Source: Isoptericola luteus (lineage in GTDB: Bacteria; Actinomycetota; Actinomycetes; Actinomycetales; Cellulomonadaceae). Taken from it: DNA of 64,000 bases. This document shows, in pieces, positions 1 to 64,000 of the stretch. Below the pieces are notes generated by a model that saw only the letters and a program-made list of their open reading frames with translations, was not told where the DNA came from and made no database searches. How positions within the stretch are numbered: the stretch's first letter is position 1; every line of letters starts with the position of its first letter. The stretch is taken from NCBI RefSeq assembly GCF_020297055.1, contig NZ_JAIXCQ010000011.1, forward strand, positions 1 to 64,000, read 5' to 3'. The position numbers and the translations under genes were made by a program.

Positions 1-324
1 CGCCCTCGCCCGCTCCAACGCCCCCGACGTCTCGGCCTGCACCCGCTCCAACGCGGACGCATAATCCACCAACGCGCTCCCGGTGGCCTCATACCGCGCA
101 TACGCCCGCCGGATCTGGGAGACCGTGTCCTCCTTGGTCTCCATCAACGCATCCACCGCCAGGGAGACCGACCCCGCCACATCCAGACGCGACATCGCCC
201 CCGCCGCACCATCGATCGACTCCGCGACCTCCAGATAGTCCTGCCCCCCGGCAAGCACCAGCACCGGATCCCCCGGCGTCGGATCCGCATCCAACCCCAC
301 CGGCGACCAGTCCGACGGCCTCAC
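1..324 (-). CDS. WXG100/T7SS-associated protein, N-terminal part (runs off window)
   Basis: The minus strand is open from a GTG at 324 to the window edge, giving 108 residues without a stop. The GTG overlaps the stop of the upstream WXG100-like gene (GTGA), as expected for a translationally coupled pair. The visible part is rich in Ala, Glu and Leu with heptad-like spacing and reads as the helical front half of proteins exported by or associated with ESX/type VII systems. Such proteins often continue into a toxin or enzyme domain, which would lie outside the window. No catalytic domain is visible, so the function is inferred from the neighbour and the helical character only. Confidence 0.6.
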   Translation of the reverse strand, partial: MRPSDWSPVGLDADPTPGDPVLVLAGGQDYLEVAESIDGAAGAMSRLDVAGSVSLAVDALMETKEDTVSQIRRAYARYEATGSALVDYASALERVQAETSGALERARA

Positions 325-641
325 ACCGGCCCCCCGGGCCTGGCCGGGGGCGAGGCACCCTCACCACTGATCCCGTCCGCGAGATCGGAGTCGATGTCCG
401 TGAACGCCTGCGCGACCTGCGTCGACGCGTCGGCGAGCAGGCGCAGGTTCTCCGTCATCTTCCCGCGGGTGTCGTCCCACGAGTGCGCGAAGTCCCGCAC
501 CGCGCCCGCCAGCCCCTCGTGCCCGACCGCTTCCGCGATGCGGTCGCTCTTGGTGTTCGCGTTCTCGAACTCGTTCGCCACCCTCGTCAGGCTCGACCCC
601 AGCTCGGTCACCGCGTCCAGGTCCACTCGCAGGTCCGCCAT
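321..641 (-). CDS. WXG100-like small secreted protein
   Basis: This 106-residue protein begins MADLRVDLDAV and has the size and all-helical pattern of WXG100/ESX substrates. A central 'HSWDDTRG' stretch (about residues 53-60) takes the place of the W-x-G turn between two helices. The C-terminus ends in a flexible Gly/Pro/Ala tail. Members of this family form helical hairpins and often dimerise with a larger partner encoded next door, here the overlapping downstream gene. The start is the only ATG ahead of the conserved first helix. The WXG turn is degenerate (W-D-D), so this is WXG100-like rather than canonical. Confidence 0.72.
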   Translation of the reverse strand: MADLRVDLDAVTELGSSLTRVANEFENANTKSDRIAEAVGHEGLAGAVRDFAHSWDDTRGKMTENLRLLADASTQVAQAFTDIDSDLADGISGEGASPPARPGGPV

Positions 642-863
642 CGGCCCTCACTCTCCTCTGCCTGGAACGAGAGTAGCCAGGAGCACCGGTGTCGCACCAC
701 GGGAAGAACTGCCCATCAGTCCTGGTCACCGGGCCGCCGGAACGGGGGGGACCCGGTCAGACGGTCCGGGGACCGGCGGCCGCTGGGCTCGGGCCGGTGC
801 ACGAAGAGCGCGGGCGGCAGGCCTCGGGCGCGCGGACCTCGTGCGACGCCGTAGCCTGGCCGG

Positions 864-2129
864 ATGGATACCGAAGAGCGCCTCGCCGTCTTCCTCGACT
901 ACGAGAACCTTGCGCTCGGCGCCCGCGAGCACCTCGGCGGCATGCAGTTCGACTTCAAGCCGATCGCCGACGCGCTGGCCGTGCGCGGCCGTGTCGTCGT
1001 GCGCCGCGCCTACGCGGACTGGTCGTACTTCGACGAGGACCGCCGCGCCCTGACCCGCCACCAGGTCGAGCTCATCGAGATGCCGCAGCGCATGGGTGCG
1101 TCCCGCAAGAACGCCGCCGACATCAAGATGGTCGTCGACGCGATCGAGATGGCCTTCGAGCGCGAGTACATCACCACGTTCGTCATGTGCACCGGCGACT
1201 CGGACTTCTCCCCGCTCGTCCACAAGCTGCGCGAGCTCGACAAGCGGGTCATCGGCGTCGGCGTCGAGAACTCCACGTCGCGCCTGCTGCCGCCCGCCTG
1301 TGACGAGTTCCTCTTCTACGACCGGCTCGAGGGCGTCGACGTGCCCGACGAGTCGGAGGCCCCCGCCCCGAAGCGGTCCGGCAGGGGCGGCCCGTCCCGG
1401 TCGTCCGCGAGGTCCGGCGGCCGCGGACGCGGGAAGACGGCGGTGCCCGCCGAGGAGGCAGCGGTCGCGGAGCCGCTTGCCACGGAGGGGACGGCCCCGG
1501 TGCCCGCGCCCGCCGAGGCCGCCGCCTCGTCGACCGCGTCGTCGACCCGCGGTCGACGCAAGAAGGCCGCCGAACCGGAGCCCGTCGTCGAGCCCGAGGT
1601 CGAGCCGACGTCGTCGTCCGCCGTCGACGACGAGCACGACGACGTGACGACGCACGAGGAGCCCACCATGGAGGTGCGGGTCGCACAGACCCTCGCCGAC
1701 ATGCAGTCGTCCACCAGCGGCGCGATCACCGCGTCCATGCTCAAGCGGACCCTCGTGCGCAAGGACCCCACGTTCAGCGAGTCCGACTACGGCTTCCGCA
1801 CGTTCGGGGAGTTCCTGAGCTTCCTGGCGGACCGTGACTTCGTCGTGCTGACGGCGGGCCCCGCCGCCGGCGACCCCGTCGTCGCCCTGCCCGCACAGCC
1901 CGACACGGCGCACGCCTTCGACCTGCTGCGCACCGTGGTGGCCTCCGACGGCGGGACGGCCCAGCTCTCCGGCCTGAAGAACGAGCTGCGCAAGCGCCGG
2001 CCCGACTTCTCGGAGAAGGCGCTGGGATACCGCGGATTCCTGCAGTTCGCCAAGGCCGCCGCGGCCGCGGACGCCGTGAAGCTGGCCTGGGACGACACCG
2101 CCGAGGACTACCTCGTCACCGTCGCGTGA
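864..2129 (+). CDS. NYN-domain (PIN-like) ribonuclease with C-terminal LOTUS/OST-HTH domains
   Basis: This is a 421-residue predicted RNA-processing protein. Residues 8-150 form a NYN domain: acidic positions that would bind the catalytic metal are visible as D12 (in LDYEN), D86 (AADIK) and D112/D114 (CTGDSDF). A low-complexity Ala/Pro/Glu/Arg linker spans about 165-260. It is followed by two LOTUS-like winged helices, about 268-325 and 350-415, each with the characteristic Phe-rich 'G[F/Y]R.FGEFL / GYRGFLQF' end. NYN-LOTUS proteins are proposed to cut structured RNA, with LOTUS domains binding RNA; the substrate is unknown. The gene stands alone, upstream of plsC with a 59-bp gap. Confidence 0.85.
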   Translation: MDTEERLAVFLDYENLALGAREHLGGMQFDFKPIADALAVRGRVVVRRAYADWSYFDEDRRALTRHQVELIEMPQRMGASRKNAADIKMVVDAIEMAFEREYITTFVMCTGDSDFSPLVHKLRELDKRVIGVGVENSTSRLLPPACDEFLFYDRLEGVDVPDESEAPAPKRSGRGGPSRSSARSGGRGRGKTAVPAEEAAVAEPLATEGTAPVPAPAEAAASSTASSTRGRRKKAAEPEPVVEPEVEPTSSSAVDDEHDDVTTHEEPTMEVRVAQTLADMQSSTSGAITASMLKRTLVRKDPTFSESDYGFRTFGEFLSFLADRDFVVLTAGPAAGDPVVALPAQPDTAHAFDLLRTVVASDGGTAQLSGLKNELRKRRPDFSEKALGYRGFLQFAKAAAAADAVKLAWDDTAEDYLVTVA

Positions 2130-2188
2130 CCCGCGCGGCGGGCCGCGGGCCTGCCCGGGGTGCTTCCGGCGGGGGGCACAATGGTGCG

Positions 2189-2836
2189 GTGACCTACCGG
2201 TTCCTGCGCCTCGTCCTGTCGCTCCTGGTGTACGCGCTGCTGCGCCCGAGCGTCACGGGCCTGCACAACGTCCCCCGCCGCGGCCCGGTGATCCTGGCGA
2301 GCAACCACCTGTCGTTCATCGACTCGATCATCATCCCGCTCGTCGTGCCGCGGCACGTCACGTTCATCGCCAAGGCGGAGTACTGGACGCAGCGGGGGAT
2401 CAAGGGCCGGGTCTACCGCTGGTTCTTCACCACGATGGGCAACATCCCCGTCGACCGGGACGACCCGCGCGCCGGCCAGCGCTCGCTCGACGACGCGCTG
2501 GCGGTGCTGCAGCGCGGTGGTGCGTTCGGGATCTACCCCGAGGGCACCCGCTCCCGCGACGGCAAGCTGCACGCCGGGCACACCGGTGTCGCGTGGCTGG
2601 CCCTCGCGGGCTCGGCGCCCGTCGTCCCCGTGGCGCTGCGCGGCACGGACAAGGTGCAGCCCGTCGGCAGGCGGCTGCCCCGACCGGTGCGCGGCGTCCA
2701 GGTGCACTTCGGCGCCCCCATCGACCCGTCGCGGCAGATCACGGACGGCGCCCGCCCCGCGCAGGTGCGCCGTGAGCTGACCAACCACGTCATGGAGTCC
2801 ATCCACAAGATGAGCGGTCAGGAGCTTGCCGCATGA
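2189..2836 (+). CDS. plsC: 1-acyl-sn-glycerol-3-phosphate acyltransferase (PlsC family)
   Basis: This is a membrane-associated acyltransferase that would transfer an acyl chain to lysophosphatidic acid in phospholipid synthesis. The H-x4-D catalytic motif is seen as NHLSFID and the phosphate-binding block as YPEGTRS, in the normal order and spacing for the PlsC/LPLAT family. The first 20 residues form one hydrophobic segment. The GTG at 2189 is preferred because it starts directly at this segment; an upstream extension is Gly/Ala-rich and unsupported. The 215-residue length is typical. Its last codons overlap menG by ATGA, so the two are probably co-translated. Confidence 0.88.
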   Translation: MTYRFLRLVLSLLVYALLRPSVTGLHNVPRRGPVILASNHLSFIDSIIIPLVVPRHVTFIAKAEYWTQRGIKGRVYRWFFTTMGNIPVDRDDPRAGQRSLDDALAVLQRGGAFGIYPEGTRSRDGKLHAGHTGVAWLALAGSAPVVPVALRGTDKVQPVGRRLPRPVRGVQVHFGAPIDPSRQITDGARPAQVRRELTNHVMESIHKMSGQELAA

Positions 2837-3528
2837 CGTCGCCGTCGTCCAAGGGTGAGGACGTCCAGCGCCTCTTCGACACCGTCCCGGACTACTACGA
2901 CCGGATGAACCGCCTCATGACCCTGGGGCGGCACGCGGCGTGGTGCCGCGACGTCGTGAAGCGGGCGCAGCTGCCCGCGGGCGGCTCGCTGCTCGACATC
3001 GCGACCGGCACGGGCGTCATCGCCCTCGAGGCGGCCCGGCGTTACCCGGGCGCCACCGTCTACGGCGTCGACTTCTCCGAGGGGATGCTCGCCGGTGCGC
3101 GGGAGAAGCCCGGCGCCGAGGTCGTGACCTGGCAGTTCGCGGACGCGAACGACCTGGAGTTCGACGACGCGTCGTTCGACGCCGTCACGCACGGCTACCT
3201 GCTGCGCAACGTCGAGGACGCCGAACGGGTGCTCGCCGAGCAGCTGCGGGTGCTCCGGCCGGGCGGCCGGCTCGTCATCCTGGAGACCTGCCCGCCGCGC
3301 GGCCTGCTGCGGTGGCCGGTGGCGCTCGGGGTGAAGGTCGTGATCCCGCTGCTCGGGCAGATCGTCGCACGTGACCGCAAGTCGTACACGTACCTCGAGG
3401 AGTCCACGCTCGGGTTCATGTCGCCCGAGCAGGTCGCCGAGATCCTGCGCCGGCTGGGGTTCGTCTCGGTCTCGTTCGTCCGCCGGTTCCTCGGCACGCA
3501 CATGATCGTCACCGCGACCAAGCCGTAG
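2833..3528 (+). CDS. menG: Demethylmenaquinone methyltransferase (UbiE/MenG family)
   Basis: This class I SAM-dependent methyltransferase of 231 residues should methylate demethylmenaquinone in the last step of menaquinone synthesis. The family signature FDTVPDYYDRMN is present at residues 15-26. The SAM-binding glycine loop LDIATGTG is at 54-61, and the later motif GYLLRNVED, diagnostic of the UbiE/MenG group, follows. Actinobacteria use menaquinone, so MenG is the sensible role rather than UbiE. It overlaps plsC by 4 nt. Confidence 0.9.
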   Translation: MTSPSSKGEDVQRLFDTVPDYYDRMNRLMTLGRHAAWCRDVVKRAQLPAGGSLLDIATGTGVIALEAARRYPGATVYGVDFSEGMLAGAREKPGAEVVTWQFADANDLEFDDASFDAVTHGYLLRNVEDAERVLAEQLRVLRPGGRLVILETCPPRGLLRWPVALGVKVVIPLLGQIVARDRKSYTYLEESTLGFMSPEQVAEILRRLGFVSVSFVRRFLGTHMIVTATKP

Positions 3529-3613
3529 GCGCGACCCCTCGCCCCTCGCGGCGGAGGCAGGTTCCCCCGGGTGGGGGAGGCGCCGTCGCGCCGTGCGCGG
3601 AACACTGGCGGGC

Positions 3614-4888
3614 ATGGTGGGGCGGACGACGGCGGGCGGACGGCGCGCTCGCCTGCGCGGTGTGCTGATGCCGCTGACCAGCGCGACGACGGTGCGCGCG
3701 GGGATCTATCTCGTGGTCGGCGGCGTGGTGGCCGGGGCCTACGGAGTGCTGGCCGTGGGGTTCGGCCAGATGCTGCTGGCCCCGTCCTCGCCGCGCGCGG
3801 CGGTGGTGGTGCTGGCCGCGGTGACCGCCGTCCTCGTCGGCGCACCACCGTTCCTCGCGCCGGTGCGGGCGCTGCAGATCGCGGCGGCGCGCACCTTCCT
3901 CGACGTCGACGCGCGTGACCTGCCCGACCCGGCCGGCCCGCCGACGGCGGCGACCCGCTGGCGGGGCGCCGCATGGTTCGCGCTGCACCTGGCCCTCGGG
4001 ACAGCCGTCGTCCTGGGGCTGCTCATGGCCGTTCCCCTCGCCACCCAGCTCGTGCTGTCCGCCGTGGGGGTGGACCGCTCGTTCCTGGTGCAGGTCGTGC
4101 CCACGATCACGCGGTACCCGGCGCTGTGGGTGGCGGTCGCCGTGCTGCTGGTCCTGGCGCTGCCGTACGCGACGACGGCGGCGCGGCACCTGCTGAGGCA
4201 GGCCGCCGTGCCGCTGCTCGGTCCGGACCAGACGGCGCGGATCGCCGAGCTGGAGGCGCAGGCCGACCGGCTCGCGCAGCGCGGTCGCCTCGCCCGCGAG
4301 CTGCACGACTCGGTGGGGCACGCGCTGACCGTCACGACGCTCCAGGCAGCGGCCGCGGCCCGGCTGCTCGACACGGACCCGGACGCCGCGCGGCGCTCGC
4401 TCGCGGCGGTGGAGGAGACGGGGCGGTCCGCGATGGCCGACCTGGACCACGTGCTCGGGCTGCTGCGCGGCGGCGCGGCGGAGGGTCCCGGGGGGCAGCG
4501 GGCGCCGGCCCGCTCGCTCGCCGACCTGCCCGGGCTCGTCGCCGACGCCCGGCACGCGGGGGCGGACGTGCGGCTCACGACGGATCAGCGGGGCGGGACC
4601 CAGGACGTGCCGAGGGCCGTCTCGCACGAGGCGTACCGCGTGGTGCAGGAGGCGCTCACCAACGCGATGCGGCACGCGCCCGGGGGTGCGGTGACGGTGC
4701 GGGTCGCCGGCGGCGGCACGCGCGTCCTCGAGGTCGAGGTGACGAATCCCTGGGTCGCGCGGGACGCGACCCCGGGAGGCGGTCGCGGCCTGCTCGGCAT
4801 GTCCGAGCGGGTGCGGCTGCTCGGCGGGACGCTCGTCACCGGGCCGCAGGACGGCGTGTGGGTGGTGCGGGCGCGCTTCGGGCGGTGA
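3614..4888 (+). CDS. Sensor histidine kinase, HisKA_3 (NarL-type) family
   Basis: This membrane histidine kinase has about four hydrophobic segments in residues 25-190, then the dimerisation helix with phospho-acceptor H231 (ARELHDSVGH). An ATPase domain follows, with the N-box QEALTNAMRHA and a G-box near GGGRGLLGM. This is the layout of kinases paired with LuxR/NarL-type regulators. The matching regulator at 6963-7670 is on the same strand but 2.1 kb away, beyond an inverted MFS/ArsR pair. The ATG at 3614 is chosen; 3593 (GTG) and 3668 (ATG) are alternatives. The signal sensed is unknown. Confidence 0.85.
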   Translation: MVGRTTAGGRRARLRGVLMPLTSATTVRAGIYLVVGGVVAGAYGVLAVGFGQMLLAPSSPRAAVVVLAAVTAVLVGAPPFLAPVRALQIAAARTFLDVDARDLPDPAGPPTAATRWRGAAWFALHLALGTAVVLGLLMAVPLATQLVLSAVGVDRSFLVQVVPTITRYPALWVAVAVLLVLALPYATTAARHLLRQAAVPLLGPDQTARIAELEAQADRLAQRGRLARELHDSVGHALTVTTLQAAAAARLLDTDPDAARRSLAAVEETGRSAMADLDHVLGLLRGGAAEGPGGQRAPARSLADLPGLVADARHAGADVRLTTDQRGGTQDVPRAVSHEAYRVVQEALTNAMRHAPGGAVTVRVAGGGTRVLEVEVTNPWVARDATPGGGRGLLGMSERVRLLGGTLVTGPQDGVWVVRARFGR

Positions 4889-4895
4889 GCCGCCC

Positions 4896-6242
4896 TCAGA
4901 CCCCGCGAGGCGCCGGCAGCTCGCGCAGCCCGCGCAGCGGGCTGCGCAGGACGCTGAGGCTGGCGAGGCAGTGCACGGCCGCCATGACGAAGATCGTCTC
5001 GCGGACCCCGACGACGTCGCCGAGCGCCCCGGCCACCACGCCCGCCAACGGCATGGTGCCGAAGTTGACGAACTGGCTCGTGGTCGAGACCCGTCCCATG
5101 AGCTCCAGCGGCACGTAGCGCTGCTTCCAGGACGCCCGCAGCACGTTCCCCGCGACGACGGCGAGCCCGACGAAGAACTGGCCCGCGACGACCCACGCGA
5201 TCCCGGGCCCGGCGGAGCCGAGCCCGACCAGGAGCGTCGGCGGACCGGCGGCGACCATGAGGACGACGGTCGCGCGGCCGCTGCCGAGGCGCCGGCTGAG
5301 CCGGGTGGCCAGGGTCGCGCCGAGCAGCCCGCCGCAGCTGCCGATCATGAGCGCCGCGCCGAGCGTGGAGGGGCTGAGGCCGACGTCGCGCACGAGGAAG
5401 ACGACCAGCAGCGCGCCGTACCCGGTGAGCCCGAAGTTGGAGATCCCGCCGACGACGACGAACCACCGCAGGTAGCGGTCGGACGCCACGAACGCCACGC
5501 CCTCGCGGATGCGCACCCGCAGGGGGACGGGGGCCGCGCGCTCGGCCGCGGGCCGGGTGCCGTGCTCCGGGCGGATGCGCCACAGGCACACGGCGGAGAC
5601 CAGGAAGCTCACGGCGTCCAGCACCAGCCCGCCCGCCGCGCCCACCGCCTGGGCCATCGCCCCGCCCACGCCCGGGCCGGCGATGTGCATGGCGGACTCG
5701 GTGCCGATGAGGCGGGAGTTAGCGCCCTCGAGCTGGTCGGCCGGCACCACCTGGGGGAGGAACACGACGTACGCGGTGCGGAAGAACACCGTGGTGGTGC
5801 CCGCGACGAGGGCGGCGCCCACCAGGTGCGGCATGGTGAGCACGTCGAGGGCGGCGGCGACCGGCACGCTCGCGATCCCGGCGGCCGCCGCGACGTCGGC
5901 CACGATCATCACGGTGCGCGCGGGGAGGCGGTCCACCCATGCCCCGGCGGGCAGGCCGACGAGCAGCCACGGCAGCCACGCGGCGGCGGTGAGCAGGCCC
6001 ACGGCGAACGCGCTCGCCTCCAGCTCGAGCACGGCGACGAGCGGGAGCAGCACCGACGTCGTCGCGTTGCCGAGGACACTGACACCCTCCCCGAGCCACA
6101 GGCGCGTGAAGTTCCGGTTGCGCGCCAGCGGACGCACCGCCGCGGCGTCGGGCATCGTGGTGTCGGGCGTCGTGGTGTCGGGCGTCGTGGTCGCGGGCAC
6201 CGCGGCGTCGGGCGGGGCGGCGCGGAGGCGGTCGGCGCTCAT
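4896..6242 (-). CDS. MFS transporter (probable drug/small-molecule exporter)
   Basis: This 448-residue major facilitator protein has about twelve hydrophobic helices. The N-terminal tail carries a short TTPDTTTPDTTMPD repeat. The sequence around 'RNRNFTRLWLGEGVSVLGNA' and the loop 'GAWVDRLPART' are typical of the MFS_3 exporter branch, which includes macrolide-efflux-like proteins. It starts at 6242 and overlaps the stop of the ArsR-like gene (ATGA), forming a two-gene operon under that regulator. It ends 7 bp from the kinase stop, tail to tail. The substrate cannot be told from sequence. Confidence 0.85.
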   Translation of the reverse strand: MSADRLRAAPPDAAVPATTTPDTTTPDTTMPDAAAVRPLARNRNFTRLWLGEGVSVLGNATTSVLLPLVAVLELEASAFAVGLLTAAAWLPWLLVGLPAGAWVDRLPARTVMIVADVAAAAGIASVPVAAALDVLTMPHLVGAALVAGTTTVFFRTAYVVFLPQVVPADQLEGANSRLIGTESAMHIAGPGVGGAMAQAVGAAGGLVLDAVSFLVSAVCLWRIRPEHGTRPAAERAAPVPLRVRIREGVAFVASDRYLRWFVVVGGISNFGLTGYGALLVVFLVRDVGLSPSTLGAALMIGSCGGLLGATLATRLSRRLGSGRATVVLMVAAGPPTLLVGLGSAGPGIAWVVAGQFFVGLAVVAGNVLRASWKQRYVPLELMGRVSTTSQFVNFGTMPLAGVVAGALGDVVGVRETIFVMAAVHCLASLSVLRSPLRGLRELPAPRGV

Positions 6243-6850
6243 GGCTGCGCCGGGAACGCGCGGGCGAAGAACAGGACGGGTTCGCGCTCGACGTCGTCGT
6301 CGGGGCGGGTGTCGCGGCCCCACCGCGCCAGGAGCTCCTGGAGCTCTTCTGCGAACCGGCTGAGCTCCGCGGGGGACAGGCGCATCCAGTGCTGCGTGGC
6401 GAACGCGGTCGCGTCCCACTCGGGCGCGGACCCGGAGCTGGCCAGCCACGCGCGGGTGCGCTCCATCTGCCGCTGGAGGTCCAGGGCCTCGGCGGCCTCC
6501 GCGGCGGCGAGCGCGGAGGGGTCGTCGGCGAACTCCTGCCGCGACCAGCGCAGACCGGCGGTGACCAGGCGCCAGACGCGCTCGCGGCGGTCCTTCGCGA
6601 GCTCGGGTGCGTCCTCCACGAGGCCGGCCTCGTGCAGCACCTTGAGGTGGTGGCTGGCGCTGCCGACCGCCTGGCCGGTGCGGCGGGCGAGCGCCGAGGT
6701 GGTCGAGGGTCCGTCCACCTTGAGCGCGTCCAGGACGCGCGCCCGGAACGGGTTCGCCAGGGCGGCGAGCGCCTTCGCCTCGGTGAGGGTGCGGACGGCG
6801 GGTGCGGGCGACGGGGTCGGGTCTTCGTCGGGGGCCATGCGTTCGACCAT
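6239..6850 (-). CDS. ArsR-family winged-helix regulator with C-terminal extension
   Basis: This is a 203-residue transcription regulator. The HTH lies at about residues 25-85 (ALANPFRARVLDAL ... TGQAVGSASHHLKVLHEAGLV), the standard ArsR/HTH_20 arrangement. No cysteine metal site is visible, so it probably responds to a small molecule rather than a metal. The C-terminal half is a helical region common in regulators paired with MFS exporters. The ATG at 6850 is used; an in-frame ATG at 6838 is the alternative. A 32-bp palindrome lies directly upstream (6855-6886), the expected autoregulatory operator. Confidence 0.85.
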   Translation of the reverse strand: MVERMAPDEDPTPSPAPAVRTLTEAKALAALANPFRARVLDALKVDGPSTTSALARRTGQAVGSASHHLKVLHEAGLVEDAPELAKDRRERVWRLVTAGLRWSRQEFADDPSALAAAEAAEALDLQRQMERTRAWLASSGSAPEWDATAFATQHWMRLSPAELSRFAEELQELLARWGRDTRPDDDVEREPVLFFARAFPAQP

Positions 6851-6854
6851 AGAC

Positions 6855-6886
6855 CCACAAGAAGCGTTGTACAAGAGTTCTTGTGG
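6855..6886. promoter_or_regulatory. Palindromic operator upstream of the ArsR-MFS operon
   Basis: This interrupted palindrome is centred on TTGTACAA with outer arms CCACAAGAA and TTCTTGTGG. Only the three-base inner spacers break the symmetry. It starts 5 bp upstream of the chosen start codon, which fits repression by the ArsR-like product. Such dyads around a TTGTACAA-like core are usual for this regulator class. Confidence 0.7.
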
Positions 6887-6962
6887 AATGACGCGGGCTC
6901 CGGCCCGACGGTCCGCGCGCCGTCCGCGCACCGACGGTGGCGGGTACGGCAGGATCGACCGG

Positions 6963-7670
6963 GTGACCCTCCCGAGCAGCAGCGACCGTGCGCCGACCCG
7001 TATCGCGCTCGTCGACGACGAGCCGCTGGTGCGTGCCGGCCTCCGCGTCATCCTCGACGCGGAGCCGGACCTCGTCGTCGTCGCCGAGGCGGACGACGGC
7101 ACCGGCGTGCCCGCGCTCGTCGCCGAGTCCCGGCCCGACGTGGTCCTCATGGACGTGCGGATGCCACGCGTGGACGGCATCGCGGCGACCCGGGCCGTCG
7201 TCGCCGGTGACCGGCCCGGCGCCCCGGCGCCCCGCGTGCTCGTGCTGACGACGTTCGAGAACGACGACCACGTGCTCGACGCCCTGCACGCGGGCGCCCA
7301 GGGGTTCCTGCTCAAGCGGGCGCGGCCCGAGGAGGTCGCCCAGGCGGTGCGCGTCGTCGCCCGCGGCGACTCGTTGCTCTTCCCGGACGCCGTCAGGCGC
7401 CTGGTCGCGAGCGCGGGCGCCACGGACGGCGGCGACGGCCTGCGCGGTGCCCGGCTGACCGAGCGCGAGGGCGAGGTGCTGCGGCTCGTCGCCGCGGGCC
7501 TGTCCAACGCGGAGATCGCCGCACGGCTCTACCTGGGCGTCGAGACGGTCCGCACGCACGTCGGGAACGTGCTGGCCAAGCTCGGCGTGCGCGACCGCAC
7601 CCAGGCCGTGGTGCGCGCGTACGAGTCCGGGTTCGTGCCGGTGCGAGGCGGGACCGCCTCACCCCGGTAG
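6963..7670 (+). CDS. NarL/LuxR-type response regulator
   Basis: This 235-residue two-component regulator has a receiver domain with the acidic pocket D18/D19, phospho-acceptor D64 (VLMDVRMP) and a conserved Thr in VLTTF. A LuxR-type HTH sits at about 165-225 ([25 protein letters not shown]). It should be phosphorylated by the HisKA_3 kinase at 3614-4888, the only kinase nearby. The GTG at 6963 is the start because it leads directly into the receiver fold. The upstream gap holds the ArsR operator on the opposite side. Confidence 0.88.
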
Positions 7671-7707
7671 GGCCGCACCGCGGCCGTCCTCCCGCGTGCG
7701 CGGAGGA

Positions 7708-8775
7708 TCAGGGACGCAGCACGTCGGCGAGCCGGGCACCCAGTTCCGCGCCGTCGGCGCCGTGCACCAGCGGGGCGTCGGGCACGGGCCGGTCGTCGCG
7801 CCGGCCCGCGGGGCGGGCGCGCCCCACCTGCCGGATGGCGATCGCGACGACACGACCGGGCCACCGGTCCGCCGCACGCACGTACACGTCCTCGTCCTGC
7901 TGCCCGGCGTCGCCCACGAGCAGCCAGCGGACCTCGGGATACGTGCGCATCAGCCGGTCGAGGCTGTCGCTCTTGTACTGGGCGCCGCTGCGGAACCAGC
8001 CGGACTGCGTCGGCCCCCAGTCGGTCAGCAGCATCGGGCCCGCCACGAAGCCGTGCCGGTCGAGGAACCCGGCCAGCGTCTCCGCCGTGTTCCACGCGCC
8101 GTTGGAGAGATAGACGAACGGGGCCCCCGGGTGATCCGCCGCGAGCCGCTGGTACAGCGCCGACATCCCGGGCACCGGACGTCGCGCGCGCGCCCGCAGG
8201 GCGAACGTGTTCCACGCCGCCACCAGCGGACGCGGGACGCCGGTGATCATCGTCGTGTCGTCGATGTCGCTCACCACGCCGAAGGTGGCGTCGTCCCCGA
8301 CGACCAGCACCGCCGCCGTGACGGTCGTGCCGGTGGTCGTGCCGGTCGTCGTGAACGTCGCGTCGTGCCGGCCCGGCGGCAGGGGCGCGTCGTCGGGCAG
8401 CGAGACCTCGACGTCCACGTACCCGGCCCGATCGGTCTCGACGTCCACCACCGCGCCGCCCACGGCGATGCGCACCGCCTCACGGGGGGCGGGGAGGGTC
8501 AGGTAGCTCCACAGCCCGCGGCGGTCGCCGTCCCGCACGGGCGCGCGGGGCCCGTCCGCCCGCGACGGCGGCACCAGCAGCAGCCGTGCCAGCACCCGGA
8601 CGCGACGCGGGGTGCCGTACCCGGTGTACGTGATGACGCGGGGCACCCAGCCGCGGCGACGGGCGAGCGCCCCCGCGACGTGGCACCACCGGTCCTCGAC
8701 CACCGCCGCCAGGTGGGGCCGCTGGGTGGGTCGCTCGGACGCGTGCCGCAGGACGGTGCCGTTCGGGTCAGACAT
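7708..8775 (-). CDS. App1-type phosphatase domain protein (DUF2183)
   Basis: This 355-residue HAD-like protein has the phosphatase signature VVSDIDDTT with D170 and D172 in the positions of the nucleophile and acid/base. The later block [13 protein letters not shown] supplies the metal-binding acidic residues. The family includes yeast App1, a Mg-dependent phosphatidate phosphatase; bacterial members are annotated by homology and their substrates are unproven. The N-terminal 150 residues are a beta-rich region with a Thr-rich stretch (TTTGTTTGTT). The gene stands alone. Confidence 0.82.
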
Positions 8776-8820
8776 GCCCCGATTCTCTCTGCTCCCGCTC
8801 GTTCGTACCGGTCCGGCGCG

Positions 8821-9435
8821 TCACGACCGGCCGGCAGCCGCCCGGCCCAGGCCGGCACCGGCCTGCGCGGCGACGGCCGGGCACGTCGTGAGGTGGTCGT
8901 CCACGAGGCCGCACGCCTGCATGGCGGCGTAGGCCGTCGTCGGGCCGAAGAAGCGGAACCCCTCGGCCTTGAGGGCCTTGGCCATCGCCTTCGACTCCGG
9001 AGTCCACGCCGGCACGTCCGTCCACGTCGCGACCCGTCCCGCCCGCGCCGCGGGCGCGAACGACCAGAACAGCTCGTCGAGCGTGCGGCCCGCGTCGTGC
9101 AGCGCGAGCACGGCGCGGGCGTTGCCGATGGTGGCCTCGATCTTCTGCCGGTTGCGGATGATGCGGGCGTCGCCGAGCAGCCGCTGGACGTCGTCCTCGG
9201 TGAACGCCGCCACCCGCTCGGGGTCGAACCCCTCGAAGACCTCCCGGAACGCGGGCCGCTTGCGCAGGACGGTGATCCAGGAGAGCCCGGACTGGAAGCC
9301 CTCCAGCGCGATCCGTTCCAGCAGCTCCGCCTCGCCGTGCACGGGTACGCCCCACTCGTCGTCGTGGTACGCGGAGTAGAGCGGGTCGCCGTCGCCGAAG
9401 CAGCGGGCGGCCGGGGGAGCGGAGGGATCGGTCAT
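8821..9435 (-). CDS. tag: DNA-3-methyladenine glycosylase I
   Basis: This 204-residue base-excision enzyme removes 3-methyladenine from alkylated DNA. The family start [19 protein letters not shown] is present (split here for length), followed by [14 protein letters not shown]. The zinc-ligand set of the Tag family is seen as an N-terminal Cys and His (in RCF and AYHD) and a C-terminal His and Cys (DDHLTTCP). The ATG at 9435 gives the usual length. It is a single-gene unit. Confidence 0.9.
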
Positions 9436-9561
9436 GCACCCAGCCTGACGCACAGGACCGACACGCGAGCTCGCTCGTCCACAGGCGGCAGCGGCCGGCA
9501 GGACGGCGCCCGCGGGTGGCGCCACCGCGGGCCGCCCGGCCGGGGCTGGGAGGATCTGCCC

Positions 9562-9897
9562 ATGACCGTGCTGCGCTCGCTGCTCCTGTTCGGTGCCGCC
9601 GCCCTGCTCGAGATCGGCGGCGCGTGGCTCGTGTGGCAAGGGTTGCGCGAGCACCGCGGCTGGCTCTGGGTGGGCGCGGGGGTGATCGCGCTCGGCCTGT
9701 ACGGCGCCGTCGCCACCCTGCAGCCGGACGCGAGCTTCGGCCGCATCCTCGCGGCCTACGGCGGCGTGTTCGTGGCCGGCTCCCTGCTGTGGGGCATGGT
9801 CGTGGACGGCTTCCGGCCAGACCGGTGGGACGTGCTCGGCGCCCTCGTGTGCCTGGGCGGCGTCGCCATCATCATGTACGCCCCGCGCACCTCGTGA
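9562..9897 (+). CDS. YnfA-family small membrane protein
   Basis: This 111-residue protein has four hydrophobic helices and the family features EIGGAW in helix 1, [10 protein letters not shown] in the middle and AYGGVFV in helix 3. YnfA/UPF0060 proteins are SMR-like inner-membrane proteins, and the E. coli member has been linked to efflux of small cationic compounds. Start and length agree with the family. The tag gene is divergent, with a 126-bp gap between the two starts. Confidence 0.85.
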
Positions 9898-9952
9898 CCG
9901 CCACGACGTCAGCGGGCCGGGAACGTCAGGGGGCCGGGACCGGCCGGGACCG

Positions 9953-10681
9953 TCAGCGGGCCGGGACCGTCAGCGGCTCGCCCGGTGCCAGCCGGCGGTA
10001 CCCGACCGTGCCGACGAGACCCGTCGTGATCCGGTCGAACACTCGTTTGCCGACGTCGGACAGCAGGGCGTCGTGGATCGGCACCACGAGGCCGGGCGAC
10101 ACCTGGCGGACATAGTCCACGGCGTCGGAGAGCCGGAGCCACGGCGCGCTGACCGGCAGCGCCAGCACCTGGGGTCGTACGCCGTCGGGCAGGCCGGGGA
10201 AGGCGTCGCCCGGGTGCAGCACCGAGCCCTCGACGAGGTAGCCGACGTTCTCCAGCACCGGGATGTCGGGATGGATGACGGCGTGCGCGCCGCCCACCGT
10301 CCGGACCGCGAACCCCGCGGCCTCGAGCTCGTGCCCCGCGGCGACGGCGTGCACCCGCTCGGCCGGAGCGCCCGCGGCGACCAGCGCGGCGACCACCGGG
10401 GCCGGTGCCCACACCGCGGGTCCGTCGTCACCGGCGACGACCGTCGCGAGCCGCTCGGGCGTCACGTGGTCCGGGTGCTCGTGGGTGACGAGCACCGCTG
10501 CGGCGCCGTCGAGGATCGCCGGGTCGGTGAACGGCCCCGGGTCGATCACGAGCCGTGTGCCCTCGCGTTCGAGGCGCAGGCCGGCGTGGCCCCAGCAGGT
10601 GAGCTCGAGCGAGCCCGTCTCGGGTACCGGCTTCTCGGTGGGCGGCACGGTGGTTCCTCTCGGTGCGGGGGTGGTCGTCAC
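9953..10681 (-). CDS. Metallo-beta-lactamase-fold hydrolase (UlaG-like)
   Basis: This 242-residue protein has the metal-binding signature THEHPDHV (H67, H69, D71, H72) and later His/Asp positions (GGAHAVIHPD, LHPGDAFPG). The compact fold resembles the UlaG-like L-ascorbate-6-P lactonase branch rather than true beta-lactamases. The substrate is unknown. Short GC-rich direct repeats (cgggaccgtcagcgggc-like) run through and just past the stop codon at about 9907-9970 and probably arose by slippage. Confidence 0.75.
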   Translation of the reverse strand: MTTTPAPRGTTVPPTEKPVPETGSLELTCWGHAGLRLEREGTRLVIDPGPFTDPAILDGAAAVLVTHEHPDHVTPERLATVVAGDDGPAVWAPAPVVAALVAAGAPAERVHAVAAGHELEAAGFAVRTVGGAHAVIHPDIPVLENVGYLVEGSVLHPGDAFPGLPDGVRPQVLALPVSAPWLRLSDAVDYVRQVSPGLVVPIHDALLSDVGKRVFDRITTGLVGTVGYRRLAPGEPLTVPAR

Positions 10682-10781
10682 GACTCGATCATGCCGTGAC
10701 CGATCTTCGTCCGGCCGCCCGACGGGAAGGCCGCCATCCGCGCCGTGGCGCCGGTCGGTGGTGCTCGGCGGAGGCGTGGAA

Positions 10782-10793
10782 CGAATCGGTTCG
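10782..10793. promoter_or_regulatory. LacI-type operator half-match (cgaatcggttcg)
   Basis: This 12-bp sequence differs at one position from the perfect CGAACCGGTTCG dyad found at 10869, 11983 and 19394. It lies 87 bp upstream of the 10869 site, a spacing that could allow looping by a tetrameric LacI repressor. Confidence 0.45.
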
Positions 10794-10868
10794 ATGAAGA
10801 CACGAGCCGATGGCCGGAACGCCGGGAGAAACGGGGCCTTGTGCGACCCGTTCTACGTCCGCTAGTGT

Positions 10869-10880
10869 CGAACCGGTTCG
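10869..10880. promoter_or_regulatory. LacI-type operator upstream of the lacI-like gene
   Basis: This is a perfect 12-bp palindrome, CGAACCGGTTCG, 35 bp upstream of the regulator's start. LacI/GalR regulators bind dyads with a central CG, so this is the likely autoregulatory operator. Confidence 0.7.
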
Positions 10881-10915
10881 CAACGATGTGCACCGACGAT
10901 CGAGCAGGAGGCGTA

Positions 10916-11938
10916 GTGGCCACCATCGGGGACGTCGCCCGGGTCGCGGGCGTGTCGCGCAGCACCGCGTCATACGCGCTGTCGGGCAAGCGCGCCATCT
11001 CCGCCGCCGTGCGGCGCCGGGTCGAGGACGCCGTCCGCGAGCTCGGCTACACCCCGAACGCCGGAGCCCGGGCGCTCGCCACCTCTCAGACGATGGTCAT
11101 CGGCCTGCTCGCACAGTTCCTCGAGGACGAGTTCGCGCCCGCGATGCTGCAGTACATGCTCGGCGTCTCCGACACCGCGCGGGAGCTGGGCTACGACATC
11201 CTGCTGTCGACGGAGGCCGACGGTCGCAACGCGCTGCGGCGCATGACCGACTCGCGGATGGTCGACGGCATCGTGCTGCTCAACGTCGCGGAGCACGACG
11301 ACCGCCTCCCGATCCTCCGTGCCGCGCCGCAGCCCGGCGCCCTCGTGGGCCTGCCCGCCGACTGCACCGGCGTCGACGTCTTCGACCTCGACTTCGAGGA
11401 CGCGGGCCGGCTGATGGTGGACCACCTGCACCGGCTCGGTCACCGCGAGCTCGTGCTGGTCTCGCAGCCCGAGCACGTCGTCGAGCGCGGGGGCGCCTAC
11501 GTGTGGCGGCTGCAGAACGCCGCGATCGAGGCCGCCCGCGTGCGCGGCATCTCCCTGCACGCCACCTTCGCCTCGTCGAGTCAGCCCGACGTCGCGCGCG
11601 AGCTCGGTGCGCTGCTCGACGCCCACCCGCAGGCCACCGGACTGCTCGTCAACAACGAGGCCGCGGCCGCCGCCCTGCCCACCGTCCTGCACGCGCGCGG
11701 GCTGACGGCGCCCGCGGACCTGTCCGTCGTGGGGCGCTACTCGGACGAGTTCGCCCGCACGTTCTCCCTGCCCTACTCCTCGATCGAGAGCGCCCCGGAC
11801 CGCCTCGGCCGGATGGCCGTGCGCGAGCTCGTGCGCCGTATCGAGGGGCAGGCGGGGCCCGACGAGCCGCACGTCGTCCGGTTCGTCTCGCCCGAGCTCG
11901 TCGACCGGGGCAGCACGGCGGCCCCGCGAGAGGGCTGA
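10916..11938 (+). CDS. LacI-family transcriptional regulator of the carbohydrate island
   Basis: This 340-residue repressor has the N-terminal HTH VATIGDVARVAGVSRSTASYAL at residues 1-22 (split here for length), the hinge region near residue 50 and a periplasmic-binding-protein-like effector domain after it. The GTG at 10916 follows a clear AGGAGG (10906-10911). It heads the ABC/GH127/GH31 block, and perfect 12-bp dyads precede it, the binding-protein gene and the secreted glycosidase gene. It therefore very probably controls all of them, with a sugar released from the target polysaccharide as inducer; the enzymes suggest an arabinose- or xylose-containing oligosaccharide. Confidence 0.87.
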   Translation: MATIGDVARVAGVSRSTASYALSGKRAISAAVRRRVEDAVRELGYTPNAGARALATSQTMVIGLLAQFLEDEFAPAMLQYMLGVSDTARELGYDILLSTEADGRNALRRMTDSRMVDGIVLLNVAEHDDRLPILRAAPQPGALVGLPADCTGVDVFDLDFEDAGRLMVDHLHRLGHRELVLVSQPEHVVERGGAYVWRLQNAAIEAARVRGISLHATFASSSQPDVARELGALLDAHPQATGLLVNNEAAAAALPTVLHARGLTAPADLSVVGRYSDEFARTFSLPYSSIESAPDRLGRMAVRELVRRIEGQAGPDEPHVVRFVSPELVDRGSTAAPREG

Positions 11939-11982
11939 GGGCAACCCGCACACACCTTGCGGCGTTGCCGTCGGCCCATCGT

Positions 11983-11994
11983 CGAACCGGTTCG
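11983..11994. promoter_or_regulatory. LacI-type operator upstream of the ABC transporter operon
   Basis: This perfect CGAACCGGTTCG copy lies 110 bp upstream of the substrate-binding protein gene and 45 bp past the regulator stop. It marks the promoter of the transporter/enzyme operon (12104-19330). Confidence 0.7.
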
Positions 11995-12103
11995 CCAATC
12001 GCGATCGCCGGCACCACCGACCCGCAGCACCCACCGATCCGCAGCACCACCGCAGCAGACCCAGCCGTCGACGACGTCGGCCAACGTTCAAGGAGGAACC
12101 GCC

Positions 12104-13387
12104 ATGCAGCACACCGTGCGACACCCCCGGCGCAAGCCCACCACCCTCGCGGCCGCGGCCGCCCTCGCCCTGGTGGGCGTCGGCGTGCTGGGCGCCTGCT
12201 CGTCCGGCGGCGGCGCCGGCGGTCCGGGCGCGTCCGGGGGCAGCGACGACACCTACACCTGGTGGGACCCGTACCCGCAGCACGACGCGTCGTCCGACTG
12301 GGCCGGCCGCGTGCAGGCTTGCGGCGAGGAGGCGGGCGTCACCATCGAGCGCACCGCCTACGACACCACCGCTCTGACCAACCAGGCGCTGCTCGCCGCG
12401 CAGGAGGGCGCGTCCCCGGACGTCATCCTGCTGGACAACCCCGCCGTCTCCACGCTCGCCGACACCGGCATGCTCACGACGGTCGAGGAGTTCGGTCTCG
12501 ACACCTCCGCGATCGACCAGAACCTGCTCGACGCGGGCGTCGTGGACGGCGCGGCGTACGGCATCCCGATCGGCGCGAACACGCTCTCGCTCTACTACAA
12601 CGCCGAGGTGCTCGCCGACGCGGGCGTCGACCCGGAGTCGATCGGCGACTGGGACTCCCTGACCGCCGCGCTGAAGAAGGTCACCGAAGCGGGCCACAAG
12701 GGCATCACCTTCGCCGGCATCGGCACCGAGGAGGGCTCGTTCCAGTTCCTGCCCTGGTTCTGGGGAGCGGGCGCGGACCTCACCGACCTCGACTCGCCCG
12801 AGGCGGTCGAGGCCCTGGAGCTGTGGACGGGCTGGCTCGACAAGGGGTACGCCCCCAACTCGGTCATCAACAACTCGCAGAACACCACGTGGGAGGAGTT
12901 CCTCACCGGGGACTTCGGGTTCGTCGAGAACGGCACGTGGCAGGTCAACAGCGCGGCCGACGCGGGCTTCGAGACCGGCATCGTCCAGCTCCCGGGCAAG
13001 GACGGCGGCGTGGCACCCGCCCCGACAGGTGGCGAGTTCATCGTCGCTCCCGTCCAGGAGGACACGGACCGTTACGAGACCACGCGCGCGATCGTCGAGT
13101 GCATGACGACGCCCGAGGGCTTCGTCGAGACGGCGAACACGTTCGCGTACTACATCCCGCCGACCCAGGACGGCCAGACGGCGCTCCTCGAGGAGTCGCC
13201 CGAGCTCGAGCCGTGGGTCGAGGCCGTGAACAGCGCCAAGGGCCGCACCAGCGACGGGCTCGGCACGGACTACCCGGTCATCTCGGAGGCCCTGTGGACG
13301 GCGGTGCAGAACGCGCTGTCCGGGGCGGCGTCCCCGGCCGACGCGCTCGCGACGGCGCAGGCCGACGCGGAGTCCGGCACCCACTGA
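12104..13387 (+). CDS. Sugar ABC transporter substrate-binding lipoprotein
   Basis: This 427-residue extracellular solute-binding protein (family 1, carbohydrate type) has a signal peptide with the lipobox VLGAC, placing the lipidated cysteine at C32. A Gly/Ser linker follows, then the binding fold beginning DTYTWWDPYPQ. AAGGAGG lies 8 bp before the ATG. Its permeases follow directly. No ATPase gene is in the cluster, so the importer probably uses a shared MsmK-type ATPase, as is common for actinobacterial CUT1 systems. Confidence 0.88.
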   Translation: MQHTVRHPRRKPTTLAAAAALALVGVGVLGACSSGGGAGGPGASGGSDDTYTWWDPYPQHDASSDWAGRVQACGEEAGVTIERTAYDTTALTNQALLAAQEGASPDVILLDNPAVSTLADTGMLTTVEEFGLDTSAIDQNLLDAGVVDGAAYGIPIGANTLSLYYNAEVLADAGVDPESIGDWDSLTAALKKVTEAGHKGITFAGIGTEEGSFQFLPWFWGAGADLTDLDSPEAVEALELWTGWLDKGYAPNSVINNSQNTTWEEFLTGDFGFVENGTWQVNSAADAGFETGIVQLPGKDGGVAPAPTGGEFIVAPVQEDTDRYETTRAIVECMTTPEGFVETANTFAYYIPPTQDGQTALLEESPELEPWVEAVNSAKGRTSDGLGTDYPVISEALWTAVQNALSGAASPADALATAQADAESGTH

Positions 13388-13401
13388 TCGAAGGACGTGA
13401 C

Positions 13402-14406
13402 ATGACCAGCACCCCGGCCACCGTCGGGACGCGCGGCACGCACCCCGGTCCCCGGGGCGCGGCGGGCACCGTGCCCGCCGCGCCCGCCGCGCCCGCGGCG
13501 CCCGCGAGGCGGCGCCACCGCGGACCGAGCGCGAGCCAGTGGGCGGCCGTCGGGTTCGCCGCTCCGCTCCTGGTGTACCTCGTCGTCTTCTACGCGTACC
13601 CGCTGTGGCGCAACATCGACCTGTCGGTGCACGACTACACGATCCGCGCGTTCGTCCAGGGCAACGCCGAGTTCGTCGGGTTCGAGAACTACGCGGAGGT
13701 GTTCAGCTCCTCGACGTTCCCGACGGCGCTGGTGAACACGGTGCTGTTCACGTTCGTCTCGATCGTCTTCCAGTTCGCCGCCGGGCTCGCGCTCGCCGTG
13801 TTCTTCCGGTCGGGCTTCCGGCTGTCGAGCACGCTGCGTGCGATGTTCCTGGTGCCGTGGCTGCTGCCGCTCATCGTCTCGGCGTCCACCTGGTCGTGGA
13901 TGCTCAACAGCGACAACGGCATCGTGAACTCCGTGCTCGGCGCGTTCGGTCTCGAGCAGATCAACTGGCTGACCTCGCCGGACACGGCGCTGCTTTCGGT
14001 GACGATCGCCAACATCTGGCTCGGCATCCCGTTCAACCTGGTCATCCTCTACTCCGGGCTGCAGAACATCCCCGGCGAGGTGTACGAGGCCTCGTCGCTG
14101 GACGGCGCCGGCCCGTGGCGGCAGTTCTGGAGCATCACGTTCCCGCTGCTGCGGCCGGTCTCGCTCATCACGCTCCTGCTGGGCCTCATCTACACGCTCA
14201 AGGTCGTGGACGTCATCTGGATCATGACGACGGGTGGCCCGGGCGACGCCTCGACGACGTTCGCCATCTGGTCGTACCGCGAGGCGTTCGGCACCGGCCA
14301 GCCCGACTTCTCCCCGGCCGCGGCCGTGGGCAACATCCTCATCCTCATCGCCCTGGTCTTCGGGTTCCTGCACCTGCAGCTCCAGCGCCGACAGGAGGCG
14401 TCATGA
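13402..14406 (+). CDS. Sugar ABC transporter permease (MalF/UgpA-like)
   Basis: This 334-residue permease has about six membrane helices and the cytoplasmic EAA loop (EASSLDGAGPWRQFWSITFPLL) that contacts the ATPase. The N-terminal 35 residues are an Ala/Pro-rich tail ([12 protein letters not shown]). It begins 14 bp after the binding protein and ends overlapping the second permease (ATGA). Confidence 0.88.
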   Translation: MTSTPATVGTRGTHPGPRGAAGTVPAAPAAPAAPARRRHRGPSASQWAAVGFAAPLLVYLVVFYAYPLWRNIDLSVHDYTIRAFVQGNAEFVGFENYAEVFSSSTFPTALVNTVLFTFVSIVFQFAAGLALAVFFRSGFRLSSTLRAMFLVPWLLPLIVSASTWSWMLNSDNGIVNSVLGAFGLEQINWLTSPDTALLSVTIANIWLGIPFNLVILYSGLQNIPGEVYEASSLDGAGPWRQFWSITFPLLRPVSLITLLLGLIYTLKVVDVIWIMTTGGPGDASTTFAIWSYREAFGTGQPDFSPAAAVGNILILIALVFGFLHLQLQRRQEAS

Positions 14407-15221
14407 CCGCCCGCCGCCCGCTCTGGAAGACCGTGCTCGGCGTCGTCCTCACCGCGCTCATGCTGTTCCCCGTCTACTGGCTGGTGAACGTCTCCCTCAC
14501 GCAGACGAGCGACCTGCGCTCGGACCCGCCGCACTGGTTCCCGTGGGAGCCCACGTTCGAGGGGTACCAGGCGGTGTTCGGCCAGCAGCTCCCGGCGCTC
14601 GGCACCAGCCTGCTCGTCGGGTTCGGCTGCGTGGTCCTCACGCTGGTCATCGCGGCCCCTGCGGGGTATGCCCTGGCGCTGCTGAACCTGCGCGGCGGAC
14701 GCACGTTGAACTTCCTGCTGCTCGTGGCTCAGATGGTCCCGGCGGTCGTCATGGCGATGGGCTTCTACGCCGTCTACAACAGCCTCGGGCTGCTCAACAC
14801 GGTGGGCGGGCTCATCGTGGCCGACTCCACGATCGCGGTGCCGTTCGGCGTGCTGCTCTTCACCGCGTTCATGTCCGGCATCCCGCGCGAGCTGCTCCAG
14901 GCTGCCCGCGTCGACGGCGCCGGAGCGTGGCGGACGTTCTGGTCGGTGGTGCTGCCCGTGAGCCGGAACTCGGCGCTCACCGTCTCGCTGTTCGCGTTCC
15001 TGTGGGCGTGGTCGGACTTCATCTTCGCCTCCACGCTCAACCGCAACGGCGACCTCGTCCCGATCACGCTCGGCATCTACAACTACATCGGCAACAACAC
15101 CACGCAGTGGAACGCGATCATGGCCACGGCCGTCGTCGCGTCCGTGCCCGCGGCGGTCCTGCTCGTCGTCGCGCAGCGCCACGTGGCCGCGGGCGTCACT
15201 GCGGGTGCCGTCAAGGACTGA
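14403..15221 (+). CDS. Sugar ABC transporter permease (MalG/UgpE-like)
   Basis: This 272-residue second permease of the importer has the EAA loop QAARVDGAGAWRTFWSVVLP and about six helices. It overlaps the first permease by 4 nt and ends 12 bp before the GH127 gene, so uptake and intracellular hydrolysis are in one transcript. Confidence 0.88.
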   Translation: MTARRPLWKTVLGVVLTALMLFPVYWLVNVSLTQTSDLRSDPPHWFPWEPTFEGYQAVFGQQLPALGTSLLVGFGCVVLTLVIAAPAGYALALLNLRGGRTLNFLLLVAQMVPAVVMAMGFYAVYNSLGLLNTVGGLIVADSTIAVPFGVLLFTAFMSGIPRELLQAARVDGAGAWRTFWSVVLPVSRNSALTVSLFAFLWAWSDFIFASTLNRNGDLVPITLGIYNYIGNNTTQWNAIMATAVVASVPAAVLLVVAQRHVAAGVTAGAVKD

Positions 15222-15233
15222 CGAAGGACGCTC

Positions 15234-17252
15234 GTGAACCAGACCCCCTCCCCCTCCCCGACGGCGCGCCCCGTCGTCCCCCCCGGGCCCCGTCGTGGGC
15301 TCGGCGTCGGCGAGCTCGTGCTCGACGGCGGCTTCTGGGGCGCGCTGCAGGAGACCAACGCCCGCGCCACGTTCCGGCACTGCCTGGACTGGATGGAGCG
15401 ACTCGGTTGGCTCGCCAACTTCGACAGGACCGCCGCCGGCACCACCGGCCCCGACCGTCCGGGCTGGCAGTTCTCCGACTCCGAGGTCTACAAGCTGCTC
15501 GAGGCGCTCGCCTGGGAGCTCGGCCGCACGGGAGACCCGGACGTCGAGAAGATGTTCTCCGCGGTCGTCGACCGCGTCGCCGCGGCGCAGGACGACGACG
15601 GCTACCTCAACACCTGCTTCGGCGGACCCGGGCAGCCCGGCCGGTACACGGACCTGCCCGCCGGGCACGAGCTGTACTGCACCGGGCACCTCCTGCAGGC
15701 GGCGGTGGCGCGGGCGCGCACGTCCGGCCCCGACGACCGGCTGGTCGACGTCGCGCGGCGCGCGGCCGACCAGGTCTGCGCCGAGTTCGGTGCTGCGCGC
15801 GACGAAGGCCTGCGCCCGGGGGCCGGGATCTGCGGGCACCCGGAGATCGAGGTGGCGCTGGCAGAGCTCGGCCGCGCCCTCGGCGAGCCGCGGTACACCG
15901 AGCAGGCGCGGCTGTTCGTCGAGCGCCGGGGGCACGGCACGCTGGCGCCGATCGCGCTGCTCAGCCCCGCCTACTTCCAGGACGACGTGCCGGTGCGTGA
16001 CGCGGACGTGTGGCGCGGCCACGCCGTGCGGGCGCTCTACCTGGCCGCCGGGGCCGTGGACGTCGCGGTGGACACCGGCGACGACGTGCTGCTCGACGCC
16101 GTCGAGCGGCAGTGGACGCGGTCGGTGGAGCGGCGCACCTACGTCACGGGCGGCATGGGTTCGCGGCACCAGGACGAGGGCTTCGGCGACGACTGGGAGC
16201 TGCCGCCGGACCGCGCGTACTGCGAGACGTGCGCGGGCGTGGCCTCCGTCATGGTGTCGTGGCGGCTGCTGCTCGCCACGGGCGACGTCCGGTACGCCGA
16301 CCTCATCGAGCGCACCCTGTACAACGTGGTCGCGACCTCGCCGCGGGCCGACGGACGGGCGTTCTTCTACGCCAACCCCCTGCAGCAGCGTGAGCCCGGC
16401 GCGGACGTGCGGCCCGACGAGGTGAACCCGCGCGCCGAGGGTGGGGCGCGGGCGCCGTGGTTCGACGTGTCCTGCTGCCCCACCAACGTGGCGCGGACGC
16501 TCGCCTCGTGGCACACCTACGCGGCCTTCGTCGACGACACCGACGGTGCTGCGACCGTCACGCTCGCCCAGTACGCGAGCGGGGACGTGCGCGTCGCGGT
16601 GGGTGCCGGCGAGCTGGCCCTGCGGGTCGACACGACCTATCCCACGGCCGGCACCGTGCGGGTCACGGTGCTCGAGGTCCCTGACCGCCCCGTGACGCTG
16701 CGCGTGCGCGTCCCGGGCTGGGCGGGCGGCGCGACGCTCGCCACGCCGTCGGGCGGCCCGACGGCCCGTCCGGTGCCCCCGGGCTGGGCCGAGGTGCCGG
16801 GGGCGCTCGCGGCGGGCGACGCCGTCGTGCTCGACCTGCCCGTCGAGCCGCGCCTGTCCTGGCCCGACCCGCGCGTCGACGCCGCGCGCGGCACGGTCGC
16901 CGTGGAGCGCGGGCCGCTCGTGCTCTGCCTGGAGTCGGTGGACCTGCCGGCCGGCGTCGCGCTGGACGAGGTCCGCGTCGACCCCGCCGCGGGGGTGCGG
17001 CCGCACGGTGACGGTGCGCTCGTCCGCGCACGCCGCATCCCGTTGCCCGACGACGGCACGGGAGCGCCGCCCTTCGCGTCCGGTCCGCCGTCCGCCCCGT
17101 GGAGGGACGACGACGGTGCCCCGGCCGAGCTGGAGCTCCCGCTCGTGCCGTACCACCGGTGGGCCGAGCGCGGCCCGTCGGCCATGCGCGTGCTCGTGCC
17201 GATCGCGTCGCCGGCCCCGCCCGTCCAGAACCTGTCGAAGGAGACACCGTGA
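15234..17252 (+). CDS. GH127 beta-L-arabinofuranosidase-like enzyme
   Basis: This 672-residue cytoplasmic enzyme has no signal peptide. The GH127 metal site is complete: E331 and C333 (YCETCAG) and the adjacent C414/C415 (SCCPTN), matching the Glu-Cys-Cys-Cys zinc set of HypBA1, where a cysteine also acts as nucleophile. GH127 enzymes release terminal beta-L-arabinofuranose from plant oligosaccharides. It follows the permeases and overlaps the GH31 gene (GTGA), indicating a role on imported oligosaccharides. The precise sugar is inferred from the family. Confidence 0.85.
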   Translation: MNQTPSPSPTARPVVPPGPRRGLGVGELVLDGGFWGALQETNARATFRHCLDWMERLGWLANFDRTAAGTTGPDRPGWQFSDSEVYKLLEALAWELGRTGDPDVEKMFSAVVDRVAAAQDDDGYLNTCFGGPGQPGRYTDLPAGHELYCTGHLLQAAVARARTSGPDDRLVDVARRAADQVCAEFGAARDEGLRPGAGICGHPEIEVALAELGRALGEPRYTEQARLFVERRGHGTLAPIALLSPAYFQDDVPVRDADVWRGHAVRALYLAAGAVDVAVDTGDDVLLDAVERQWTRSVERRTYVTGGMGSRHQDEGFGDDWELPPDRAYCETCAGVASVMVSWRLLLATGDVRYADLIERTLYNVVATSPRADGRAFFYANPLQQREPGADVRPDEVNPRAEGGARAPWFDVSCCPTNVARTLASWHTYAAFVDDTDGAATVTLAQYASGDVRVAVGAGELALRVDTTYPTAGTVRVTVLEVPDRPVTLRVRVPGWAGGATLATPSGGPTARPVPPGWAEVPGALAAGDAVVLDLPVEPRLSWPDPRVDAARGTVAVERGPLVLCLESVDLPAGVALDEVRVDPAAGVRPHGDGALVRARRIPLPDDGTGAPPFASGPPSAPWRDDDGAPAELELPLVPYHRWAERGPSAMRVLVPIASPAPPVQNLSKETP

Positions 17253-19330
17253 CCACACCGACCGACGCGACCGACCGGTCCGTGCCGGGCCCCGTGCGGG
17301 CCGACGGGACTCGCCTCGTCTGGCGCGGCGGCGGCGAGGTCCTCGTCGTCGAACCCTGGGGGCGGGACTCGGTCCGAGTCCGCGCCACCGTCATGGGCGA
17401 CGTCGCCGACACCGACTGGGCCCTGCTGCCGCCCGACCCGGCCGCCCACGCCGACGTCCGGGTCGAGGTGCGCACCGACGGCGCCACCCTCGTCAACGGC
17501 GGGCTCCGGGTCGAGCTGACGGCGTCGTCGTGGTTCCACGAGCCGGTCGGGTACGAGGTGTTCCGGTGCGACCTGGCGTTCTACGACGCCGCGGGCCGGC
17601 TGCTGTTCCGCGAGCTGGGCCGGGGCGGGTCGCTCGACCTGCGGGCCCGGCACTTCCGGCCGCGCGCCGGGGGTGACGGCCACGAGCTGACGGTGGCGTT
17701 CGAGGCCGACCCGGACGAGCGGCTCGCCGGCATGGGGCAGTACCAGCAGCACGTGCTCGACCTCAAGGGCTCGACGTTCGAGCTGGCGCACCGCAACTCG
17801 CAGGCGTCCGTGCCGTTCGTGGTCTCCAGCGCGGGCTACGGGTTCCTCTGGCACGACCCGGCGATCGGGCGGGCGACGTTCGCCCGCAACCGAACCGAGT
17901 GGCACGCGGAGTCCACGCGACAGCTCGACTACTGGGTGACGGCCGCAGCCACCCCGGCCGCGATCTCCCGGAACTATGCCGACGCGACCGGCCACGCCCC
18001 GATGATGCCCGAGCGGGGGCTCGGGTTCTGGCAGTGCAAGCTGCGGTACTGGAACCAGGAGCAGCTGCTCGGGGTGGCGCGCGAGCACCACCGCCGCGGG
18101 CTGCCGCTGGACGTGATCGTCGCGGACTTCTTCCACTGGCCGCACATGGGCGACTTCCGGTTCGACGAGGAGTTCTGGCCGGACCCGGCCGCGATGATCG
18201 CCGAGCTCGCCGAGCTGGGCGTCGAGCTCATGGTGTCGGTGTGGCCGCAGGTGGCGCTGTCCTCGGAGAACTTCGCGTTCCTGCGCCAGAACAACCTCCT
18301 GGTGCGCGCCGAGCGTGGCCTCGACGTCCAGATGTCCTTCGAGGGGCCGAGCGTGTTCCTCGACGTCACGAACCCCGAGGCGCGGGCCTGGCTGTGGGAG
18401 ACCTGCCGGCGAAGCTACGGCGAGCACGGGATCCGCACCTTCTGGCTGGACGAGGCCGAGCCGGAGTACGGCGCCTACGACTACGACGCCTTCCGCACGC
18501 ACCTGGGCTCCAACCTCCAGGTCGGCAACGTGTACCCGCAGCTCTTCGCGCGGGCGTTCGCGGACGGCCAGCGGGCCGACGGCGAGACCGACGTGGTCAA
18601 CCTGCTGCGGTGCGCGTGGGCAGGCAGCCAGCGCTACGGGGCCCTCGTGTGGTCCGGGGACATCTCCTCCACCTGGGAGGACCTCGCCCGGCAGGTCACC
18701 GCGGGCATCCACATGGGCGTGGCCGGCATCCCGTGGTTCACGACGGACATCGGCGGGTTCCACCAGGGCGACGTGGCGGACCCGGGATTCCGGGAGCTGC
18801 TCGTGCGCTGGTTCCAGTTCGGGGCGTTCTGCCCGGTGATGCGCCTGCACGGCGACCGGCTGCCGTACGAGGAGGTCACCGCGGCCGACGGCACGCGGCG
18901 GCTGCGGTCGGGCGGGCCGAACGAGCTGTGGAGCTTCGGCGACGAGGTGTACCGCGTGCTGGAGCGCTACGTGCACCTGCGCGAAGAGCTGCGCCCGTAC
19001 GTCCGCGAGGTGATGCGCGCCGCGCACGAGGACGGCACCCCCGCGATGCGCGGCCTCTTCTACGCGTTCCCCGGGGACCCGTCGGCCTGGGACGTCGACG
19101 ACCAGTTCCTGCTCGGGCCGGACGTCCTGGTGGCGCCGGTGCTGGAGGCCGGGGCCCGGGAGCGGGACGTCTACCTGCCCGCCGGTGCCACGTGGACCGA
19201 CGCCGCGACCGGCGAGGTGCACGACGGCGGCACCACGGTCCGCGCTGACGCGCCGCTCGACGTCGTCCCCGTGTTCCTCCGTGACGGGGCGCTCACGCGA
19301 CTCGTGGGACGGACCGCGGGCCCGGCCTGA
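17249..19330 (+). CDS. GH31 family glycosidase (alpha-xylosidase/alpha-glucosidase type)
   Basis: This 693-residue cytoplasmic enzyme has a beta-sandwich N-terminus, then the TIM barrel with nucleophile D401 in FWLDEAEPEY and acid/base D471 in WSGDISSTW. The block PWFTTDIGGF is also diagnostic of GH31. Family members hydrolyse alpha-linked glucose, xylose or galactose. It has no signal peptide, so the substrate is imported. The context with GH127 suggests an arabinose/xylose-decorated oligosaccharide. The GTG start at 17249 overlaps the GH127 stop. Confidence 0.85.
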   Translation: MTTPTDATDRSVPGPVRADGTRLVWRGGGEVLVVEPWGRDSVRVRATVMGDVADTDWALLPPDPAAHADVRVEVRTDGATLVNGGLRVELTASSWFHEPVGYEVFRCDLAFYDAAGRLLFRELGRGGSLDLRARHFRPRAGGDGHELTVAFEADPDERLAGMGQYQQHVLDLKGSTFELAHRNSQASVPFVVSSAGYGFLWHDPAIGRATFARNRTEWHAESTRQLDYWVTAAATPAAISRNYADATGHAPMMPERGLGFWQCKLRYWNQEQLLGVAREHHRRGLPLDVIVADFFHWPHMGDFRFDEEFWPDPAAMIAELAELGVELMVSVWPQVALSSENFAFLRQNNLLVRAERGLDVQMSFEGPSVFLDVTNPEARAWLWETCRRSYGEHGIRTFWLDEAEPEYGAYDYDAFRTHLGSNLQVGNVYPQLFARAFADGQRADGETDVVNLLRCAWAGSQRYGALVWSGDISSTWEDLARQVTAGIHMGVAGIPWFTTDIGGFHQGDVADPGFRELLVRWFQFGAFCPVMRLHGDRLPYEEVTAADGTRRLRSGGPNELWSFGDEVYRVLERYVHLREELRPYVREVMRAAHEDGTPAMRGLFYAFPGDPSAWDVDDQFLLGPDVLVAPVLEAGARERDVYLPAGATWTDAATGEVHDGGTTVRADAPLDVVPVFLRDGALTRLVGRTAGPA

Positions 19331-19393
19331 CCCGGGTCGGGGGGCAGGCGCGCGTGCCCGGCGTGGCATCGCGGGACGACGGCCCGCCGCAAT

Positions 19394-19405
19394 CGAACCG
19401 GTTCG
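19394..19405. promoter_or_regulatory. LacI-type operator upstream of the secreted glycosidase
   Basis: This is the third perfect CGAACCGGTTCG copy, 105 bp upstream of the ATG of the 1313-residue enzyme. It ties extracellular attack on the polysaccharide to the same regulator as the importer. The rest of the 178-bp gap holds the ribosome site AAGGAAGG near 19496-19503. Confidence 0.7.
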
Positions 19406-19509
19406 GCATGAAGGGAGGCAGGAAGCCACCGCCCTCGGGGCGGGCTCGAACGACGACGTCCGAGCGTGCGCAGCACGGCGCGGACGCACGACCAGAAGGA
19501 AGGCACTCG

Positions 19510-22500
19510 ATGATGAGCACGACACCTTCATGGGGCAGACCACGACGGACCACCGTCGCGCTGTCCGCCGTCCTGGCGCTCGCCGCCGGGTCGGGAGCCA
19601 CGGCGCTCCCGGCCGCGGCCGCCGAGGTCCCGGCGCCCGACCTGCACTACACGATGGACGACGTCACCGACGGTACGGTGCCGGACGCCTCCGGAAACGG
19701 GCACGACGGGACGATCTCCGGGACCACAGACGTCGTCGAGGGGGCCACCTCCGACGACCTCGCCCTCGACCTCGCGGGCGGCACCGACGGGGGATACGTC
19801 ACCGTCCCGCGGCAGGCGATCGACGGCGCCACCGACCTCACCGTCTCCGCCCGCGTCCGCTGGGACGGGCAGGGCGGCGCCTGGCAGCGCGTGTTCGACC
19901 TCGGCACCGACAACACCCGGTACCTCTTCACGACGCCGTCCGACGGCGAGGGCGACCTGCGCACGGCCGCCACCACGAGCGGCGGCGGTGGCGAGGCCAA
20001 GGTGACCGGGTACGGCGCTCTCGAGGCGGGCGACTGGGTTACGCTGACCACCACGCTCGACACCGCCGCCGGGACCGTGACGACCTACCTCGACGGGGTG
20101 GCCGTCGCCGCCGCTCCCACCCCGATGGGCGCGGGGGACCTGCTGACCGACGCGGCGACGTCGGCCGGGTACATCGGCCGCTCGTTCTATCCCGACCCCC
20201 TGTTCGACGGCGCGGTCGACGACTTCCAGGTCTTCCGGGCCGCGCTCGGCGCCGACCAGGTCGCCGAGCTGGTCGGAGAGGTGCCCACGCTCGAGGGACT
20301 CACCGAGGACTCCTTCGACGTGCGGACCGTCGTCGCCGCCGAGCCGAAGCTGCCGGCGGCGGTGCGCGCGTCGTACTCCGACGGCTACGACCGTGACGTC
20401 CCCGTCGTGTGGGACGCCGTCGACCCGGCGCAGTACGCACAGACCGGCACCTTCACGGTGGCCGGCGATGCGGCGGGCACGCCGGTCACCGCGACCGTCA
20501 CCGTGCACCGCGGAGGCCTGCAGGTCGACCTCGGCACCGACACCGGCGAGTTCCACGGCGGGGCGTCAGGCACCCTGTACGGCCTCTACGGCGACGGCCT
20601 GCCCAGCGACAACCTGCTCGAGGGCATGGGGGTGCGGACCGTGTCGACCAAGGCGCAGGACGGTCCCCAGCACCCCGGCGCGGACGCGCTCGAGGTGGTC
20701 GGTCCGCTCGCCGACGCCACGGACGGCGACACGTACATCTACATGACGGACATCCACCGCGGATTCCCGTACCAGTGGCCCGGTGACACCCCCGCGGCAA
20801 AGCTGGACGGGTTCGTCGACAAGATCGCCACGCAGGTGGACCAGGTGCTGGAGCTTCCCGAGGAGCACCGGGACAACATCGTCTTCGTGCCGTTCAACGA
20901 GCCCGAGGGCAACATGTTCGGCACGGGGGAGTGGAGCTACGACGGGACGAGCTGGCTCGACGACCCGACCGACTACTTCGCGGCCTGGGACCGGGTCTAC
21001 GCCCTGATCAAGGACCGGATGCCCGACGCGCGCATCGCCGGGCCCAACACCAGCGTCCTCTTCAGCCAGGTGAAGGGCTTCCTCGAGCACACGGTCGAGG
21101 CCGGCACCGTGCCCGACGTCGTCACGTGGCACGAGCTGTCCCACCCCGAGAGCATCCGGACCTCGGTGGAGCGGTACCGCGGCTGGGAGGCCGACGTGTT
21201 CGCGGGCACCGAGCACGAGGGCACCGAGCTGCCGCTCAACATCAACGAGTACGCGTTCAACTACCACACGTCCGTGCCGGGACAGATGATCCAGTGGGTC
21301 TCGGCGATCGAGGACTCCAAGGTGGACGCGGACATCGCCTACTGGAACATCGACGGCAACCTGTCGGACTCCGCGGTGCAGTCCAACCGGGGGAACGGCC
21401 AGTGGTGGCTCTTCAACGCGTACGCGCGGATGAGCGGGCACACCGTCGAGGTCACGCCGCCGTTCCCGGGGGAGAACTACACCCTGCAGGGCGTGGCGAC
21501 GCTGGACGAGGAGGCCGCCGTCGCGCGCACCATCATCGGCGGGGCCGACGGCGCCGCACCGATCGACCTGGTGAACGTGCCGGGCGACGTGTTCGGCGAC
21601 CAGGTGCGCGTCACCGTGCGGGAGATCGGCTGGACCGGTCAGCTCGGTGACTCCGCGGCTCCCGCGCTCGTGAGCGAGTCCGTCGCGGACGTCACGGGCG
21701 GCACGGTTGCCGTCGACTTCGACGGGGACGGCCTCCCGCTGCTCGACGAGTCCTCCGCGTACGAGATCGTCATGACCCCGGCCGGGGTGGGCGAGACCAC
21801 GGTGGCCGCGCCCACCACGTGGGACGGCAGCTACGAGGCGGAGGACGCCGCCTACACCGGCGGTGGCTACTCGAAGAACGGGCCCGAGGGCTCGCCGTCT
21901 GACGTCTCGAAGTTCTACACCTCGGGTGGGTACGACGTGGGCGGCCTGCGCACCGGTTCCGACGGCGTCCTCGACTTCGAGGTGACCGTCCCGCAGGACG
22001 GCACCTACGACCTGTCGGTCTTCGCCAACAGCGAGAACACGTTCGAGCGCGTGCAGGAGCAGGGGCCCACCAACGTGTTCCTGCGCGTGGACGGTGCCGA
22101 CGAGCAGGAGATCTTCCTTCCGCTCGGCTACAAGTGGGTGGTCTGGGACCACGCAGACACCACCGTCGAGCTGACCGAGGGCACGCACACCATCTCGCTC
22201 GCAGCCCAGAGCCTCGACGGGGCGGGTGCCACGCAGGGTGACGCGATCATCGACCGCATCACGCTGTCCCGGCCGAACCCTGACGCCGCCACCACGGTCT
22301 ACGAGGCCGAGCACGCCGTGCTCGACGGTGGCAGCACCACCTACGAGGCGGCCGACGGGGTCGCCCCGGCCGACGTCTCCGGTGCGGGTGGCGTGGAGCT
22401 CGCCGAAGGCGCGACCGCCACGTTCTGGGTGTACGGGGCCGTGGACGCCGAGGCGACCCTCGCCGCGGACCTCCTCGGTGCCGGCAGCGGCACGGTGGCG

Positions 22501-23451
22501 GTCAACGGCCACGAGGTGCTCGACCTGACGCAGGCCACCGAAGCCGCGGTGCACCTTGCGGGCGGCGTCAACAAGGTGGTCGTCACCGGTGGACCCGAGG
22601 GAGCCGTGCTCGACCGGCTCACCGTGGCCGACGGCACCGGGGCGCTCGCGGCGACCGACTACCAGGCCGAGGACGCCGCGACGGCCGGCAGCGCCGCCGT
22701 GGTCGACCTGTCGCTGGCCGAGGGCGGTCAGGCCGTGTCCGGCATCGGGGGCGAGCCGGGCAACGGCAACACCCTGACCTTCGAGGTCGAGGCAGCCGAG
22801 GCCGGGCCGCACGCCGTGGTGCTGCGCTACTCCAACCCCGAGCAGTCACCGGCGTCGCACTACAACCCCGACCCGATCGCCCGGCGAGCGGACTTCGTGG
22901 TGAACGGTGGTGATCCGCGCGGCGTGCTCTTCCCGCACACGTTCCACGAGAACAACCTGTGGGAGAAGACGGTGGTGCTCGAACTCGAGGAGGGTGCCAA
23001 CACCATCACCCTGCGCTCCGAGGAGGCGACGAACTTCGACGGCGAGACGTACGCGTCCGACGTCTGGCCCGACTTCCCGCTCCGGTCGCAGTGGGCACCG
23101 GTCGTCGACCGGATCACCGTCTCGCCGCTGGTGCACTCGGAGTCCGCCGAACCGGGTCCCGACGCGTGGGACGCGTCGGTCGGGTACACCGCGGGTGACC
23201 GGGTGTCGTTCGACGGCTCGGTGTTCGAGGCGTCGTGGTGGACCAAGGACCAGGAGCCGGGCGGTTCGCCGTGGGGCCCGTGGCAGGAGATCGCCTCCAC
23301 CGAGGACGGGACGGCGGTATGGACGTCCTCGCGGATCTTCACCGCCGGTGACGTCGTCGAGCACGACGGCGCTCGGTACGAGGCTCAGTGGTGGACGCGC
23401 AACCAGGAGCCTGGTGGTTCGCCGTCCGGTCCGTGGGAGCCGACCGGCTGA
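19510..23451 (+). CDS. Secreted multidomain clan GH-A-like glycosidase with LamG, CBM35/6-like and CBM5/12-like modules
   Basis: This is a 1313-residue exported protein. In order it has a signal peptide ending near AAAEVPA (about 38), a LamG/concanavalin-like sandwich (about 42-210), a bacterial Ig-like segment (about 215-285) and a TIM-barrel-like catalytic region (about 290-690) with candidate acid/base E464 (PFNEPEGN) and nucleophile E580 (NINEYAF). Two or three carbohydrate-binding sandwiches rich in 'YEAEDA' starts (about 775-1210) follow, then two C-terminal WWTK/RNQEPGGSP-type CBM5/12 repeats. The Glu pair spacing of 116 fits clan GH-A. I cannot place it in a numbered GH family with certainty; GH39-like enzymes are the nearest I recognise. 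A LacI operator precedes it. Confidence 0.75.
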   Translation: MMSTTPSWGRPRRTTVALSAVLALAAGSGATALPAAAAEVPAPDLHYTMDDVTDGTVPDASGNGHDGTISGTTDVVEGATSDDLALDLAGGTDGGYVTVPRQAIDGATDLTVSARVRWDGQGGAWQRVFDLGTDNTRYLFTTPSDGEGDLRTAATTSGGGGEAKVTGYGALEAGDWVTLTTTLDTAAGTVTTYLDGVAVAAAPTPMGAGDLLTDAATSAGYIGRSFYPDPLFDGAVDDFQVFRAALGADQVAELVGEVPTLEGLTEDSFDVRTVVAAEPKLPAAVRASYSDGYDRDVPVVWDAVDPAQYAQTGTFTVAGDAAGTPVTATVTVHRGGLQVDLGTDTGEFHGGASGTLYGLYGDGLPSDNLLEGMGVRTVSTKAQDGPQHPGADALEVVGPLADATDGDTYIYMTDIHRGFPYQWPGDTPAAKLDGFVDKIATQVDQVLELPEEHRDNIVFVPFNEPEGNMFGTGEWSYDGTSWLDDPTDYFAAWDRVYALIKDRMPDARIAGPNTSVLFSQVKGFLEHTVEAGTVPDVVTWHELSHPESIRTSVERYRGWEADVFAGTEHEGTELPLNINEYAFNYHTSVPGQMIQWVSAIEDSKVDADIAYWNIDGNLSDSAVQSNRGNGQWWLFNAYARMSGHTVEVTPPFPGENYTLQGVATLDEEAAVARTIIGGADGAAPIDLVNVPGDVFGDQVRVTVREIGWTGQLGDSAAPALVSESVADVTGGTVAVDFDGDGLPLLDESSAYEIVMTPAGVGETTVAAPTTWDGSYEAEDAAYTGGGYSKNGPEGSPSDVSKFYTSGGYDVGGLRTGSDGVLDFEVTVPQDGTYDLSVFANSENTFERVQEQGPTNVFLRVDGADEQEIFLPLGYKWVVWDHADTTVELTEGTHTISLAAQSLDGAGATQGDAIIDRITLSRPNPDAATTVYEAEHAVLDGGSTTYEAADGVAPADVSGAGGVELAEGATATFWVYGAVDAEATLAADLLGAGSGTVAVNGHEVLDLTQATEAAVHLAGGVNKVVVTGGPEGAVLDRLTVADGTGALAATDYQAEDAATAGSAAVVDLSLAEGGQAVSGIGGEPGNGNTLTFEVEAAEAGPHAVVLRYSNPEQSPASHYNPDPIARRADFVVNGGDPRGVLFPHTFHENNLWEKTVVLELEEGANTITLRSEEATNFDGETYASDVWPDFPLRSQWAPVVDRITVSPLVHSESAEPGPDAWDASVGYTAGDRVSFDGSVFEASWWTKDQEPGGSPWGPWQEIASTEDGTAVWTSSRIFTAGDVVEHDGARYEAQWWTRNQEPGGSPSGPWEPTG

Positions 23452-23458
23452 CCCCGCC

Positions 23459-23519
23459 CGCGAGCGTCTCTGTGCGTCCCGCATCGAGGTCTGATGAGGG
23501 ACGCACAGAGACGCTCGCG
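23459..23519. terminator. Long hairpin between convergent genes
   Basis: Arms of 22 bp at 23459-23480 and 23498-23519 are perfectly complementary; inside the 17-nt loop a further short stem can form. It lies between the stop of the glycosidase gene and the convergent ketosynthase stop. It has no clear T-run, so it may be a factor-independent terminator by stem strength or a member of a dispersed palindrome family (compare 27322 and 61271). Confidence 0.6.
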
Positions 23520-23537
23520 CGTTCGGTGTGCGGCGGC

Positions 23538-24743
23538 TCAGCTCCGGGACAGCACCAGCGCGGAGCTGTGGCCGCCGAACCCGAAGGCGTCCACGAGCGC
23601 GTGCCGGGCCGACGTCCCCCTGGACGCCGTCACGACGTCCAGGCCGACCTCCGGGTCCTGCTCGTCGAGGTTGAGCGTGGGGGGCACGACGCCGTCGCGC
23701 ATCGCGAACAGCGCCGCGAGGGCGCCCAGCGCCCCGGACGCGCCGAGCAGGTGACCCGTGGAGGCCTTGGTCGCGGTCACCGGCGGCGGGTCCCCGAACA
23801 CCGAGCGCAGGGCCCGGGCCTCGTTGAGGTCGCCCGACGGGGTGGACGTGGCGTGCGCGTGCACCAGCCCGACGTCGGCGGGCTCGAGCCCGGCGTCGCG
23901 GATCGCGAGCTCGATGGTGCGAGCCTGGTTGGTCGGCTCGCCGCCCACGATGTCGTGCGCGTCCGAGGTCAGGACGGCGCCGTCGACGGCGCCCAGGACG
24001 GTCGCGCCGCGTGCCCTGGCGTGCTCCTCGGCCTCGAGGACGAACAGGACGGCGCCCTCGCCCATGACGAAGCCGTCGCGGCCGGCGTCGAACGGACGTG
24101 ACGCGCGCCCGGGCTCGTCGTTGCGGGTCGACATCGCGCGGGCGCGGGCGAACGCCGAGATGCACAGGTCGACGATCGTCGCCTCGGTGCCGCCGCACAC
24201 GACGACGTCGGCCTCCCCGGCCCGGATCATCGAGCGGGCCGTGAGGATGGCCTCCGTGCCGGCGGCGCAGGCGCTCACGGGCGCACGGGCGCCCGCCTTG
24301 GCGCCGAGGTCGATCGACACCCAGGCGGCCGGCCCGTTGCACATGACCATCGTCACCGCGTGCGGGCTGACCTGGCGGTGCCCGCCCGTCTGGAGCCGCA
24401 CGTGCTGCGCGAGGGTGGTGCCGAACCCGCCGTTCGCCGTCCCCACCACCACACCCAGGCGCTCCGGCTCCACCTCCGGTGCCCCCGCGGACGCCCACGC
24501 CTCCCGGCCGGCGGCGACGGCGAGCTGCTCGCCGCGGTCGAGCCTGCGCAACTCGCGCACGGAGAGAGCGTCGGCGAAGGCGTCGTCGACCCTGGCCGCG
24601 ATCCGCACGGGAAGCTCCTGCGCCCACGCGTCGGCGAGGGGTGTCACGGCGTTGGTCCCGGCCACCAGACCGGCCCACGACTGCTCGGCCGTCAGCCCCA
24701 CGGGCGTGACGGCCCCGACCCCGGTGATCACCGTTCGTCGCAC
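23538..24743 (-). CDS. Beta-ketoacyl-ACP synthase (FabF/KAS II-like)
   Basis: This 401-residue condensing enzyme has the catalytic triad C159 (VSACAAG), H297 (HAHATSTPSGD) and H331 (KASTGHLLGA) in the normal order for KAS I/II thiolase-fold enzymes. It would elongate acyl-ACP with malonyl-ACP. The GTG at 24743 is chosen because it starts directly at the conserved RRTVITGVGAVTP. No acyl carrier protein or other fab gene is adjacent, so it may be a second, specialised ketosynthase. Confidence 0.85.
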   Translation of the reverse strand: MRRTVITGVGAVTPVGLTAEQSWAGLVAGTNAVTPLADAWAQELPVRIAARVDDAFADALSVRELRRLDRGEQLAVAAGREAWASAGAPEVEPERLGVVVGTANGGFGTTLAQHVRLQTGGHRQVSPHAVTMVMCNGPAAWVSIDLGAKAGARAPVSACAAGTEAILTARSMIRAGEADVVVCGGTEATIVDLCISAFARARAMSTRNDEPGRASRPFDAGRDGFVMGEGAVLFVLEAEEHARARGATVLGAVDGAVLTSDAHDIVGGEPTNQARTIELAIRDAGLEPADVGLVHAHATSTPSGDLNEARALRSVFGDPPPVTATKASTGHLLGASGALGALAALFAMRDGVVPPTLNLDEQDPEVGLDVVTASRGTSARHALVDAFGFGGHSSALVLSRS

Positions 24744-24950
24744 GTTCGCACCTTCCCCGATCCGGTCCCGCCGCAGGTGGGCGGGCCCCTGGTGGCTCAC
24801 CCTGCCCTAACCGCGCGCGCCGCGCCGGGCGAGGCCGAGGGGCGGCGCGCCGCCCGCGTGCCGCGCGGCGCCGGGCCGGGCAGGGTTCTATGGGGGGACG
24901 GCGCACCGGAGCGCCAGGCGTGCCGGGTGCAGCGACGCGAGGAGGCCGAG

Positions 24951-26432
24951 ATGAGCCAGGAAGTCGTCGACGGGGACAGGGTGGTCCCGAACCACGGTCT
25001 CAAGCGTGTGATGGGCCGCAAGCTCCTGCTGCTGTTCATCGTCGGAGACATCCTCGGCACCGGGGTCTACGCGCTGACCGGTCAGGTCGCCGGCGAGGTC
25101 GGCGGGGCCGCCTGGGCGCCGTTCCTCATCGCGTTCGCCGTGGCGACCCTCACCGCGTTCTCCTACCTGGAGCTGGTCACCAAGTACCCCCAGGCCGCCG
25201 GCGCCGCGCTGTACACGCACAAGGCGTTCGGCATCCACTTCGTCACGTTCATCATCGCGTTCATGGTGATGTGCTCGGGCATCACGTCCGCGTCGACGGC
25301 GTCCAACGCGTTCGCCGGGTTCCTCAACGACGGGTTCGGCCTCGGCCTCGAGACGGGCGGTGCCGGCCTCCTGTGGATCGCGCTCGGGTTCATGACGCTC
25401 GTCGCGATCGTCAACTTCCGGGGCGTGGGCGAGAGCGTCAAGGCGAACGTGGTGCTGACGCTCGTCGAACTGTCCGGCCTGCTGCTCATCATCTTCGTCG
25501 GGATGTTCGCGGTGACGCAGGGACGTGCCGACTTCGCGCGCGTCGTCGTCTTCGAGAGCTCCGACGACAAGAGCGTGTTCCTCGCGGTCACGGCGGCCAC
25601 CACGCTGGCGTTCTTCGCCATGGTCGGCTTCGAGGACTCGGTCAACATGGCCGAGGAGTGCCGGGACCCGGTCAAGGACTTCCCCCGCGTCATGCTCACC
25701 GGGCTGTCGGTCACGGGCCTGATCTACGTGCTGGTGGCCATCACGGCGGTGGCGCTGGTGCCGGTGGGCGACCTCACGGACGAGTCGAAGGGCTCGGCGC
25801 TCACGCAGGTCGTCGCGGCCGGGGCGCCGAACCTGCCCTTCGACACGATCTTCCCGTTCATCGGGATGTTCGCCGTCGCGAACTCCGCGCTCATCAACAT
25901 GCTCATGGCGTCGAGACTGCTGTTCGGCCTGGCGAACCAGGGCGTGCTGCCGCGCGCCTTCGGCCGGGTGCACCCGACGCGCCGCACCCCGTGGGTGTCC
26001 GTGATCGTCACGACGCTGATCTCGTACGGCCTCATCGTGTACGTGGTCCGGGCCAGCGGCTCGGAGTCCGGCTCCAACGCCATCAGCCTGCTCGGCGGGA
26101 CGACGTCGTTGCTGTTGCTCGTCGTGTTCGCCGTCGTGAACGTGGCGCTGCTGGTGCTGCGCCGCAAGCCCGTGCCGCACGCCCACTTCCGGACGAAGGT
26201 GTGGCTGGCGGTGCTCGGGGCGATCACCTGCGCCTACCTCGCCGGGCCGTGGGCACGGTCGGACGAGCAGCAGGAGCAGTACGTCATTGCGGGCGGGCTC
26301 ATCGCCGTCGGGGTGGTCCTGTCGTTCGTCACCTGGCTCTACAACCGGACCGTGCGGCACCGCAAGATCCACTTCGACGACGTGGCCCAGCTCGACGAGG
26401 ACAAGCCCGGCGCGGGCTTCCCCAAGCGGTAG
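24951..26432 (+). CDS. APC-superfamily amino acid permease
   Basis: This 493-residue membrane protein has about 12-13 hydrophobic helices. Helix 1 contains the unwound substrate-binding motif GDILGTGVYALTG, typical of the APC/CAT group, and 'FFAMVGFEDSVNMAEE' lies in the middle. GAGGAGG precedes the ATG by 5 bp. It is likely an amino acid or amine importer; the substrate is unknown. It is divergent from the ketosynthase across a 207-bp GC-rich gap. Confidence 0.85.
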   Translation: MSQEVVDGDRVVPNHGLKRVMGRKLLLLFIVGDILGTGVYALTGQVAGEVGGAAWAPFLIAFAVATLTAFSYLELVTKYPQAAGAALYTHKAFGIHFVTFIIAFMVMCSGITSASTASNAFAGFLNDGFGLGLETGGAGLLWIALGFMTLVAIVNFRGVGESVKANVVLTLVELSGLLLIIFVGMFAVTQGRADFARVVVFESSDDKSVFLAVTAATTLAFFAMVGFEDSVNMAEECRDPVKDFPRVMLTGLSVTGLIYVLVAITAVALVPVGDLTDESKGSALTQVVAAGAPNLPFDTIFPFIGMFAVANSALINMLMASRLLFGLANQGVLPRAFGRVHPTRRTPWVSVIVTTLISYGLIVYVVRASGSESGSNAISLLGGTTSLLLLVVFAVVNVALLVLRRKPVPHAHFRTKVWLAVLGAITCAYLAGPWARSDEQQEQYVIAGGLIAVGVVLSFVTWLYNRTVRHRKIHFDDVAQLDEDKPGAGFPKR

Positions 26433-26470
26433 CCCGCACGCCCGCGGGCGCGGTGAGCCGCGGGGGCGGG
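26433..26470. terminator. Hairpin between convergent permease and macro-domain genes
   Basis: The stem CGCGG-TGAG-CCGCG (26449-26462) can be extended by an outer CCCGC/GCGGG pair (26433-26437 with 26466-26470). It fills the 38-bp gap between two convergent genes and probably ends transcription on both strands. Confidence 0.4.
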
Positions 26471-26995
26471 TCAAGCCCCGGCGAGCGCCGACTCGAACGC
26501 CGTCAGGACACGGTCGCTGAAGAGCACGAAGCGGACCTCGTCGACGGTGCCCGGGTGGGTCCGGTCCCACGACCGCACGGCCCCGACGGCGGCGCGGGCG
26601 ACGTCGTCGGCGTCCCACCCGTAGACGCCCGCGCCGACGGCGGGGAACGCGACCGAGCGGGCACCGGCGTCCGCGGCGACGTCCAGCGACCGGGCGAAGC
26701 ACGACGCGAGGAGAGCGGGGTCCTGTTCGCCGGCGTGCCGGTTCGGGCCGACTGTGTGGACCACCCACGCGGCCGGCAGGTCGAAGCCGGGCGTGGCCAC
26801 CGCCGCCCCGACGGGCAGCCCGTCCGGGACCACCGACCGGCGCAGCTCGCGGCACGCCTCGAGCAGCCGCGGCCCGGCGGCGGTGTGGATCGCGCCGTCC
26901 ACGCCGCCCCCGCCCAGCAGCGACGAGTTCGCGGCGTTGACGACGGCGTCCACCGCCGTCGTCGTGATGTCGCCCTGCTCCGCGGTGACGCGCAC
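26471..26995 (-). CDS. Macro-domain protein (ADP-ribose binding/hydrolase type)
   Basis: This 174-residue single macro domain has the ligand-loop signatures VVNAANSSLLGGGGVDGAIH (split by the conserved Asn/Gly loops) and AFPAVGAGVYGW. Proteins of this MacroD/YmdB group bind ADP-ribose derivatives and remove ADP-ribose or O-acetyl groups. The GTG at 26995 lies 2 bp beyond the pspC-like stop, so the two are one transcript. Confidence 0.85.
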   Translation of the reverse strand: MRVTAEQGDITTTAVDAVVNAANSSLLGGGGVDGAIHTAAGPRLLEACRELRRSVVPDGLPVGAAVATPGFDLPAAWVVHTVGPNRHAGEQDPALLASCFARSLDVAADAGARSVAFPAVGAGVYGWDADDVARAAVGAVRSWDRTHPGTVDEVRFVLFSDRVLTAFESALAGA

Positions 26996-26997
26996 GG

Positions 26998-27243
26998 TCA
27001 GGCCCGGCGGGCCTTGGCCTCGTCGGGCATGAGGATCCACAGGATGACGTAGGCCAGCACCTGCGGGCCGGGGATGAGGATCGACGCGACGGTGAGGACG
27101 CGGACCAGGCCGCGGCTCCAGCCGAGGTAGTCCGCCAGCCCGGCGCAGACGCCGCCCAGCATGCGGCCGTAGGTGGGCCGGAAGAGCGTGCGCCGGGTCG
27201 TGCCGGCGGGCTGCGCGTACGGGGTCGAGGTCGGGGTGCTCAT
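26998..27243 (-). CDS. PspC-domain membrane protein
   Basis: This 81-residue protein has the PspC motif 'GVCAGLADYLGW' followed by one or two hydrophobic segments (VLTVASILIPGPQVLAYVILWILM, split here). Such proteins act in envelope-stress signalling. The ATG at 27243 gives the standard short form. It is immediately upstream of the macro-domain gene. Confidence 0.82.
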   Translation of the reverse strand: MSTPTSTPYAQPAGTTRRTLFRPTYGRMLGGVCAGLADYLGWSRGLVRVLTVASILIPGPQVLAYVILWILMPDEAKARRA

Positions 27244-27321
27244 GACTCGACGGTACGAGCGCCGCCGCGCACTCGGTATCCGGTGCTTCCCGGGTTCGAC
27301 CCTGAGTCGGGTCGATCGATG

Positions 27322-27377
27322 CGGCAGTTCGTGATCAGGGCGGCAGTCCGGACTGCCGCCCTGATCACGAACTGCCG
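27322..27377. repeat. Perfect 56-bp palindrome
   Basis: Each base from 27322 pairs with its mirror to 27377 around a centre at 27349/27350 (core cagtCCGGactg). The 28-bp arms have no loop bases that fail to pair. It sits between the divergent pspC-like and WXG100-type genes, about 79 bp from one start and 132 bp from the other, so it is not placed as a terminator of either. The rest of the 265-bp gap shows no gene. Confidence 0.85.
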
Positions 27378-27508
27378 GGCTGACCGCCCCTCCACGACGT
27401 CGCGGGCGCCGACGGTGGGGAGAACTCCCCATGGGACGGGGCGGACGCGGGCGGGCCCATGTGAAATCCTCTGCGTCGAGACGTACACCGACCCCGGGGA
27501 GACCGCGC

Positions 27509-27799
27509 GTGACCGGCGACATCGTCATGAACGACGAGTTCCTGTCGGAGGTCGAGACCGACCTCGGGCGCATGAAGGAACGCCTCTACGAGCCGCTGGA
27601 CGCGATCCGGTCGGCGGATCCGGCCGCGGTCGGCGAGCCGGAGCTCATCGAGAAGGTGTCGCACTTCCGCGACAAGTGGGACCACAGCATCGACCAGATG
27701 TGCGAGGCCACGGGCAACGCCAAGGACCAGCTGCTGAAGATCCGCGAGGGCTTCGCCAAGATCGACGCCGACCTCGCCGCGGCGCTCGGGGGCGAGTGA
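27509..27799 (+). CDS. WXG100-type small helical protein, first gene of T7SS-like operon
   Basis: This 96-residue (or 90 from the ATG at 27527) helical protein has a 'KWDHS' turn between two helices, in the place of the W-x-G of ESX proteins. It overlaps the next gene by one base at the stop/start (TGATG). Size, helices and position upstream of a larger partner fit a type VII secretion substrate or chaperone. Recognition is by pattern only. Confidence 0.65.
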   Translation: MTGDIVMNDEFLSEVETDLGRMKERLYEPLDAIRSADPAAVGEPELIEKVSHFRDKWDHSIDQMCEATGNAKDQLLKIREGFAKIDADLAAALGGE

Positions 27800-29091
27800 T
27801 GGTCCACTACGAGCACATCGGGTACGACCCGGCACCCGGCGACCATGTCGTCACCGGCAGCCTCGCCAACGGCCTGACGGGCGGGCACGAGACCCTCGAG
27901 CGGGTGAAGTTCCTGCTCGGCAGCGTCGACGAGGGCGAGTGGGTCGGCGAGGTCGCGGTCGCCTTCCGCAGCATGCTGCACGACGACTTCGAGCCGAAGG
28001 TGATCGAGGCGGAGGAGGCCTTCCGCACGGCGGCCTCCGCGCTCGAGACCTGGGCCACCAAGCTCGAGAGCTACCGCGACCGTGCGAACACCCTGAACCA
28101 CGAGCTCGGCGAGGCGAAGGCCGCTCTCAGCTCGGCCGAGTCGAACCTCTACGGCATGCCCGAGGGCCGCCGCCCGGAGGAGGACGCCCCGCAGCACGAG
28201 TGGGACCAGTACCAGGACGACGAGCGCGCCCGCGGTGTCGCGGAGGAGGCCCGCGCCGACGCCCAGGGGGTGGTCGACGGCGTCTGGACGCGCATCGAGA
28301 CCCTCGTCGAGCAGTACGGCGCGGCGTCGCGCGCGCTGCTGGGGAAGTTCGAGACGGCCGCCGCGATGGCGCCGGACGACCCGTCGTGGTGGGACCGTGC
28401 GGTCGACTGGGTCGGCGACCGCTTCGAGGACATCGGCGACGCGTTCGCCGACCTCGGCGACATGATCCTCGAGTGGGCGGCCGAGAACGCCGGGCTGCTC
28501 GACCTGATCTCCGACATCATGGGCGTGGTCAGCCTCGTCGCCGGGATCATCTCCCTGCTGCCCATCCCCGGCGCGCAGGTCTTCGCGCTGGTCAGCGTCC
28601 TGGCCAGCGGGATCGGCACCCTCGCCGCCTACCTCAGCGCGGCGGGCCAGGCCGGGTCGTTCTCCGGCGGCTTCACCCCGGGCGTCATCATGGGCATGGT
28701 CGCGACGGCGCTGGGTGCCGGCGGTCTCACCGCGACGTTCCGCGCGGTGGCGGCGTCGGCCACCGCGGCGGGTCGCACCGCGCCGACGTTCCTGCAGTTC
28801 ATGAACCCGGCGTCCAAGGTGGGGCAGGCCGCGACGAGCGCGTTCCCCGGGTTCTTCACGCTGGCGGCCAAGGGCGGGAGCATCGACTCCGTCGCGGAGC
28901 TGGGCTGGCGCACGGCCGACATCATGTTCGACCAGGGGATCTTCCTCGTCGCGGAGCCGTTCAACTGGTTCAGCGACTACGGGCACCTCAAGGGCGACGA
29001 CTACAACGGCGTCCTGCCCGACTGGGGTGCCACGGCTGGCGAGACGGACGGCGAGGGCGCGCTGCTGCGCACCCAGCTCGAGAACAGGTGA
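27799..29091 (+). CDS. Putative T7SS-associated protein with helical N-terminus and hydrophobic core
   Basis: This 430-residue protein has two halves. Residues 1-190 are charged, coiled-coil-like helices (repeated A-E-A patterns). Residues 215-330 hold several hydrophobic stretches (LISDIMGVVSLVAGIISLLPIPGAQ and others, split here) with Gly-rich loops resembling a membrane-inserting region. The C-terminus is a Trp-rich tail (GLPD-like WFSDYGHLKGDDYNG). The layout resembles LXG/ESX-type substrates with a pore-like middle. No catalytic residues are recognised. It sits between a WXG100-type protein and two further genes, all overlapping or nearly so. Confidence 0.6.
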   Translation: MVHYEHIGYDPAPGDHVVTGSLANGLTGGHETLERVKFLLGSVDEGEWVGEVAVAFRSMLHDDFEPKVIEAEEAFRTAASALETWATKLESYRDRANTLNHELGEAKAALSSAESNLYGMPEGRRPEEDAPQHEWDQYQDDERARGVAEEARADAQGVVDGVWTRIETLVEQYGAASRALLGKFETAAAMAPDDPSWWDRAVDWVGDRFEDIGDAFADLGDMILEWAAENAGLLDLISDIMGVVSLVAGIISLLPIPGAQVFALVSVLASGIGTLAAYLSAAGQAGSFSGGFTPGVIMGMVATALGAGGLTATFRAVAASATAAGRTAPTFLQFMNPASKVGQAATSAFPGFFTLAAKGGSIDSVAELGWRTADIMFDQGIFLVAEPFNWFSDYGHLKGDDYNGVLPDWGATAGETDGEGALLRTQLENR

Positions 29092-29096
29092 GCGTG

Positions 29097-29795
29097 ATGA
29101 CCGAGAGCGACGTCCTCGACGCCGACAACCCCACCCGCTGGAAGCTCCGGATCCGTGTGCCCGACGACTGGGTGGAGCTCGCCGGGACGCAGACCGCCCA
29201 GGAGGCGGTCGGCGTCATCCGCGGGGCGCTCGACGCGGTGGACGTCGAGCTGCCGGCCCATGACGCCGGGCTGCTGCTCGACGGGCTGCTCGCCTGGCGG
29301 GACGTGTGGAGCGACCGGTCCGTGCTGCTGCACGGGCTCGTCTATCAGGGCAAGGAGTTCCGCGGCCCGACGGCGATCGACGAGGAGATCTTCCTCAACG
29401 TCGTGGGTTCCGTCCGGCAGATCGACGCGTTCGACGGACCGCTGTCGCTGCTGGAGGTGATCCGCCGGGTCGTCGCGGCGAAGATGGGCTTCGACCTGTC
29501 CGCCGCGTACACCGAGGCGTTCGAGACCGGCATCGGGCCGGCCCTCGGCATGACGGTGACCTACTCCGTCGACGCGCGGCTGCCCGGCGCGGCGGCAGGT
29601 TCCGCCCCGCCCGCGAAGCGCGACCTGGGGCTCGCCGTCGTCGTCACGGCACCGTCCGACGGCGGGCCGGGGCTGGTGCTCGTGGGGTGGTCGAGCGAGC
29701 CCCAGCACGTGCGCGCCGTCGGGATGCTGCTCGCCGCGATGGCGGGGCCTGCGAAGATCGTGCCGGTGGACGCGCAGGGCGAGGAGATCGGGTGA
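29097..29795 (+). CDS. Conserved hypothetical protein of the WXG100-type operon
   Basis: This 232-residue soluble protein begins MTESDVLDADNPTRWKL. It shows mixed alpha/beta pattern, no signal peptide and no motif I recognise. The ATG at 29097 has AGGTGAG upstream; a GTG at 29088 overlapping the preceding stop is also possible. Its place next to a putative secreted protein allows a chaperone or immunity role, which is inference from position only. Confidence 0.6.
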   Translation: MTESDVLDADNPTRWKLRIRVPDDWVELAGTQTAQEAVGVIRGALDAVDVELPAHDAGLLLDGLLAWRDVWSDRSVLLHGLVYQGKEFRGPTAIDEEIFLNVVGSVRQIDAFDGPLSLLEVIRRVVAAKMGFDLSAAYTEAFETGIGPALGMTVTYSVDARLPGAAAGSAPPAKRDLGLAVVVTAPSDGGPGLVLVGWSSEPQHVRAVGMLLAAMAGPAKIVPVDAQGEEIG

Positions 29796-31093
29796 CGGTG
29801 GCGCAGGCGGAGGTTCCGGGCGAGGAGGTCACGAGGCGCGGTCGTGCGCCGTTGCCCCCGTCGCCGCGCGATGTGCCCCTGCCTGCGACGTTCGGCGACT
29901 GGTACGACCTCGCGGCGGCGCACCTCGGGACCGCCCAGCGCCGTGACGGCGGCGGTCGCCGCATGCTGGCCGGGCTGCTGCTGCTCCTGGGCCTCCTCGC
30001 CGGTGCGGGGATCGGGACCCGGCCCGTCCTGGTGCTCCTGGGGCACGGTGCGGACGGCGACCGGGCGGACGTCGCGTCGCTCGTCGTCGGTGGCGTGATC
30101 GTCGCCGTGACGCTCACCTGGTGGCTGCGCCACCGGCGCGACTGGGGGCGCGCCCGCGTCCTGCGGCGCGCCTGGTCGCGCGCGCTGCGGCGGCCCGACG
30201 TCCTGGCGCTGCCGGTGCGCGAGCCCCGGCCCGCGGACGGTGTCGACCCGGAGGCGATGCACCACTTCCGCGCCCGCAGGCACGCGGAGCTCGAGCCGTA
30301 CCCGGGGGTCAAGCCCGTGGACGGGGCGACGGGTCTCCTCGACGCCGCGCGCGCCGTCCTCTACCCGATCGTCGCGGCGGTCGGGCTGCTGCTGGTGGCC
30401 GTGGGTCTCGACCAGCAGCCTCTCGCGGACGGCGCCGTCGCGCTCGCGCCCGGCGTGGTGGTGCTCGTCGTCGGGCTCGCGGCGTCGGTGCGCGCCTGGT
30501 GGCGGCTCGCGGACGGGTTCGCGCTGGTGGGCCTCGAGCACGACGACGCCGCCCGGTGGTCCGGGTGGCGGGTGCTGCACGGGCTGCAGGAGCCCGCCCT
30601 GCTCCGGCCGTGGTGGAGGCGGCTCAACGTCGCGTTCCTGCCGATCGCGGGGGGCGGTCTGATCCTCGTCGTGGCGCGGCTGGGCACGGGCTCGATGCGG
30701 GTCGACGGCGTCGCCGTGGCCGTGGGCGTCTGCGTGCTGCCCGTCCTGGCCGTCTACGCCTCGTTCGCGCTGCGCGCCCTGGCCGGCCGGCTGCGCGCCC
30801 GCGGTGCGGACGTGGAGGTGCTGGTGCTGGCGGACGACGTGCCGGCCCTCGGCCCGGTCGTCGTCCCGCCGGGGCCGGCGCTGCTCCGGCTGGACGGGAC
30901 GCCGGAGCTGCGCCCGGCGGGCGGGGTCCCGGTCCCGCTCGACGGCGCGACCCTGATCAGCGGTGCGCCGCACATGGTCGCGGCGCGCCGGCACTGGCTG
31001 GTGCTGGCCGACGCGTCGCAGGTGCCGCTGGTGTGCGCGGACGTCAGCCGCCTCCGACGCCGTGCGGCGGATGCCGGGCTCCGCGTGCTCTGA
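29792..31093 (+). CDS. Multi-pass membrane protein, last gene of the WXG100-type operon
   Basis: This 433-residue protein overlaps the previous stop (GTGA). It has at least six hydrophobic helices: a pair at about 50-105, a pair near 185-230 and a pair near 280-325. A soluble C-terminal part (about 330-433) follows. Basic residues cluster on the loops (RRAWSRALRRP). It is not a recognisable Ecc component. Function is unknown; it could anchor or protect against the product of the operon. Confidence 0.65.
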   Translation: MTVAQAEVPGEEVTRRGRAPLPPSPRDVPLPATFGDWYDLAAAHLGTAQRRDGGGRRMLAGLLLLLGLLAGAGIGTRPVLVLLGHGADGDRADVASLVVGGVIVAVTLTWWLRHRRDWGRARVLRRAWSRALRRPDVLALPVREPRPADGVDPEAMHHFRARRHAELEPYPGVKPVDGATGLLDAARAVLYPIVAAVGLLLVAVGLDQQPLADGAVALAPGVVVLVVGLAASVRAWWRLADGFALVGLEHDDAARWSGWRVLHGLQEPALLRPWWRRLNVAFLPIAGGGLILVVARLGTGSMRVDGVAVAVGVCVLPVLAVYASFALRALAGRLRARGADVEVLVLADDVPALGPVVVPPGPALLRLDGTPELRPAGGVPVPLDGATLISGAPHMVAARRHWLVLADASQVPLVCADVSRLRRRAADAGLRVL

Positions 31094-31184
31094 GCCGGCG
31101 CCGGGTGAACGCGCGCCCGGGTGCCGTCGCCCCGAGAATGGGGTGGGACGGCGAACGTCGTCGGTCCAGGCGAGGGGGAAGTCG

Positions 31185-32141
31185 ATGCGTCGAACGGCGG
31201 CCGTGGTTCTCGGGTGCGCGCTGGCGCTGTCGGTCGTTGCCTGCGCCGAGGTGCCCGCGGACGCCGACCCGGTGCCGCACGTGGACGGCGCGCAGGGAGC
31301 GCAGGCCCCGGGGGACGACGCCTCGCTCGCCGGGGCGCCCGCTCCCGCGAAGCAGGTCGTGCTCCCGCCGGTGCGTGGCACGTTCGACTACCAGCTCGGC
31401 GGCGCGTACGACGCGGTGCCCGGCGGCGAGGGCGACGGCGGCGACGGCGGCGACGGCACGCCGACGATCGACGTCGTCGTCCGGGACGCGACGGCCGACC
31501 CGCTGCCCGGCGCGTACAACGTCTGCTACGTCAACGGCTTCCAGACCCAGCCCGACGCGGCGGGCCTGTGGACCGACGAGCACCCGGACCTGCTGCTGCG
31601 TGACGCCGACGGCGAGCTGGTCGTCGACCCGGACTGGCCGGACGAGTACGTCCTCGACCCGTCCACGGAGCCGCAGCGGGACGGGATCCTCGCGGTGATC
31701 GGGCCCGTGGTCACGGGCTGCGCGGACGCGGGCTTCGACGCCGTCGAGATCGACAACCTGGACACGTGGACGCGGTTCGACCAGATCGACGACGCCGGCG
31801 CGTACGCCCTCGCGAGCGCCTACGTCGACCTCGCCCACGCGCAGGGGCTGGCGATCGCGCAGAAGAACGCCGCCGAGATCGCGCCCGTGGCCCACCGCGA
31901 GCTCGGCTTCGACTTCGCCGTCACCGAGGAGTGCGGCGCCTGGTCCGAGTGCGCGGACTACACCGACGTCTACGGGGACCACGTGCTCCAGGTCGAGTAC
32001 CCCGACGCGCTCGACGAGGCGGGGCTGACGTTCGACGACGTGTGCGCCCTCGACGACCGGGCACCGCTGACCGTCCTGCGGGACCTCGACCTCGTGGCGC
32101 CCGACGCGGAGGGCTACGTCTACGAGGCCTGCGCCGGCTGA
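31185..32141 (+). CDS. GH114-like (endo alpha-1,4-polygalactosaminidase type) lipoprotein
   Basis: This is a 318-residue predicted lipoprotein (VVAC, C20). The mature part has the GH114/TM1410-like markers FDYQLGGAYD at its start, 'CYVNGFQT' and 'VEIDNLDTW' at the end of a strand, where an acidic pair would sit in the barrel. A run of Gly-Asp-Gly repeats (about residues 81-92) links the two. GH114 enzymes cleave alpha-1,4-galactosamine polymers. It is a single gene facing hrpA with a 3-bp gap between stops. Confidence 0.72.
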   Translation: MRRTAAVVLGCALALSVVACAEVPADADPVPHVDGAQGAQAPGDDASLAGAPAPAKQVVLPPVRGTFDYQLGGAYDAVPGGEGDGGDGGDGTPTIDVVVRDATADPLPGAYNVCYVNGFQTQPDAAGLWTDEHPDLLLRDADGELVVDPDWPDEYVLDPSTEPQRDGILAVIGPVVTGCADAGFDAVEIDNLDTWTRFDQIDDAGAYALASAYVDLAHAQGLAIAQKNAAEIAPVAHRELGFDFAVTEECGAWSECADYTDVYGDHVLQVEYPDALDEAGLTFDDVCALDDRAPLTVLRDLDLVAPDAEGYVYEACAG

Positions 32142-32144
32142 GCT

Positions 32145-35100
32145 CTACCAGCCGTTCGGGCTGAGGATCTTGCGGATGCGCTTCTCGCTGACGGCGCCGT
32201 CGGTGCCGAGCTGCTGCGCGAACAGCGAGACCCGCAGCTCCTCGACGAGCCAGCGCACCTCGGCGAGCTCGGCGGCGCGCGCCGGGTCGGCGGGGCCCGT
32301 CGCGTAGGCGGCGCGCGCCTTGTCGTAGGCCTCGGTGACGTCGTGCACGCGCCAGGCCAGCTCGGCGTCCCGCGTGGGGTTGCCCTGGGCCTTCTCCAGG
32401 CGGGCCGACGCCGCACGCAGGTAGCGCACCAGGTGCGGGAGGCGCCGCGGCGGGGTCGCGGCGACGAACCCGTCGTGGACGATGCCGGCCACCTGGCCGC
32501 GGACGTCCTGGAGCGTGTTGAGCAGCGCCAGGGACGACGACGCGCGCACCTCGCCCTCGACGGTGCGCCAGGCGCTCAGCGCGGCGACGGCGTGCCCGAC
32601 GACCCGGTGCACCTCGTCCTCGAGGTGCCGCCGGACGAACGCCACCGCGTCCACGTACGACGCGGCGTCCACGACACGGGCGGCCACGGGACCGCCCGTG
32701 GGGGTGCCGTGCGCCTTCGCCGCGTCCGGGCTGGTCAGCGCGGTGACGGCCGCGAGCTGCAGGTCGGCCACGAGGGCCTCGGTGTTCCGGTACGGCGCCG
32801 CCGCGAGCGTGAGCGACTGCGACGCCGTCCAGCGCGAGGTGATCCGCCCCGCCTGGAGCGCGGTCTCGCCCAGCAGCAGCCTCCGCACGCCGCGGGCGTG
32901 CGCGTCGTCGCGGCCCGACACGTCGGCCAGGACCCGCAGCGCCACCGACGGCCTGCGCTTGGCGTCCTCCTCCTCGACGAGCGCCGGGTACCCGCGCACG
33001 ACGACGCCCCCGCCGAGGTCGGTCGACACGGCCGACGGCAGCGCGCCGTCGGGCAGCCCTGTGGGCCACGTGCTCAGGCCCACCTGCTCGGCCACGACCC
33101 GGGGTGCGCCGCCGGACCCGTCCGCGGCGGGAGCCGCCGCGCGGGCGGACGGGCTTGCGGGGGTGGTGGGCGGGAGCCCCGGAGGTCCGGCCTGGCGTCC
33201 GGGCGTGCCCGACGCGGCCGGGGCCCGCACCCCGGCCCCGGTGGCGGACGCACGGCGTGCCTCCTCGAGGGCGACGCCGACCGCGCCCTTGACGGCGGCC
33301 CGCACCGCGGCCTCGGACCTCGCGGCCAGCCTCCGCTGGAGGGCGAGCAGGTCCTTGGACTCGTCGACCAGGGCCGGGGCCGCCGCGCGGGGCTTGCGGC
33401 CGCGGCCCTTGCCCTGGGGGCCCGGGGCGTCCTGCGCGGGAGCACGCGGGCCCTCCTCGACGCGGAACGTCATGCGCAGGTGCGCGGGCAGCCGCTCGAC
33501 CCGCTCGGCGTCCCAGACCTCGTCCGGGATGTCGACGCCGCGCAGCGCCCGGACGGCGCGCGTGAACTCGACGTGGAAGGGCGCGGCCATGTCCCCGGCA
33601 CGGGTCAGGTCGTCCCACGACGGCGTGTGCTCGCGCAGCCAGCCGGCGACGGCGGCGCCGATGTCGGGCGCGGGCACGAGCTCGCGCCGCACCGTCTTGG
33701 GCAGGGAGCGGATGGTGGCGACGCACAGCTCGTCGAGCAGGCCGGGCACCATCCAGTCGAAGCCGTCGGGGGTGACGCGATTGAGGATCGACAACGGCAC
33801 GTGCACCGTGACGCCGTCGGCCGCGGTGCCGGGGGAGAACTGGTAGGTGAGCGGCAGGGTGACCTCGCCCTGCGTCCACGCCTGGGGGAACTCGCCCGTG
33901 TCGACGGCGTCGGTGTCCACGAGCTGGTCGAGCGTGAACGTCAGCAGGTCCGGGGTCTCGCGCTGCGCCTGCTTCCACCAGGTGTCGAAGTGCGCGGCGC
34001 TGACGACGGACGCCGGCACCCGCTCGTCGTAGAACGCGAACAGGTCGTCCTCGGAGGCGACGAGCCCGCGCCGGCGGGAGCGCGCCTCGAGCTCTTCGGC
34101 CTCGGCGAGCAGGCGCCGGTTCTCGGCGAAGAACCGGTGGTGCGTGGTCCACTGCCCTTCGACGAGCGCGTGCCGCACGAACATCTCGCGCGCGGCCTCG
34201 GCGTCGACCTTGGCGAACAGCACGGGGCGGTCGGCGACGATCGGCACCCCGTACAGCAGCACCTTCTCCGTGGCCACGGCCGCGCCCTGCTTGGTGGACC
34301 AGTGCGGGTCGGAGTAGGTGCGCTTCGCGAGCGGGCCTGCGAGCTCCTCCGCCCACTCCGGCCGGATGCGGGCGACGTCGCGCGCCCAGAGCCGCGACGT
34401 CTCGACCAGCTCGCCCGCCATGATCCACTCCGGCGGCTTCTTGCTCAGCGGCGAGCCGGGGAAGATGGCGAACCGCGCGCCGCGGGCGCCCACGTACTCG
34501 TTGCGCGCCCGCTTGGCGGCCTGCCGCAGCGCGCGGGCGCGGGCCTCGCCCCGCAGGTGCGCGACCGACGACGCCTTGATCTCGCCCGTGTCCTGCATGC
34601 CGAGCTGGCTGAGCAGCCCCGCCAGCAGCGAGCGGTGGATGGTGTCGCCGTCCCAGCTGTGCCGATGGTGCGCGAGGTCCGCGGCGTCGGTGCTCGGGCT
34701 ACCATCCGCGCCGCTCGTTCCTCGCGACGCTCCCGCCAGACCCTCCACGCCCTTCGCATCCGACGCCGCGGACCCCGCGCCGTCGCGCCCGGACGGCCGG
34801 GTGGTGTTGGGGGTGTAGCGCATGTCGATCCCGAGCGGCTTGGACATCTCGCGGAGCTGGGCGACGACGTCCTGCCACTCGCGGATCCGTAGGAAGTTCA
34901 GGTGCTCCGCCTTGCACATGCGGCGGAACGCGGACGAGCCCATCTCGTGCTGCTGGCCGCGCACGTACTCCCACAGGTTGAGGTAGGTGAGGAAGTCGGA
35001 GTGCGGGTCGGTGAACCGCGCGTGGAGCTGGTCGGCCTGGGCCCGCGTCTCGGCGGGACGCTCCCGCGGGTCCTGGATGGACAGGACGGCGGCGATGATC

Positions 35101-36794
35101 GCGACCTCGCGCGCCACGCCCTGCTTCGCGCCCTCGATGATCATGCGTGCCAGGCGCGGGTCCATCGGGAGCTGGGCGAGGGTGCGCCCGACGTCGGTGA
35201 GCCGGGTCCGGCCGTCCTGGTTCGCCAGGGCGCCGAGCTCGGTGAGGAGCTGCACGCCGTCGCGCACCGAGCGGGTGTCGGGCGGCTCGACGAACGGGAA
35301 GCGCGCGACGTCGTCAGGCGTGGAGACGACGCCGACGCTGATCATCTGCAGCAGCACGGACGCGAGCGAGGTGCGCAGGATCTCGGGCTCGGTGAACTCC
35401 GGCCGGCCGAGGAAGTCCTCCTCGGAGTACAGGCGGATCGCCACGCCGTCGGCCACCCGGCCCGAGCGGCCGGATCGCTGGTTGGCCGACGCCTGGCTGA
35501 CGGGCTCGATCGGCAGGCGCTGCACCTTGGTCGCCTTGGAGTAGCGCGAGATGCGTGCGGTGCCCGGGTCGACGACGTAGTGGATGCCCGGCACGGTCAG
35601 CGACGTCTCGGCGACGTTCGTCGACAGCACGATGCGCCGGCCCGCGTGGGACTCGAAGACGCGGTGCTGCTCCGCGGCCGACAGCCGCGAGTACAGCGGC
35701 AGGATCTCGACGTGCTGCGGGTGCTTCGGGTCGCGGACCCGCTCCTTGAGGTGCCCTTCCAGCGCGTCGGCGGCGTCGTGGATCTCCCGCTCGCCGGAGA
35801 GGAAGACGAGGATGTCACCCGGCCCCTCGCGCATCAGCTCGTCGCAGGCCTCCACGATGCCGGTGACGAGGTCCTTCTCGTCGCGGTCGGAGCCGCCCTT
35901 GGCCTTCTTGGGTTGGTCCGGGTCGGTGTCGGGGGAGAGGGGCCGCCAGCGGATCTCCACCGGGTACGTGCGCCCGGTGACCTCGACGACGGGCGCGGCG
36001 TCGGGCAGGACGTCGACCACGGCCTCGGGCGCACCACCGACCTCCGCCAGGTGGGCCGGCGAGAAGTGTGCCGCGAAGCGCGCCGAGTCGATCGTCGCCG
36101 ACGTGATGACGAGCTTGAGGTCCGGACGCCGGGGCAGCAGGCGCGACAGGTAGCCGAGCAGGAAGTCGATGTTCAGCGACCGCTCGTGCGCCTCGTCGAT
36201 GACGATCGTGTCGTAGGCCAGCAGGTCCGGGTCCCGCTGGATCTGCGCCAGCAGGATGCCGTCGGTCATGACCTTGACGAGCGTCGAGTCGCTGGACTGG
36301 TCGGTGAACCGCACCTGGTAGCCGACGACGCCGCCCAGCTCGGTCCCGAGCTCGGACGCCACCCGCTCGGCGACCGACCGGGCCGCGATCCGGCGCGGCT
36401 GCGTGTGCCCGATCTGCCCGGCGCGCCCGCGGCCGAGCTCCAGCAGGATCTTGGGCAGCTGCGTCGTCTTGCCCGAGCCGGTCTCGCCCGCGACCACGAC
36501 CACCTGGTGCGTGCGGATCGCGGACGCGATGTCCTCCCGGCGGGCCGAGACCGGGAGCTGCTCCGGGTAGACGATAGGCGGCACCTCGACGGCGGCACGC
36601 TTCGCGGCCGCCTTCTCGAGCTGCTCGCGGCTGACCCGGCGGGGGCCGGAGCGCTGGGGGGCGCCGCGGTTCCCGGCGCGGTTCTCGCGGCCCTGGCCGC
36701 CGCCCTGGCCGCGCCCGCGGCCCCGGCGGCGGGGACGACGCGCACCGCCGTCGTCCGACGACGACTGCGGTGCGGGGCTGGGCTCGGTGCTCAC
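32145..36794 (-). CDS. hrpA: ATP-dependent RNA helicase HrpA
   Basis: This is a 1549-residue DEAH-box helicase. Walker A GETGSGKT is at about 103-110, DEAH is in VIDEAHERSLNIDFLL, motif VI is QRSGRSGR and the HA2/OB regions follow. The C-terminal half is the long DUF3418-type extension of bacterial HrpA. The first 70 residues are Arg/Gly-rich, probably RNA binding. The GTG at 36794 begins VSTEPSP; the longer open frame upstream starts only at a TTG. E. coli HrpA is about 1300 residues, so this one is long. A low-complexity insert of Ala/Pro/Gly (about 1110-1180) accounts for part of the difference. Confidence 0.92.
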   Translation of the reverse strand: MSTEPSPAPQSSSDDGGARRPRRRGRGRGQGGGQGRENRAGNRGAPQRSGPRRVSREQLEKAAAKRAAVEVPPIVYPEQLPVSARREDIASAIRTHQVVVVAGETGSGKTTQLPKILLELGRGRAGQIGHTQPRRIAARSVAERVASELGTELGGVVGYQVRFTDQSSDSTLVKVMTDGILLAQIQRDPDLLAYDTIVIDEAHERSLNIDFLLGYLSRLLPRRPDLKLVITSATIDSARFAAHFSPAHLAEVGGAPEAVVDVLPDAAPVVEVTGRTYPVEIRWRPLSPDTDPDQPKKAKGGSDRDEKDLVTGIVEACDELMREGPGDILVFLSGEREIHDAADALEGHLKERVRDPKHPQHVEILPLYSRLSAAEQHRVFESHAGRRIVLSTNVAETSLTVPGIHYVVDPGTARISRYSKATKVQRLPIEPVSQASANQRSGRSGRVADGVAIRLYSEEDFLGRPEFTEPEILRTSLASVLLQMISVGVVSTPDDVARFPFVEPPDTRSVRDGVQLLTELGALANQDGRTRLTDVGRTLAQLPMDPRLARMIIEGAKQGVAREVAIIAAVLSIQDPRERPAETRAQADQLHARFTDPHSDFLTYLNLWEYVRGQQHEMGSSAFRRMCKAEHLNFLRIREWQDVVAQLREMSKPLGIDMRYTPNTTRPSGRDGAGSAASDAKGVEGLAGASRGTSGADGSPSTDAADLAHHRHSWDGDTIHRSLLAGLLSQLGMQDTGEIKASSVAHLRGEARARALRQAAKRARNEYVGARGARFAIFPGSPLSKKPPEWIMAGELVETSRLWARDVARIRPEWAEELAGPLAKRTYSDPHWSTKQGAAVATEKVLLYGVPIVADRPVLFAKVDAEAAREMFVRHALVEGQWTTHHRFFAENRRLLAEAEELEARSRRRGLVASEDDLFAFYDERVPASVVSAAHFDTWWKQAQRETPDLLTFTLDQLVDTDAVDTGEFPQAWTQGEVTLPLTYQFSPGTAADGVTVHVPLSILNRVTPDGFDWMVPGLLDELCVATIRSLPKTVRRELVPAPDIGAAVAGWLREHTPSWDDLTRAGDMAAPFHVEFTRAVRALRGVDIPDEVWDAERVERLPAHLRMTFRVEEGPRAPAQDAPGPQGKGRGRKPRAAAPALVDESKDLLALQRRLAARSEAAVRAAVKGAVGVALEEARRASATGAGVRAPAASGTPGRQAGPPGLPPTTPASPSARAAAPAADGSGGAPRVVAEQVGLSTWPTGLPDGALPSAVSTDLGGGVVVRGYPALVEEEDAKRRPSVALRVLADVSGRDDAHARGVRRLLLGETALQAGRITSRWTASQSLTLAAAPYRNTEALVADLQLAAVTALTSPDAAKAHGTPTGGPVAARVVDAASYVDAVAFVRRHLEDEVHRVVGHAVAALSAWRTVEGEVRASSSLALLNTLQDVRGQVAGIVHDGFVAATPPRRLPHLVRYLRAASARLEKAQGNPTRDAELAWRVHDVTEAYDKARAAYATGPADPARAAELAEVRWLVEELRVSLFAQQLGTDGAVSEKRIRKILSPNGW

Positions 36795-36956
36795 GACGTC
36801 CCATTCTCTCAACGTCCGCAAGGTGATTCGCGCGCTCAGGGGGAATGGCGCGCGACGGCGGGAGGCGAAGGGGTCTCGCCCGCGAAGGCGGACCTGCTGG
36901 GAGCGGTTCCATGATCGGGCCGCCGCAGTGGCCGACCACGACCGGAGGAGGCGCCG

Positions 36957-37137
36957 ATGAGGGGACGCGTCACGACGCTGCGGGACGTCGCCGACCGGGC
37001 GGGCGTCTCACCCACCACGGTGACGCGGCTCATCAACGCCCACGGCTTCGTCAGCCGGGACGCGCGAGCCGCGATCCGGCAGGCCATCGACGACCTGGGC
37101 TACGTGCCGTCGGCGCTACCGACTCCCCGGCCGGGCA
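36957..37137 (+). pseudogene. Truncated LacI-family regulator (HTH only)
   Basis: An ATG with GGAGGAG upstream starts a normal LacI head: TTLRDVADRAGVSPTTVTRLINAHG and the following helix to GYVPSALP (about 55 residues). Then the frame runs into unrelated Pro/Ser-rich sequence and the effector domain is missing. The break at about 37125-37140 marks a junction where island DNA replaced the remainder of the gene. Confidence 0.75.
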
Positions 37138-37347
37138 CCGCCGACTCCCGATCGTCGCAGTCATCGCGGCCGCCGCCATCGCGACCGCGCTGGCCTACCG
37201 CGGCATGGTCCTGTTCGGACTCGAGGTCGCCGGCATGGTGCCCGCCGAGGCATACATGCTCGCCGGGTTTCTCGAGATCGCCCTGATCGCCGTCGCGCTC
37301 ATGGCGCGCAGCGCGGCCCTCGACGGCCGCCCATACGAACTCCCAGA
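37138..37347 (+). pseudogene. Membrane-protein fragment interrupted by the transposon
   Basis: A different reading frame here encodes a hydrophobic stretch (LPIVAVIAAAAIATALAYRG and VPAEAYMLAGFLEIALIAVAL, then ARSAALDGRP), resembling the transmembrane region of plasmid-type DUF2637 proteins. The frame ends where the transposon begins. If the element and one copy of the 9-bp repeat are removed, it continues without a break at 48929 as E-P-D-S-G-V-P-Q-N-R... to a stop at 49002-49004, so this is one broken gene. The 5' end is lost at the lacI junction. Confidence 0.6.
37339..37347. repeat. Left 9-bp direct repeat (probable target-site duplication)
   Basis: actcccaga directly abuts the TGTG end of the transposon. 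The identical 9 bp follow the other end at 48920-48928. Confidence 0.7.
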
Positions 37348-37436
37348 TGTGACTTGCGCCGTTATATGGCGGGGTTCTATCGGGGTTGTGTGGCGGCCGG
37401 GTCAGCTGACGCCGATGACGAGGGTGCTCGCGGTGC
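37348..37436 (+). repeat. Left terminal inverted repeat, with inverted tniB 3' remnant
   Basis: This 89-bp sequence matches the right end in inverted orientation at roughly four positions in five, with one indel. Its inner part (minus strand, stop at 37404-37402) encodes the last residues of a TniB (STLVIGVS then stop), so the left end carries a tail of a second tniB gene beside the terminal repeat. Confidence 0.72.
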
Positions 37437-37484
37437 TACCGGGCCCGGCCCAGGTGCTTCACATGCGCAACCGGTCAACCCGCG

Positions 37485-38399
37485 TCAGGCGTTGTGAGGC
37501 TGGATGACGATCTTGCCGGTGGCGTGGCCGCTCTCGACCGCAGCAATGGCTTCGCCCGCGTCCTCCAGCGGGTAGAGGGCCGAGACGTTGGGGTCGACGA
37601 GGTTGTATTCGATGACGCCGGTGATCTTCTCCAGTGCCTCGGTGGTGCGCTTCAGGGGACTGCCGCCGAGCTCGGTGACGGTGTCGGGGTCGGCGGCGGA
37701 GATGATCCTGGCCGGGTCGGTGACGAGTCCGGCGACCTGACGCAGGGCATCGCCACCGACGAGGTCCAGGATCAGGTCTACCCCCTCGGGGGCGATCTGG
37801 CGCACCTGGTCGGCGACATTTGCACCGGAGGGGATGAACGTTGCTCCGGTGGCTTGAACGATCTCGCGCTTGGCCTGCGAGGCGATGCCGATGACGGTGA
37901 ACTGGTGGACCTTGCCGATCTGGGCGGCCATGAGTCCGACACCGCCGCCGGCCCCGAGGATGAGGAGCTGCTGGCCGGGCTCGAGCTCGATCTGGTGGGT
38001 GGCGTCGTAGGCGGTGGCCCCGGCGACGGGGATGGTGGCCGCGTCGGCGAAGGCGATCTCGTCCGGCTTGGCCACGGCATCGGTAGCGCGCACGAGGGTG
38101 TCCTCGGCGAAGGCGCCGTAGTCCGGGACCACATGGCCGAGGATCTCGTCGCCCACGGCGAAGCTTTCGACTCCCTCACCGAGGGCGGTGACGACACCGG
38201 AGACCTCCTGACCCATGGGGGCCGGCAACGGCTGGTCCCGACGGTAGCGGCCGGCGCGGATCTTGTAGTCGACGGGGTTGACACCGGCGGCGCGGACCCG
38301 GACGGCGAGCTCACCGGGGCCGGGCTGCGGCGCTGGACGGTCGATGAGTGCCTGGGTCTCGGGGCCGCCGAAGTCGGTGAATACGTACACCTTGGACAT
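37485..38399 (-). CDS. NADP-dependent quinone oxidoreductase-like (MDR family) enzyme
   Basis: This is a 304-residue medium-chain dehydrogenase/reductase without the catalytic or structural zinc cysteines, so it belongs to the quinone oxidoreductase branch. The nucleotide-binding loop is GAGGGVGLMAAQ, and the N-terminal signature GVNPVDYKIRAG is present. It would reduce a quinone or enone with NADPH. AGAAGGAGAAG precedes the ATG at 38399. It follows the cupin gene on the same strand with an 87-bp gap and is the last cargo gene before the transposon end. Confidence 0.82.
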   Translation of the reverse strand: MSKVYVFTDFGGPETQALIDRPAPQPGPGELAVRVRAAGVNPVDYKIRAGRYRRDQPLPAPMGQEVSGVVTALGEGVESFAVGDEILGHVVPDYGAFAEDTLVRATDAVAKPDEIAFADAATIPVAGATAYDATHQIELEPGQQLLILGAGGGVGLMAAQIGKVHQFTVIGIASQAKREIVQATGATFIPSGANVADQVRQIAPEGVDLILDLVGGDALRQVAGLVTDPARIISAADPDTVTELGGSPLKRTTEALEKITGVIEYNLVDPNVSALYPLEDAGEAIAAVESGHATGKIVIQPHNA

Positions 38400-38486
38400 G
38401 GGGTTCTTCTCCTTCTGCTGTGTGTTCGAAGCGGGTGAGACAGGTGCGGCCAACAGCCGCTGAGTTCGCTGCGCGGGGATGGCCGG

Positions 38487-38918
38487 TCAGGCGGCGGTGG
38501 GAGGTTCGTCCTGGCCAGCGGCCTCGGCGGCGTCGGCTTCTTCCTTGGTGGGGTAGGCGCCGTCGGCCGCGTGCTCGGGCGGGGAGTAGATGGTGTAGAG
38601 CACGAGCGGCTCGTCGCCGGTGTTGCGGAAGTTGTGCCGGGCGCCGGCGGGGACGGCGCACTGGTCACCGGCCTCGATCGGGTGGGTATGGCCGTTGAGG
38701 TCGGCCTGACCGGCCCCGCTGACGAAGGTCAGGATCTGGTCGGTGTGCTCGTGGACCTCCTCACCGATCTCGCCACCGGCGGAGATCGTCATGATGACGA
38801 TCTGGGCGTGCTGGCCGGTCCACAGCACCCGGCGGAAGTCGGGATTGTCCTGGGCGACCCGCGCGATGGTGAAGTGCTCGACGTTGCCCTCGATGGTGAA
38901 GTGTTCTTCGTTACTCAT
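38487..38918 (-). CDS. Cupin-domain protein
   Basis: This 143-residue single-cupin protein has metal-ligand histidines in EEVHEHTDQI and a second motif at PAGARHNFRNTG. Such small cupins are often sensors or dioxygenase-like enzymes. Upstream of the ATG at 38918 is AGGAGGAAT. It lies between the P-type ATPase and the MDR gene. The Ala/Glu-rich tail (EEADAAEAAGQDE) is not part of the fold. Confidence 0.78.
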   Translation of the reverse strand: MSNEEHFTIEGNVEHFTIARVAQDNPDFRRVLWTGQHAQIVIMTISAGGEIGEEVHEHTDQILTFVSGAGQADLNGHTHPIEAGDQCAVPAGARHNFRNTGDEPLVLYTIYSPPEHAADGAYPTKEEADAAEAAGQDEPPTAA

Positions 38919-39014
38919 GATTCCTCCTGTTGTGGTTGTGCCGGGCTTACCCGGCGGTGATACATCCGCGCCTGGCCGGGACGGTGGATGAGGCGTCCCG
39001 CCCGGGGTAGAGGG

Positions 39015-40952
39015 TCAGGACCGGACCGCAGCTGGGATCGGTGCGGCGGTGGCTGGCGCGGAAGGTGTCGCCGTGGTGCTGGTGGTGTCCTGGTGGCGGC
39101 GCAGCAAGCGCATGGCGTTGACGATCACGACCAGGACCGAGGCTTCGTGGACGAGCATCCCGATGGACATGGTCACTCCGCCGAGCAGCACTCCGGCCAG
39201 CAGCACGGCCACGGTGATCAGGGCGATGGTGATGTTCTGGCGCATGTTGTTCACGGTGCGCCGGGCCAGGCCGATCGCTTCGGGGAGCTTGAGCAGGTTG
39301 TCGCCCATGAGGGCGATGTCGGCGGTCTCTACGGCCACGGCCGAGCCGGCCGCACCCATGGCTACGCCGATATCGGCGGTGGCCAGGGCCGGGGCGTCGT
39401 TGACGCCGTCACCGACCATGGCCACGACGTGACCCTGACGCTGCAGGTCCGCGACTGCGTCGAGCTTGTCCTCGGGCAGCAGGCCGGCGCGGACCTCATC
39501 GACCCCGGTCGCCGCACCAACTGCCTTCGCCACCAGCGGGGCGTCACCGGTGAGCATGACCACCTTCTTCACCCCGGCGTCGTGCAGACGGGCGACCATC
39601 TGCGCCGCGTCGGGACGGACCTCATCAGCCACCGCGACCACACCAGCCACCGCATCCTCCACGGCCACGATCATCGCCGTCCTGCCCGCTGCGGCGAGCT
39701 CCTCAGCGGCCTGCCCGGCGCCAACAGTGTCGGCGATGCCGTACTGCTCCAGCAGCGCCACGTTGCCGATGAGGACCCGGCGCCCGCCGATGGTGGCAGT
39801 GATGCCCTTGCCAGGCACGGGCTCGGTGACCTCGGGCAGCCCCGACGTGGCCAGCCCCTCCGCGGCTGCTGCCTCCAGGATGGGTCGGGCGAGCGGGTGC
39901 TCGGAGCCGGCCTCGGCCCGGGCTGCCCAGGTCAGCACCTGGGCGCGATCCATGGCTGGGGCCAGGACGACGACGTCGGTCAGGTGCGGGCGGCCCTTGG
40001 TCAGGGTGCCGGTCTTGTCCACCGCGACGGCGGTGATCTTGCCGGAGGTCTCCAGGTACTCCCCACCCTTGATGAGGATGCCGTCCTTGGCGGCCCGGCC
40101 GATGCCGGCGACGATGGAGACCGGGATGGAGATGACCAGCGCGCCGGGGCAGCCGATGACCAGCAGGGTCAGCCCGAGCACGACGTCACCGGTGAGCAGG
40201 CCCACCACGAGGGCCAGGACCATGATGGCCGGGGTGTACCAGGCGGAGAACCGGTCCATGAACTGGGCGGTCTTGGCCTTGGCGTCCTGGGCGTCCTCCA
40301 CGCGGTGGATGATGCGGGCCAGCGTGGTGTCGGCGCCGATGCCGGTGGCGAGCACCTGGAGGAACCCACCCTTGGCGACGGTTCCGGCGAAGACGTGGTC
40401 GCCCTTGGACTTCTCCACGGGGATGGACTCCCCGGTGATGGAGGCCTCGTCCAGGGCGCCGGTGCCGGCCACGACCTCGCCGTCCACCGGGACCTTAGCG
40501 CCGTTCTTGACCAGGACGATCTCGCCCATGGCCACGCTCGCAGCGGGCACCTCCACCTGCACGCCGTCGCGCATGACCACGGCCACGTCTGGGGCCACGG
40601 CCACCAGCTCGGCCAGTGCCGAGCGGGTCTTGTTCAGCGTTGCGGACTCCAGGGCGTGCCCGATGGCGAAGAGGAAGGTCACCGCGGCGGCCTCCCAGTA
40701 CTCCCCGATGATCACCGCGCCGATCGCGGCCACCGAGACCAGCAGGTCGATGCCGATGACCCGGGCCATGAGCGCCCGGGCTGCCTTGGTCACGATCGGG
40801 GTACCCGCGACCACGGCGGCGGCCACCATGAAGGCGTTGCTCCACGCATCGGAACCGAGGCCGCGGGCCACGAAGAACGAGATGAGGATCAGCGCCCCGG
40901 AGACCACTGGGATCGCCCACCTGCCGTACCACCACTGCTGCAGCTTGTTCAT
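39015..40952 (-). CDS. P1B-type heavy-metal translocating ATPase with CPG motif
   Basis: This 645-residue P-type ATPase has the phosphorylation motif DKTGTLTKG, the P1B signature SEHPLA, the TGES loop (SITGESIPV) and the hinge VGDGVNDAPAL. The transmembrane metal motif reads IGCPGALV, so CPG replaces the more common CPC. No metal-binding domain precedes the first helix; separate small HMA-type proteins are encoded upstream (41767-42394, 43426). Metal identity (Zn/Cd/Co or other) is open. A Crp/Fnr-like box lies 80-95 bp upstream at 41032. Confidence 0.87.
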   Translation of the reverse strand: MNKLQQWWYGRWAIPVVSGALILISFFVARGLGSDAWSNAFMVAAAVVAGTPIVTKAARALMARVIGIDLLVSVAAIGAVIIGEYWEAAAVTFLFAIGHALESATLNKTRSALAELVAVAPDVAVVMRDGVQVEVPAASVAMGEIVLVKNGAKVPVDGEVVAGTGALDEASITGESIPVEKSKGDHVFAGTVAKGGFLQVLATGIGADTTLARIIHRVEDAQDAKAKTAQFMDRFSAWYTPAIMVLALVVGLLTGDVVLGLTLLVIGCPGALVISIPVSIVAGIGRAAKDGILIKGGEYLETSGKITAVAVDKTGTLTKGRPHLTDVVVLAPAMDRAQVLTWAARAEAGSEHPLARPILEAAAAEGLATSGLPEVTEPVPGKGITATIGGRRVLIGNVALLEQYGIADTVGAGQAAEELAAAGRTAMIVAVEDAVAGVVAVADEVRPDAAQMVARLHDAGVKKVVMLTGDAPLVAKAVGAATGVDEVRAGLLPEDKLDAVADLQRQGHVVAMVGDGVNDAPALATADIGVAMGAAGSAVAVETADIALMGDNLLKLPEAIGLARRTVNNMRQNITIALITVAVLLAGVLLGGVTMSIGMLVHEASVLVVIVNAMRLLRRHQDTTSTTATPSAPATAAPIPAAVRS

Positions 40953-41031
40953 AGCTGTTCGACCTTCCTGTAGCTGTCCAACCCCAGTTCGGGGTGCTGA
41001 CAACGACGTTATGAAGATCGGCACCGGGCAA

Positions 41032-41051
41032 CCATGACCGGCGTCAATCAA
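41032..41051 (-). promoter_or_regulatory. Crp/Fnr-like box upstream of the P1B ATPase
   Basis: On the minus strand this reads TTGATTGACGCCGGTCATGG, with the half-sites TTGA and TCA(T). The sequence of the box and of the following 30 bp (to gtgctgacaacgacgtta) is nearly the same as that upstream of the HMA-type gene at 42475. The spacing to a TAACGT-like -10 fits an activator overlapping the -35 region. The likely factor is the Crp/Fnr protein encoded at 42525. Confidence 0.55.
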
Positions 41052-41110
41052 CCGCACACCCATCCGTGCACCGCCGCCGGGGCTGCTCTAGCGTGCTGGC
41101 GCAATGAAGA

Positions 41111-41141
41111 GCGTCACCGCCGAGTTGATCGGCGGTGACGC
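41111..41141 (-). terminator. Strong hairpin downstream of the DoxX-like gene
   Basis: A perfect 13-bp stem (gcgtcaccgccga / tcggcggtgacgc) closes a 5-nt loop. It follows the DoxX-like stop (41268) in the direction of transcription and precedes the ATPase promoter. The 315-bp gap between the genes otherwise holds only the promoter region at 41000-41055. Confidence 0.65.
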
Positions 41142-41267
41142 TTAGCTGGTCCGGCTCAGAATGCGACCGGACGAGCCACGTAGCCTCGGCCCGCGGGCGC
41201 CCATGACCACACCCCAGTCCGCGGGGCCCGTGGGGCCGGGTGTCACGCGCATGGCGGGACGGCCCCG

Positions 41268-41687
41268 TCAGGTTCGCCTGGTTGCCAGTTCCTCCACCAT
41301 CAGGCCCAGACCGCTACCGAGCATGAAGACGTCCCGAGCGATCCCCATGCCAGCCGGCGCTGGACGGATTCCGTCATCACGGGTGAACCCTGGCGTCTTG
41401 AGGTACACGGCCATCAATGCGGCCGAGAATCCACTTAGGCCGGCCGCGGCCACCTGGGTGGGTACCATCGGGGCTAGTAGCGCCGTGCCCAGAGCGATCT
41501 CGAAGGTCGACAACGCCTTCCCGAAGCGGACCGGGTCCATCTTCTTCAAGAACGGGAACGCGTTGGCGGCCTGGTCCCGCAGCCCCGTTGCCCCGTCGAC
41601 GTCCAATGACCGCTTAGTGATTCCGGTGTTCAATATGAAGGCCCCGCTCGCCAGGCGCGGCGGGACATGGTGAAGCTTGACGCTCAT
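41268..41687 (-). CDS. DoxX-like membrane protein
   Basis: This 139-residue protein has two or three hydrophobic helices (LSTFEIALGTALLAPM and a C-terminal GMGIARDVFMLGSGLGLM) and the DoxX/SURF4-like 'MDPVRFGKALSTFE' lead. DoxX proteins are linked to redox and thiol stress in actinobacteria. It lies 79 bp downstream of the frameshifted HMA gene. The ATG at 41687 follows GGAGAG. Confidence 0.68.
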   Translation of the reverse strand: MSVKLHHVPPRLASGAFILNTGITKRSLDVDGATGLRDQAANAFPFLKKMDPVRFGKALSTFEIALGTALLAPMVPTQVAAAGLSGFSAALMAVYLKTPGFTRDDGIRPAPAGMGIARDVFMLGSGLGLMVEELATRRT

Positions 41688-41766
41688 AGCAATCTCTCCT
41701 GAGTTCTTGGGACGTGGGTCTACCAGCGGTTCACACGTGAGAATGCAGCGGGCAGGCTTCCGCTGA

Positions 41767-42128
41767 TCATTGACGGGCCCGGCGGCCCGGTGCGGCCCTC
41801 ATGGGTGGCGGGATGACGCCCGGGCAGTGCGCTCGCGCTTGGTCTGGGCACCGGTCGACGTCCCTGGTCGCCCTAGTGGAGGCGGGTCCTAGGTCCTCCG
41901 AGATAACGCTTGCGGTAACGCCGGCACCGCCGACGGTCACCAGGATGTCCTCGACGTCCAAGCGTCGGGGGTCGTAGTCGACGTCAACCCGGTGCGAGTG
42001 CAGATCGATGTGCACGGCCTGCACCCCGGAAGACGCTTCAGGTGCCGGTTGATGTCGGTGGCGCACGAGGGGCAGAAAAACTCGCCCAGGCGCAGCTGCA
42101 GGTGCGCCGCCTGTGCCATGACGCTCAC
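41767..42128 (-). pseudogene. Heavy-metal-associated (HMA) domain gene with single-base frameshift
   Basis: The first part encodes LRLGEFFCPSCATDINRHLKRLP with the C-x-x-C metal site. The fold then continues in another frame as GVQAVHIDLHSHRVDVDYDP...LVTVGGAGVTA. The shift maps to a run of four C at 42024-42027 on the plus strand, where five would keep the frame. It is either a real one-base deletion or a base-call error. With the base restored this is a two-part HMA protein with a 45-residue tail. Confidence 0.68.
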
Positions 42129-42154
42129 TGTCCTTCTCCTTGGCGCGGCGGGCG

Positions 42155-42394
42155 TCAGAACGCGGCAGGCTTGGCGACGTACCCGGCCTTGCCCACAGCG
42201 GCGATCAGGTCCTCGACGCTGGCCTTGGCCGGGTCGTGGTCGACCTCGATGCGTGCCGAGGCGAACTGGACCTTCACGGCGCTGACGCCGTCCAGGCGTC
42301 CGACACGCTTCTCGATCTTCGCCACGCAGGAGGGGCAGGAGAAGCCTTCGGCGCGCAGGGTCGTGTGGGTGGTGGTGGGAGCGGTGGTGCTCAT
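42155..42394 (-). CDS. HMA-domain metallochaperone (CopZ-like)
   Basis: This 79-residue protein has the site GFSCPSCVAKIEKRV and the rest of the ferredoxin-like HMA fold (GVSAVKVQFASARIEVDHDP). It would carry a soft metal ion in the cytoplasm and could deliver it to the P1B ATPase, which lacks its own HMA domain. The ATG at 42394 is preceded by AGGAA. A Crp/Fnr-like box lies about 80 bp upstream. Confidence 0.82.
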   Translation of the reverse strand: MSTTAPTTTHTTLRAEGFSCPSCVAKIEKRVGRLDGVSAVKVQFASARIEVDHDPAKASVEDLIAAVGKAGYVAKPAAF

Positions 42395-42474
42395 GGTGTG
42401 TTCCTTCCTTCTCTGACGAGGTCTCACCCTTCTTGGGTGCTGACTACGACGTTACGAGCGGGCCAGGAACCGAA

Positions 42475-42494
42475 CCATGACGTGCATCAATCAA
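42475..42494 (-). promoter_or_regulatory. Crp/Fnr-like box upstream of the HMA chaperone gene
   Basis: On the minus strand: GGTTGATTGATGCACGTCAT with TTGAT and a GTCAT half. It matches the box at 41032-41051 at most positions and sits the same distance from its gene. The next 50 bp include a gtgctgactacgacgtta stretch shared with the other promoter. Confidence 0.55.
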
Positions 42495-42524
42495 CCGCAG
42501 CAGACGTGAGAGAGTCCTCGCCCC

Positions 42525-43346
42525 TCAGGCACTGGCGGCCACGGTGGCGAGCAGACGGTCGCCGTCCAGGATGGCGGTCCATCTGCGGCCGGAGTCGATG
42601 ATGCCGTCCTTGCGGAGCTGGCTCATTACCCGGGAGACGGACTCCGGTGTCGAACCGGTCATGCCGGCCAGGTCAGTGCGAGACAGCGGCAACTGGATCA
42701 ATGTGGCACCGGAGGAGCTGTCCTGGCCGAACTTCTCGGCTAGGCGCAACAGCGTGGTCGCTACCCGCTGGGCGACGGTGGCGGTGGATTGCGCGGTGAC
42801 GTCCGCACGCGCTTGCGCTAGCAGCGCGGTGACGTCGTCCACCACCCGTAGGGCGACCTCGGGGTGTTGCGTCATGACATCGCGGAAAGCGCGTGTGTCG
42901 ATGCGTAACGCGCAGGTGGTGGTCAGGGCGCGAACGGTTTCGGGGTAGGTGGGCTGGCCCAGGGTGTGCATGCCTCCGAAGAGGTCGCCAGGGGCCAGGA
43001 GATCGACGACGACGTCCTGGCCGTTCGGGGTCGGGCGGGAGACCTTGGCGCGCCCGGCTGCCATGACGTAGAGATGTTCGGCCACGTCGCCGGCTGTGTA
43101 GAGCGGGTCGTCCTCAGCCCAGGACAGCGAGACCATGCGGTGGTCGATACCGACAAGATCCTCGTGGGACAGACCGGCGAAGAGCGGCACCTGGCCGAGA
43201 ACCTTCATGCGTACCGGCAATGGACAGTGATGGGGCTGGGCGCAGGTTGAGCGCAGCGGGACTCGTCGTCGGCCAGGTGCGCCGGTAGCCGAATTGACCG
43301 GGGAGGATGCACCGTGCGATGCGGCGGAGCCGGGTTCGCTGCTCAC
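42525..43346 (-). CDS. Crp/Fnr-family transcriptional regulator
   Basis: This 273-residue regulator has a cyclic-nucleotide-binding-type beta-roll (about 50-165, with GDLFGGMHTLG) and a C-terminal HTH_Crp (about 205-265: PLSRTDLAGMTGSTPESVSRVMSQLRKDG, split here). No Fnr-type cysteine cluster is evident at the start. The GTG at 43346 has TCAGGAGG. Two matching boxes upstream of neighbouring metal genes make it the likely local regulator. Confidence 0.83.
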   Translation of the reverse strand: MSSEPGSAASHGASSPVNSATGAPGRRRVPLRSTCAQPHHCPLPVRMKVLGQVPLFAGLSHEDLVGIDHRMVSLSWAEDDPLYTAGDVAEHLYVMAAGRAKVSRPTPNGQDVVVDLLAPGDLFGGMHTLGQPTYPETVRALTTTCALRIDTRAFRDVMTQHPEVALRVVDDVTALLAQARADVTAQSTATVAQRVATTLLRLAEKFGQDSSSGATLIQLPLSRTDLAGMTGSTPESVSRVMSQLRKDGIIDSGRRWTAILDGDRLLATVAASA

Positions 43347-43425
43347 GATTGCCTCCTGAAAGTGATGCTAGATGCGCCGAGACGAATAAGCACGTGCTTC
43401 GTCTCATTATTGGTAGCCGTAATGG

Positions 43426-43647
43426 TCAGGCGAGCGTGTATTCGCCCGCCTCCTGCACGGCTGCCTCGATGGCCGAGCGGTTCAGCTCGACGTCGTCCTT
43501 GTGCTTGAGGATGATGCGCGCTTCGCCGTCGGGAATGATCTCGGTGGCGACGGCACCGATACCTGCCACGAGATAGAGCCTGTCCTTGATGGCCCGCGCA
43601 TCCTCGGCTGTGGTCATGCCGGCGACGGTGTAGATAGTGCTGATCAT
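43426..43647 (-). CDS. HMA-fold protein lacking the metal-binding cysteines
   Basis: This 73-residue protein has the HMA fold pattern (MISTIYTVAGMTTAEDARAIKDRLYLVAGIGAVATEI..., split) but T-T-A-E in place of C-x-x-C. It cannot bind metal through the usual pair and may be a partner or inhibitor of the HMA chaperones. It starts 12 bp after the b561-oxidase stop and is in the same operon. Confidence 0.65.
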   Translation of the reverse strand: MISTIYTVAGMTTAEDARAIKDRLYLVAGIGAVATEIIPDGEARIILKHKDDVELNRSAIEAAVQEAGEYTLA

Positions 43648-43659
43648 GCCCTGCTCCTG

Positions 43660-45189
43660 TCAGATCCGGCCGTTGAACGCCTGCATCGCGGCGTCCTCAC
43701 GGGTGCCGCCACGACCCTCACCGTACGCGGCGTAGTCGGTGATCCACTCGATGGACTTGATCCACTTGACCATCTTGTACCCATGGTTCGACTCCACCCG
43801 CAGCCGCAGCGGCGCGCCCAGATGCACCTCCAACGGGTGCCCGTTGCGCTCGTACGCCAGGATCGTGTCGTCCTCGGCGACCGTGTCGAGGTCCAGCACC
43901 GCGTAGAACGGTTCCCGCGGCCGGTGGTCCCACATCTCCTGGGCCAGGCCGTGGGAGGTGATCATCACGTAGTTGGCACCCTCCGGGGGAGGTCCGAGGA
44001 CCTCGAGGAGGTCACGGAGCCGGACGCCGGCCCATTTGGAGGTGGCCGACCAGCCCTGCATGCAGGTGTGGACCGCGATGTACTCGGTCTTCGGGAGCTG
44101 ACGCAAGTCCCCCAGGCTCAGCTGCAGCGTCTTACCGCTCAGCTCACCACCGAGCTCGAGGCGCCAGTCACGGAAGCCGCTGTCCCGGTGGGCGAGCCAC
44201 TCCGTGGACTCGTCCTTGGTCGGCGGGAGCCCGTTGGTCCAGTGGAACTCCGAGATGTCCTTCTCGGTGTAAGTACTCTGGCGTCCCATGCGGGGCTTCA
44301 TCCAGTTCAGGGTGACCTTGCGGATCGGCTCAGTCAGCGCCACGAGCACGCGCTGGGAGCGCGGGCGGTCGGCCAGCGTGAGGTAGCTCAGAGCGATCCA
44401 CAAGCCGATAACGACGACGATCGTGGCGATCGCGATGGTGAAGGCCTGCGCGTATCGGGCGGTGTCGGTGACACCGAAGACCATGTGCGGCAGGTTGTAC
44501 TCGGGGTGGACCAAGAACACCAGACCGATGTGCATCACGATGAAAATGCTCATCAGGACCATGCCGATGAAGTGCAGCGAACGAGCGCCCTGGTGCCCAC
44601 CCCACAGCTTCAGGTACCAGGGGAAGCGCGAACGCACGGCCGGGGACATCGCGATACCTGTCAGGATCAGCAACGGCGCCAAGATGAAGACGACGCCGGT
44701 GTAGGTGAGCATCTGCAGCGCGTCGTAGGGCTGGAAATGCTCGATCGAGGGCACGCCGAAGCCGAGGTAGATCCGCATGGATTCCCACGCCTCGGGGAAC
44801 ACATCCCACGAGTTCGGCACGATCCGCCGCCACAGGCCGGTGCCGAACAGCAGGACGACGTAAAGCAGGCCGTTGATCAACCACAGCGTCACTCCCAGTC
44901 CGTGCCAGTGCCGCCCCAGGCCGATGTTCTTCTTCCCCGGCAAGGTCAGCAGCGGGCTGGCGGATCGCTCGTCCATGAGGGAGGTGTAGACGCCCTCCTC
45001 CTTCGGCAGCTCCCGGCGGGTGAACTTGATCCACTCAGTGCCCGGCTTGGAGTCATTGCGCCACCACAGGCGGGGCAGCGAGGCGAGAATTTCCCACCCG
45101 CTGCGCAGCACAATCCCCATTAGGACAAAGTTGAGCAGGTGTGTAGCCCGCAGCCAGAGCGGGAAATCCGGGTCCAAGAATGCCTCCAT
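43660..45189 (-). CDS. Cytochrome b561-like / sulfite oxidase-type molybdopterin fusion
   Basis: This 509-residue protein combines an N-terminal membrane part (about 1-285, five or six helices, His residues in ATHLL, RHWHG and MHIGL suited to haem) and a C-terminal molybdopterin domain of the sulfite oxidase/YedY type. C376 in HTCMQGWS is the molybdenum ligand, and GVRLRDLLE and GAPLRLRV blocks follow. The two parts would pass electrons from the quinone pool to a periplasmic substrate. The YedY/MsrP relationship suggests repair of oxidised methionine, but this is inference. It is the most upstream cargo gene. Confidence 0.83.
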   Translation of the reverse strand: MEAFLDPDFPLWLRATHLLNFVLMGIVLRSGWEILASLPRLWWRNDSKPGTEWIKFTRRELPKEEGVYTSLMDERSASPLLTLPGKKNIGLGRHWHGLGVTLWLINGLLYVVLLFGTGLWRRIVPNSWDVFPEAWESMRIYLGFGVPSIEHFQPYDALQMLTYTGVVFILAPLLILTGIAMSPAVRSRFPWYLKLWGGHQGARSLHFIGMVLMSIFIVMHIGLVFLVHPEYNLPHMVFGVTDTARYAQAFTIAIATIVVVIGLWIALSYLTLADRPRSQRVLVALTEPIRKVTLNWMKPRMGRQSTYTEKDISEFHWTNGLPPTKDESTEWLAHRDSGFRDWRLELGGELSGKTLQLSLGDLRQLPKTEYIAVHTCMQGWSATSKWAGVRLRDLLEVLGPPPEGANYVMITSHGLAQEMWDHRPREPFYAVLDLDTVAEDDTILAYERNGHPLEVHLGAPLRLRVESNHGYKMVKWIKSIEWITDYAAYGEGRGGTREDAAMQAFNGRI

Positions 45190-46008
45190 AGATCGTCGCC
45201 GGCTGTAGCCGCGCCTGTCCTCGCCACACTAAGCCGCCCACCTATCCCGGGCATCTACGGGCTGCTCGATGCCGGTCCGCTGCCATCGGTCGGATCCCGT
45301 GTTGGCCTTCCATCCCGGGCATCTACGGGCTGCTCGATGCCGGTCCGCTGCCATCGGTCGGATCCCGTGCTGGCCTTCCACGGCAGGCTGCGGTGGGAGC
45401 TTTGGTGCGGGAGCCCAGACGTAGATGCTCGGAGAGCCGCCCTGTGCCCCGCGCTCGCATCGGAATCGGACAGAGGGAGTGGAACTCAACCCAGCGGCAC
45501 ACCCTGTGCGGCCATGGGAAAGGTTCGGGGTCGATGGGCTGGCCGTCGATGTGGACGGCGTACTGCAGGTGGTAGCAGCAGGCGAAGTTCCCGGCGTCGC
45601 CAACCAGGGCGATGACTAGCCGCAGGCGGCCCCCGAAGTCGGTGCCGTAGTGAAACATGCCGCCCAATAACTTGCGGGGCCCGAAACGTGAGGTGATCGG
45701 TGCATCCAGCGGCGCGGGCCGTCACCGAAGCGCTGGTGCCCCAACACCCCAACGCTCGGGCAGCCGTCGCTGCCTGCATGGCCAGAGTCCTCAGCGAGGT
45801 CGACGGCAGGCCCCTGACGTTCCACGGGCCATCAGCGATCCGCACTTCTCTTGGCAGCCACGACGCACCACTCGCAGTCTGCTGTACGTAATCGAACGAT
45901 TCCGCTACAGCGGCGACGAGGGCTCGGCGCCCTCTTCAGGATGCTTGACGGTTCGCGGTTCTCGGCCCACGCCATTTGTAACGAAACTCAGTGCCGGATT
46001 CTATGGCT
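45190..46008. other. Gene-poor stretch between cargo and transposition module
   Basis: No convincing gene is seen. A 114-residue open frame on the minus strand (45323-45667) has some protein-like sequence (LRLVIALVGDAGNFACCYHL and HIDGQPIDPEPFPWPHR) but no recognisable fold, and it overlaps a 68-bp tandem duplication. It may be a decayed gene. Upstream of 46009 no promoter is obvious. Confidence 0.4.
45244..45379. repeat. Two tandem 68-bp direct repeats
   Basis: 45244-45311 and 45312-45379 each begin atcccgggcatctacgggct and contain ctgctcgatgccggtccgct. They are almost identical, differing at one base (gttgg/gctgg). This indicates a recent duplication. Confidence 0.8.
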
Positions 46009-46036
46009 CGATACTTCCCGTGCTGAACGAGTATCG
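46009..46036. promoter_or_regulatory. Dyad upstream of the resolvase gene (possible res subsite)
   Basis: CGATACT and AGTATCG form inverted arms with 14 bp between. The dyad ends 14 bp before the resolvase ATG. Serine resolvases bind such subsites just upstream of their own gene, so this may be part of res. Only one dyad is clear to me. Confidence 0.45.
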
Positions 46037-46050
46037 CTACAGTCAGCGCC

Positions 46051-46650
46051 ATGGGGCATCTGCTGGGGTATGCGCGTGTGTCGACGACCGATCAGGACGC
46101 TGCGCTGCAGATCGATGCGCTGACTGCGGCGGGGTGTTATCGGGTCTTCGTCGATACGATCTCTGGCTCCCTGGATCACCGGCCCGAGCTGGCGAAGTTG
46201 ATGGACCAGTTGCGCCCGGGGGACACGCTGGTGGTGTGGCGGCTGGACCGGTTGGGTCGCTCGATCAGGCATCTGATCGACCAGCTGCAGGTCCTGTCCG
46301 AGCAGGGCGTGGGGTTCCGCTCCTTGCAGGAGACGATCGACACGACCTCCTCGGGCGGGCGGCTGGTGTTCCACGTCTTCGCCGCGCTGGCCGAGTTCGA
46401 ACGTGACCTGATCCGTGAGCGCACCCACGCAGGACTGGCCGCCGCCCGGGCCCGTGGCCGCAAAGGCGGGCGACCGCCCGCCCTGTCGCCGGACCAGGTC
46501 AAGGCGGCCCGTCGGATGTATGAGCAGAATGAGATGACGGTGGCGCAGATCGGTGCGGTCTTGGGCGTCAGCCGGGCCACCATCTACCGCGTGCTCAACC
46601 GCCAAAGTGTCCCAGTGGTCGAACCACGACAGTCGAGAAGCGCCGTGTAG
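46051..46650 (+). CDS. tniR: Serine resolvase (TniR-type recombinase)
   Basis: This 199-residue serine recombinase has catalytic Ser11 in GYARVSTTDQD, the arginine-rich motif VVWRLDRLGRS, and E/R block EFERDLIRERT. A C-terminal HTH (MTVAQIGAVLGVSRATIYRVLN) follows. It resolves cointegrates by acting on two res sites. It lies 3 bp before the transposase gene and reads in the same direction. Confidence 0.9.
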   Translation: MGHLLGYARVSTTDQDAALQIDALTAAGCYRVFVDTISGSLDHRPELAKLMDQLRPGDTLVVWRLDRLGRSIRHLIDQLQVLSEQGVGFRSLQETIDTTSSGGRLVFHVFAALAEFERDLIRERTHAGLAAARARGRKGGRPPALSPDQVKAARRMYEQNEMTVAQIGAVLGVSRATIYRVLNRQSVPVVEPRQSRSAV

Positions 46651-46653
46651 GTC

Positions 46654-48051
46654 ATGGACGCGGCCGGGCGCTGGCAGATCCTCAGGCTTCACGTCGAGGA
46701 CCAGATCCCGCTCGCCGCCCTGGCCCGGGACACCGGGATCGGGTTGCGCACGCTGGAGCGGTGGCACGCCCGCTACCGCACCGAGGGATACGCAAGCCTC
46801 GATAGGCGGCAGCGCGCTGATGTCGGCAGCCGCCGCCTGCCCGCTGAGCTCGTGTCGTTGGTCGAAGGGCTGGCGTTGAGGAAGCCTCGGCCGGCGATCA
46901 TCACCATCCACCGCAAGGTCAGCGCCATCTGCGAGGAGCAGGGATGGCCCGTGCCCTCCTATGGCGTCGTGCGCGCGATCATCGCCGACCTCGATCCGGG
47001 CATGGTCACCCTGGCCCTGGAAGGGCCGGCGTCCTACCGGGACAAGTACGAGATCGCGCTGCGCCGGCAGGCCGAGCGGCCGAACGCGATGTGGCAGGCC
47101 GATCACACCCTGCTCGATGTCCTCGTGGTGGGCACCGACGGCAAGCCCGCCCGGCCGTGGCTGACGACGATCATCGATGACTGCTCGCGCGCTATCTGCG
47201 GGTACACCGTGTTCCTCGGTGCGCCCTCGGCGATGAACACCGCGCTGGCGCTGCGTCAGGCGATCTGGCACAAGACCGACCTCTCCTGGCCGATGTGCGG
47301 CCTGCCCGAGGTGCTCTACGTCGATCACGGCAGCGACTTCATCAGCAACCAACTCACCGGCACGGCCGTGGACTTGCATATCCGACTCATCCACTCTGCC
47401 GTCGCGCGTCCTCAGGGGCGCGGCAAGGTGGAGAGGTTCTTCGGGACCGTGAACACCGAGCTGCTGGCTGGTCTGCCTGGGTACATCGCCGAGGGACACC
47501 ACTGGCCGACGCCGAAGCTGTCCCTGGCTGAGCTCGACGCTGCGATGGAGGAGTTCGTAATCACCTACAACGACCAAACTCACAGCGAGCTCGGCACCTC
47601 CCCGCGCGCTGCCTGGATCGCCGATGGCTGGCTACCGCGCATGCCGGAGAGCCTGGAGGACCTCGACGGGCTCCTGCTCACCGTCGCCCAGACCAGGGTC
47701 GTGCGCCGCGATGGCATCCACTTCCAGGGCCTGCGCTACATCTCCCCGACCCTGGCCGGTTACGTCGGCCGGTCGGTCGTGATCCGCTACGACCCCAGGG
47801 ACATCACCGAGATCCGCGTGTTCGACCACGAGGACTTCATCTGTAAGGCCATCAACCAGGATCACCACGACCAGAAGGTCAGCCTCAAGGAGGTCCAGGC
47901 CGCCCGCAACGCCCGGCGCCGGGCGCTGCGTCAGGGCATCAACGAGCGGATCGCCGTCGTGGCCACGCAGACCGACCCTGCACCAGCGACCGAGGCGCCG
48001 CCGCCGGCGCCTCGGCGGAAGTTGCAGGTCTATAGAGAGGACCTGAGGTGA
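46654..48051 (+). CDS. tniA: D-D-E transposase (TniA/Mu-type)
   Basis: This 465-residue transposase has an N-terminal HTH (RWQILRLHVEDQIPLAALARD) followed by a retroviral-integrase-fold core with D150 (WQADHT), D224 (YVDHGSDF) and E260 (KVERFFGT), a D-x35-E spacing. A Mu-C-like beta domain (about 330-395) follows. The order resolvase-transposase-ATPase supports the TniA assignment. The end overlaps the ATPase gene by GTGA. Confidence 0.88.
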   Translation: MDAAGRWQILRLHVEDQIPLAALARDTGIGLRTLERWHARYRTEGYASLDRRQRADVGSRRLPAELVSLVEGLALRKPRPAIITIHRKVSAICEEQGWPVPSYGVVRAIIADLDPGMVTLALEGPASYRDKYEIALRRQAERPNAMWQADHTLLDVLVVGTDGKPARPWLTTIIDDCSRAICGYTVFLGAPSAMNTALALRQAIWHKTDLSWPMCGLPEVLYVDHGSDFISNQLTGTAVDLHIRLIHSAVARPQGRGKVERFFGTVNTELLAGLPGYIAEGHHWPTPKLSLAELDAAMEEFVITYNDQTHSELGTSPRAAWIADGWLPRMPESLEDLDGLLLTVAQTRVVRRDGIHFQGLRYISPTLAGYVGRSVVIRYDPRDITEIRVFDHEDFICKAINQDHHDQKVSLKEVQAARNARRRALRQGINERIAVVATQTDPAPATEAPPPAPRRKLQVYREDLR

Positions 48052-48866
48052 GTCAGCGCTTCATCGTGACCAAAGAACACCGCCGCTTCACCGAGTTCGC
48101 CGACGCCGTGCGGCGCGGGCACACCATCGGCCTGTGCTTCGGACCAGCCGGCGTGGGAAAGACGCTCTCCGCGCGCCGCTACGCCCGCTGGGACAAGGCC
48201 CACGACCTGCTGACCTACTGGGGACCGCGCTCCGACAGTGACGCGAAGATCTACGCCGCGCTGGCCAAGAGCCGTACCGTGCTCTACACCCCCAGCGTGC
48301 TGACCACGCCACGGGCCCTGAAGGAGGAGCTCGACCAGGTCATCTCCCGCACCAATATCTGCATCGAGCAGCACCTCGCGCCGGCCGGACAGGTCACGCC
48401 AGAGACGCGCGGGTGGCGCCACAGCAGGAACTACGTCGAGCTGATCATCGTCGATGAGTCCGAACGCCTACGCCCCACCGCACTGGAACTGCTGCGCGAT
48501 CGCTACGACCGCGACAACATCGCCCTCATCCTGATCGGCATGCCCGGCCTGGAGAAGCAGTTCAGCCACTACCCCCAGTTCTACAGCCGCGTCGGCTTCG
48601 CCCACCAGTACCGGCCCCTGGGCAAGGACGAACTGCTCTTCGTCCTTCAACGGCACTGGCGCGCCCTCACCAAGACCCTCGACCCAGAGGACTTCACCGA
48701 CGCCCAAGCCATCGCCGCCATCGCCCGCATCACCCGAGGGAACTTCCGACTCCTGGAACGACTCTTCCCCCAGATCGAGCGCGTCCTGAAGATCAACGAA
48801 CTCGACACCATCACCAACGACGTCATCGAAGCCGCCGCCAGCACCCTTGTCATCGGCGTCAGTTGA
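48048..48866 (+). CDS. tniB: AAA ATPase transposition protein (TniB-type)
   Basis: This 272-residue ATPase has Walker A GPAGVGKT (32-39) and Walker B LIIVDESER (about 134-142). TniB partners a TniA transposase in target selection, as MuB and IstB do. The start GTG overlaps tniA. Its last residues ASTLVIGVS are repeated at the left end of the element. Confidence 0.87.
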   Translation: MSQRFIVTKEHRRFTEFADAVRRGHTIGLCFGPAGVGKTLSARRYARWDKAHDLLTYWGPRSDSDAKIYAALAKSRTVLYTPSVLTTPRALKEELDQVISRTNICIEQHLAPAGQVTPETRGWRHSRNYVELIIVDESERLRPTALELLRDRYDRDNIALILIGMPGLEKQFSHYPQFYSRVGFAHQYRPLGKDELLFVLQRHWRALTKTLDPEDFTDAQAIAAIARITRGNFRLLERLFPQIERVLKINELDTITNDVIEAAASTLVIGVS

Positions 48867-48919
48867 CAGGCCGCCACATAGCACCTACAGAACCCCGCCA
48901 TTTATCGGCGCAAGCCACA
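48831..48919 (-). repeat. Right terminal inverted repeat
   Basis: On the minus strand this begins TGTGGCTTGCGCCGATAAAT and pairs with the left end, 37348-37436. It overlaps the last codons of tniB (stop at 48864-48866). Confidence 0.75.
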
Positions 48920-48960
48920 ACTCCCAGAACCCGATTCTGGCGTGCCTCAGAATCGGTCAG
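48920..48960. repeat. Dyad repeat copy 1 (disrupted by the transposon)
   Basis: The sequence 'actcccagaacccgattct ... cctcagaatcggtcag' contains CCGATTCTG and CAGAATCGG arms and a second small dyad CCAGAA/TTCTGG. The first 9 bp (48920-48928) form the right flanking direct repeat of the transposon, and the left part of the motif (cgaactcccaga) is at 37336-37347, so the transposon landed in this copy. The 175 bp after it, before the sigJ stop, show no other gene. Confidence 0.75.
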
Positions 48961-49004
48961 TTCTGAAGCGACGACCTGACTTGTGGGAACGGGCCAAGAC
49001 GTAG
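48929..49004 (+). pseudogene. 3' fragment of the interrupted membrane-protein gene
   Basis: Read in frame with the left fragment across the removed transposon, this gives EPDSGVPQNRSVLKRR and then PDLWERAKT before TAG (49002-49004). It has no start of its own. Confidence 0.5.
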
Positions 49005-49135
49005 CAGTCGATGCCCTCAGGGTGACTCTGCTATGCCCGGGCCGAACCAAGGCGCCAGAGACGTGCCTCCTGTAGCCCTGGTCACGAATGCGCGGGATGG
49101 CGATCGAACCTGGACGGATCCTGGCGGCGAACAGG

Positions 49136-50014
49136 TCATGCCAGGTCCGGAAGCTCCATCCGGCCTAGCGTCGCCCTGTCGGCGACTGCGGTGATCGCCG
49201 TCATACGCCGGTGCTCCACGGTGCAGGTCATCAGGCCCACGGGACGACCGGTGGGAGCGAAGGCGAGGACCCCGGGTCGCCCGTCCACCACGACCTGGCG
49301 AGCGGTGAACCCCAGCTCGCTCCCCCGCACGACGGCGCGGACGAGTTCTGCACGGCCTCGTCTCACCGTCACGCCCCGCGGGCTGCGCACCTCCCAGACC
49401 AGGTCCGGGTGGAGGACCTCGAGCAGGGCCTCGAAGTCGCCGTCGCGGGCGGCGGCCAGGAACGCGTCGACCACAAGTCGTTGCCGGCGGTGACTACCAG
49501 TGGGGCGTGCGGCGTCACGGACCTTGCGGCGAGCACGGCTCGCTGCCATCTTTGCGGCGTCGACCGACTTGTCGATGATCACGCCGATCTCGGCGAACGG
49601 GACACCGAACACGTCGTGCAGCACGAAGGCGAGCCGTTCATCTGGCCGGAGCGAGCCCAGCACAGTGAGCAGAGCCAGGCCGAGTGCCTCGCTGTCGATC
49701 GCGTGGCTCTCCGGGTCCCCGTCGGTGGAGACGACGTCGGCCGTGACGACCGGGTCGCGGAACTGCGCTTCGAAGGACGTCTCGCCCTTTGCCGCCCGGG
49801 AGCGCAGGACGTCAATGCTCAGCCGCCCCACCACGGTGGTCAGCCATGCGGCGAGGTTCTCGATCGTTGCGGGGTCCTGACGGGCGAGACGCACCCACGC
49901 CTCCTGCACGACGTCCTCCGCGGAGCTCGCGCTCCCGAGCACCCGGGTCGCGATCGCCAGCAGACGCCCGCGCTCTGCCTCGAAGTTCTCTGCCAGGTCG
50001 GTCTGGGAGCTCAT
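49136..50014 (-). CDS. sigJ: SigJ-like ECF sigma factor with SnoaL-type C-terminal extension
   Basis: This 292-residue sigma factor has region 2 at about 10-75 (RVLGSASSAEDVVQEAWVRL), region 4 at about 125-185 (LRPDERLAFVLHDVFGVPFAEIG) and a SnoaL-like extension (VVDAFLAAARDGDFEALLEVLHPD and following). Such extensions replace an anti-sigma factor as the regulatory module. The ATG at 50014 has GAGGAGAGG. It is divergent from a DoxX-like gene, its probable target. Confidence 0.85.
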   Translation of the reverse strand: MSSQTDLAENFEAERGRLLAIATRVLGSASSAEDVVQEAWVRLARQDPATIENLAAWLTTVVGRLSIDVLRSRAAKGETSFEAQFRDPVVTADVVSTDGDPESHAIDSEALGLALLTVLGSLRPDERLAFVLHDVFGVPFAEIGVIIDKSVDAAKMAASRARRKVRDAARPTGSHRRQRLVVDAFLAAARDGDFEALLEVLHPDLVWEVRSPRGVTVRRGRAELVRAVVRGSELGFTARQVVVDGRPGVLAFAPTGRPVGLMTCTVEHRRMTAITAVADRATLGRMELPDLA

Positions 50015-50035
50015 CGTTACCTCTCCTCGGTCTGT

Positions 50036-50055
50036 CCCGTCATCACGATGACGGG
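50036..50055. promoter_or_regulatory. Palindrome between sigJ and the DoxX-like gene
   Basis: CCCGTCATC-ac-GATGACGGG is a perfect dyad with a 2-bp centre, in the 77-bp space between the divergent starts. It may be an operator shared by the two promoters. Confidence 0.5.
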
Positions 50056-50091
50056 CCCGAGCGGGCCGACGTAACGACGAAGGAGAAGTTC

Positions 50092-50472
50092 GTGAACCTC
50101 GCCCTGTGGATCCTCGCCGGCGCACTCGCCATCGCCTACACCGCGGGCGGCACCAGCCTGCTGCTGATGCCCAAGGAGCGGTACCGCGCACTCGGGGCCA
50201 GCCAGCACTGGGTCGACGACTTCGAGGACCGGCACCTCAAGGTCATCGGCGTCGTCAAGATCATCGGGAGCCTCGGCCTCATCCTCCCGGCAGCGCTCGG
50301 CGTCGCACCGCTCCTGACTCCTCTCGCGGCCAGCGGGCTCGCACTCTTCATGGCCGGCGCCGCAACCACGCGCTTCCGTCGCAGCGAATGGAAACTGATG
50401 CTCATTGACGTGTTCTACCTCAGCCTCTTCCTCGTGCTGGCCTGGGGGCGGTTCGACCTCCAGCCGCTCTAG
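50092..50472 (+). CDS. DoxX-family membrane protein
   Basis: This 126-residue protein has four hydrophobic helices (VNLALWILAGALAIAY, VIGVVKIIGSLGLILPAALG, LLTPLAASGLALFM and the C-terminal VFYLSLFLVLAW). The pattern fits DoxX-like/YphA proteins commonly controlled by SnoaL-type sigma factors. The GTG at 50092 has AAGGAGAAG upstream. It differs in sequence from the DoxX-like protein in the transposon. Confidence 0.8.
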   Translation: MNLALWILAGALAIAYTAGGTSLLLMPKERYRALGASQHWVDDFEDRHLKVIGVVKIIGSLGLILPAALGVAPLLTPLAASGLALFMAGAATTRFRRSEWKLMLIDVFYLSLFLVLAWGRFDLQPL

Positions 50473-50566
50473 GTCTAACCGGCCACGACTTCGATGCCAG
50501 TTCGTGTTGTCGAAGTGAGGGTCTCCGGTTCGCGCAAGTGCCCGAACAGGAAGGAGCCCCCCTGAA

Positions 50567-50615
50567 GTTCCGAAAACTCCAGAACCCGATTCTGGCGCGC
50601 CTCAGAATCGGTCAG
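50567..50615. repeat. Dyad repeat copy 2
   Basis: gttccgaaaactccagaacc..., with CCGATTCTG and CAGAATCGG arms separated by gcgcgcct. It falls in the 330-bp space between the DoxX-like and purN-like genes, which otherwise shows no gene. Confidence 0.75.
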
Positions 50616-50802
50616 TCTTGGAGCGTTGACAGTGATTGTTGGGGCTCGACAGAACCGCCACTACTCCAGCGCGGCAGTCGTCACGTCGTGTGGATGAAAC
50701 GAGGTCGACCCGGCCCTGCGCACCCACTATCGACCGCCCACCGGCCGCAGCGCACTCGTCACCGCGGTCTCACGCCGCAAGGGCGTGACGTACCGTGTCG
50801 CC

Positions 50803-51420
50803 ATGTCGAGCGCCAGCGCCCCCACGCATCTCGCGATCTTCGCCTCGGGTGAGGGGAGCACGGCCGCGCGGATCATCGACGCGGCGGGCCGAGGGCTGGA
50901 CGCCGCGGTCCGTCTGGTCGTCAGCAACAACAGCGGCTCAGGTGCGCTCGAGCACGCGCGCTCCCGAGGCGTGCCGACGCGCCACCTTAGCGGCCGGACC
51001 CACTCCGACCCCGAGGCGCTCGCCGCTGCAATCGCGGGGGCGCTCCACGAGGCCGGCGTCGAGCTCGTGGTGCTCGCTGGCTACATGAAGAAGCTCGGCC
51101 GCCGCGTCCTGGCTGGTTGGGACGGGCGCATCGTCAACACCCACCCGGCCTTGCTGCCCGCCTACGGCGGCGTCGGGATGTATGGGGACCGCGTCCACTC
51201 GGCCGTCCTTGCCGACGGGGCCACCATTACCGGCGCCTCGGTCCACGTCGTCACCGCCGAGTACGACGAGGGTCCAGTTCTCGCGCAGTGCCCCGTGCCG
51301 GTCGAGCCCGACGACGACGTCGCGAGCCTCCGCGCGCGCGTCCAGGCGGCCGAGAAGGAGCTCCTCATCTCGTGGCTCACCGCGTCCTGCGGCGTCCGCG
51401 AGACCGCCCTGCCCACCTGA
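50803..51420 (+). CDS. Formyltransferase of the PurN (GAR transformylase) family
   Basis: This 205-residue protein has the PurN fold: the N-terminal nucleotide loop LAIFASGEGST, the catalytic N112-x-H114 in VNTHPALLPAYGG and D155 in AEYDEGPVL. It would transfer a formyl group from 10-formyl-THF. It lies in the accessory region next to a sigma-factor cassette rather than in a purine operon, so it could be a second copy or act on another amine. GTG at 50785 is an alternative start. Confidence 0.8.
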   Translation: MSSASAPTHLAIFASGEGSTAARIIDAAGRGLDAAVRLVVSNNSGSGALEHARSRGVPTRHLSGRTHSDPEALAAAIAGALHEAGVELVVLAGYMKKLGRRVLAGWDGRIVNTHPALLPAYGGVGMYGDRVHSAVLADGATITGASVHVVTAEYDEGPVLAQCPVPVEPDDDVASLRARVQAAEKELLISWLTASCGVRETALPT

Positions 51421-51620
51421 GCCGCAGGCCGTCCCGCAGATCCGTCCTGCTCACCGCGTCCTCCGCCCTGCTCACCGCGCCCCCGTGGGCCGGATGCGAG
51501 TGAGCCGGCAACGATGCTCACCCAGCGAACCAGGTGACCGTGCGACATCGAACCGTCATCCGGTCCGGGCTGGTGCGGCTTCCGCTGCCTCCGTGTGGTC
51601 AGTCGGCCACGGCTCGTCAG

Positions 51621-51669
51621 GTTCCGAAACTCCCAGAACCCGATTGTGACGCGTCTCAGAATCGGTCGG
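51621..51669. repeat. Dyad repeat copy 3
   Basis: gttccgaaactcccagaacc..., with CCGATTGTGA (one arm changed) and CAGAATCGG. It lies in the 384-bp space between the purN-like gene and the IS remnants. The arm mutation makes it the most degraded copy. Confidence 0.7.
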
Positions 51670-51804
51670 TTGAGCGGTGTCTGAGAACTTGGCAGGCACA
51701 CGGTGGCACTACGCGTCGTTGTGCTTCCGGTTCATGGAGTGGGCGCGGGCCAGGCGAGCAAGAAGTGTTGTTGGGACTGCTGCACGGATAGGTGACAGTG
51801 GTTC

Positions 51805-51864
51805 TCAGGCGGCGAGTGCGACCTGAGTGGTGATGATGGCTTCGTACTCGATGGGGGTCAAGCG
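51805..51864 (-). pseudogene. 3' remnant of an IS3-type transposase
   Basis: The minus strand encodes GRLTPIEYEAIITTQVALAA then a stop, the conserved tail of IS3-family integrases (RLTP-x-EYE). The open frame continues upstream in unrelated sequence, so only the last 20 or so codons survive. Confidence 0.65.
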
Positions 51865-52201
51865 TCCCGCCGCTCGAACCTGATTTTCTCGTCGTCGATG
51901 TCCACGACTTGATCGTCGACGGTGCGCGCGGTCGAGGGCTGCGGCGGTCCGGGCCGGATCACGCGCTAGCTTTCGGCCTTCGTGCGCGATATGTGGCCGG
52001 CCTGGAAATGCTGGACCAAGGTGACCGCAGCGAAGGTTGCCGCTTCCGCGTCTGCTCCACTCACTCCGAGAGGACCTCCGGGTCATCGGTCCCGTGACGG
52101 TCGAACTCGCTGCGCCACACCATCCCCGTCAGGTGGTGGATCGTGACGCGTGAGTCGTTGCGAATCAGCTTCCCGAGAGTCGCGTCGTCGTCATCGGGGG
52201 C

Positions 52202-52312
52202 GAACGTGCTCTTGCCCGCGGCTTCCACGCCGACGCCTACCAGACGGAGTACAACACCCTCCGCCCGCACGAGGCCATCGCGTGGAACCGGCCCCTGGAC
52301 GCTGCGGCGCAC
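52202..52312 (+). pseudogene. 3' remnant of an integrase-core transposase
   Basis: The plus strand encodes RGFHADAYQTEYNTLRPHEA, then IAWNRPLDAA, the classic C-terminal block (YN-x-x-RPHEAL) of IS3/IS481 transposases. No catalytic core is left. It abuts the end of the DUF4190-like gene. The segment 51865-52201 shows no gene. Confidence 0.65.
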
Positions 52313-52332
52313 CACCCGGACGGCGGCGGGCG

Positions 52333-52782
52333 TCAGATCGACGTGGCGATGCTGTCCACCGACGAGTACGAGGAGATCGCCGCGAAGAATCCGCCGAACA
52401 TCGCGAGCACGATGAACAGCACGTACAGCACCCAGAACGACGTGAAGATGATCGACAGCCACAGCCCCCACCTGCCGAGGGTGTTGGGGTAGCCCACCTT
52501 CTTCGACTCCGACAGGGCCATCGCGGAGACGACGATCCCGGCGGGGGAGATGATGAACGCGAGGATGAAGCCGACGATGCCCATCGTCTTGCCGGGCGGG
52601 TCCGGGGCGTAGCCCGGGTAGCCGTAACCGGGCGCCGGGTACGGACCCTGGGGGTAGCCGGCCTGGGGGTAGCCGGCCTGGGGATAGCCGTGCTGGTCGT
52701 AGCCAGGCTGGGCGTAGCCCTGCGGAGGCTGCTGCGGGTTCTGCTGCGGGGACGGCTCGCCGGCCGGATACGGATCGCTCAC
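52333..52782 (-). CDS. DUF4190-like membrane protein with PQxGY repeats
   Basis: This 149-residue protein has an N-terminal low-complexity region of PQGYAQPGYD / HGYPQAGYPQ-type repeats (about 1-62) and a two-helix DUF4190-like part (GIVGFILAFIISPAGIVVSAMAL and the last IIFTSFWVLYVLFIVLAMF). The stop lies close to the IS remnant, so its natural C-terminus may have been altered. Function is unknown. Confidence 0.72.
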   Translation of the reverse strand: MSDPYPAGEPSPQQNPQQPPQGYAQPGYDQHGYPQAGYPQAGYPQGPYPAPGYGYPGYAPDPPGKTMGIVGFILAFIISPAGIVVSAMALSESKKVGYPNTLGRWGLWLSIIFTSFWVLYVLFIVLAMFGGFFAAISSYSSVDSIATSI

Positions 52783-52825
52783 GGGGACAGTGTCGTGGAT
52801 CGACGGCGTCCGGCGCCAGCACGTG

Positions 52826-53776
52826 TCAGCCGTCGACCGCCCGGGCGTAGCGCACGGACAGGACCCGCAGGTGCTCGACGAGCTCCGGCGGCTCGGCCGC
52901 GTGGAAGTCGAGGCCGAGCATGCCGATCCACACGGCGACCACCTCGACGCTGTCGCCGCCGGTGACGAGCACGCTGCGGCCGTCCGGCAGCGGCTCGACG
53001 GTGCCCACGGCGGGGTTGATCCGCGCCAGCACCTCCTCGGCCGGGGCCTCGACGGTGATGCGGGCGTGCACCGCCCAGCCGGTACGCGCCACCTCCTGCA
53101 CGACGAACGTCGTGAGGTCGCCGGGGAACGGGGCGGGGACGAAGCGCCGCCCGCCCGGGGTGCGTAGCCGCAGCCAGTCGACGCGGTACGGCGTCCACGC
53201 GCCCGTGGCGACGTCGCGTCCCACCAGGAACCACCGGCGCTGCCACGAGACCAGGTGGTACGGCTCGATCTCGGCGGGCTCGTCCGCGTAGAGGCAGCGC
53301 AGGCTCTGGTGGTCGCGGACGGCGTCGGCCACCGCCGCCAGCGTGGCGGAGTCGACGCGCGGGTCCTCGACGTTGGAGCCGGTGTTCTCGGGGCCGGCCG
53401 TGCTGGCGTCGCGGATGGCGGCGAGCCGGCGGCGGAGGCGGTCGGGCATCACCTGCTCCAGCTTGGTCAGCGCCGACTGCCCGGACTCCTCGAATCCCGC
53501 GGTGCCCGTGACGGTGCGCAGGCCCACGGCCACGGCGACGGCCTCGGTGTCGTCGAGCAGCAGCGGGGGCAGGCGGGCGCCCGCCCCGAGCCGGTACCGC
53601 CCGCCCGGGCCCCGGACGGCATGGACGGGATAGCCCAGCTCACGCAGCCGTGCCACGTCGTTGCGGACGGTGCGGTCGGTGACGTCGAGGCGTTCGGCAA
53701 GCTCGGCTCCCGACCAGTCCGGCCGTGACTGGAGGAGGCCGAGCAGCGTCAGCATGCGCGCCGAGGTGGAGCCCAT
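52826..53776 (-). CDS. HTH-WYL transcriptional regulator
   Basis: This 316-residue protein has an N-terminal HTH_11 (about 5-60: MLTLLGLLQSRPDWSGAELAERLDV, split) and a WYL region (about 145-220; YHLVSWQRRWFLVGRDV with the W-Y-L-type core). Such regulators sense nucleotides or other ligands. It faces the divergent epoxide hydrolase, 132 bp apart, and probably controls it. Confidence 0.84.
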   Translation of the reverse strand: MGSTSARMLTLLGLLQSRPDWSGAELAERLDVTDRTVRNDVARLRELGYPVHAVRGPGGRYRLGAGARLPPLLLDDTEAVAVAVGLRTVTGTAGFEESGQSALTKLEQVMPDRLRRRLAAIRDASTAGPENTGSNVEDPRVDSATLAAVADAVRDHQSLRCLYADEPAEIEPYHLVSWQRRWFLVGRDVATGAWTPYRVDWLRLRTPGGRRFVPAPFPGDLTTFVVQEVARTGWAVHARITVEAPAEEVLARINPAVGTVEPLPDGRSVLVTGGDSVEVVAVWIGMLGLDFHAAEPPELVEHLRVLSVRYARAVDG

Positions 53777-53825
53777 CGCGACCTCCGGAAGTTCGTCGAG
53801 AAGTGGTCGAACCCTCCCAGAATAA

Positions 53826-53842
53826 AGGAAGGAACCTTTCCT
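53826..53842. promoter_or_regulatory. Imperfect dyad between the WYL regulator and epoxide hydrolase
   Basis: aggaaggaacctttcct contains AAGG-aa-CCTT as a central dyad with AGGAA/TTCCT outer parts. It is AT-richer than its surroundings and lies between the divergent starts, where a WYL operator would be. Confidence 0.35.
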
Positions 53843-53908
53843 GAACCGTCACTACGGTGGTCTCAGGAGCTGGGGCGAGGGCCCGGCTCACGACACCGGG
53901 AGAACGCC

Positions 53909-55045
53909 ATGACCACCACCACCGCCGGTCAGGCCGGCATCGAGCTCCGCCCGTTCACCGCGGCGGCCCCGCAGGCCGACCTGGACGACCTGCGGCAGCG
54001 GCTCGAGCGGACCCGCTTCGCCCCGGCAGCCCCCGGCGACTCGTGGGACTACGGCACGCCGGAGTCCTACCTGCGCGACATGGTCGAGCGGTGGAAGGGC
54101 TTCGACTGGCGCGCCGTCGAGGCCCGGCTCAACGCCTTCCCGCAGTTCACCACCGAGATCGACGGGCAGACGGTCCACCTCCTGCACGTGCGTTCCGCGC
54201 ACGCGGACGCGACGCCGTTGCTGCTGGCGCACACCTACCCCGGCTCCGTGCTCGACTTCCTCGACATGATCGACCCGCTGGTCGACCCGGTCGCGCACGG
54301 TGGCCGCGCCGAGGACGCCTTCGACGTCGTCGTCCCGTCGATGCCGGGCTTCGGCTTCTCGACCCCGCTGGTCGGGGAGTGGACGATGGCGCGGGTCGCG
54401 CAGACCTACGACACCCTGATGCGGGGGCTCGGCTACGAGTCCTACGGCATCCACGGCAGCGACGGCGGGGCGATGGTCGCGCGCGAGCTCGCCGTGCTCG
54501 ACCCCGAGGGCTTCCTCGGCGCGCACGTGCTGCACCTGTTCTCCTTCCCGTCCGGCGCGCCGGGGGAGATGGACGGGTTCGGCGAGAAGGAGTACGCGGC
54601 GCTCGCCCACGCGCAGTGGTTCCAGTCGGTGGGCGCGTACAACGTGATGAACGCGTCGCGGCCGCAGACCGTCGCGGCCGGGCTGGCGGACTCGCCCGTG
54701 GCGACCCTGGCCTACTCCGAGCTCTTCGAGAGCTTCGGCAACGGCACGTCGCTGGTGCGCCCGGAGCAGGTGCTGGCGCAGGCCACGCTCTACTGGCTGA
54801 CCAACACCTACGCCACGGCCGCGCGCTACCACTACGCGGAGCAGCGCTCCGGTGCCGAGCCCGTCGTCAGCCAGGGGCGGATCGGCGTCGCGGTCTTCAA
54901 GGACGACTTCCAGACCATCCGCAGCCTCGCCGAGCGGGACAACGCGCGCATCGAGCACTGGTCCGAGCTTCCCCGCGGCGGGCACTTCGCCGCGATGGAG
55001 GTGCCGGACGACGTCGTCGCCGACCTGCGGGTGTTCTTCGGCTGA
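53909..55045 (+). CDS. Epoxide hydrolase (alpha/beta-hydrolase with EHN domain)
   Basis: This 378-residue enzyme has the epoxide-hydrolase N-terminal (EHN) region (ELRPFTAAAPQADLDDLRQRL) and an alpha/beta-hydrolase core. The nucleophile is D185 in IHGSDGGAMV and the histidine is in RGGHFAAME near residue 362. It would hydrolyse epoxides to diols. The ATG at 53909 follows a short AGAACGCC. It has no signal peptide. Confidence 0.85.
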   Translation: MTTTTAGQAGIELRPFTAAAPQADLDDLRQRLERTRFAPAAPGDSWDYGTPESYLRDMVERWKGFDWRAVEARLNAFPQFTTEIDGQTVHLLHVRSAHADATPLLLAHTYPGSVLDFLDMIDPLVDPVAHGGRAEDAFDVVVPSMPGFGFSTPLVGEWTMARVAQTYDTLMRGLGYESYGIHGSDGGAMVARELAVLDPEGFLGAHVLHLFSFPSGAPGEMDGFGEKEYAALAHAQWFQSVGAYNVMNASRPQTVAAGLADSPVATLAYSELFESFGNGTSLVRPEQVLAQATLYWLTNTYATAARYHYAEQRSGAEPVVSQGRIGVAVFKDDFQTIRSLAERDNARIEHWSELPRGGHFAAMEVPDDVVADLRVFFG

Positions 55046-55057
55046 CGAGCCGGCGCA

Positions 55058-55528
55058 TCATCCGAGCGGCACGGGCACCCGGCGGTCGGTGCCCGTGCCG
55101 CGCTCCGGATCACGGCCCCGCACCAGGACCTCCCACCGATCGACCTCCAGGAGGTACAGGCGGAGGTCGGACCCGCCGGCCAGCTCCTCAGGCGTGAACG
55201 ACACCCCGTCGCGGGTGTCGGCGTACGCCGCGGCGCAGCGGGTCCCGAGCTCGTCGTCGGGCACGCGCCGTGCCCGGCCCGTGAGGTACACGGCCTCCGC
55301 GGACCCGACCCGGACGGTGGAGTCGAAGACGACGCCCTCGACGCGCGGCTCGCGCTCGACGTTCCGGGAGTGGTGCGCGGCGGGGGACGACACCCAGTAG
55401 ACGTGGTGACCGTCCCGAGTGAAGAACACCGGCGAGACGCGGGGGGCGCCGTCCGGGTCGATCGTCGCGAGCGCGACGTAGCGGACGGTGGCCAGGACGC
55501 GTGCGGCGTCCGAGGTGAGGTCGGTCAT
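55058..55528 (-). CDS. Pyridoxamine 5'-phosphate oxidase-fold (FMN/F420-binding) protein
   Basis: This 156-residue protein has the split-barrel pattern (VRYVALATIDPDGAPRVSPVFF then VYWVSSPAAHHSRN, both split here). Small actinobacterial proteins of this type bind FMN or F420 and act as reductases. It faces the epoxide hydrolase gene with a 12-bp gap between stops. ATG at 55561 would add 11 residues. Confidence 0.75.
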   Translation of the reverse strand: MTDLTSDAARVLATVRYVALATIDPDGAPRVSPVFFTRDGHHVYWVSSPAAHHSRNVEREPRVEGVVFDSTVRVGSAEAVYLTGRARRVPDDELGTRCAAAYADTRDGVSFTPEELAGGSDLRLYLLEVDRWEVLVRGRDPERGTGTDRRVPVPLG

Positions 55529-55605
55529 GGTCGGCGGACCCGGCGTCGGCCGCGAACTCATCGGACGGTGGACCCGTCGGCGGGACCTCGTGATGGAATC
55601 GACGG

Positions 55606-56454
55606 GTGTTCACGCGATCCCGCACCCGCTTCGACCTCGTCCCCCGTCGCGTGCGCGTGCACGCCGTCACCGAGCTGACCGGCTCGATGCGTCGCACGAC
55701 GTTCCGTGACGTCGACGGAGCCGACCCCGGCGCGCCGACGTCGCTGGCCGCGCTCCGGGCCCCTGGCCCGGAGGACCACGTCAAGGTCTTCCTCCCGGAC
55801 CCGGCCACCGGCGAGCTGCACGCCCCGACGACCGCCCCTGACGGCGGGCTGCAGCGGCCCACCGGCGTCGTCTCCATCTCGCGGGACTACACGGTGCGTG
55901 CCACGCGCACGGTGGACGGCGTGGCCGAGCTCGACGTCGACTGGGTGCTGCATGGCGACGAGGGCCCGGCCTCCGCGTGGGCGGCGCGCGCCGCCGTGGG
56001 CGACGAGGTGGTGCTCGCCGGGCCGCGCGGCAGCGTGGGGGTGCCCGACGGCGTCGCCCGGCTCACGCTCGTCGGCGACGAGACGGGTCTGCCGGCCCTC
56101 GCGCGGTGGGTCCGGTCGACGGGGCCGCAGGTGCCGGTGACGGCCGTCGTCGAGATCGGCGACGACGTCGACGAGGAGTTCGTCGAGGCCGAGCTGGGGC
56201 GCGCGGAGGTCGAGATCCTCTACCGCACCGACGGCCCGGGGCAGCTCGAGACCGCGGTGCGCTCGCTCGGCGGACTGGAGGACGGCGAGTTCCTCGTGGC
56301 GCTCGGCGAGGCGGGCGAGCTGGTGCCGGTGCGTCGCTACCTGCGCCGGGAGCTCGGCCTGCCCGCCGAGCGGCTGTCCCTCGCCGGGTACTGGCGCCGG
56401 GGCACGGTCAACCTGGACCACCACCTGCCGCTGGACCCGAGCGACCCGGACTGA
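55606..56454 (+). CDS. Siderophore-interacting protein (FAD-dependent ferric reductase type)
   Basis: This 282-residue protein has the FAD-binding block SRDYTVRATR, the NAD(P)H-binding fold (LTLVGDETGLPALARW) and the C-terminal SIP motif GYWRRGTVN. ViuB-type proteins reduce ferric siderophores in the cytoplasm. The GTG at 55606 starts VFTRSRTRF. It stands alone with no siderophore genes next to it. Confidence 0.86.
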   Translation: MFTRSRTRFDLVPRRVRVHAVTELTGSMRRTTFRDVDGADPGAPTSLAALRAPGPEDHVKVFLPDPATGELHAPTTAPDGGLQRPTGVVSISRDYTVRATRTVDGVAELDVDWVLHGDEGPASAWAARAAVGDEVVLAGPRGSVGVPDGVARLTLVGDETGLPALARWVRSTGPQVPVTAVVEIGDDVDEEFVEAELGRAEVEILYRTDGPGQLETAVRSLGGLEDGEFLVALGEAGELVPVRRYLRRELGLPAERLSLAGYWRRGTVNLDHHLPLDPSDPD

Positions 56455-56503
56455 CGGGAGGTGCCCCGCCCGCCGGGGCCGCGGTGAATGGCAGCGGGCC
56501 CGG

Positions 56504-56977
56504 TCAGCCGGCGGCGCGGTCGGTCTCGCCGCGCAGGGTGTCGATCTGCTCCTGCAGCCCGCCGAGCAGCCGCGCCACGTCGTCGGCCCCGGCGTCCGCG
56601 GCCTCCTGCGTCACGTGCCTGACCTCGGCCGACGCGGCCTCGAGCGCCACCTGGGCGTCCTGGAGCGCGACGACGGCGCCGTCCTTCGAGTCCTGGGCGC
56701 GCTGGAGCGCGTCCCGGGCCTCCTCCGTGGCGGCGGTGGCGGACGCCACGGCGTTCGTGACGTCGCCGGCCAGCGCGGCGGGGAGGTCGGACGCCTGCTG
56801 CTCCAGGCGCTGGAGGTCGTCCTCGATGGCCTGCGCCTGGTTCTGGGCATCGGCGATGAAGCGTTCGACGTCGGCGGGGGCGGAACACGCGCCGAGCATC
56901 ATCGCGAGGGCGAGCAGGCTCGCGGCGGCAAGACGGGTGGTCGTCTTGCCCTTCGTCGATGTCGGCGCTGACGTCAT
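56504..56977 (-). CDS. Helical lipoprotein of unknown function
   Basis: This is a 157-residue predicted lipoprotein with lipobox LGAC (C31). The mature part is one long coiled-coil-like helix (DAQNQAQAIEDDLQRLEQQ, then repeated A/E/D/Q heptads) without a recognisable domain. It is convergent with the siderophore-interacting gene, 49 bp apart. Confidence 0.75.
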   Translation of the reverse strand: MTSAPTSTKGKTTTRLAAASLLALAMMLGACSAPADVERFIADAQNQAQAIEDDLQRLEQQASDLPAALAGDVTNAVASATAATEEARDALQRAQDSKDGAVVALQDAQVALEAASAEVRHVTQEAADAGADDVARLLGGLQEQIDTLRGETDRAAG

Positions 56978-57116
56978 GGACCGATTCTGCCCTGAGACGC
57001 CGCCGGTGCAGGGGTTCGAATCCACAGAAGGTGTGGAGATCTTGGACACGCTCGGCCGGGTCGGGACAGTGCTGGAAGGATTCGGGCAGCGAAGGGCCGC
57101 GACCGAGGGAGTGGCG

Positions 57117-58817
57117 ATGACCGACGGGATCCGGGCCGACGGTGGCCGCGTCGCCGGCCTGGCCGCCCTCCTGCGGCACGGCGCGAGCACCTGGACCCAA
57201 CGGGCGGACGCCACCGCGCTGACCGGTCTGGGACCGGGGGTCGCCGACGCCGCCACGCAGGCCGCGGCCACCTGGCGCGCCGAGCTCACCGTCGGCGGCG
57301 ACGCCGTCCGCGACCTCGCCCGCTCCCTGGACGACGGGCTCGCCACCCTGCGGCAGACGGACGACGACGCCGTCCGCCGGGCCGGGCAGGTGCGGCACAC
57401 CTCCTTCGCCGCCCCGACGCCGTCCGGCGTCGGCGTGCGGACGCAGGGCGCCCAGGCCGCCGCCCGCCGCTGGGGCGGCGACGTCCTCACCGCGCCCGAG
57501 GGAGCGCCCGACGACGTCCGCGCGGGCGCAGGCGAGTACGAGACCACGGCGGACCTCCTGGACGAGCGGGCGGACACGCTGACCGCGACGGCCCACGAGG
57601 TCACCGACGCCGACGCCGAGGCCGGGACGGCGGCGGCGCAGGGCGCGCTGGCACTCGCCGACCTGGCCCGCCTCGAGGCAGGCGGCTGCCGGATCATCGC
57701 CGCCGGGCTGCGCGCCTACGCGACCGCGCTCGACGGCGCGCAGAAGGACCACGCCGCGACGTCCGGGGCTGCTGCCGGCGCGGAGGACGCCCTGCGTCTC
57801 GCCCTCGGCGACGCCGCCGGGCACGCCCGGCTCGCGGGTTTCGCCCCGACCGGCACGGTCACCGCGCTCGACGCGGCGGCGGCGCTCGCGGCCGGTGTCG
57901 GCGACCCGGACAAGGCCGTCGTGTCCGCGGCCGAGTGGGCGGCGTACCTCGCGGTCCGCGACGACCTCTCCGACGCGGAGCTGGCCCGGTTCGACGCCGT
58001 GCTGGCGGACGCCCGGACCCCCGAGGAGCGGCAGGCGGTGATCGCCGCCCTCGCCACGGGGGCCGGACTGCCGCTCGCGCTCGCGCTCGCCCGGCGGCTC
58101 CGGCAGATGACGCCTGCCGAGGTGCGCGCCGTCGCGTCGCTCGGCCTCGCCGACGTGGGTGCGGGCGTCTCCGGGGTGGCGCTCGGGACGCCCGACGGCA
58201 CCGACCTGATCCAGTTCACCGGCACCACCTGTGGTTCCGCGTCCCTGCTCCTGCTGGCCGCGCAGCGCGACCCGTACCTGGCGCTGTTCCTCGCGACCGG
58301 CGAGACCGTGGACGGCCACGTGCCCGACTACCTCGCCGACATCCCGCGGATCGACCGCCTCGCGGGCGCCGGGCTCACCACGGGCGAACGGCTGCGACAC
58401 GTGCAGGAACAGGTGCGCGTCCAGACCAACAGGTTCACGTTCTGGCCGGGTCGCTGGCTCGGGTCCGCGCCCTGGGGCTACGGCGACGAGGTGAGCAGGA
58501 TCCTCGGCGGGCAGGACGTCGACATGTCGTACAGCCTGCTGAGGCCGAAGGGCGGCGCGCGCGACCTGGTCGCGCGCGCCGTCGCCTCCGTGGACGCCGG
58601 GACGCCCGTGCCGTTCCTCGTGGGTCCGAGCGGTACCGACGTGCCGCGCCACTACGTGCTGCTCGTTGGGCACTCGGACGGTGAGCTGCAGTTCTACGAG
58701 CCCGGCAGCGGCGAGGTGCGCAGCGTGTCCGTCCAGGACGCCGTCGCGGGGACCGGCCCCGTCGGGGCGTTCGGCAACTGGCACGCCATCTACGGGGCGG
58801 CGGTCCCGGAGGGCTGA
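57117..58817 (+). CDS. Predicted cysteine-peptidase-like protein with WXG-type helical front half
   Basis: This is a 566-residue protein without signal peptide. Residues 1-230 are long helices of WXG100/LXG type (Ala/Asp-rich, heptad spacing). Residues 250-345 are a further helical region. Residues 360-566 have an arrangement of a papain/C39-like peptidase: C372 in GTTCGSASLLLLAAQ, H512 in VPRHYVLLVGH and an acidic turn FYEPGSGE, then GNWHAIYG. The front half suggests type VII export, so it may be a secreted effector. No neighbouring gene is an obvious immunity protein. The peptidase reading is mine and not proven. Confidence 0.62.
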   Translation: MTDGIRADGGRVAGLAALLRHGASTWTQRADATALTGLGPGVADAATQAAATWRAELTVGGDAVRDLARSLDDGLATLRQTDDDAVRRAGQVRHTSFAAPTPSGVGVRTQGAQAAARRWGGDVLTAPEGAPDDVRAGAGEYETTADLLDERADTLTATAHEVTDADAEAGTAAAQGALALADLARLEAGGCRIIAAGLRAYATALDGAQKDHAATSGAAAGAEDALRLALGDAAGHARLAGFAPTGTVTALDAAAALAAGVGDPDKAVVSAAEWAAYLAVRDDLSDAELARFDAVLADARTPEERQAVIAALATGAGLPLALALARRLRQMTPAEVRAVASLGLADVGAGVSGVALGTPDGTDLIQFTGTTCGSASLLLLAAQRDPYLALFLATGETVDGHVPDYLADIPRIDRLAGAGLTTGERLRHVQEQVRVQTNRFTFWPGRWLGSAPWGYGDEVSRILGGQDVDMSYSLLRPKGGARDLVARAVASVDAGTPVPFLVGPSGTDVPRHYVLLVGHSDGELQFYEPGSGEVRSVSVQDAVAGTGPVGAFGNWHAIYGAAVPEG

Positions 58818-58923
58818 GCTGCCCGGGCCGTCGCGACCAGGAGGGTCGACGTCGCGCGGTGCGCGCGAGGGCGGCGGGACCTCAGGGCCAGCGGGGTTGG
58901 CGGAGCGCCCTCGCCAGCACCGG

Positions 58924-59685
58924 TCAGCCGCGAGCGCCCAGGCGCCGGCTGACCTCGGCGGCGGCCCGCCCGGCGGCCGCGGCCAGCTCCGCGCGGCGGG
59001 CGTCGTCGACGTCGTCGGACCAGAACGTCAGGGCGACGCCCGCGACCGGGTAGCCCGTGTGGTCGAGGGCGGCGTGCGCGACGGACGCCAGGCCGGGCGT
59101 CACCTCGCCGTCCTCGGTGGCGTGGCCGCGGCGCCGGACGTCACGGAGCACCTCGCGCAGGTCACGCAGCGTGCGCGGTCCGACGCCGGTCCGGTCGGCC
59201 AGGGCGACGGCGCTGGGGAACAGCGCCCGCACCTGCGCGGCGGGCAGCAGGGCGAGGACGGCGCGGCCGCTGGCGGTGAGGTGGCCCGGCAGCCGCACGT
59301 CGACGTCGGTGACGAGCGACGGCCGGTGCGGGGCGCGCTGCTCCACCAGGTAGAGCACCTCGCGCCCGTGCAGGACGGCGAGGTGCGCGCTCTCGCCCGT
59401 CGTCTCGACCAGGCGCGCGACGACCGGGCGCGCGAGGCGGGCGAGCGGCGCCTGGCGGGTGTACGCCGACCCGAGGGAGAGCGAGGCCACGCCCAGGCCG
59501 TAGCGGTGCTCCTCCGGCAGGTGCGTCACGAACCCCTCGTCGACCAGCACCGACAGCAGGTGGTAGACGGTGGAGCGCGGCAGCCCCAGGTGCTGGGCCA
59601 CGGCCGCCGCCGGGGACGGCCCGGGCTGCGCCGCCAGGTAGGTGAGCACCCGCAGCGTGCTGCGCGCCGCCGGCACGTCCGCCAT
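58924..59685 (-). CDS. IclR-family regulator of histidine utilisation
   Basis: This 253-residue regulator has an N-terminal HTH_IclR (about 10-65: LRVLTYLAAQPGPSPAAAVAQHLGLPRSTVYHLL, split) and a C-terminal effector-binding domain (about 80-245). The ATG at 59685 is preceded by GGGAGGG. It is divergent from hutH (152 bp between starts), the usual position for its control. Confidence 0.85.
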   Translation of the reverse strand: MADVPAARSTLRVLTYLAAQPGPSPAAAVAQHLGLPRSTVYHLLSVLVDEGFVTHLPEEHRYGLGVASLSLGSAYTRQAPLARLARPVVARLVETTGESAHLAVLHGREVLYLVEQRAPHRPSLVTDVDVRLPGHLTASGRAVLALLPAAQVRALFPSAVALADRTGVGPRTLRDLREVLRDVRRRGHATEDGEVTPGLASVAHAALDHTGYPVAGVALTFWSDDVDDARRAELAAAAGRAAAEVSRRLGARG

Positions 59686-59837
59686 CGTCCCTCCCTTCGC
59701 GCGAGGTCGGGCCCCGCGTGCCGCCGGGGCCGCCGGGCCGCGGACACGAGGCACGGCCGCCGCGCGTGTCTGGGATACCAGACTGAACTTCCCGCCGGCC
59801 GGTGTCCAGCCGCCCAGCGGCGGTGTGTGCTGGCCGC

Positions 59838-61571
59838 ATGACCGTCACCACCCCCTCGGCGGCCCCCGGCGCCGTCGCCGACGTGGAGCTCACCGGCGAG
59901 CCCCTCACCGTCGACGACGTCGTCGCCGTCGCCCGCCACGGTGCCCCCGTCCGCATCGCCGACCGTGCGCTCGAGGCGATGGCCGCCAGCCGCGCCGTCG
60001 TCGACGACCTCGCAAACGACGACCGTCCGCACTACGGCGTCTCCACCGGCTTCGGCGCGCTGGCCCGGACGCACATCCCTCCCGAGAAGCGGGCGCAGCT
60101 CCAGGTCGGCCTCGTGCGCTCGCACGCCGCGGGCTCCGGCCCGGAGGTGGAGCGCGAGGTGGTGCGCGCCCTGCAGCTGCTGCGGCTGGCCACGCTCGCC
60201 ACCGGGCGCACCGGCGCGCGGCCGGTCGTCGCCGAGACGTACGCGGCGATGCTGAACGCGCGGCTCACTCCCGTCGTGCACGAGTACGGCTCGCTCGGCT
60301 GCTCGGGCGACCTCGCGCCGCTGGCGCACGTCGCGCTCGCCGCGCTCGGCGAGGGGCCGGTCCGCGACGACGACGGCGTCCTCCGCGACGCCGACGAGGC
60401 GCTCGCGGCCGCGGGGATCGCCCCGCTGGAGCTGCGCGAGAAGGAGGGCCTGGCCCTCATCAACGGCACCGACGGCATGCTCGGCATGCTGTGCCTGGCC
60501 CTGGCGGACCTGCGCTCCCTGCTCACGACGGCGGACGTCGCCGCGGCCTCCAGCGTGGAGGCGCTCCTCGGCTCGGACGCGCCGTTCGCCGCGGACCTGG
60601 TCGGCATGCGTCCCCACCCCGGCCAGGCGGCGTCGGCCGCGAACCTCCGGGCGCTCCTCGCGGGGTCGCCCGTCGTGGCGAGCCACCGCCGGCTCGACGC
60701 CGACGGCCGCCCCGAGTGCACCCGCGTCCAGGACGCGTACTCGCTGCGCTGCGCCCCGCAGGTGCACGGCGCGGCGCGGGACACGCTGGACCACGCGGCG
60801 TCCGTCGCCGGCCGCGAGCTCGCCGCCGCCATCGACAACCCCGTGGTCACGGTGGACGGCCGCGTCGAGTCGAACGGCAACTTCCACGGCGCCCCCGTCG
60901 CCTACGTGCTGGACTTCCTCGCCGTCGCCGTGGCCGACGTCGCCGCGATGAGCGAGCGTCGCACCGACCGGTTCCTCGACGTGGCGCGCAACGAGGGGCT
61001 GCCGCCGTTCCTCGCCGACGACCCGGGCGTCGACTCCGGGCTGATGATCGCGCAGTACACCGCCGCGGGGATCGTGAGCGAGCTCAAGCGGCTCGCCGCG
61101 CCCGCGAGCGTCGACTCCATCCCGTCGTCGGCCATGCAGGAGGACCACGTGTCCATGGGCTGGGCCGCTGCCCGCAAGCTGCGCCGCGGCGTCGACGGGC
61201 TGGGCCGGGTGCTCGCCATCGAGCTCATGACCGCCGCACGCGCCCTCGACCTCCGCCTCGCTGACCTGTCGGGGCGAGAGTTGTCAGGACGTGGTGCACG
61301 CATCGATGCACGTGAGCCTGACAACTCCACGGGGCGAGAGTTGTCAGGACGTGGTGCACGTCGTGATGCACGTGAGCCTGACAGCTCCGCGGGCTCGCCA
61401 GGGTGGCGGGCCGCCGAGGGCACCGGGGCCGTCCACGCGCTGCTGCGCACCGCCGTCGAGGGGCCCGGACCGGACCGCTTCCTCGCACCCGAGATCGAGG
61501 CCGCGACCCGGCTGGTGGCGGACGGCGCGGTCGTCGCGGCCGCGGCCGCCGCCGTCGGACCGCTGAGCTGA
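59838..61571 (+). CDS. hutH: Histidine ammonia-lyase with an in-frame palindromic insertion
   Basis: This 577-residue enzyme converts histidine to urocanate and ammonia. The MIO-forming triplet reads C-S-G ([14 protein letters not shown]) rather than A-S-G, a known variant in actinobacterial enzymes as I recall. [31 protein letters not shown] and [12 protein letters not shown] are intact. The usual length is about 510. The excess is explained largely by two 20-residue units (SGRGAR.DAREPD) at residues about 478-517, encoded by the tandem repeats 61271-61390, and a following Gly/Ala stretch. The catalytic core lies ahead of the insertion and the C-terminal helices ([15 protein letters not shown]) resume after it. 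Confidence 0.88.
61271..61390 (+). repeat. Two tandem 60-bp palindromic units inside hutH
   Basis: Units 61271-61330 and 61331-61390 both begin ggggcgagagttgtcaggac and differ in only a few bases. Each has inverted arms GAGTTGTCAGG and CCTGACAACTC (unit 1: 61278-61288 / 61317-61327; unit 2: 61338-61348 / 61377-61387, one G-T pair). Inner gtgca/tgcac halves strengthen the stem. Each unit is 60 bp, a multiple of three, so the reading frame is kept. Confidence 0.88.
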
Positions 61572-61587
61572 ACCGAAGGAGACACCG

Positions 61588-63321
61588 ATGTCCCACCCCA
61601 CGACGTACGACCGGGGCACCCCGGTCCCCGTGCGCGCACCGCGCGGCACCACCCTCACCGCGCGCAGCTGGCAGACCGAGGCGCCGCTGCGCATGCTCAT
61701 GAACAACCTCGACCCCGAGGTGGCGGAGCGACCCGACGACCTGGTCGTCTACGGCGGCACCGGCCGCGCCGCGCGCGACTGGCCGAGCTACCACGCCATC
61801 GTGCGCACCCTGACGACGCTCGCCGACGACGAGACCCTGCTGGTCCAGTCCGGCAAGCCCGTCGGCGTGCTGCGCACCCACGAGTGGGCGCCCCGGGTGC
61901 TGATCGCCAACAGCAACCTCGTCGGCGACTGGGCGACCTGGCCCGAGTTCCGCCGCCTCGAGGCCCAGGGCCTGACGATGTACGGGCAGATGACGGCCGG
62001 CTCGTGGATCTACATCGGCGCGCAGGGCATCCTGCAGGGCACCTACGAGACGCTCGCCGCCGTCGCGGCCAAGCGGTTCGGCGGCACCCTGGCCGGGACG
62101 CTGACGCTCACCGGCGGCTGCGGCGGCATGGGCGGCGCGCAGCCCCTGGCGGTGACGCTCAACGGCGGCGTGTGCCTGGTGGTCGACGTCGACCGGTCCC
62201 GCCTGGAGCGGCGGGTGCGCGAGCGCTACCTCGACGAGGTCGCGGACTCGCTCGACGACGCCGTGCGCCGGGTCTCGGCGGCGCGTGCCGCGAGGCGGGC
62301 GTTGTCGGTCGGGGTCGTGGGCAACAGCGCGCACGTCGTGCCGGAGCTGCTGGAGCGCGGGGTCGAGGTGGACGTCGTCACGGACCAGACGTCCGCGCAC
62401 GACCCGCTGTCGTACCTGCCCCTCGGCGTCGACCTCGACGCCTGGGCCGACTACGCCGCCGCCAAGCCGGAGGAGTTCACCGACCGGGCGCGCGAGTCGA
62501 TGGCTCGGCACGTGGAGGGCATGGTCGGCTTCCTCGACGCCGGCGCCGAGGTGTTCGACTACGGCAACTCCCTGCGTGACGAGGCCCGCAGCGGCGGTTA
62601 CGACCGGGCCTTCGAATTCCCCGGCTTCGTGCCCGCGTACATCCGGCCGCTGTTCGCCCAGGGCAAGGGGCCGTTCCGCTGGGCCGCCCTGTCGGGGGAC
62701 CCCCGCGACATCGCCGCCACCGACCGGGCCGTGCTCGACCTCTTCCCTGACGACGACCACCTGCACCGGTGGATCCGCGCGGCCCAGGAGCGGGTCGCGT
62801 TCCAGGGGCTGCCCGCGCGCATCTGCTGGCTCGGCCACGGCGAGCGCGACCGGGCGGGCCTCGCGTTCAACGACCTGGTCGCGTCGGGCGAGGTCAGCGC
62901 GCCGGTCGTCATCGGCCGCGACCACCTCGACGCGGGCTCCGTCGCGTCCCCGTACCGGGAGACGGAGGGCATGGCCGACGGCTCCGACGCCATCGCGGAC
63001 TGGCCGCTGCTCAACGCTCTCACCGCCGCGTCGTCGGGCGCGACCTGGGTGTCGCTGCACCACGGCGGGGGCGTCGGGATGGGTCGCTCGATCCACGCCG
63101 GGCAGGTCTCCGTGGCGGACGGGACGCCGCTGGCCGCCGTGAAGCTGGCGCGCGTGCTGTCGAACGACCCGGGGCTCGGCGTGCTGCGGCACGTCGACGC
63201 CGGCTACGACGACGCCACGGCCGCCGCCGAGCGCGGCGGCCTGCGCGTGCCCATGCTGGAGGCGGGGGACGCCGGGGTCACCGGGGTCACAGGGGTCACC
63301 GAGCCGCAGCGGGAGGACTGA
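61588..63321 (+). CDS. hutU: Urocanate hydratase
   Basis: This 577-residue enzyme converts urocanate to imidazolonepropionate with NAD+ as cofactor. The Gly-rich NAD motif [11 protein letters not shown] and the blocks [14 protein letters not shown] and [10 protein letters not shown] are present. The segment [12 protein letters not shown] has Ala where other urocanases I know carry a cysteine (compare P. putida Cys410). It starts 16 bp after hutH. The last residues include a short GVTGVTGVT repeat. Confidence 0.9.
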
Positions 63322-63323
63322 AC

Positions 63324-64000
63324 GTGCCGGAGGTCGAACATCCCGGGGATGCGACGCTGATCCTCGGGATCGGCGAGCTGACGACGAACGCGCCCGGGAC
63401 CGACGGCGCCGTCGGCCCCGACGACCCGACCGGCGTCGTCCGCGACGCCGCGCTGCTGCTCGACGGCGGCCGCGTGGCCTGGGCGGGCCCGGAGAGCGCC
63501 TGCGCGGCCGGGGTGGAGCGCGTGCTCGGGCGCGCGCCGGACCGCGTCGTCGAGGTGGACGGCCGCGCCGTCGTCCCCGGCTTCGTGGACAGCCACACGC
63601 ACCTCGTGTTCGCGGGCGACCGGTCCGCCGAGTTCGAGGCGCGCATGGCCGGGCGCCTCTACACGGCGGGCGGCATCCGCACCACGGTCGCGGCGACGCG
63701 CGCGGCGTCGGACGACGCGCTGCGAGCCAACCTGCGCCGGCACGTCGCCGAGGCGCTGGCGCAGGGCACCACGACGCTCGAGGTCAAGAGCGGCTACGGG
63801 CTGAACGTCGCCGACGAGGAGCGGTCCGTGCGGCTGGCCCGCGAGGTCACCGAGGAGGTGACGTTCCTTGGCGCGCACGTCGTGCCGACCCGGTCCGCGG
63901 GGGACGCACCCGCCGACCGCGACGCGTACGTCGACCTCGTCACCGGTGACATGCTCGCCGCCTGCGCCCCGCACGCGAGGTGGGTCGACGTCTTCTGCGA
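63324..64000 (+). CDS. hutI: Imidazolonepropionase, N-terminal part (runs off window)
   Basis: This is open from a GTG at 63324, 2 bp beyond the hutU stop, to the window end (225 codons). It encodes the amidohydrolase metal motif [25 protein letters not shown] (split) and [18 protein letters not shown]. Imidazolonepropionase opens the ring to formiminoglutamate, the step after HutU. The C-terminal metal ligands are outside the window. Confidence 0.87.

Follow-up and report, generated by a model that had tools for sequence, protein, structure and literature searches.

The length of the target duplication left by a DDE transposase is usually assumed to be set by the enzyme. Tn552 carries genes for a serine resolvase, a p480-like protein and a p271-like protein (PMC10135026, PMC3276174). 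The latter gives target repeats of 6 bp in general and of 10 bp in pMW2-like and pIB485-like plasmids, and describes res palindromes as hot spots for Tn552 (PMC3276174). Tn552-II (PMC12486829) was set aside as a further precedent because its tnpABC genes do not appear to resemble the Tn552 set. Here we describe an 11,572-bp transposon at positions 37348-48919 of a 64-kb stretch (the window, meaning the whole of the DNA analysed) from the chromosome of the actinobacterium Isoptericola luteus (NZ_JAIXCQ010000011.1). We are confident that the locus as a whole is best explained by a Tn552-type transposon with a variable stagger, a preference for res sites and a travelling cargo.

The left end of the element reads TGTGACTTGCGCCGTTATATGGCGGGGTTCT at 37348 and the right end TGTGGCTTGCGCCGATAAATGGCGGGGTTCT at 48919 on the opposite strand. 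The initial annotation had proposed that these ends are related in inverted orientation, and comparison of 37345-37433 with 48835-48922 confirms this at 84% over 89 columns, about 86 of them within the element. A separate comparison shows this similarity as one block of 54 nt and another of 33 nt, and a TGGCGG motif recurs inside each of the two ends. The inner part (37401-37433) of the left terminal inverted repeat (37348-37433, plus strand) matches the 3' end of tniB in inverted orientation, and that of the right repeat (48835-48919, minus strand) overlaps the tniB 3' end. On the plus strand lie tniR (46051-46650), encoding a serine resolvase of 199 aa (Pfam Resolvase, 154 bits, and HTH_7), tniA (46654-48051), encoding a TnsB-like DDE transposase of 465 aa (Pfam Mu-transpos_C and rve), and tniB (48048-48866), encoding an AAA ATPase of 272 aa (Pfam AAA_22, 71.7 bits). 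All three frames are open, with tniB overlapping the tniA stop. The open genes, their domains and the inverted ends bear out the earlier proposal of a complete tniR-tniA-tniB transposon with cargo, and 37348-48919 is apparently an intact Tn552-type transposon. Upstream of tniR, at approximately 45880-46050 (plus strand), is a candidate res site, its putative function resting on an alignment of the window with six relatives in which the stretch is kept in relatives with other cargo.

The cargo genes are all on the minus strand. The first encodes a zinc-binding dehydrogenase or quinone oxidoreductase-like protein (37485-38453; Pfam ADH_N and ADH_zinc_N on 37485-38429) whose match to the NCBIfam PIG3 family is below cut-off. 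It is followed by genes for a cupin protein (38487-38918; Pfam Cupin_2) and for a heavy-metal P-type ATPase (39015-41063; NCBIfam TIGR01525 and TIGR01512, above cut-off) that the models place in the Cd/Zn group and that has CPG in its membrane motif. Beyond these are a small protein with no Pfam match at E 0.001 (41268-41687), a weak heavy-metal-associated domain (41767-42066; Pfam HMA, 20.3 bits against a cut-off of 24.8), a metal chaperone-like heavy-metal-associated domain protein (42155-42427; Pfam HMA, 55.5 bits), a CRP/FNR-type regulator (42525-43346; Pfam cNMP_binding and HTH_Crp_2) and a fusion of a cytochrome b561 domain with a molybdopterin oxidoreductase domain (43660-45189; Pfam Ni_hydr_CYTB and Oxidored_molyb). 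Similarity to two sister elements shifts at a 68-bp tandem repeat of two copies (45244-45379). A sister element in another genome (G095) has the same cargo, 96.9% identical over 7969 columns, with different flanks and a resolvase gene about 100 bp away. Elements whose TniA is 87-94% identical to that of the window have no common cargo block of at least 250 bp and retain the block upstream of tniR. The cargo moves with the ends and appears to be swapped for other cargo adjoining res. The initial annotation had held that cargo genes lacking these ends would speak against a transposon. In 396 genomes the only such finding was of homologues of the first cargo gene, at 66-81% identity and with no left end, in 14 genomes, and these leave the transposon reading unaffected.

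A perfect 9-bp direct repeat had been reported on both outer sides of the element, and by sequence match ACTCCCAGA is present at 37339-37347 and at 48920-48928. It occurs three times in the window, on one strand, at the two junctions and at 51629. Repeat comparison indicates that the insertion cuts the edge of a palindromic repeat of about 40 bp (48920-48961, plus strand, split at its left edge), with an inner palindrome CCGATTCTG-N8-CAGAATCGG at 48931-48956. Two whole, uninterrupted copies lie nearby on the same strand, at 50579-50616 and at 51629-51667, the latter beginning with ACTCCCAGA and providing an analogue of the empty site. Among 396 genomes of the order this repeat was found in its own genome only (at most 3 mismatches), and the exact pattern is absent from viral contigs. 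We consider it very probable that the ACTCCCAGA pair is a genuine target duplication.

The initial annotation had noted that excision with one repeat copy restores a continuous reading frame. The frame does stay open when the flanks are joined in this way (ending in GRPYELPEPDSGVPQNRSVLKRRPDLWERAKT and a stop). It consists, however, of a 193-bp fragment (37145-37337) that resembles the 5' portion of a different chromosomal gene of the genus, does not share the reading frame of the truncated lacI preceding it and runs into the target repeat. We therefore do not take the restored frame for a gene, or for evidence of an interrupted one. The suggested search for an empty site yielded no true one. 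DNA left of the element matches somewhere in 44 of 58 genomes (its own included), and we rejected these matches as empty sites, since the stronger ones fall at other locations, on the lacI part or on the gene fragment. In G010, the nearest syntenic relative, the locus is arranged differently, with a full-length lacI-like ORF and an ORF that by eye resembles a dehydrogenase. A second copy of the element on contig 1 is 100% identical and has the same flanks. Since these lie within a block of about 52.5 kb shared by contigs 1 and 3, we rejected it as an independent insertion.

Homology to the G010 locus ends at about 37115 and restarts at 52361. Such a gap is what a larger unit would leave, namely a site-specific integrating island of about 37.1-52.4 kb in which the 40-bp repeats are attachment sites and the transposon a passenger, and the three direct repeats, with their recombinase-like palindrome, do bracket small gene modules. 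Yet tniR is the sole recombinase besides the transposase among the 16 Pfam-scanned ORFs (up to about 50.5 kb), and the left edge shows no repeat copy except the split one. We regard an island as unlikely, and it is compatible with a transposon rather than competing with it, so that both can be true. Still more doubtful is the suggestion that the ACTCCCAGA pair is no target duplication, the left copy being the stump of a repeat left by a deletion adjacent to the end. In its favour, the copy at 51629 also opens with ACTCCCAGA, and a flanking repeat is missing from 12 of 33 insertions. Against it, the deletion would have to end at exactly the same repeat base, and duplications of this kind are common in related elements. 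Moreover, the left flank gives way to different DNA immediately ahead of the repeat, which is what the splitting of a single copy would produce. We consider a stump improbable and continue with a target duplication of 9 bp.

Among related elements we collected 33 insertions with both ends found (the window insertion included), the ends being picked blind to the flanks. An exact flanking repeat is present in 21, and its length is 5 bp in one, 6 bp in four, 7 bp in seven, 8 bp in three, 9 bp in five and 10 bp in one. When flanks of related elements were mismatched, a repeat of at least 5 bp arose in 4 of 1056 pairings. Two near-repeats deserve mention: that of L071, shifted by three bases, was counted as none, and that of L181, shifted by one base, is outside the 33. 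L104 (9 bp) was omitted, its inverted match being 23 of 40 at a threshold of 24. Ten plasmid loci were examined and two duplications accepted (L167 and L168, 9 bp each), which are not blind and stand outside the 33 because the ranking of their ends used the repeat itself; a third plasmid locus, L165 (7 bp), was omitted since its repeat belongs to a different pair of ends. In a distant second set of 19 loci, 10 are without an end pair and 9 have one (that of L206 not credible), and a single duplication was found, 9 bp at L192. Wider sampling of the class yielded 5 of 393 genomes at E <=1e-100, the window's own included.

These lengths differ even between closely similar elements. Groups with TniA at least 97% identical have repeats of 6, 6, 7, 8, 8 and 8 bp, of 7, 7 and 9 bp, and of 5, 6 and 9 bp; L118 and L129, with broken tniA frames, are not in these groups and were included by DNA identity only. 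Four copies of an element of about 4.17 kb, three of them 98.7-98.8% identical to L096, have 6, 6, 9 and 10 bp, indicating that length varies under nearly one transposase. Three 4170-bp copies have no repeat, though they are 98.9-99.1% identical to a 6-bp copy. Thus the branch duplicates variable lengths of 5-10 bp, in which 9 bp is ordinary and marks no separate branch. The initial annotation had suggested such a branch and had named copies without 9-bp repeats as an observation that would overturn it. Repeats of 9 bp do recur (L076, L079, L111, L129, L192, L167 and L168), but among the near TniA relatives the length is 7 bp in L068 (Mycolicibacterium) and in L069 (Nostocoides), and no repeat flanks Oerskovia L067, which has the same TniA as L068; with the varying lengths at TniA identities of at least 97% and in the 4.17-kb copies, this refutes a fixed 9 bp. 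Its other suggestion, a fortuitous extension, fared no better. If the length were fixed at 6 bp and each further base were added by chance with a probability of 0.30, at least 6 of 21 repeats would reach 9 bp with P = 1.5e-5 (6.5e-7 to 1.9e-4 at extensions of 0.25 to 0.35); for a fixed 7 bp P is 0.009 (0.0014 to 0.036 over the same range), and the five shorter repeats could not occur. Scarcely credible, too, is a Tn5053/Tn402-family transposon whose 5-bp duplication was extended by chance to 9: the gene set is similar in style (tniA, tniB, resolvase) and TniA is distantly related, but TniQ was not found, a Tn552-like TniA is closer and P is about 1e-8 for at least 6 of 21 repeats at 9 bp or more (extension 0.30).

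We think it probable that the stagger cut by any one transposase of this kind genuinely varies (about 5-10 bp), the length being set case by case and not by the enzyme. It may depend on target geometry, where the target is palindromic or bound by a resolvase. In the literature, as covered by titles and the beginnings of abstracts, we found no description of variable duplication length in this group.

The relatives also show where such elements insert. Of 35 insertions, 10 are located upstream of a resident serine-resolvase gene, at distances of 63-119 bp, with the right end nearest in five and the left end in five; of the bases outside elements, 0.34% are within 120 bp of such a gene. Res-site hunting by the relatives, as known for Tn552, is thus statistically shown. 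No resolvase gene occurs within 2.5 kb of the window insertion. As a general target signal we rejected palindromes, for which the insertions taken together show no enrichment (P = 0.24; 35 insertions, 344 controls).

The initial annotation had related the element to the Tn5053 class, and here the comparisons point elsewhere. TniA is 45% identical over 435 aa to a Tn552-like TniA of Mammaliicoccus (L171) and 30% identical to a Tn402-type TniA. In a tree from which L142 was left out as too short, the Tn552-like protein groups, with weak support, with Chloroflexota rows, and these rows, at 46-50%, are no further from the window TniA than the Tn552-like protein is. A search of the genome for TniQ (PF06527) with a limit of E 1 gave no matches; its control (matches in 9 of 14 control genomes, none above cut-off) leaves its sensitivity unproven. 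A p480-kind DDE transposase, a p271-kind AAA ATPase and a serine resolvase gene are all present, as are long inverted repeats with repeated inner sites and a short target duplication. None of the Tn5053/Tn402 marks, TniQ, a 5-bp duplication and a Tn402-nearest TniA, was seen for this element. Based on the TniA identities, the TniQ result and the Tn552 gene set, we judge the element to be nearer to Tn552 than to Tn5053/Tn402.

Together these observations suggest how the element may move. TniA would bind the repeated sites in both ends, cut them and join them, with TniB presumably activating it at the target. Because no TnsA partner is present among the scanned ORFs of the element, and by analogy with Tn552 and Tn5053, the element most likely copies into its target as a cointegrate, which TniR would resolve at the conserved stretch just upstream of its gene. 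The target would be cut without a fixed stagger, giving the 5-10 bp observed and the 9 bp here. Statistics on the relatives make res sites of resident resolvases the favoured targets; the window copy seems to have entered another kind of site, the edge of the palindromic 40-bp repeat, within a part of the chromosome that is rearranged. The cargo (metal ATPase, HMA, CRP/FNR, molybdopterin-cytochrome, cupin and dehydrogenase genes) travels with the ends and is apparently exchanged next to res.

Overall, these results define an apparently intact actinobacterial Tn552-type element. Its relatives prefer resolvase sites and, it appears, exchange cargo near res. The natural insertions also show duplications of differing length made by what is nearly a single transposase, making the control of stagger in TnsB/TnsC-type systems a directly testable question and duplication length an unsafe criterion for classifying such elements.

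Among known systems, the Tn7-like TnsB/TnsC elements, including type V-K CAST, are comparable through TniA, which aligns over 425 residues (E 3e-44) with the TnsB of 7svw, a protein we take to be of type V-K; by eye the D, D and E positions, presumably the catalytic ones, are kept. TniQ, as stated, was not found, no Rfam match reached the gathering score within 36800-52400, and this search revealed no guide system in the element. The Tn5053/Tn402 family (TniA, TniB, TniQ, TniR) has in common with the element a related DDE transposase, an ATPase, a serine resolvase and res-site hunting, but its TniA is only 30% identical and its TniQ has no counterpart found in the element's genome. The family duplicates 5 bp (PMC7765201), compared with 9 bp here, and Tn5053 has a preferred orientation to the resolvase (PMC7765201), whereas the element's relatives show no single one. 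Tn552 of Staphylococcus (p480, p271, Bin resolvase) differs in carrying blaZ, where the element has metal and redox cargo and an actinobacterial host, and in inverted repeats of about 120 bp (PMC3276174), against about 86 bp; the element also has a TniA of 465 aa, and its window copy is at no recognisable res site. Like Tn552, however, the element has a three-gene transposition set without TniQ and long terminal inverted repeats, and its relatives likewise insert beside resident serine resolvases.

The element occupies positions 37348-48919 of the window, on contig 3 of the 3.97-Mb assembly. Its inverted ends align over 89 columns at 84% identity, and about 86 of these columns belong to the element. 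The 3' end of tniB extends into the inner part of the right end, and the left end has an inverted match to the same stretch. ACTCCCAGA lies directly outside both ends. At the right end the order is R-A-B, with tniR (serine resolvase), tniA (465-aa DDE transposase) and tniB (AAA ATPase) all open frames. TniA could be aligned with TnsB of 7svw (E 3e-44) and the D, D and E positions are retained, as judged by eye; a genome search with E values of up to 1 gave no match to TniQ. The cargo is oriented opposite to tniR-tniA-tniB and codes for a dehydrogenase, a cupin protein, a heavy-metal P-type ATPase, small proteins, a heavy-metal-associated domain protein, a CRP/FNR regulator and a cytochrome b561-molybdopterin oxidoreductase fusion. 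The initial annotation, which had described a complete transposon with inverted ends, a 9-bp direct repeat on both outer sides and a cargo of metal, redox and regulatory genes, is borne out on these points. The element has a G+C content of 67.1%, compared with 73.5% in the 20 kb to its left. Overall, it is a complete Tn552-type transposon, and possibly a functional one. In the P-type ATPase (39015-41063), GCPGALVIS stands at the position of CPC, the usual motif of metal ATPases.

We analyzed duplication length at 80 loci (79 others plus the window copy), pairing ends by inverted similarity alone and leaving the flanks unused. No right end was found in range at 17 loci, the fetched DNA contained no left end at 30, and 33 had both. 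Of the 33, 21 have an exact repeat, 5 bp or longer, adjoining both ends and 12 have none; 4 of 1056 mismatched flank pairings reach 5 bp. Very probably, the 9-bp repeat is a genuine target duplication. Among the 21, lengths were 5 bp (one), 6 (four), 7 (seven), 8 (three), 9 (five, window copy included) and 10 (one). Other copies lacking 9-bp repeats had been named in the initial annotation as a refutation, and by this test a 9-bp branch is refuted: 5 of 33 have 9 bp, including the window copy, 16 have other lengths and 12 no repeat. Further 9-bp repeats were seen at L192, in a second set (9 end pairs from 19 loci), and at L167 and L168, among 10 loci where the ranking of ends was not blind. 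Lengths are mixed within groups of TniA at least 97% identical (6,6,7,8,8,8; 7,7,9; 5,6,9). Comparing seven copies of a 4.17-kb element with reference copy L096, we found 6 bp at L096 and L124, 9 bp at L129 and 10 bp at L118 (98.7-98.8% to L096), and no repeat at L082, L088 and L093 (98.9-99.1%). The natural insertions suggest that the stagger is variable under nearly one transposase, which is the point of interest here. A fixed 7-bp duplication, extended by chance at 0.30 per base, gives P = 0.009 for six or more of 21 at 9 bp (0.036 at 0.35) and leaves the five shorter repeats unexplained. For the same count at 0.30 per base, P falls to 1.5e-5 if the duplication is fixed at 6 bp. The 9 bp had also been read as suggesting a distinct branch or a fortuitous extension; with relatives' repeats ranging from 5 to 10 bp and lengths mixed among near-identical TniA, it does not set a separate branch apart. 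The seven copies of the approximately 4.17-kb Tn552-type element, 98.7-99.1% identical to L096, come from Brachybacterium, Microcella, Demequina, Nocardioides and Cellulomonas records, evidence of recent wide transfer of the element.

Contig 1 carries the same 11,572 bp with zero differences. Contig 1:1-52581 and contig 3:27445-79964 of this assembly are near-identical throughout, as 52.5-kb blocks whose main difference is an additional hairpin-like segment of ~60 bp in contig 1. Because the whole surrounding blocks are almost identical, the second copy is not a separate insertion; the two copies are one insertion, doubled via duplication or assembly overlap.

No resolvase gene lies within 2.5 kb of the window insertion, which sits on the left border of a 40-bp repeat whose inverted arms are CCGATTCTG-N8-CAGAATCGG. 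Uninterrupted copies begin downstream at 50579 and 51629, the latter also starting with ACTCCCAGA. The palindrome score at this site is 9, the 99% quantile of 344 control stretches; as a group, the 35 insertions did not differ from controls in palindromes (P = 0.24). The three direct copies (48920-48961, 50579-50616 and 51629-51667) each contain a recombinase-like palindrome with 9-bp arms and an 8-bp spacer, and they bracket small gene modules of a sigma factor/SnoaL plus DoxX (Pfam) and a formyltransferase-like ORF (by eye). The repeat was found in no other of the 396 genomes of the order, and the array could be one of cassettes or dif-like modules. Insertion sequences with pdif sites as targets have reportedly been described (PMC10132070).

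To the left, lacI shares 84% identity with its counterpart in G010, the nearest syntenic relative, up to about 37115. Next, at 37145-37337 and in a frame other than that of lacI, comes a fragment with 75-83% identity to the 5' part of a different gene that genomes of the genus and two of the family carry. Similarity to G010 is back at 52361, just past a remnant (52200-52340) resembling, by eye, an integrase-type transposase in its C-terminal part. The locus was rearranged before or around the insertion. Excision had been proposed to restore a continuous reading frame; the left part of that frame is the 37145-37337 fragment, which is out of frame with lacI, and the apparent restoration is most likely due to chance, with an open frame happening to run across the repeat.

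Target sites were examined for 35 insertions (the 33 with both ends plus L167 and L168) with six resolvases as queries, some loci being short-flanked. Ten of the 35 have a serine-resolvase gene that begins 63-119 bp beyond one of their ends and points away from that end; the nearest end is the right one in five and the left one in five. Such positions make up 0.34% of the DNA outside elements, those ten places included (binomial P about 3e-14, both ends allowed). In the second set, L190 and L195 also lie ~100 bp from a resolvase gene. Published work reports res sites as targets of Tn552 (PMC3276174) and of the Tn5053 family (PMC7765201).

A sister element of 11.5 kb in G095 is 96.9% identical over 7969 columns on the cargo side and 87.7% over 3616 on the tni side. 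Its flanks are different, a resolvase gene lies ~100 bp from the right end, and there is a near-repeat, GGACAGC, offset by one base. G319 has the same cargo (96%) and G371 the left 4.8 kb of the element (91%). Counting its own, 20 of 396 genomes match the left 653 bp: the match is full-length in four (own, G095, G319 and G371), covers the outer 86 bp in two and the dehydrogenase gene only, without the end, in fourteen. Cargo genes without these ends had been named in the initial annotation as a possible refutation; this search met only those fourteen homologues of the dehydrogenase gene, 66-81% identical, and they leave the transposon reading untouched. Five loci with TniA 87-94% identical (L067, L068, L069, L071 and L076) have no cargo block of at least 250 bp in common with the element. 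The stretch upstream of tniR is conserved in six relatives despite different cargo (inner part only in L073), and this conservation makes it likely to be the res site and the place of cargo exchange. Identity to the two full-cargo sisters falls at position 7965 of the element. This point is within a 68-bp tandem repeat (45244-45379), exactly where both sisters pass from the higher identity of the cargo to the lower identity of the tni side.

A tree built from 36 transposases places the element's TniA together with the Oerskovia and Mycolicibacterium proteins (94% identical, support 100/98), nested in a large actinobacterial set. A Mammaliicoccus Tn552-like protein, 45% identical, is placed with weak support beside Chloroflexota proteins (46-50% identical to the element's TniA), and the TniA of an IncP-plasmid tniA-tniB-tniQ-tniC locus is 30% identical. 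A published TnsB tree has four clades (PMC8649781). Our literature search found no statement of variable duplication length as such. The element shares the gene set of Tn552, in which orf480 and orf271 accompany a serine resolvase gene (PMC10135026; PMC3276174), and the published duplication lengths of Tn552 (6 bp, but 10 bp in certain plasmids; PMC3276174) are compatible with a variable length.
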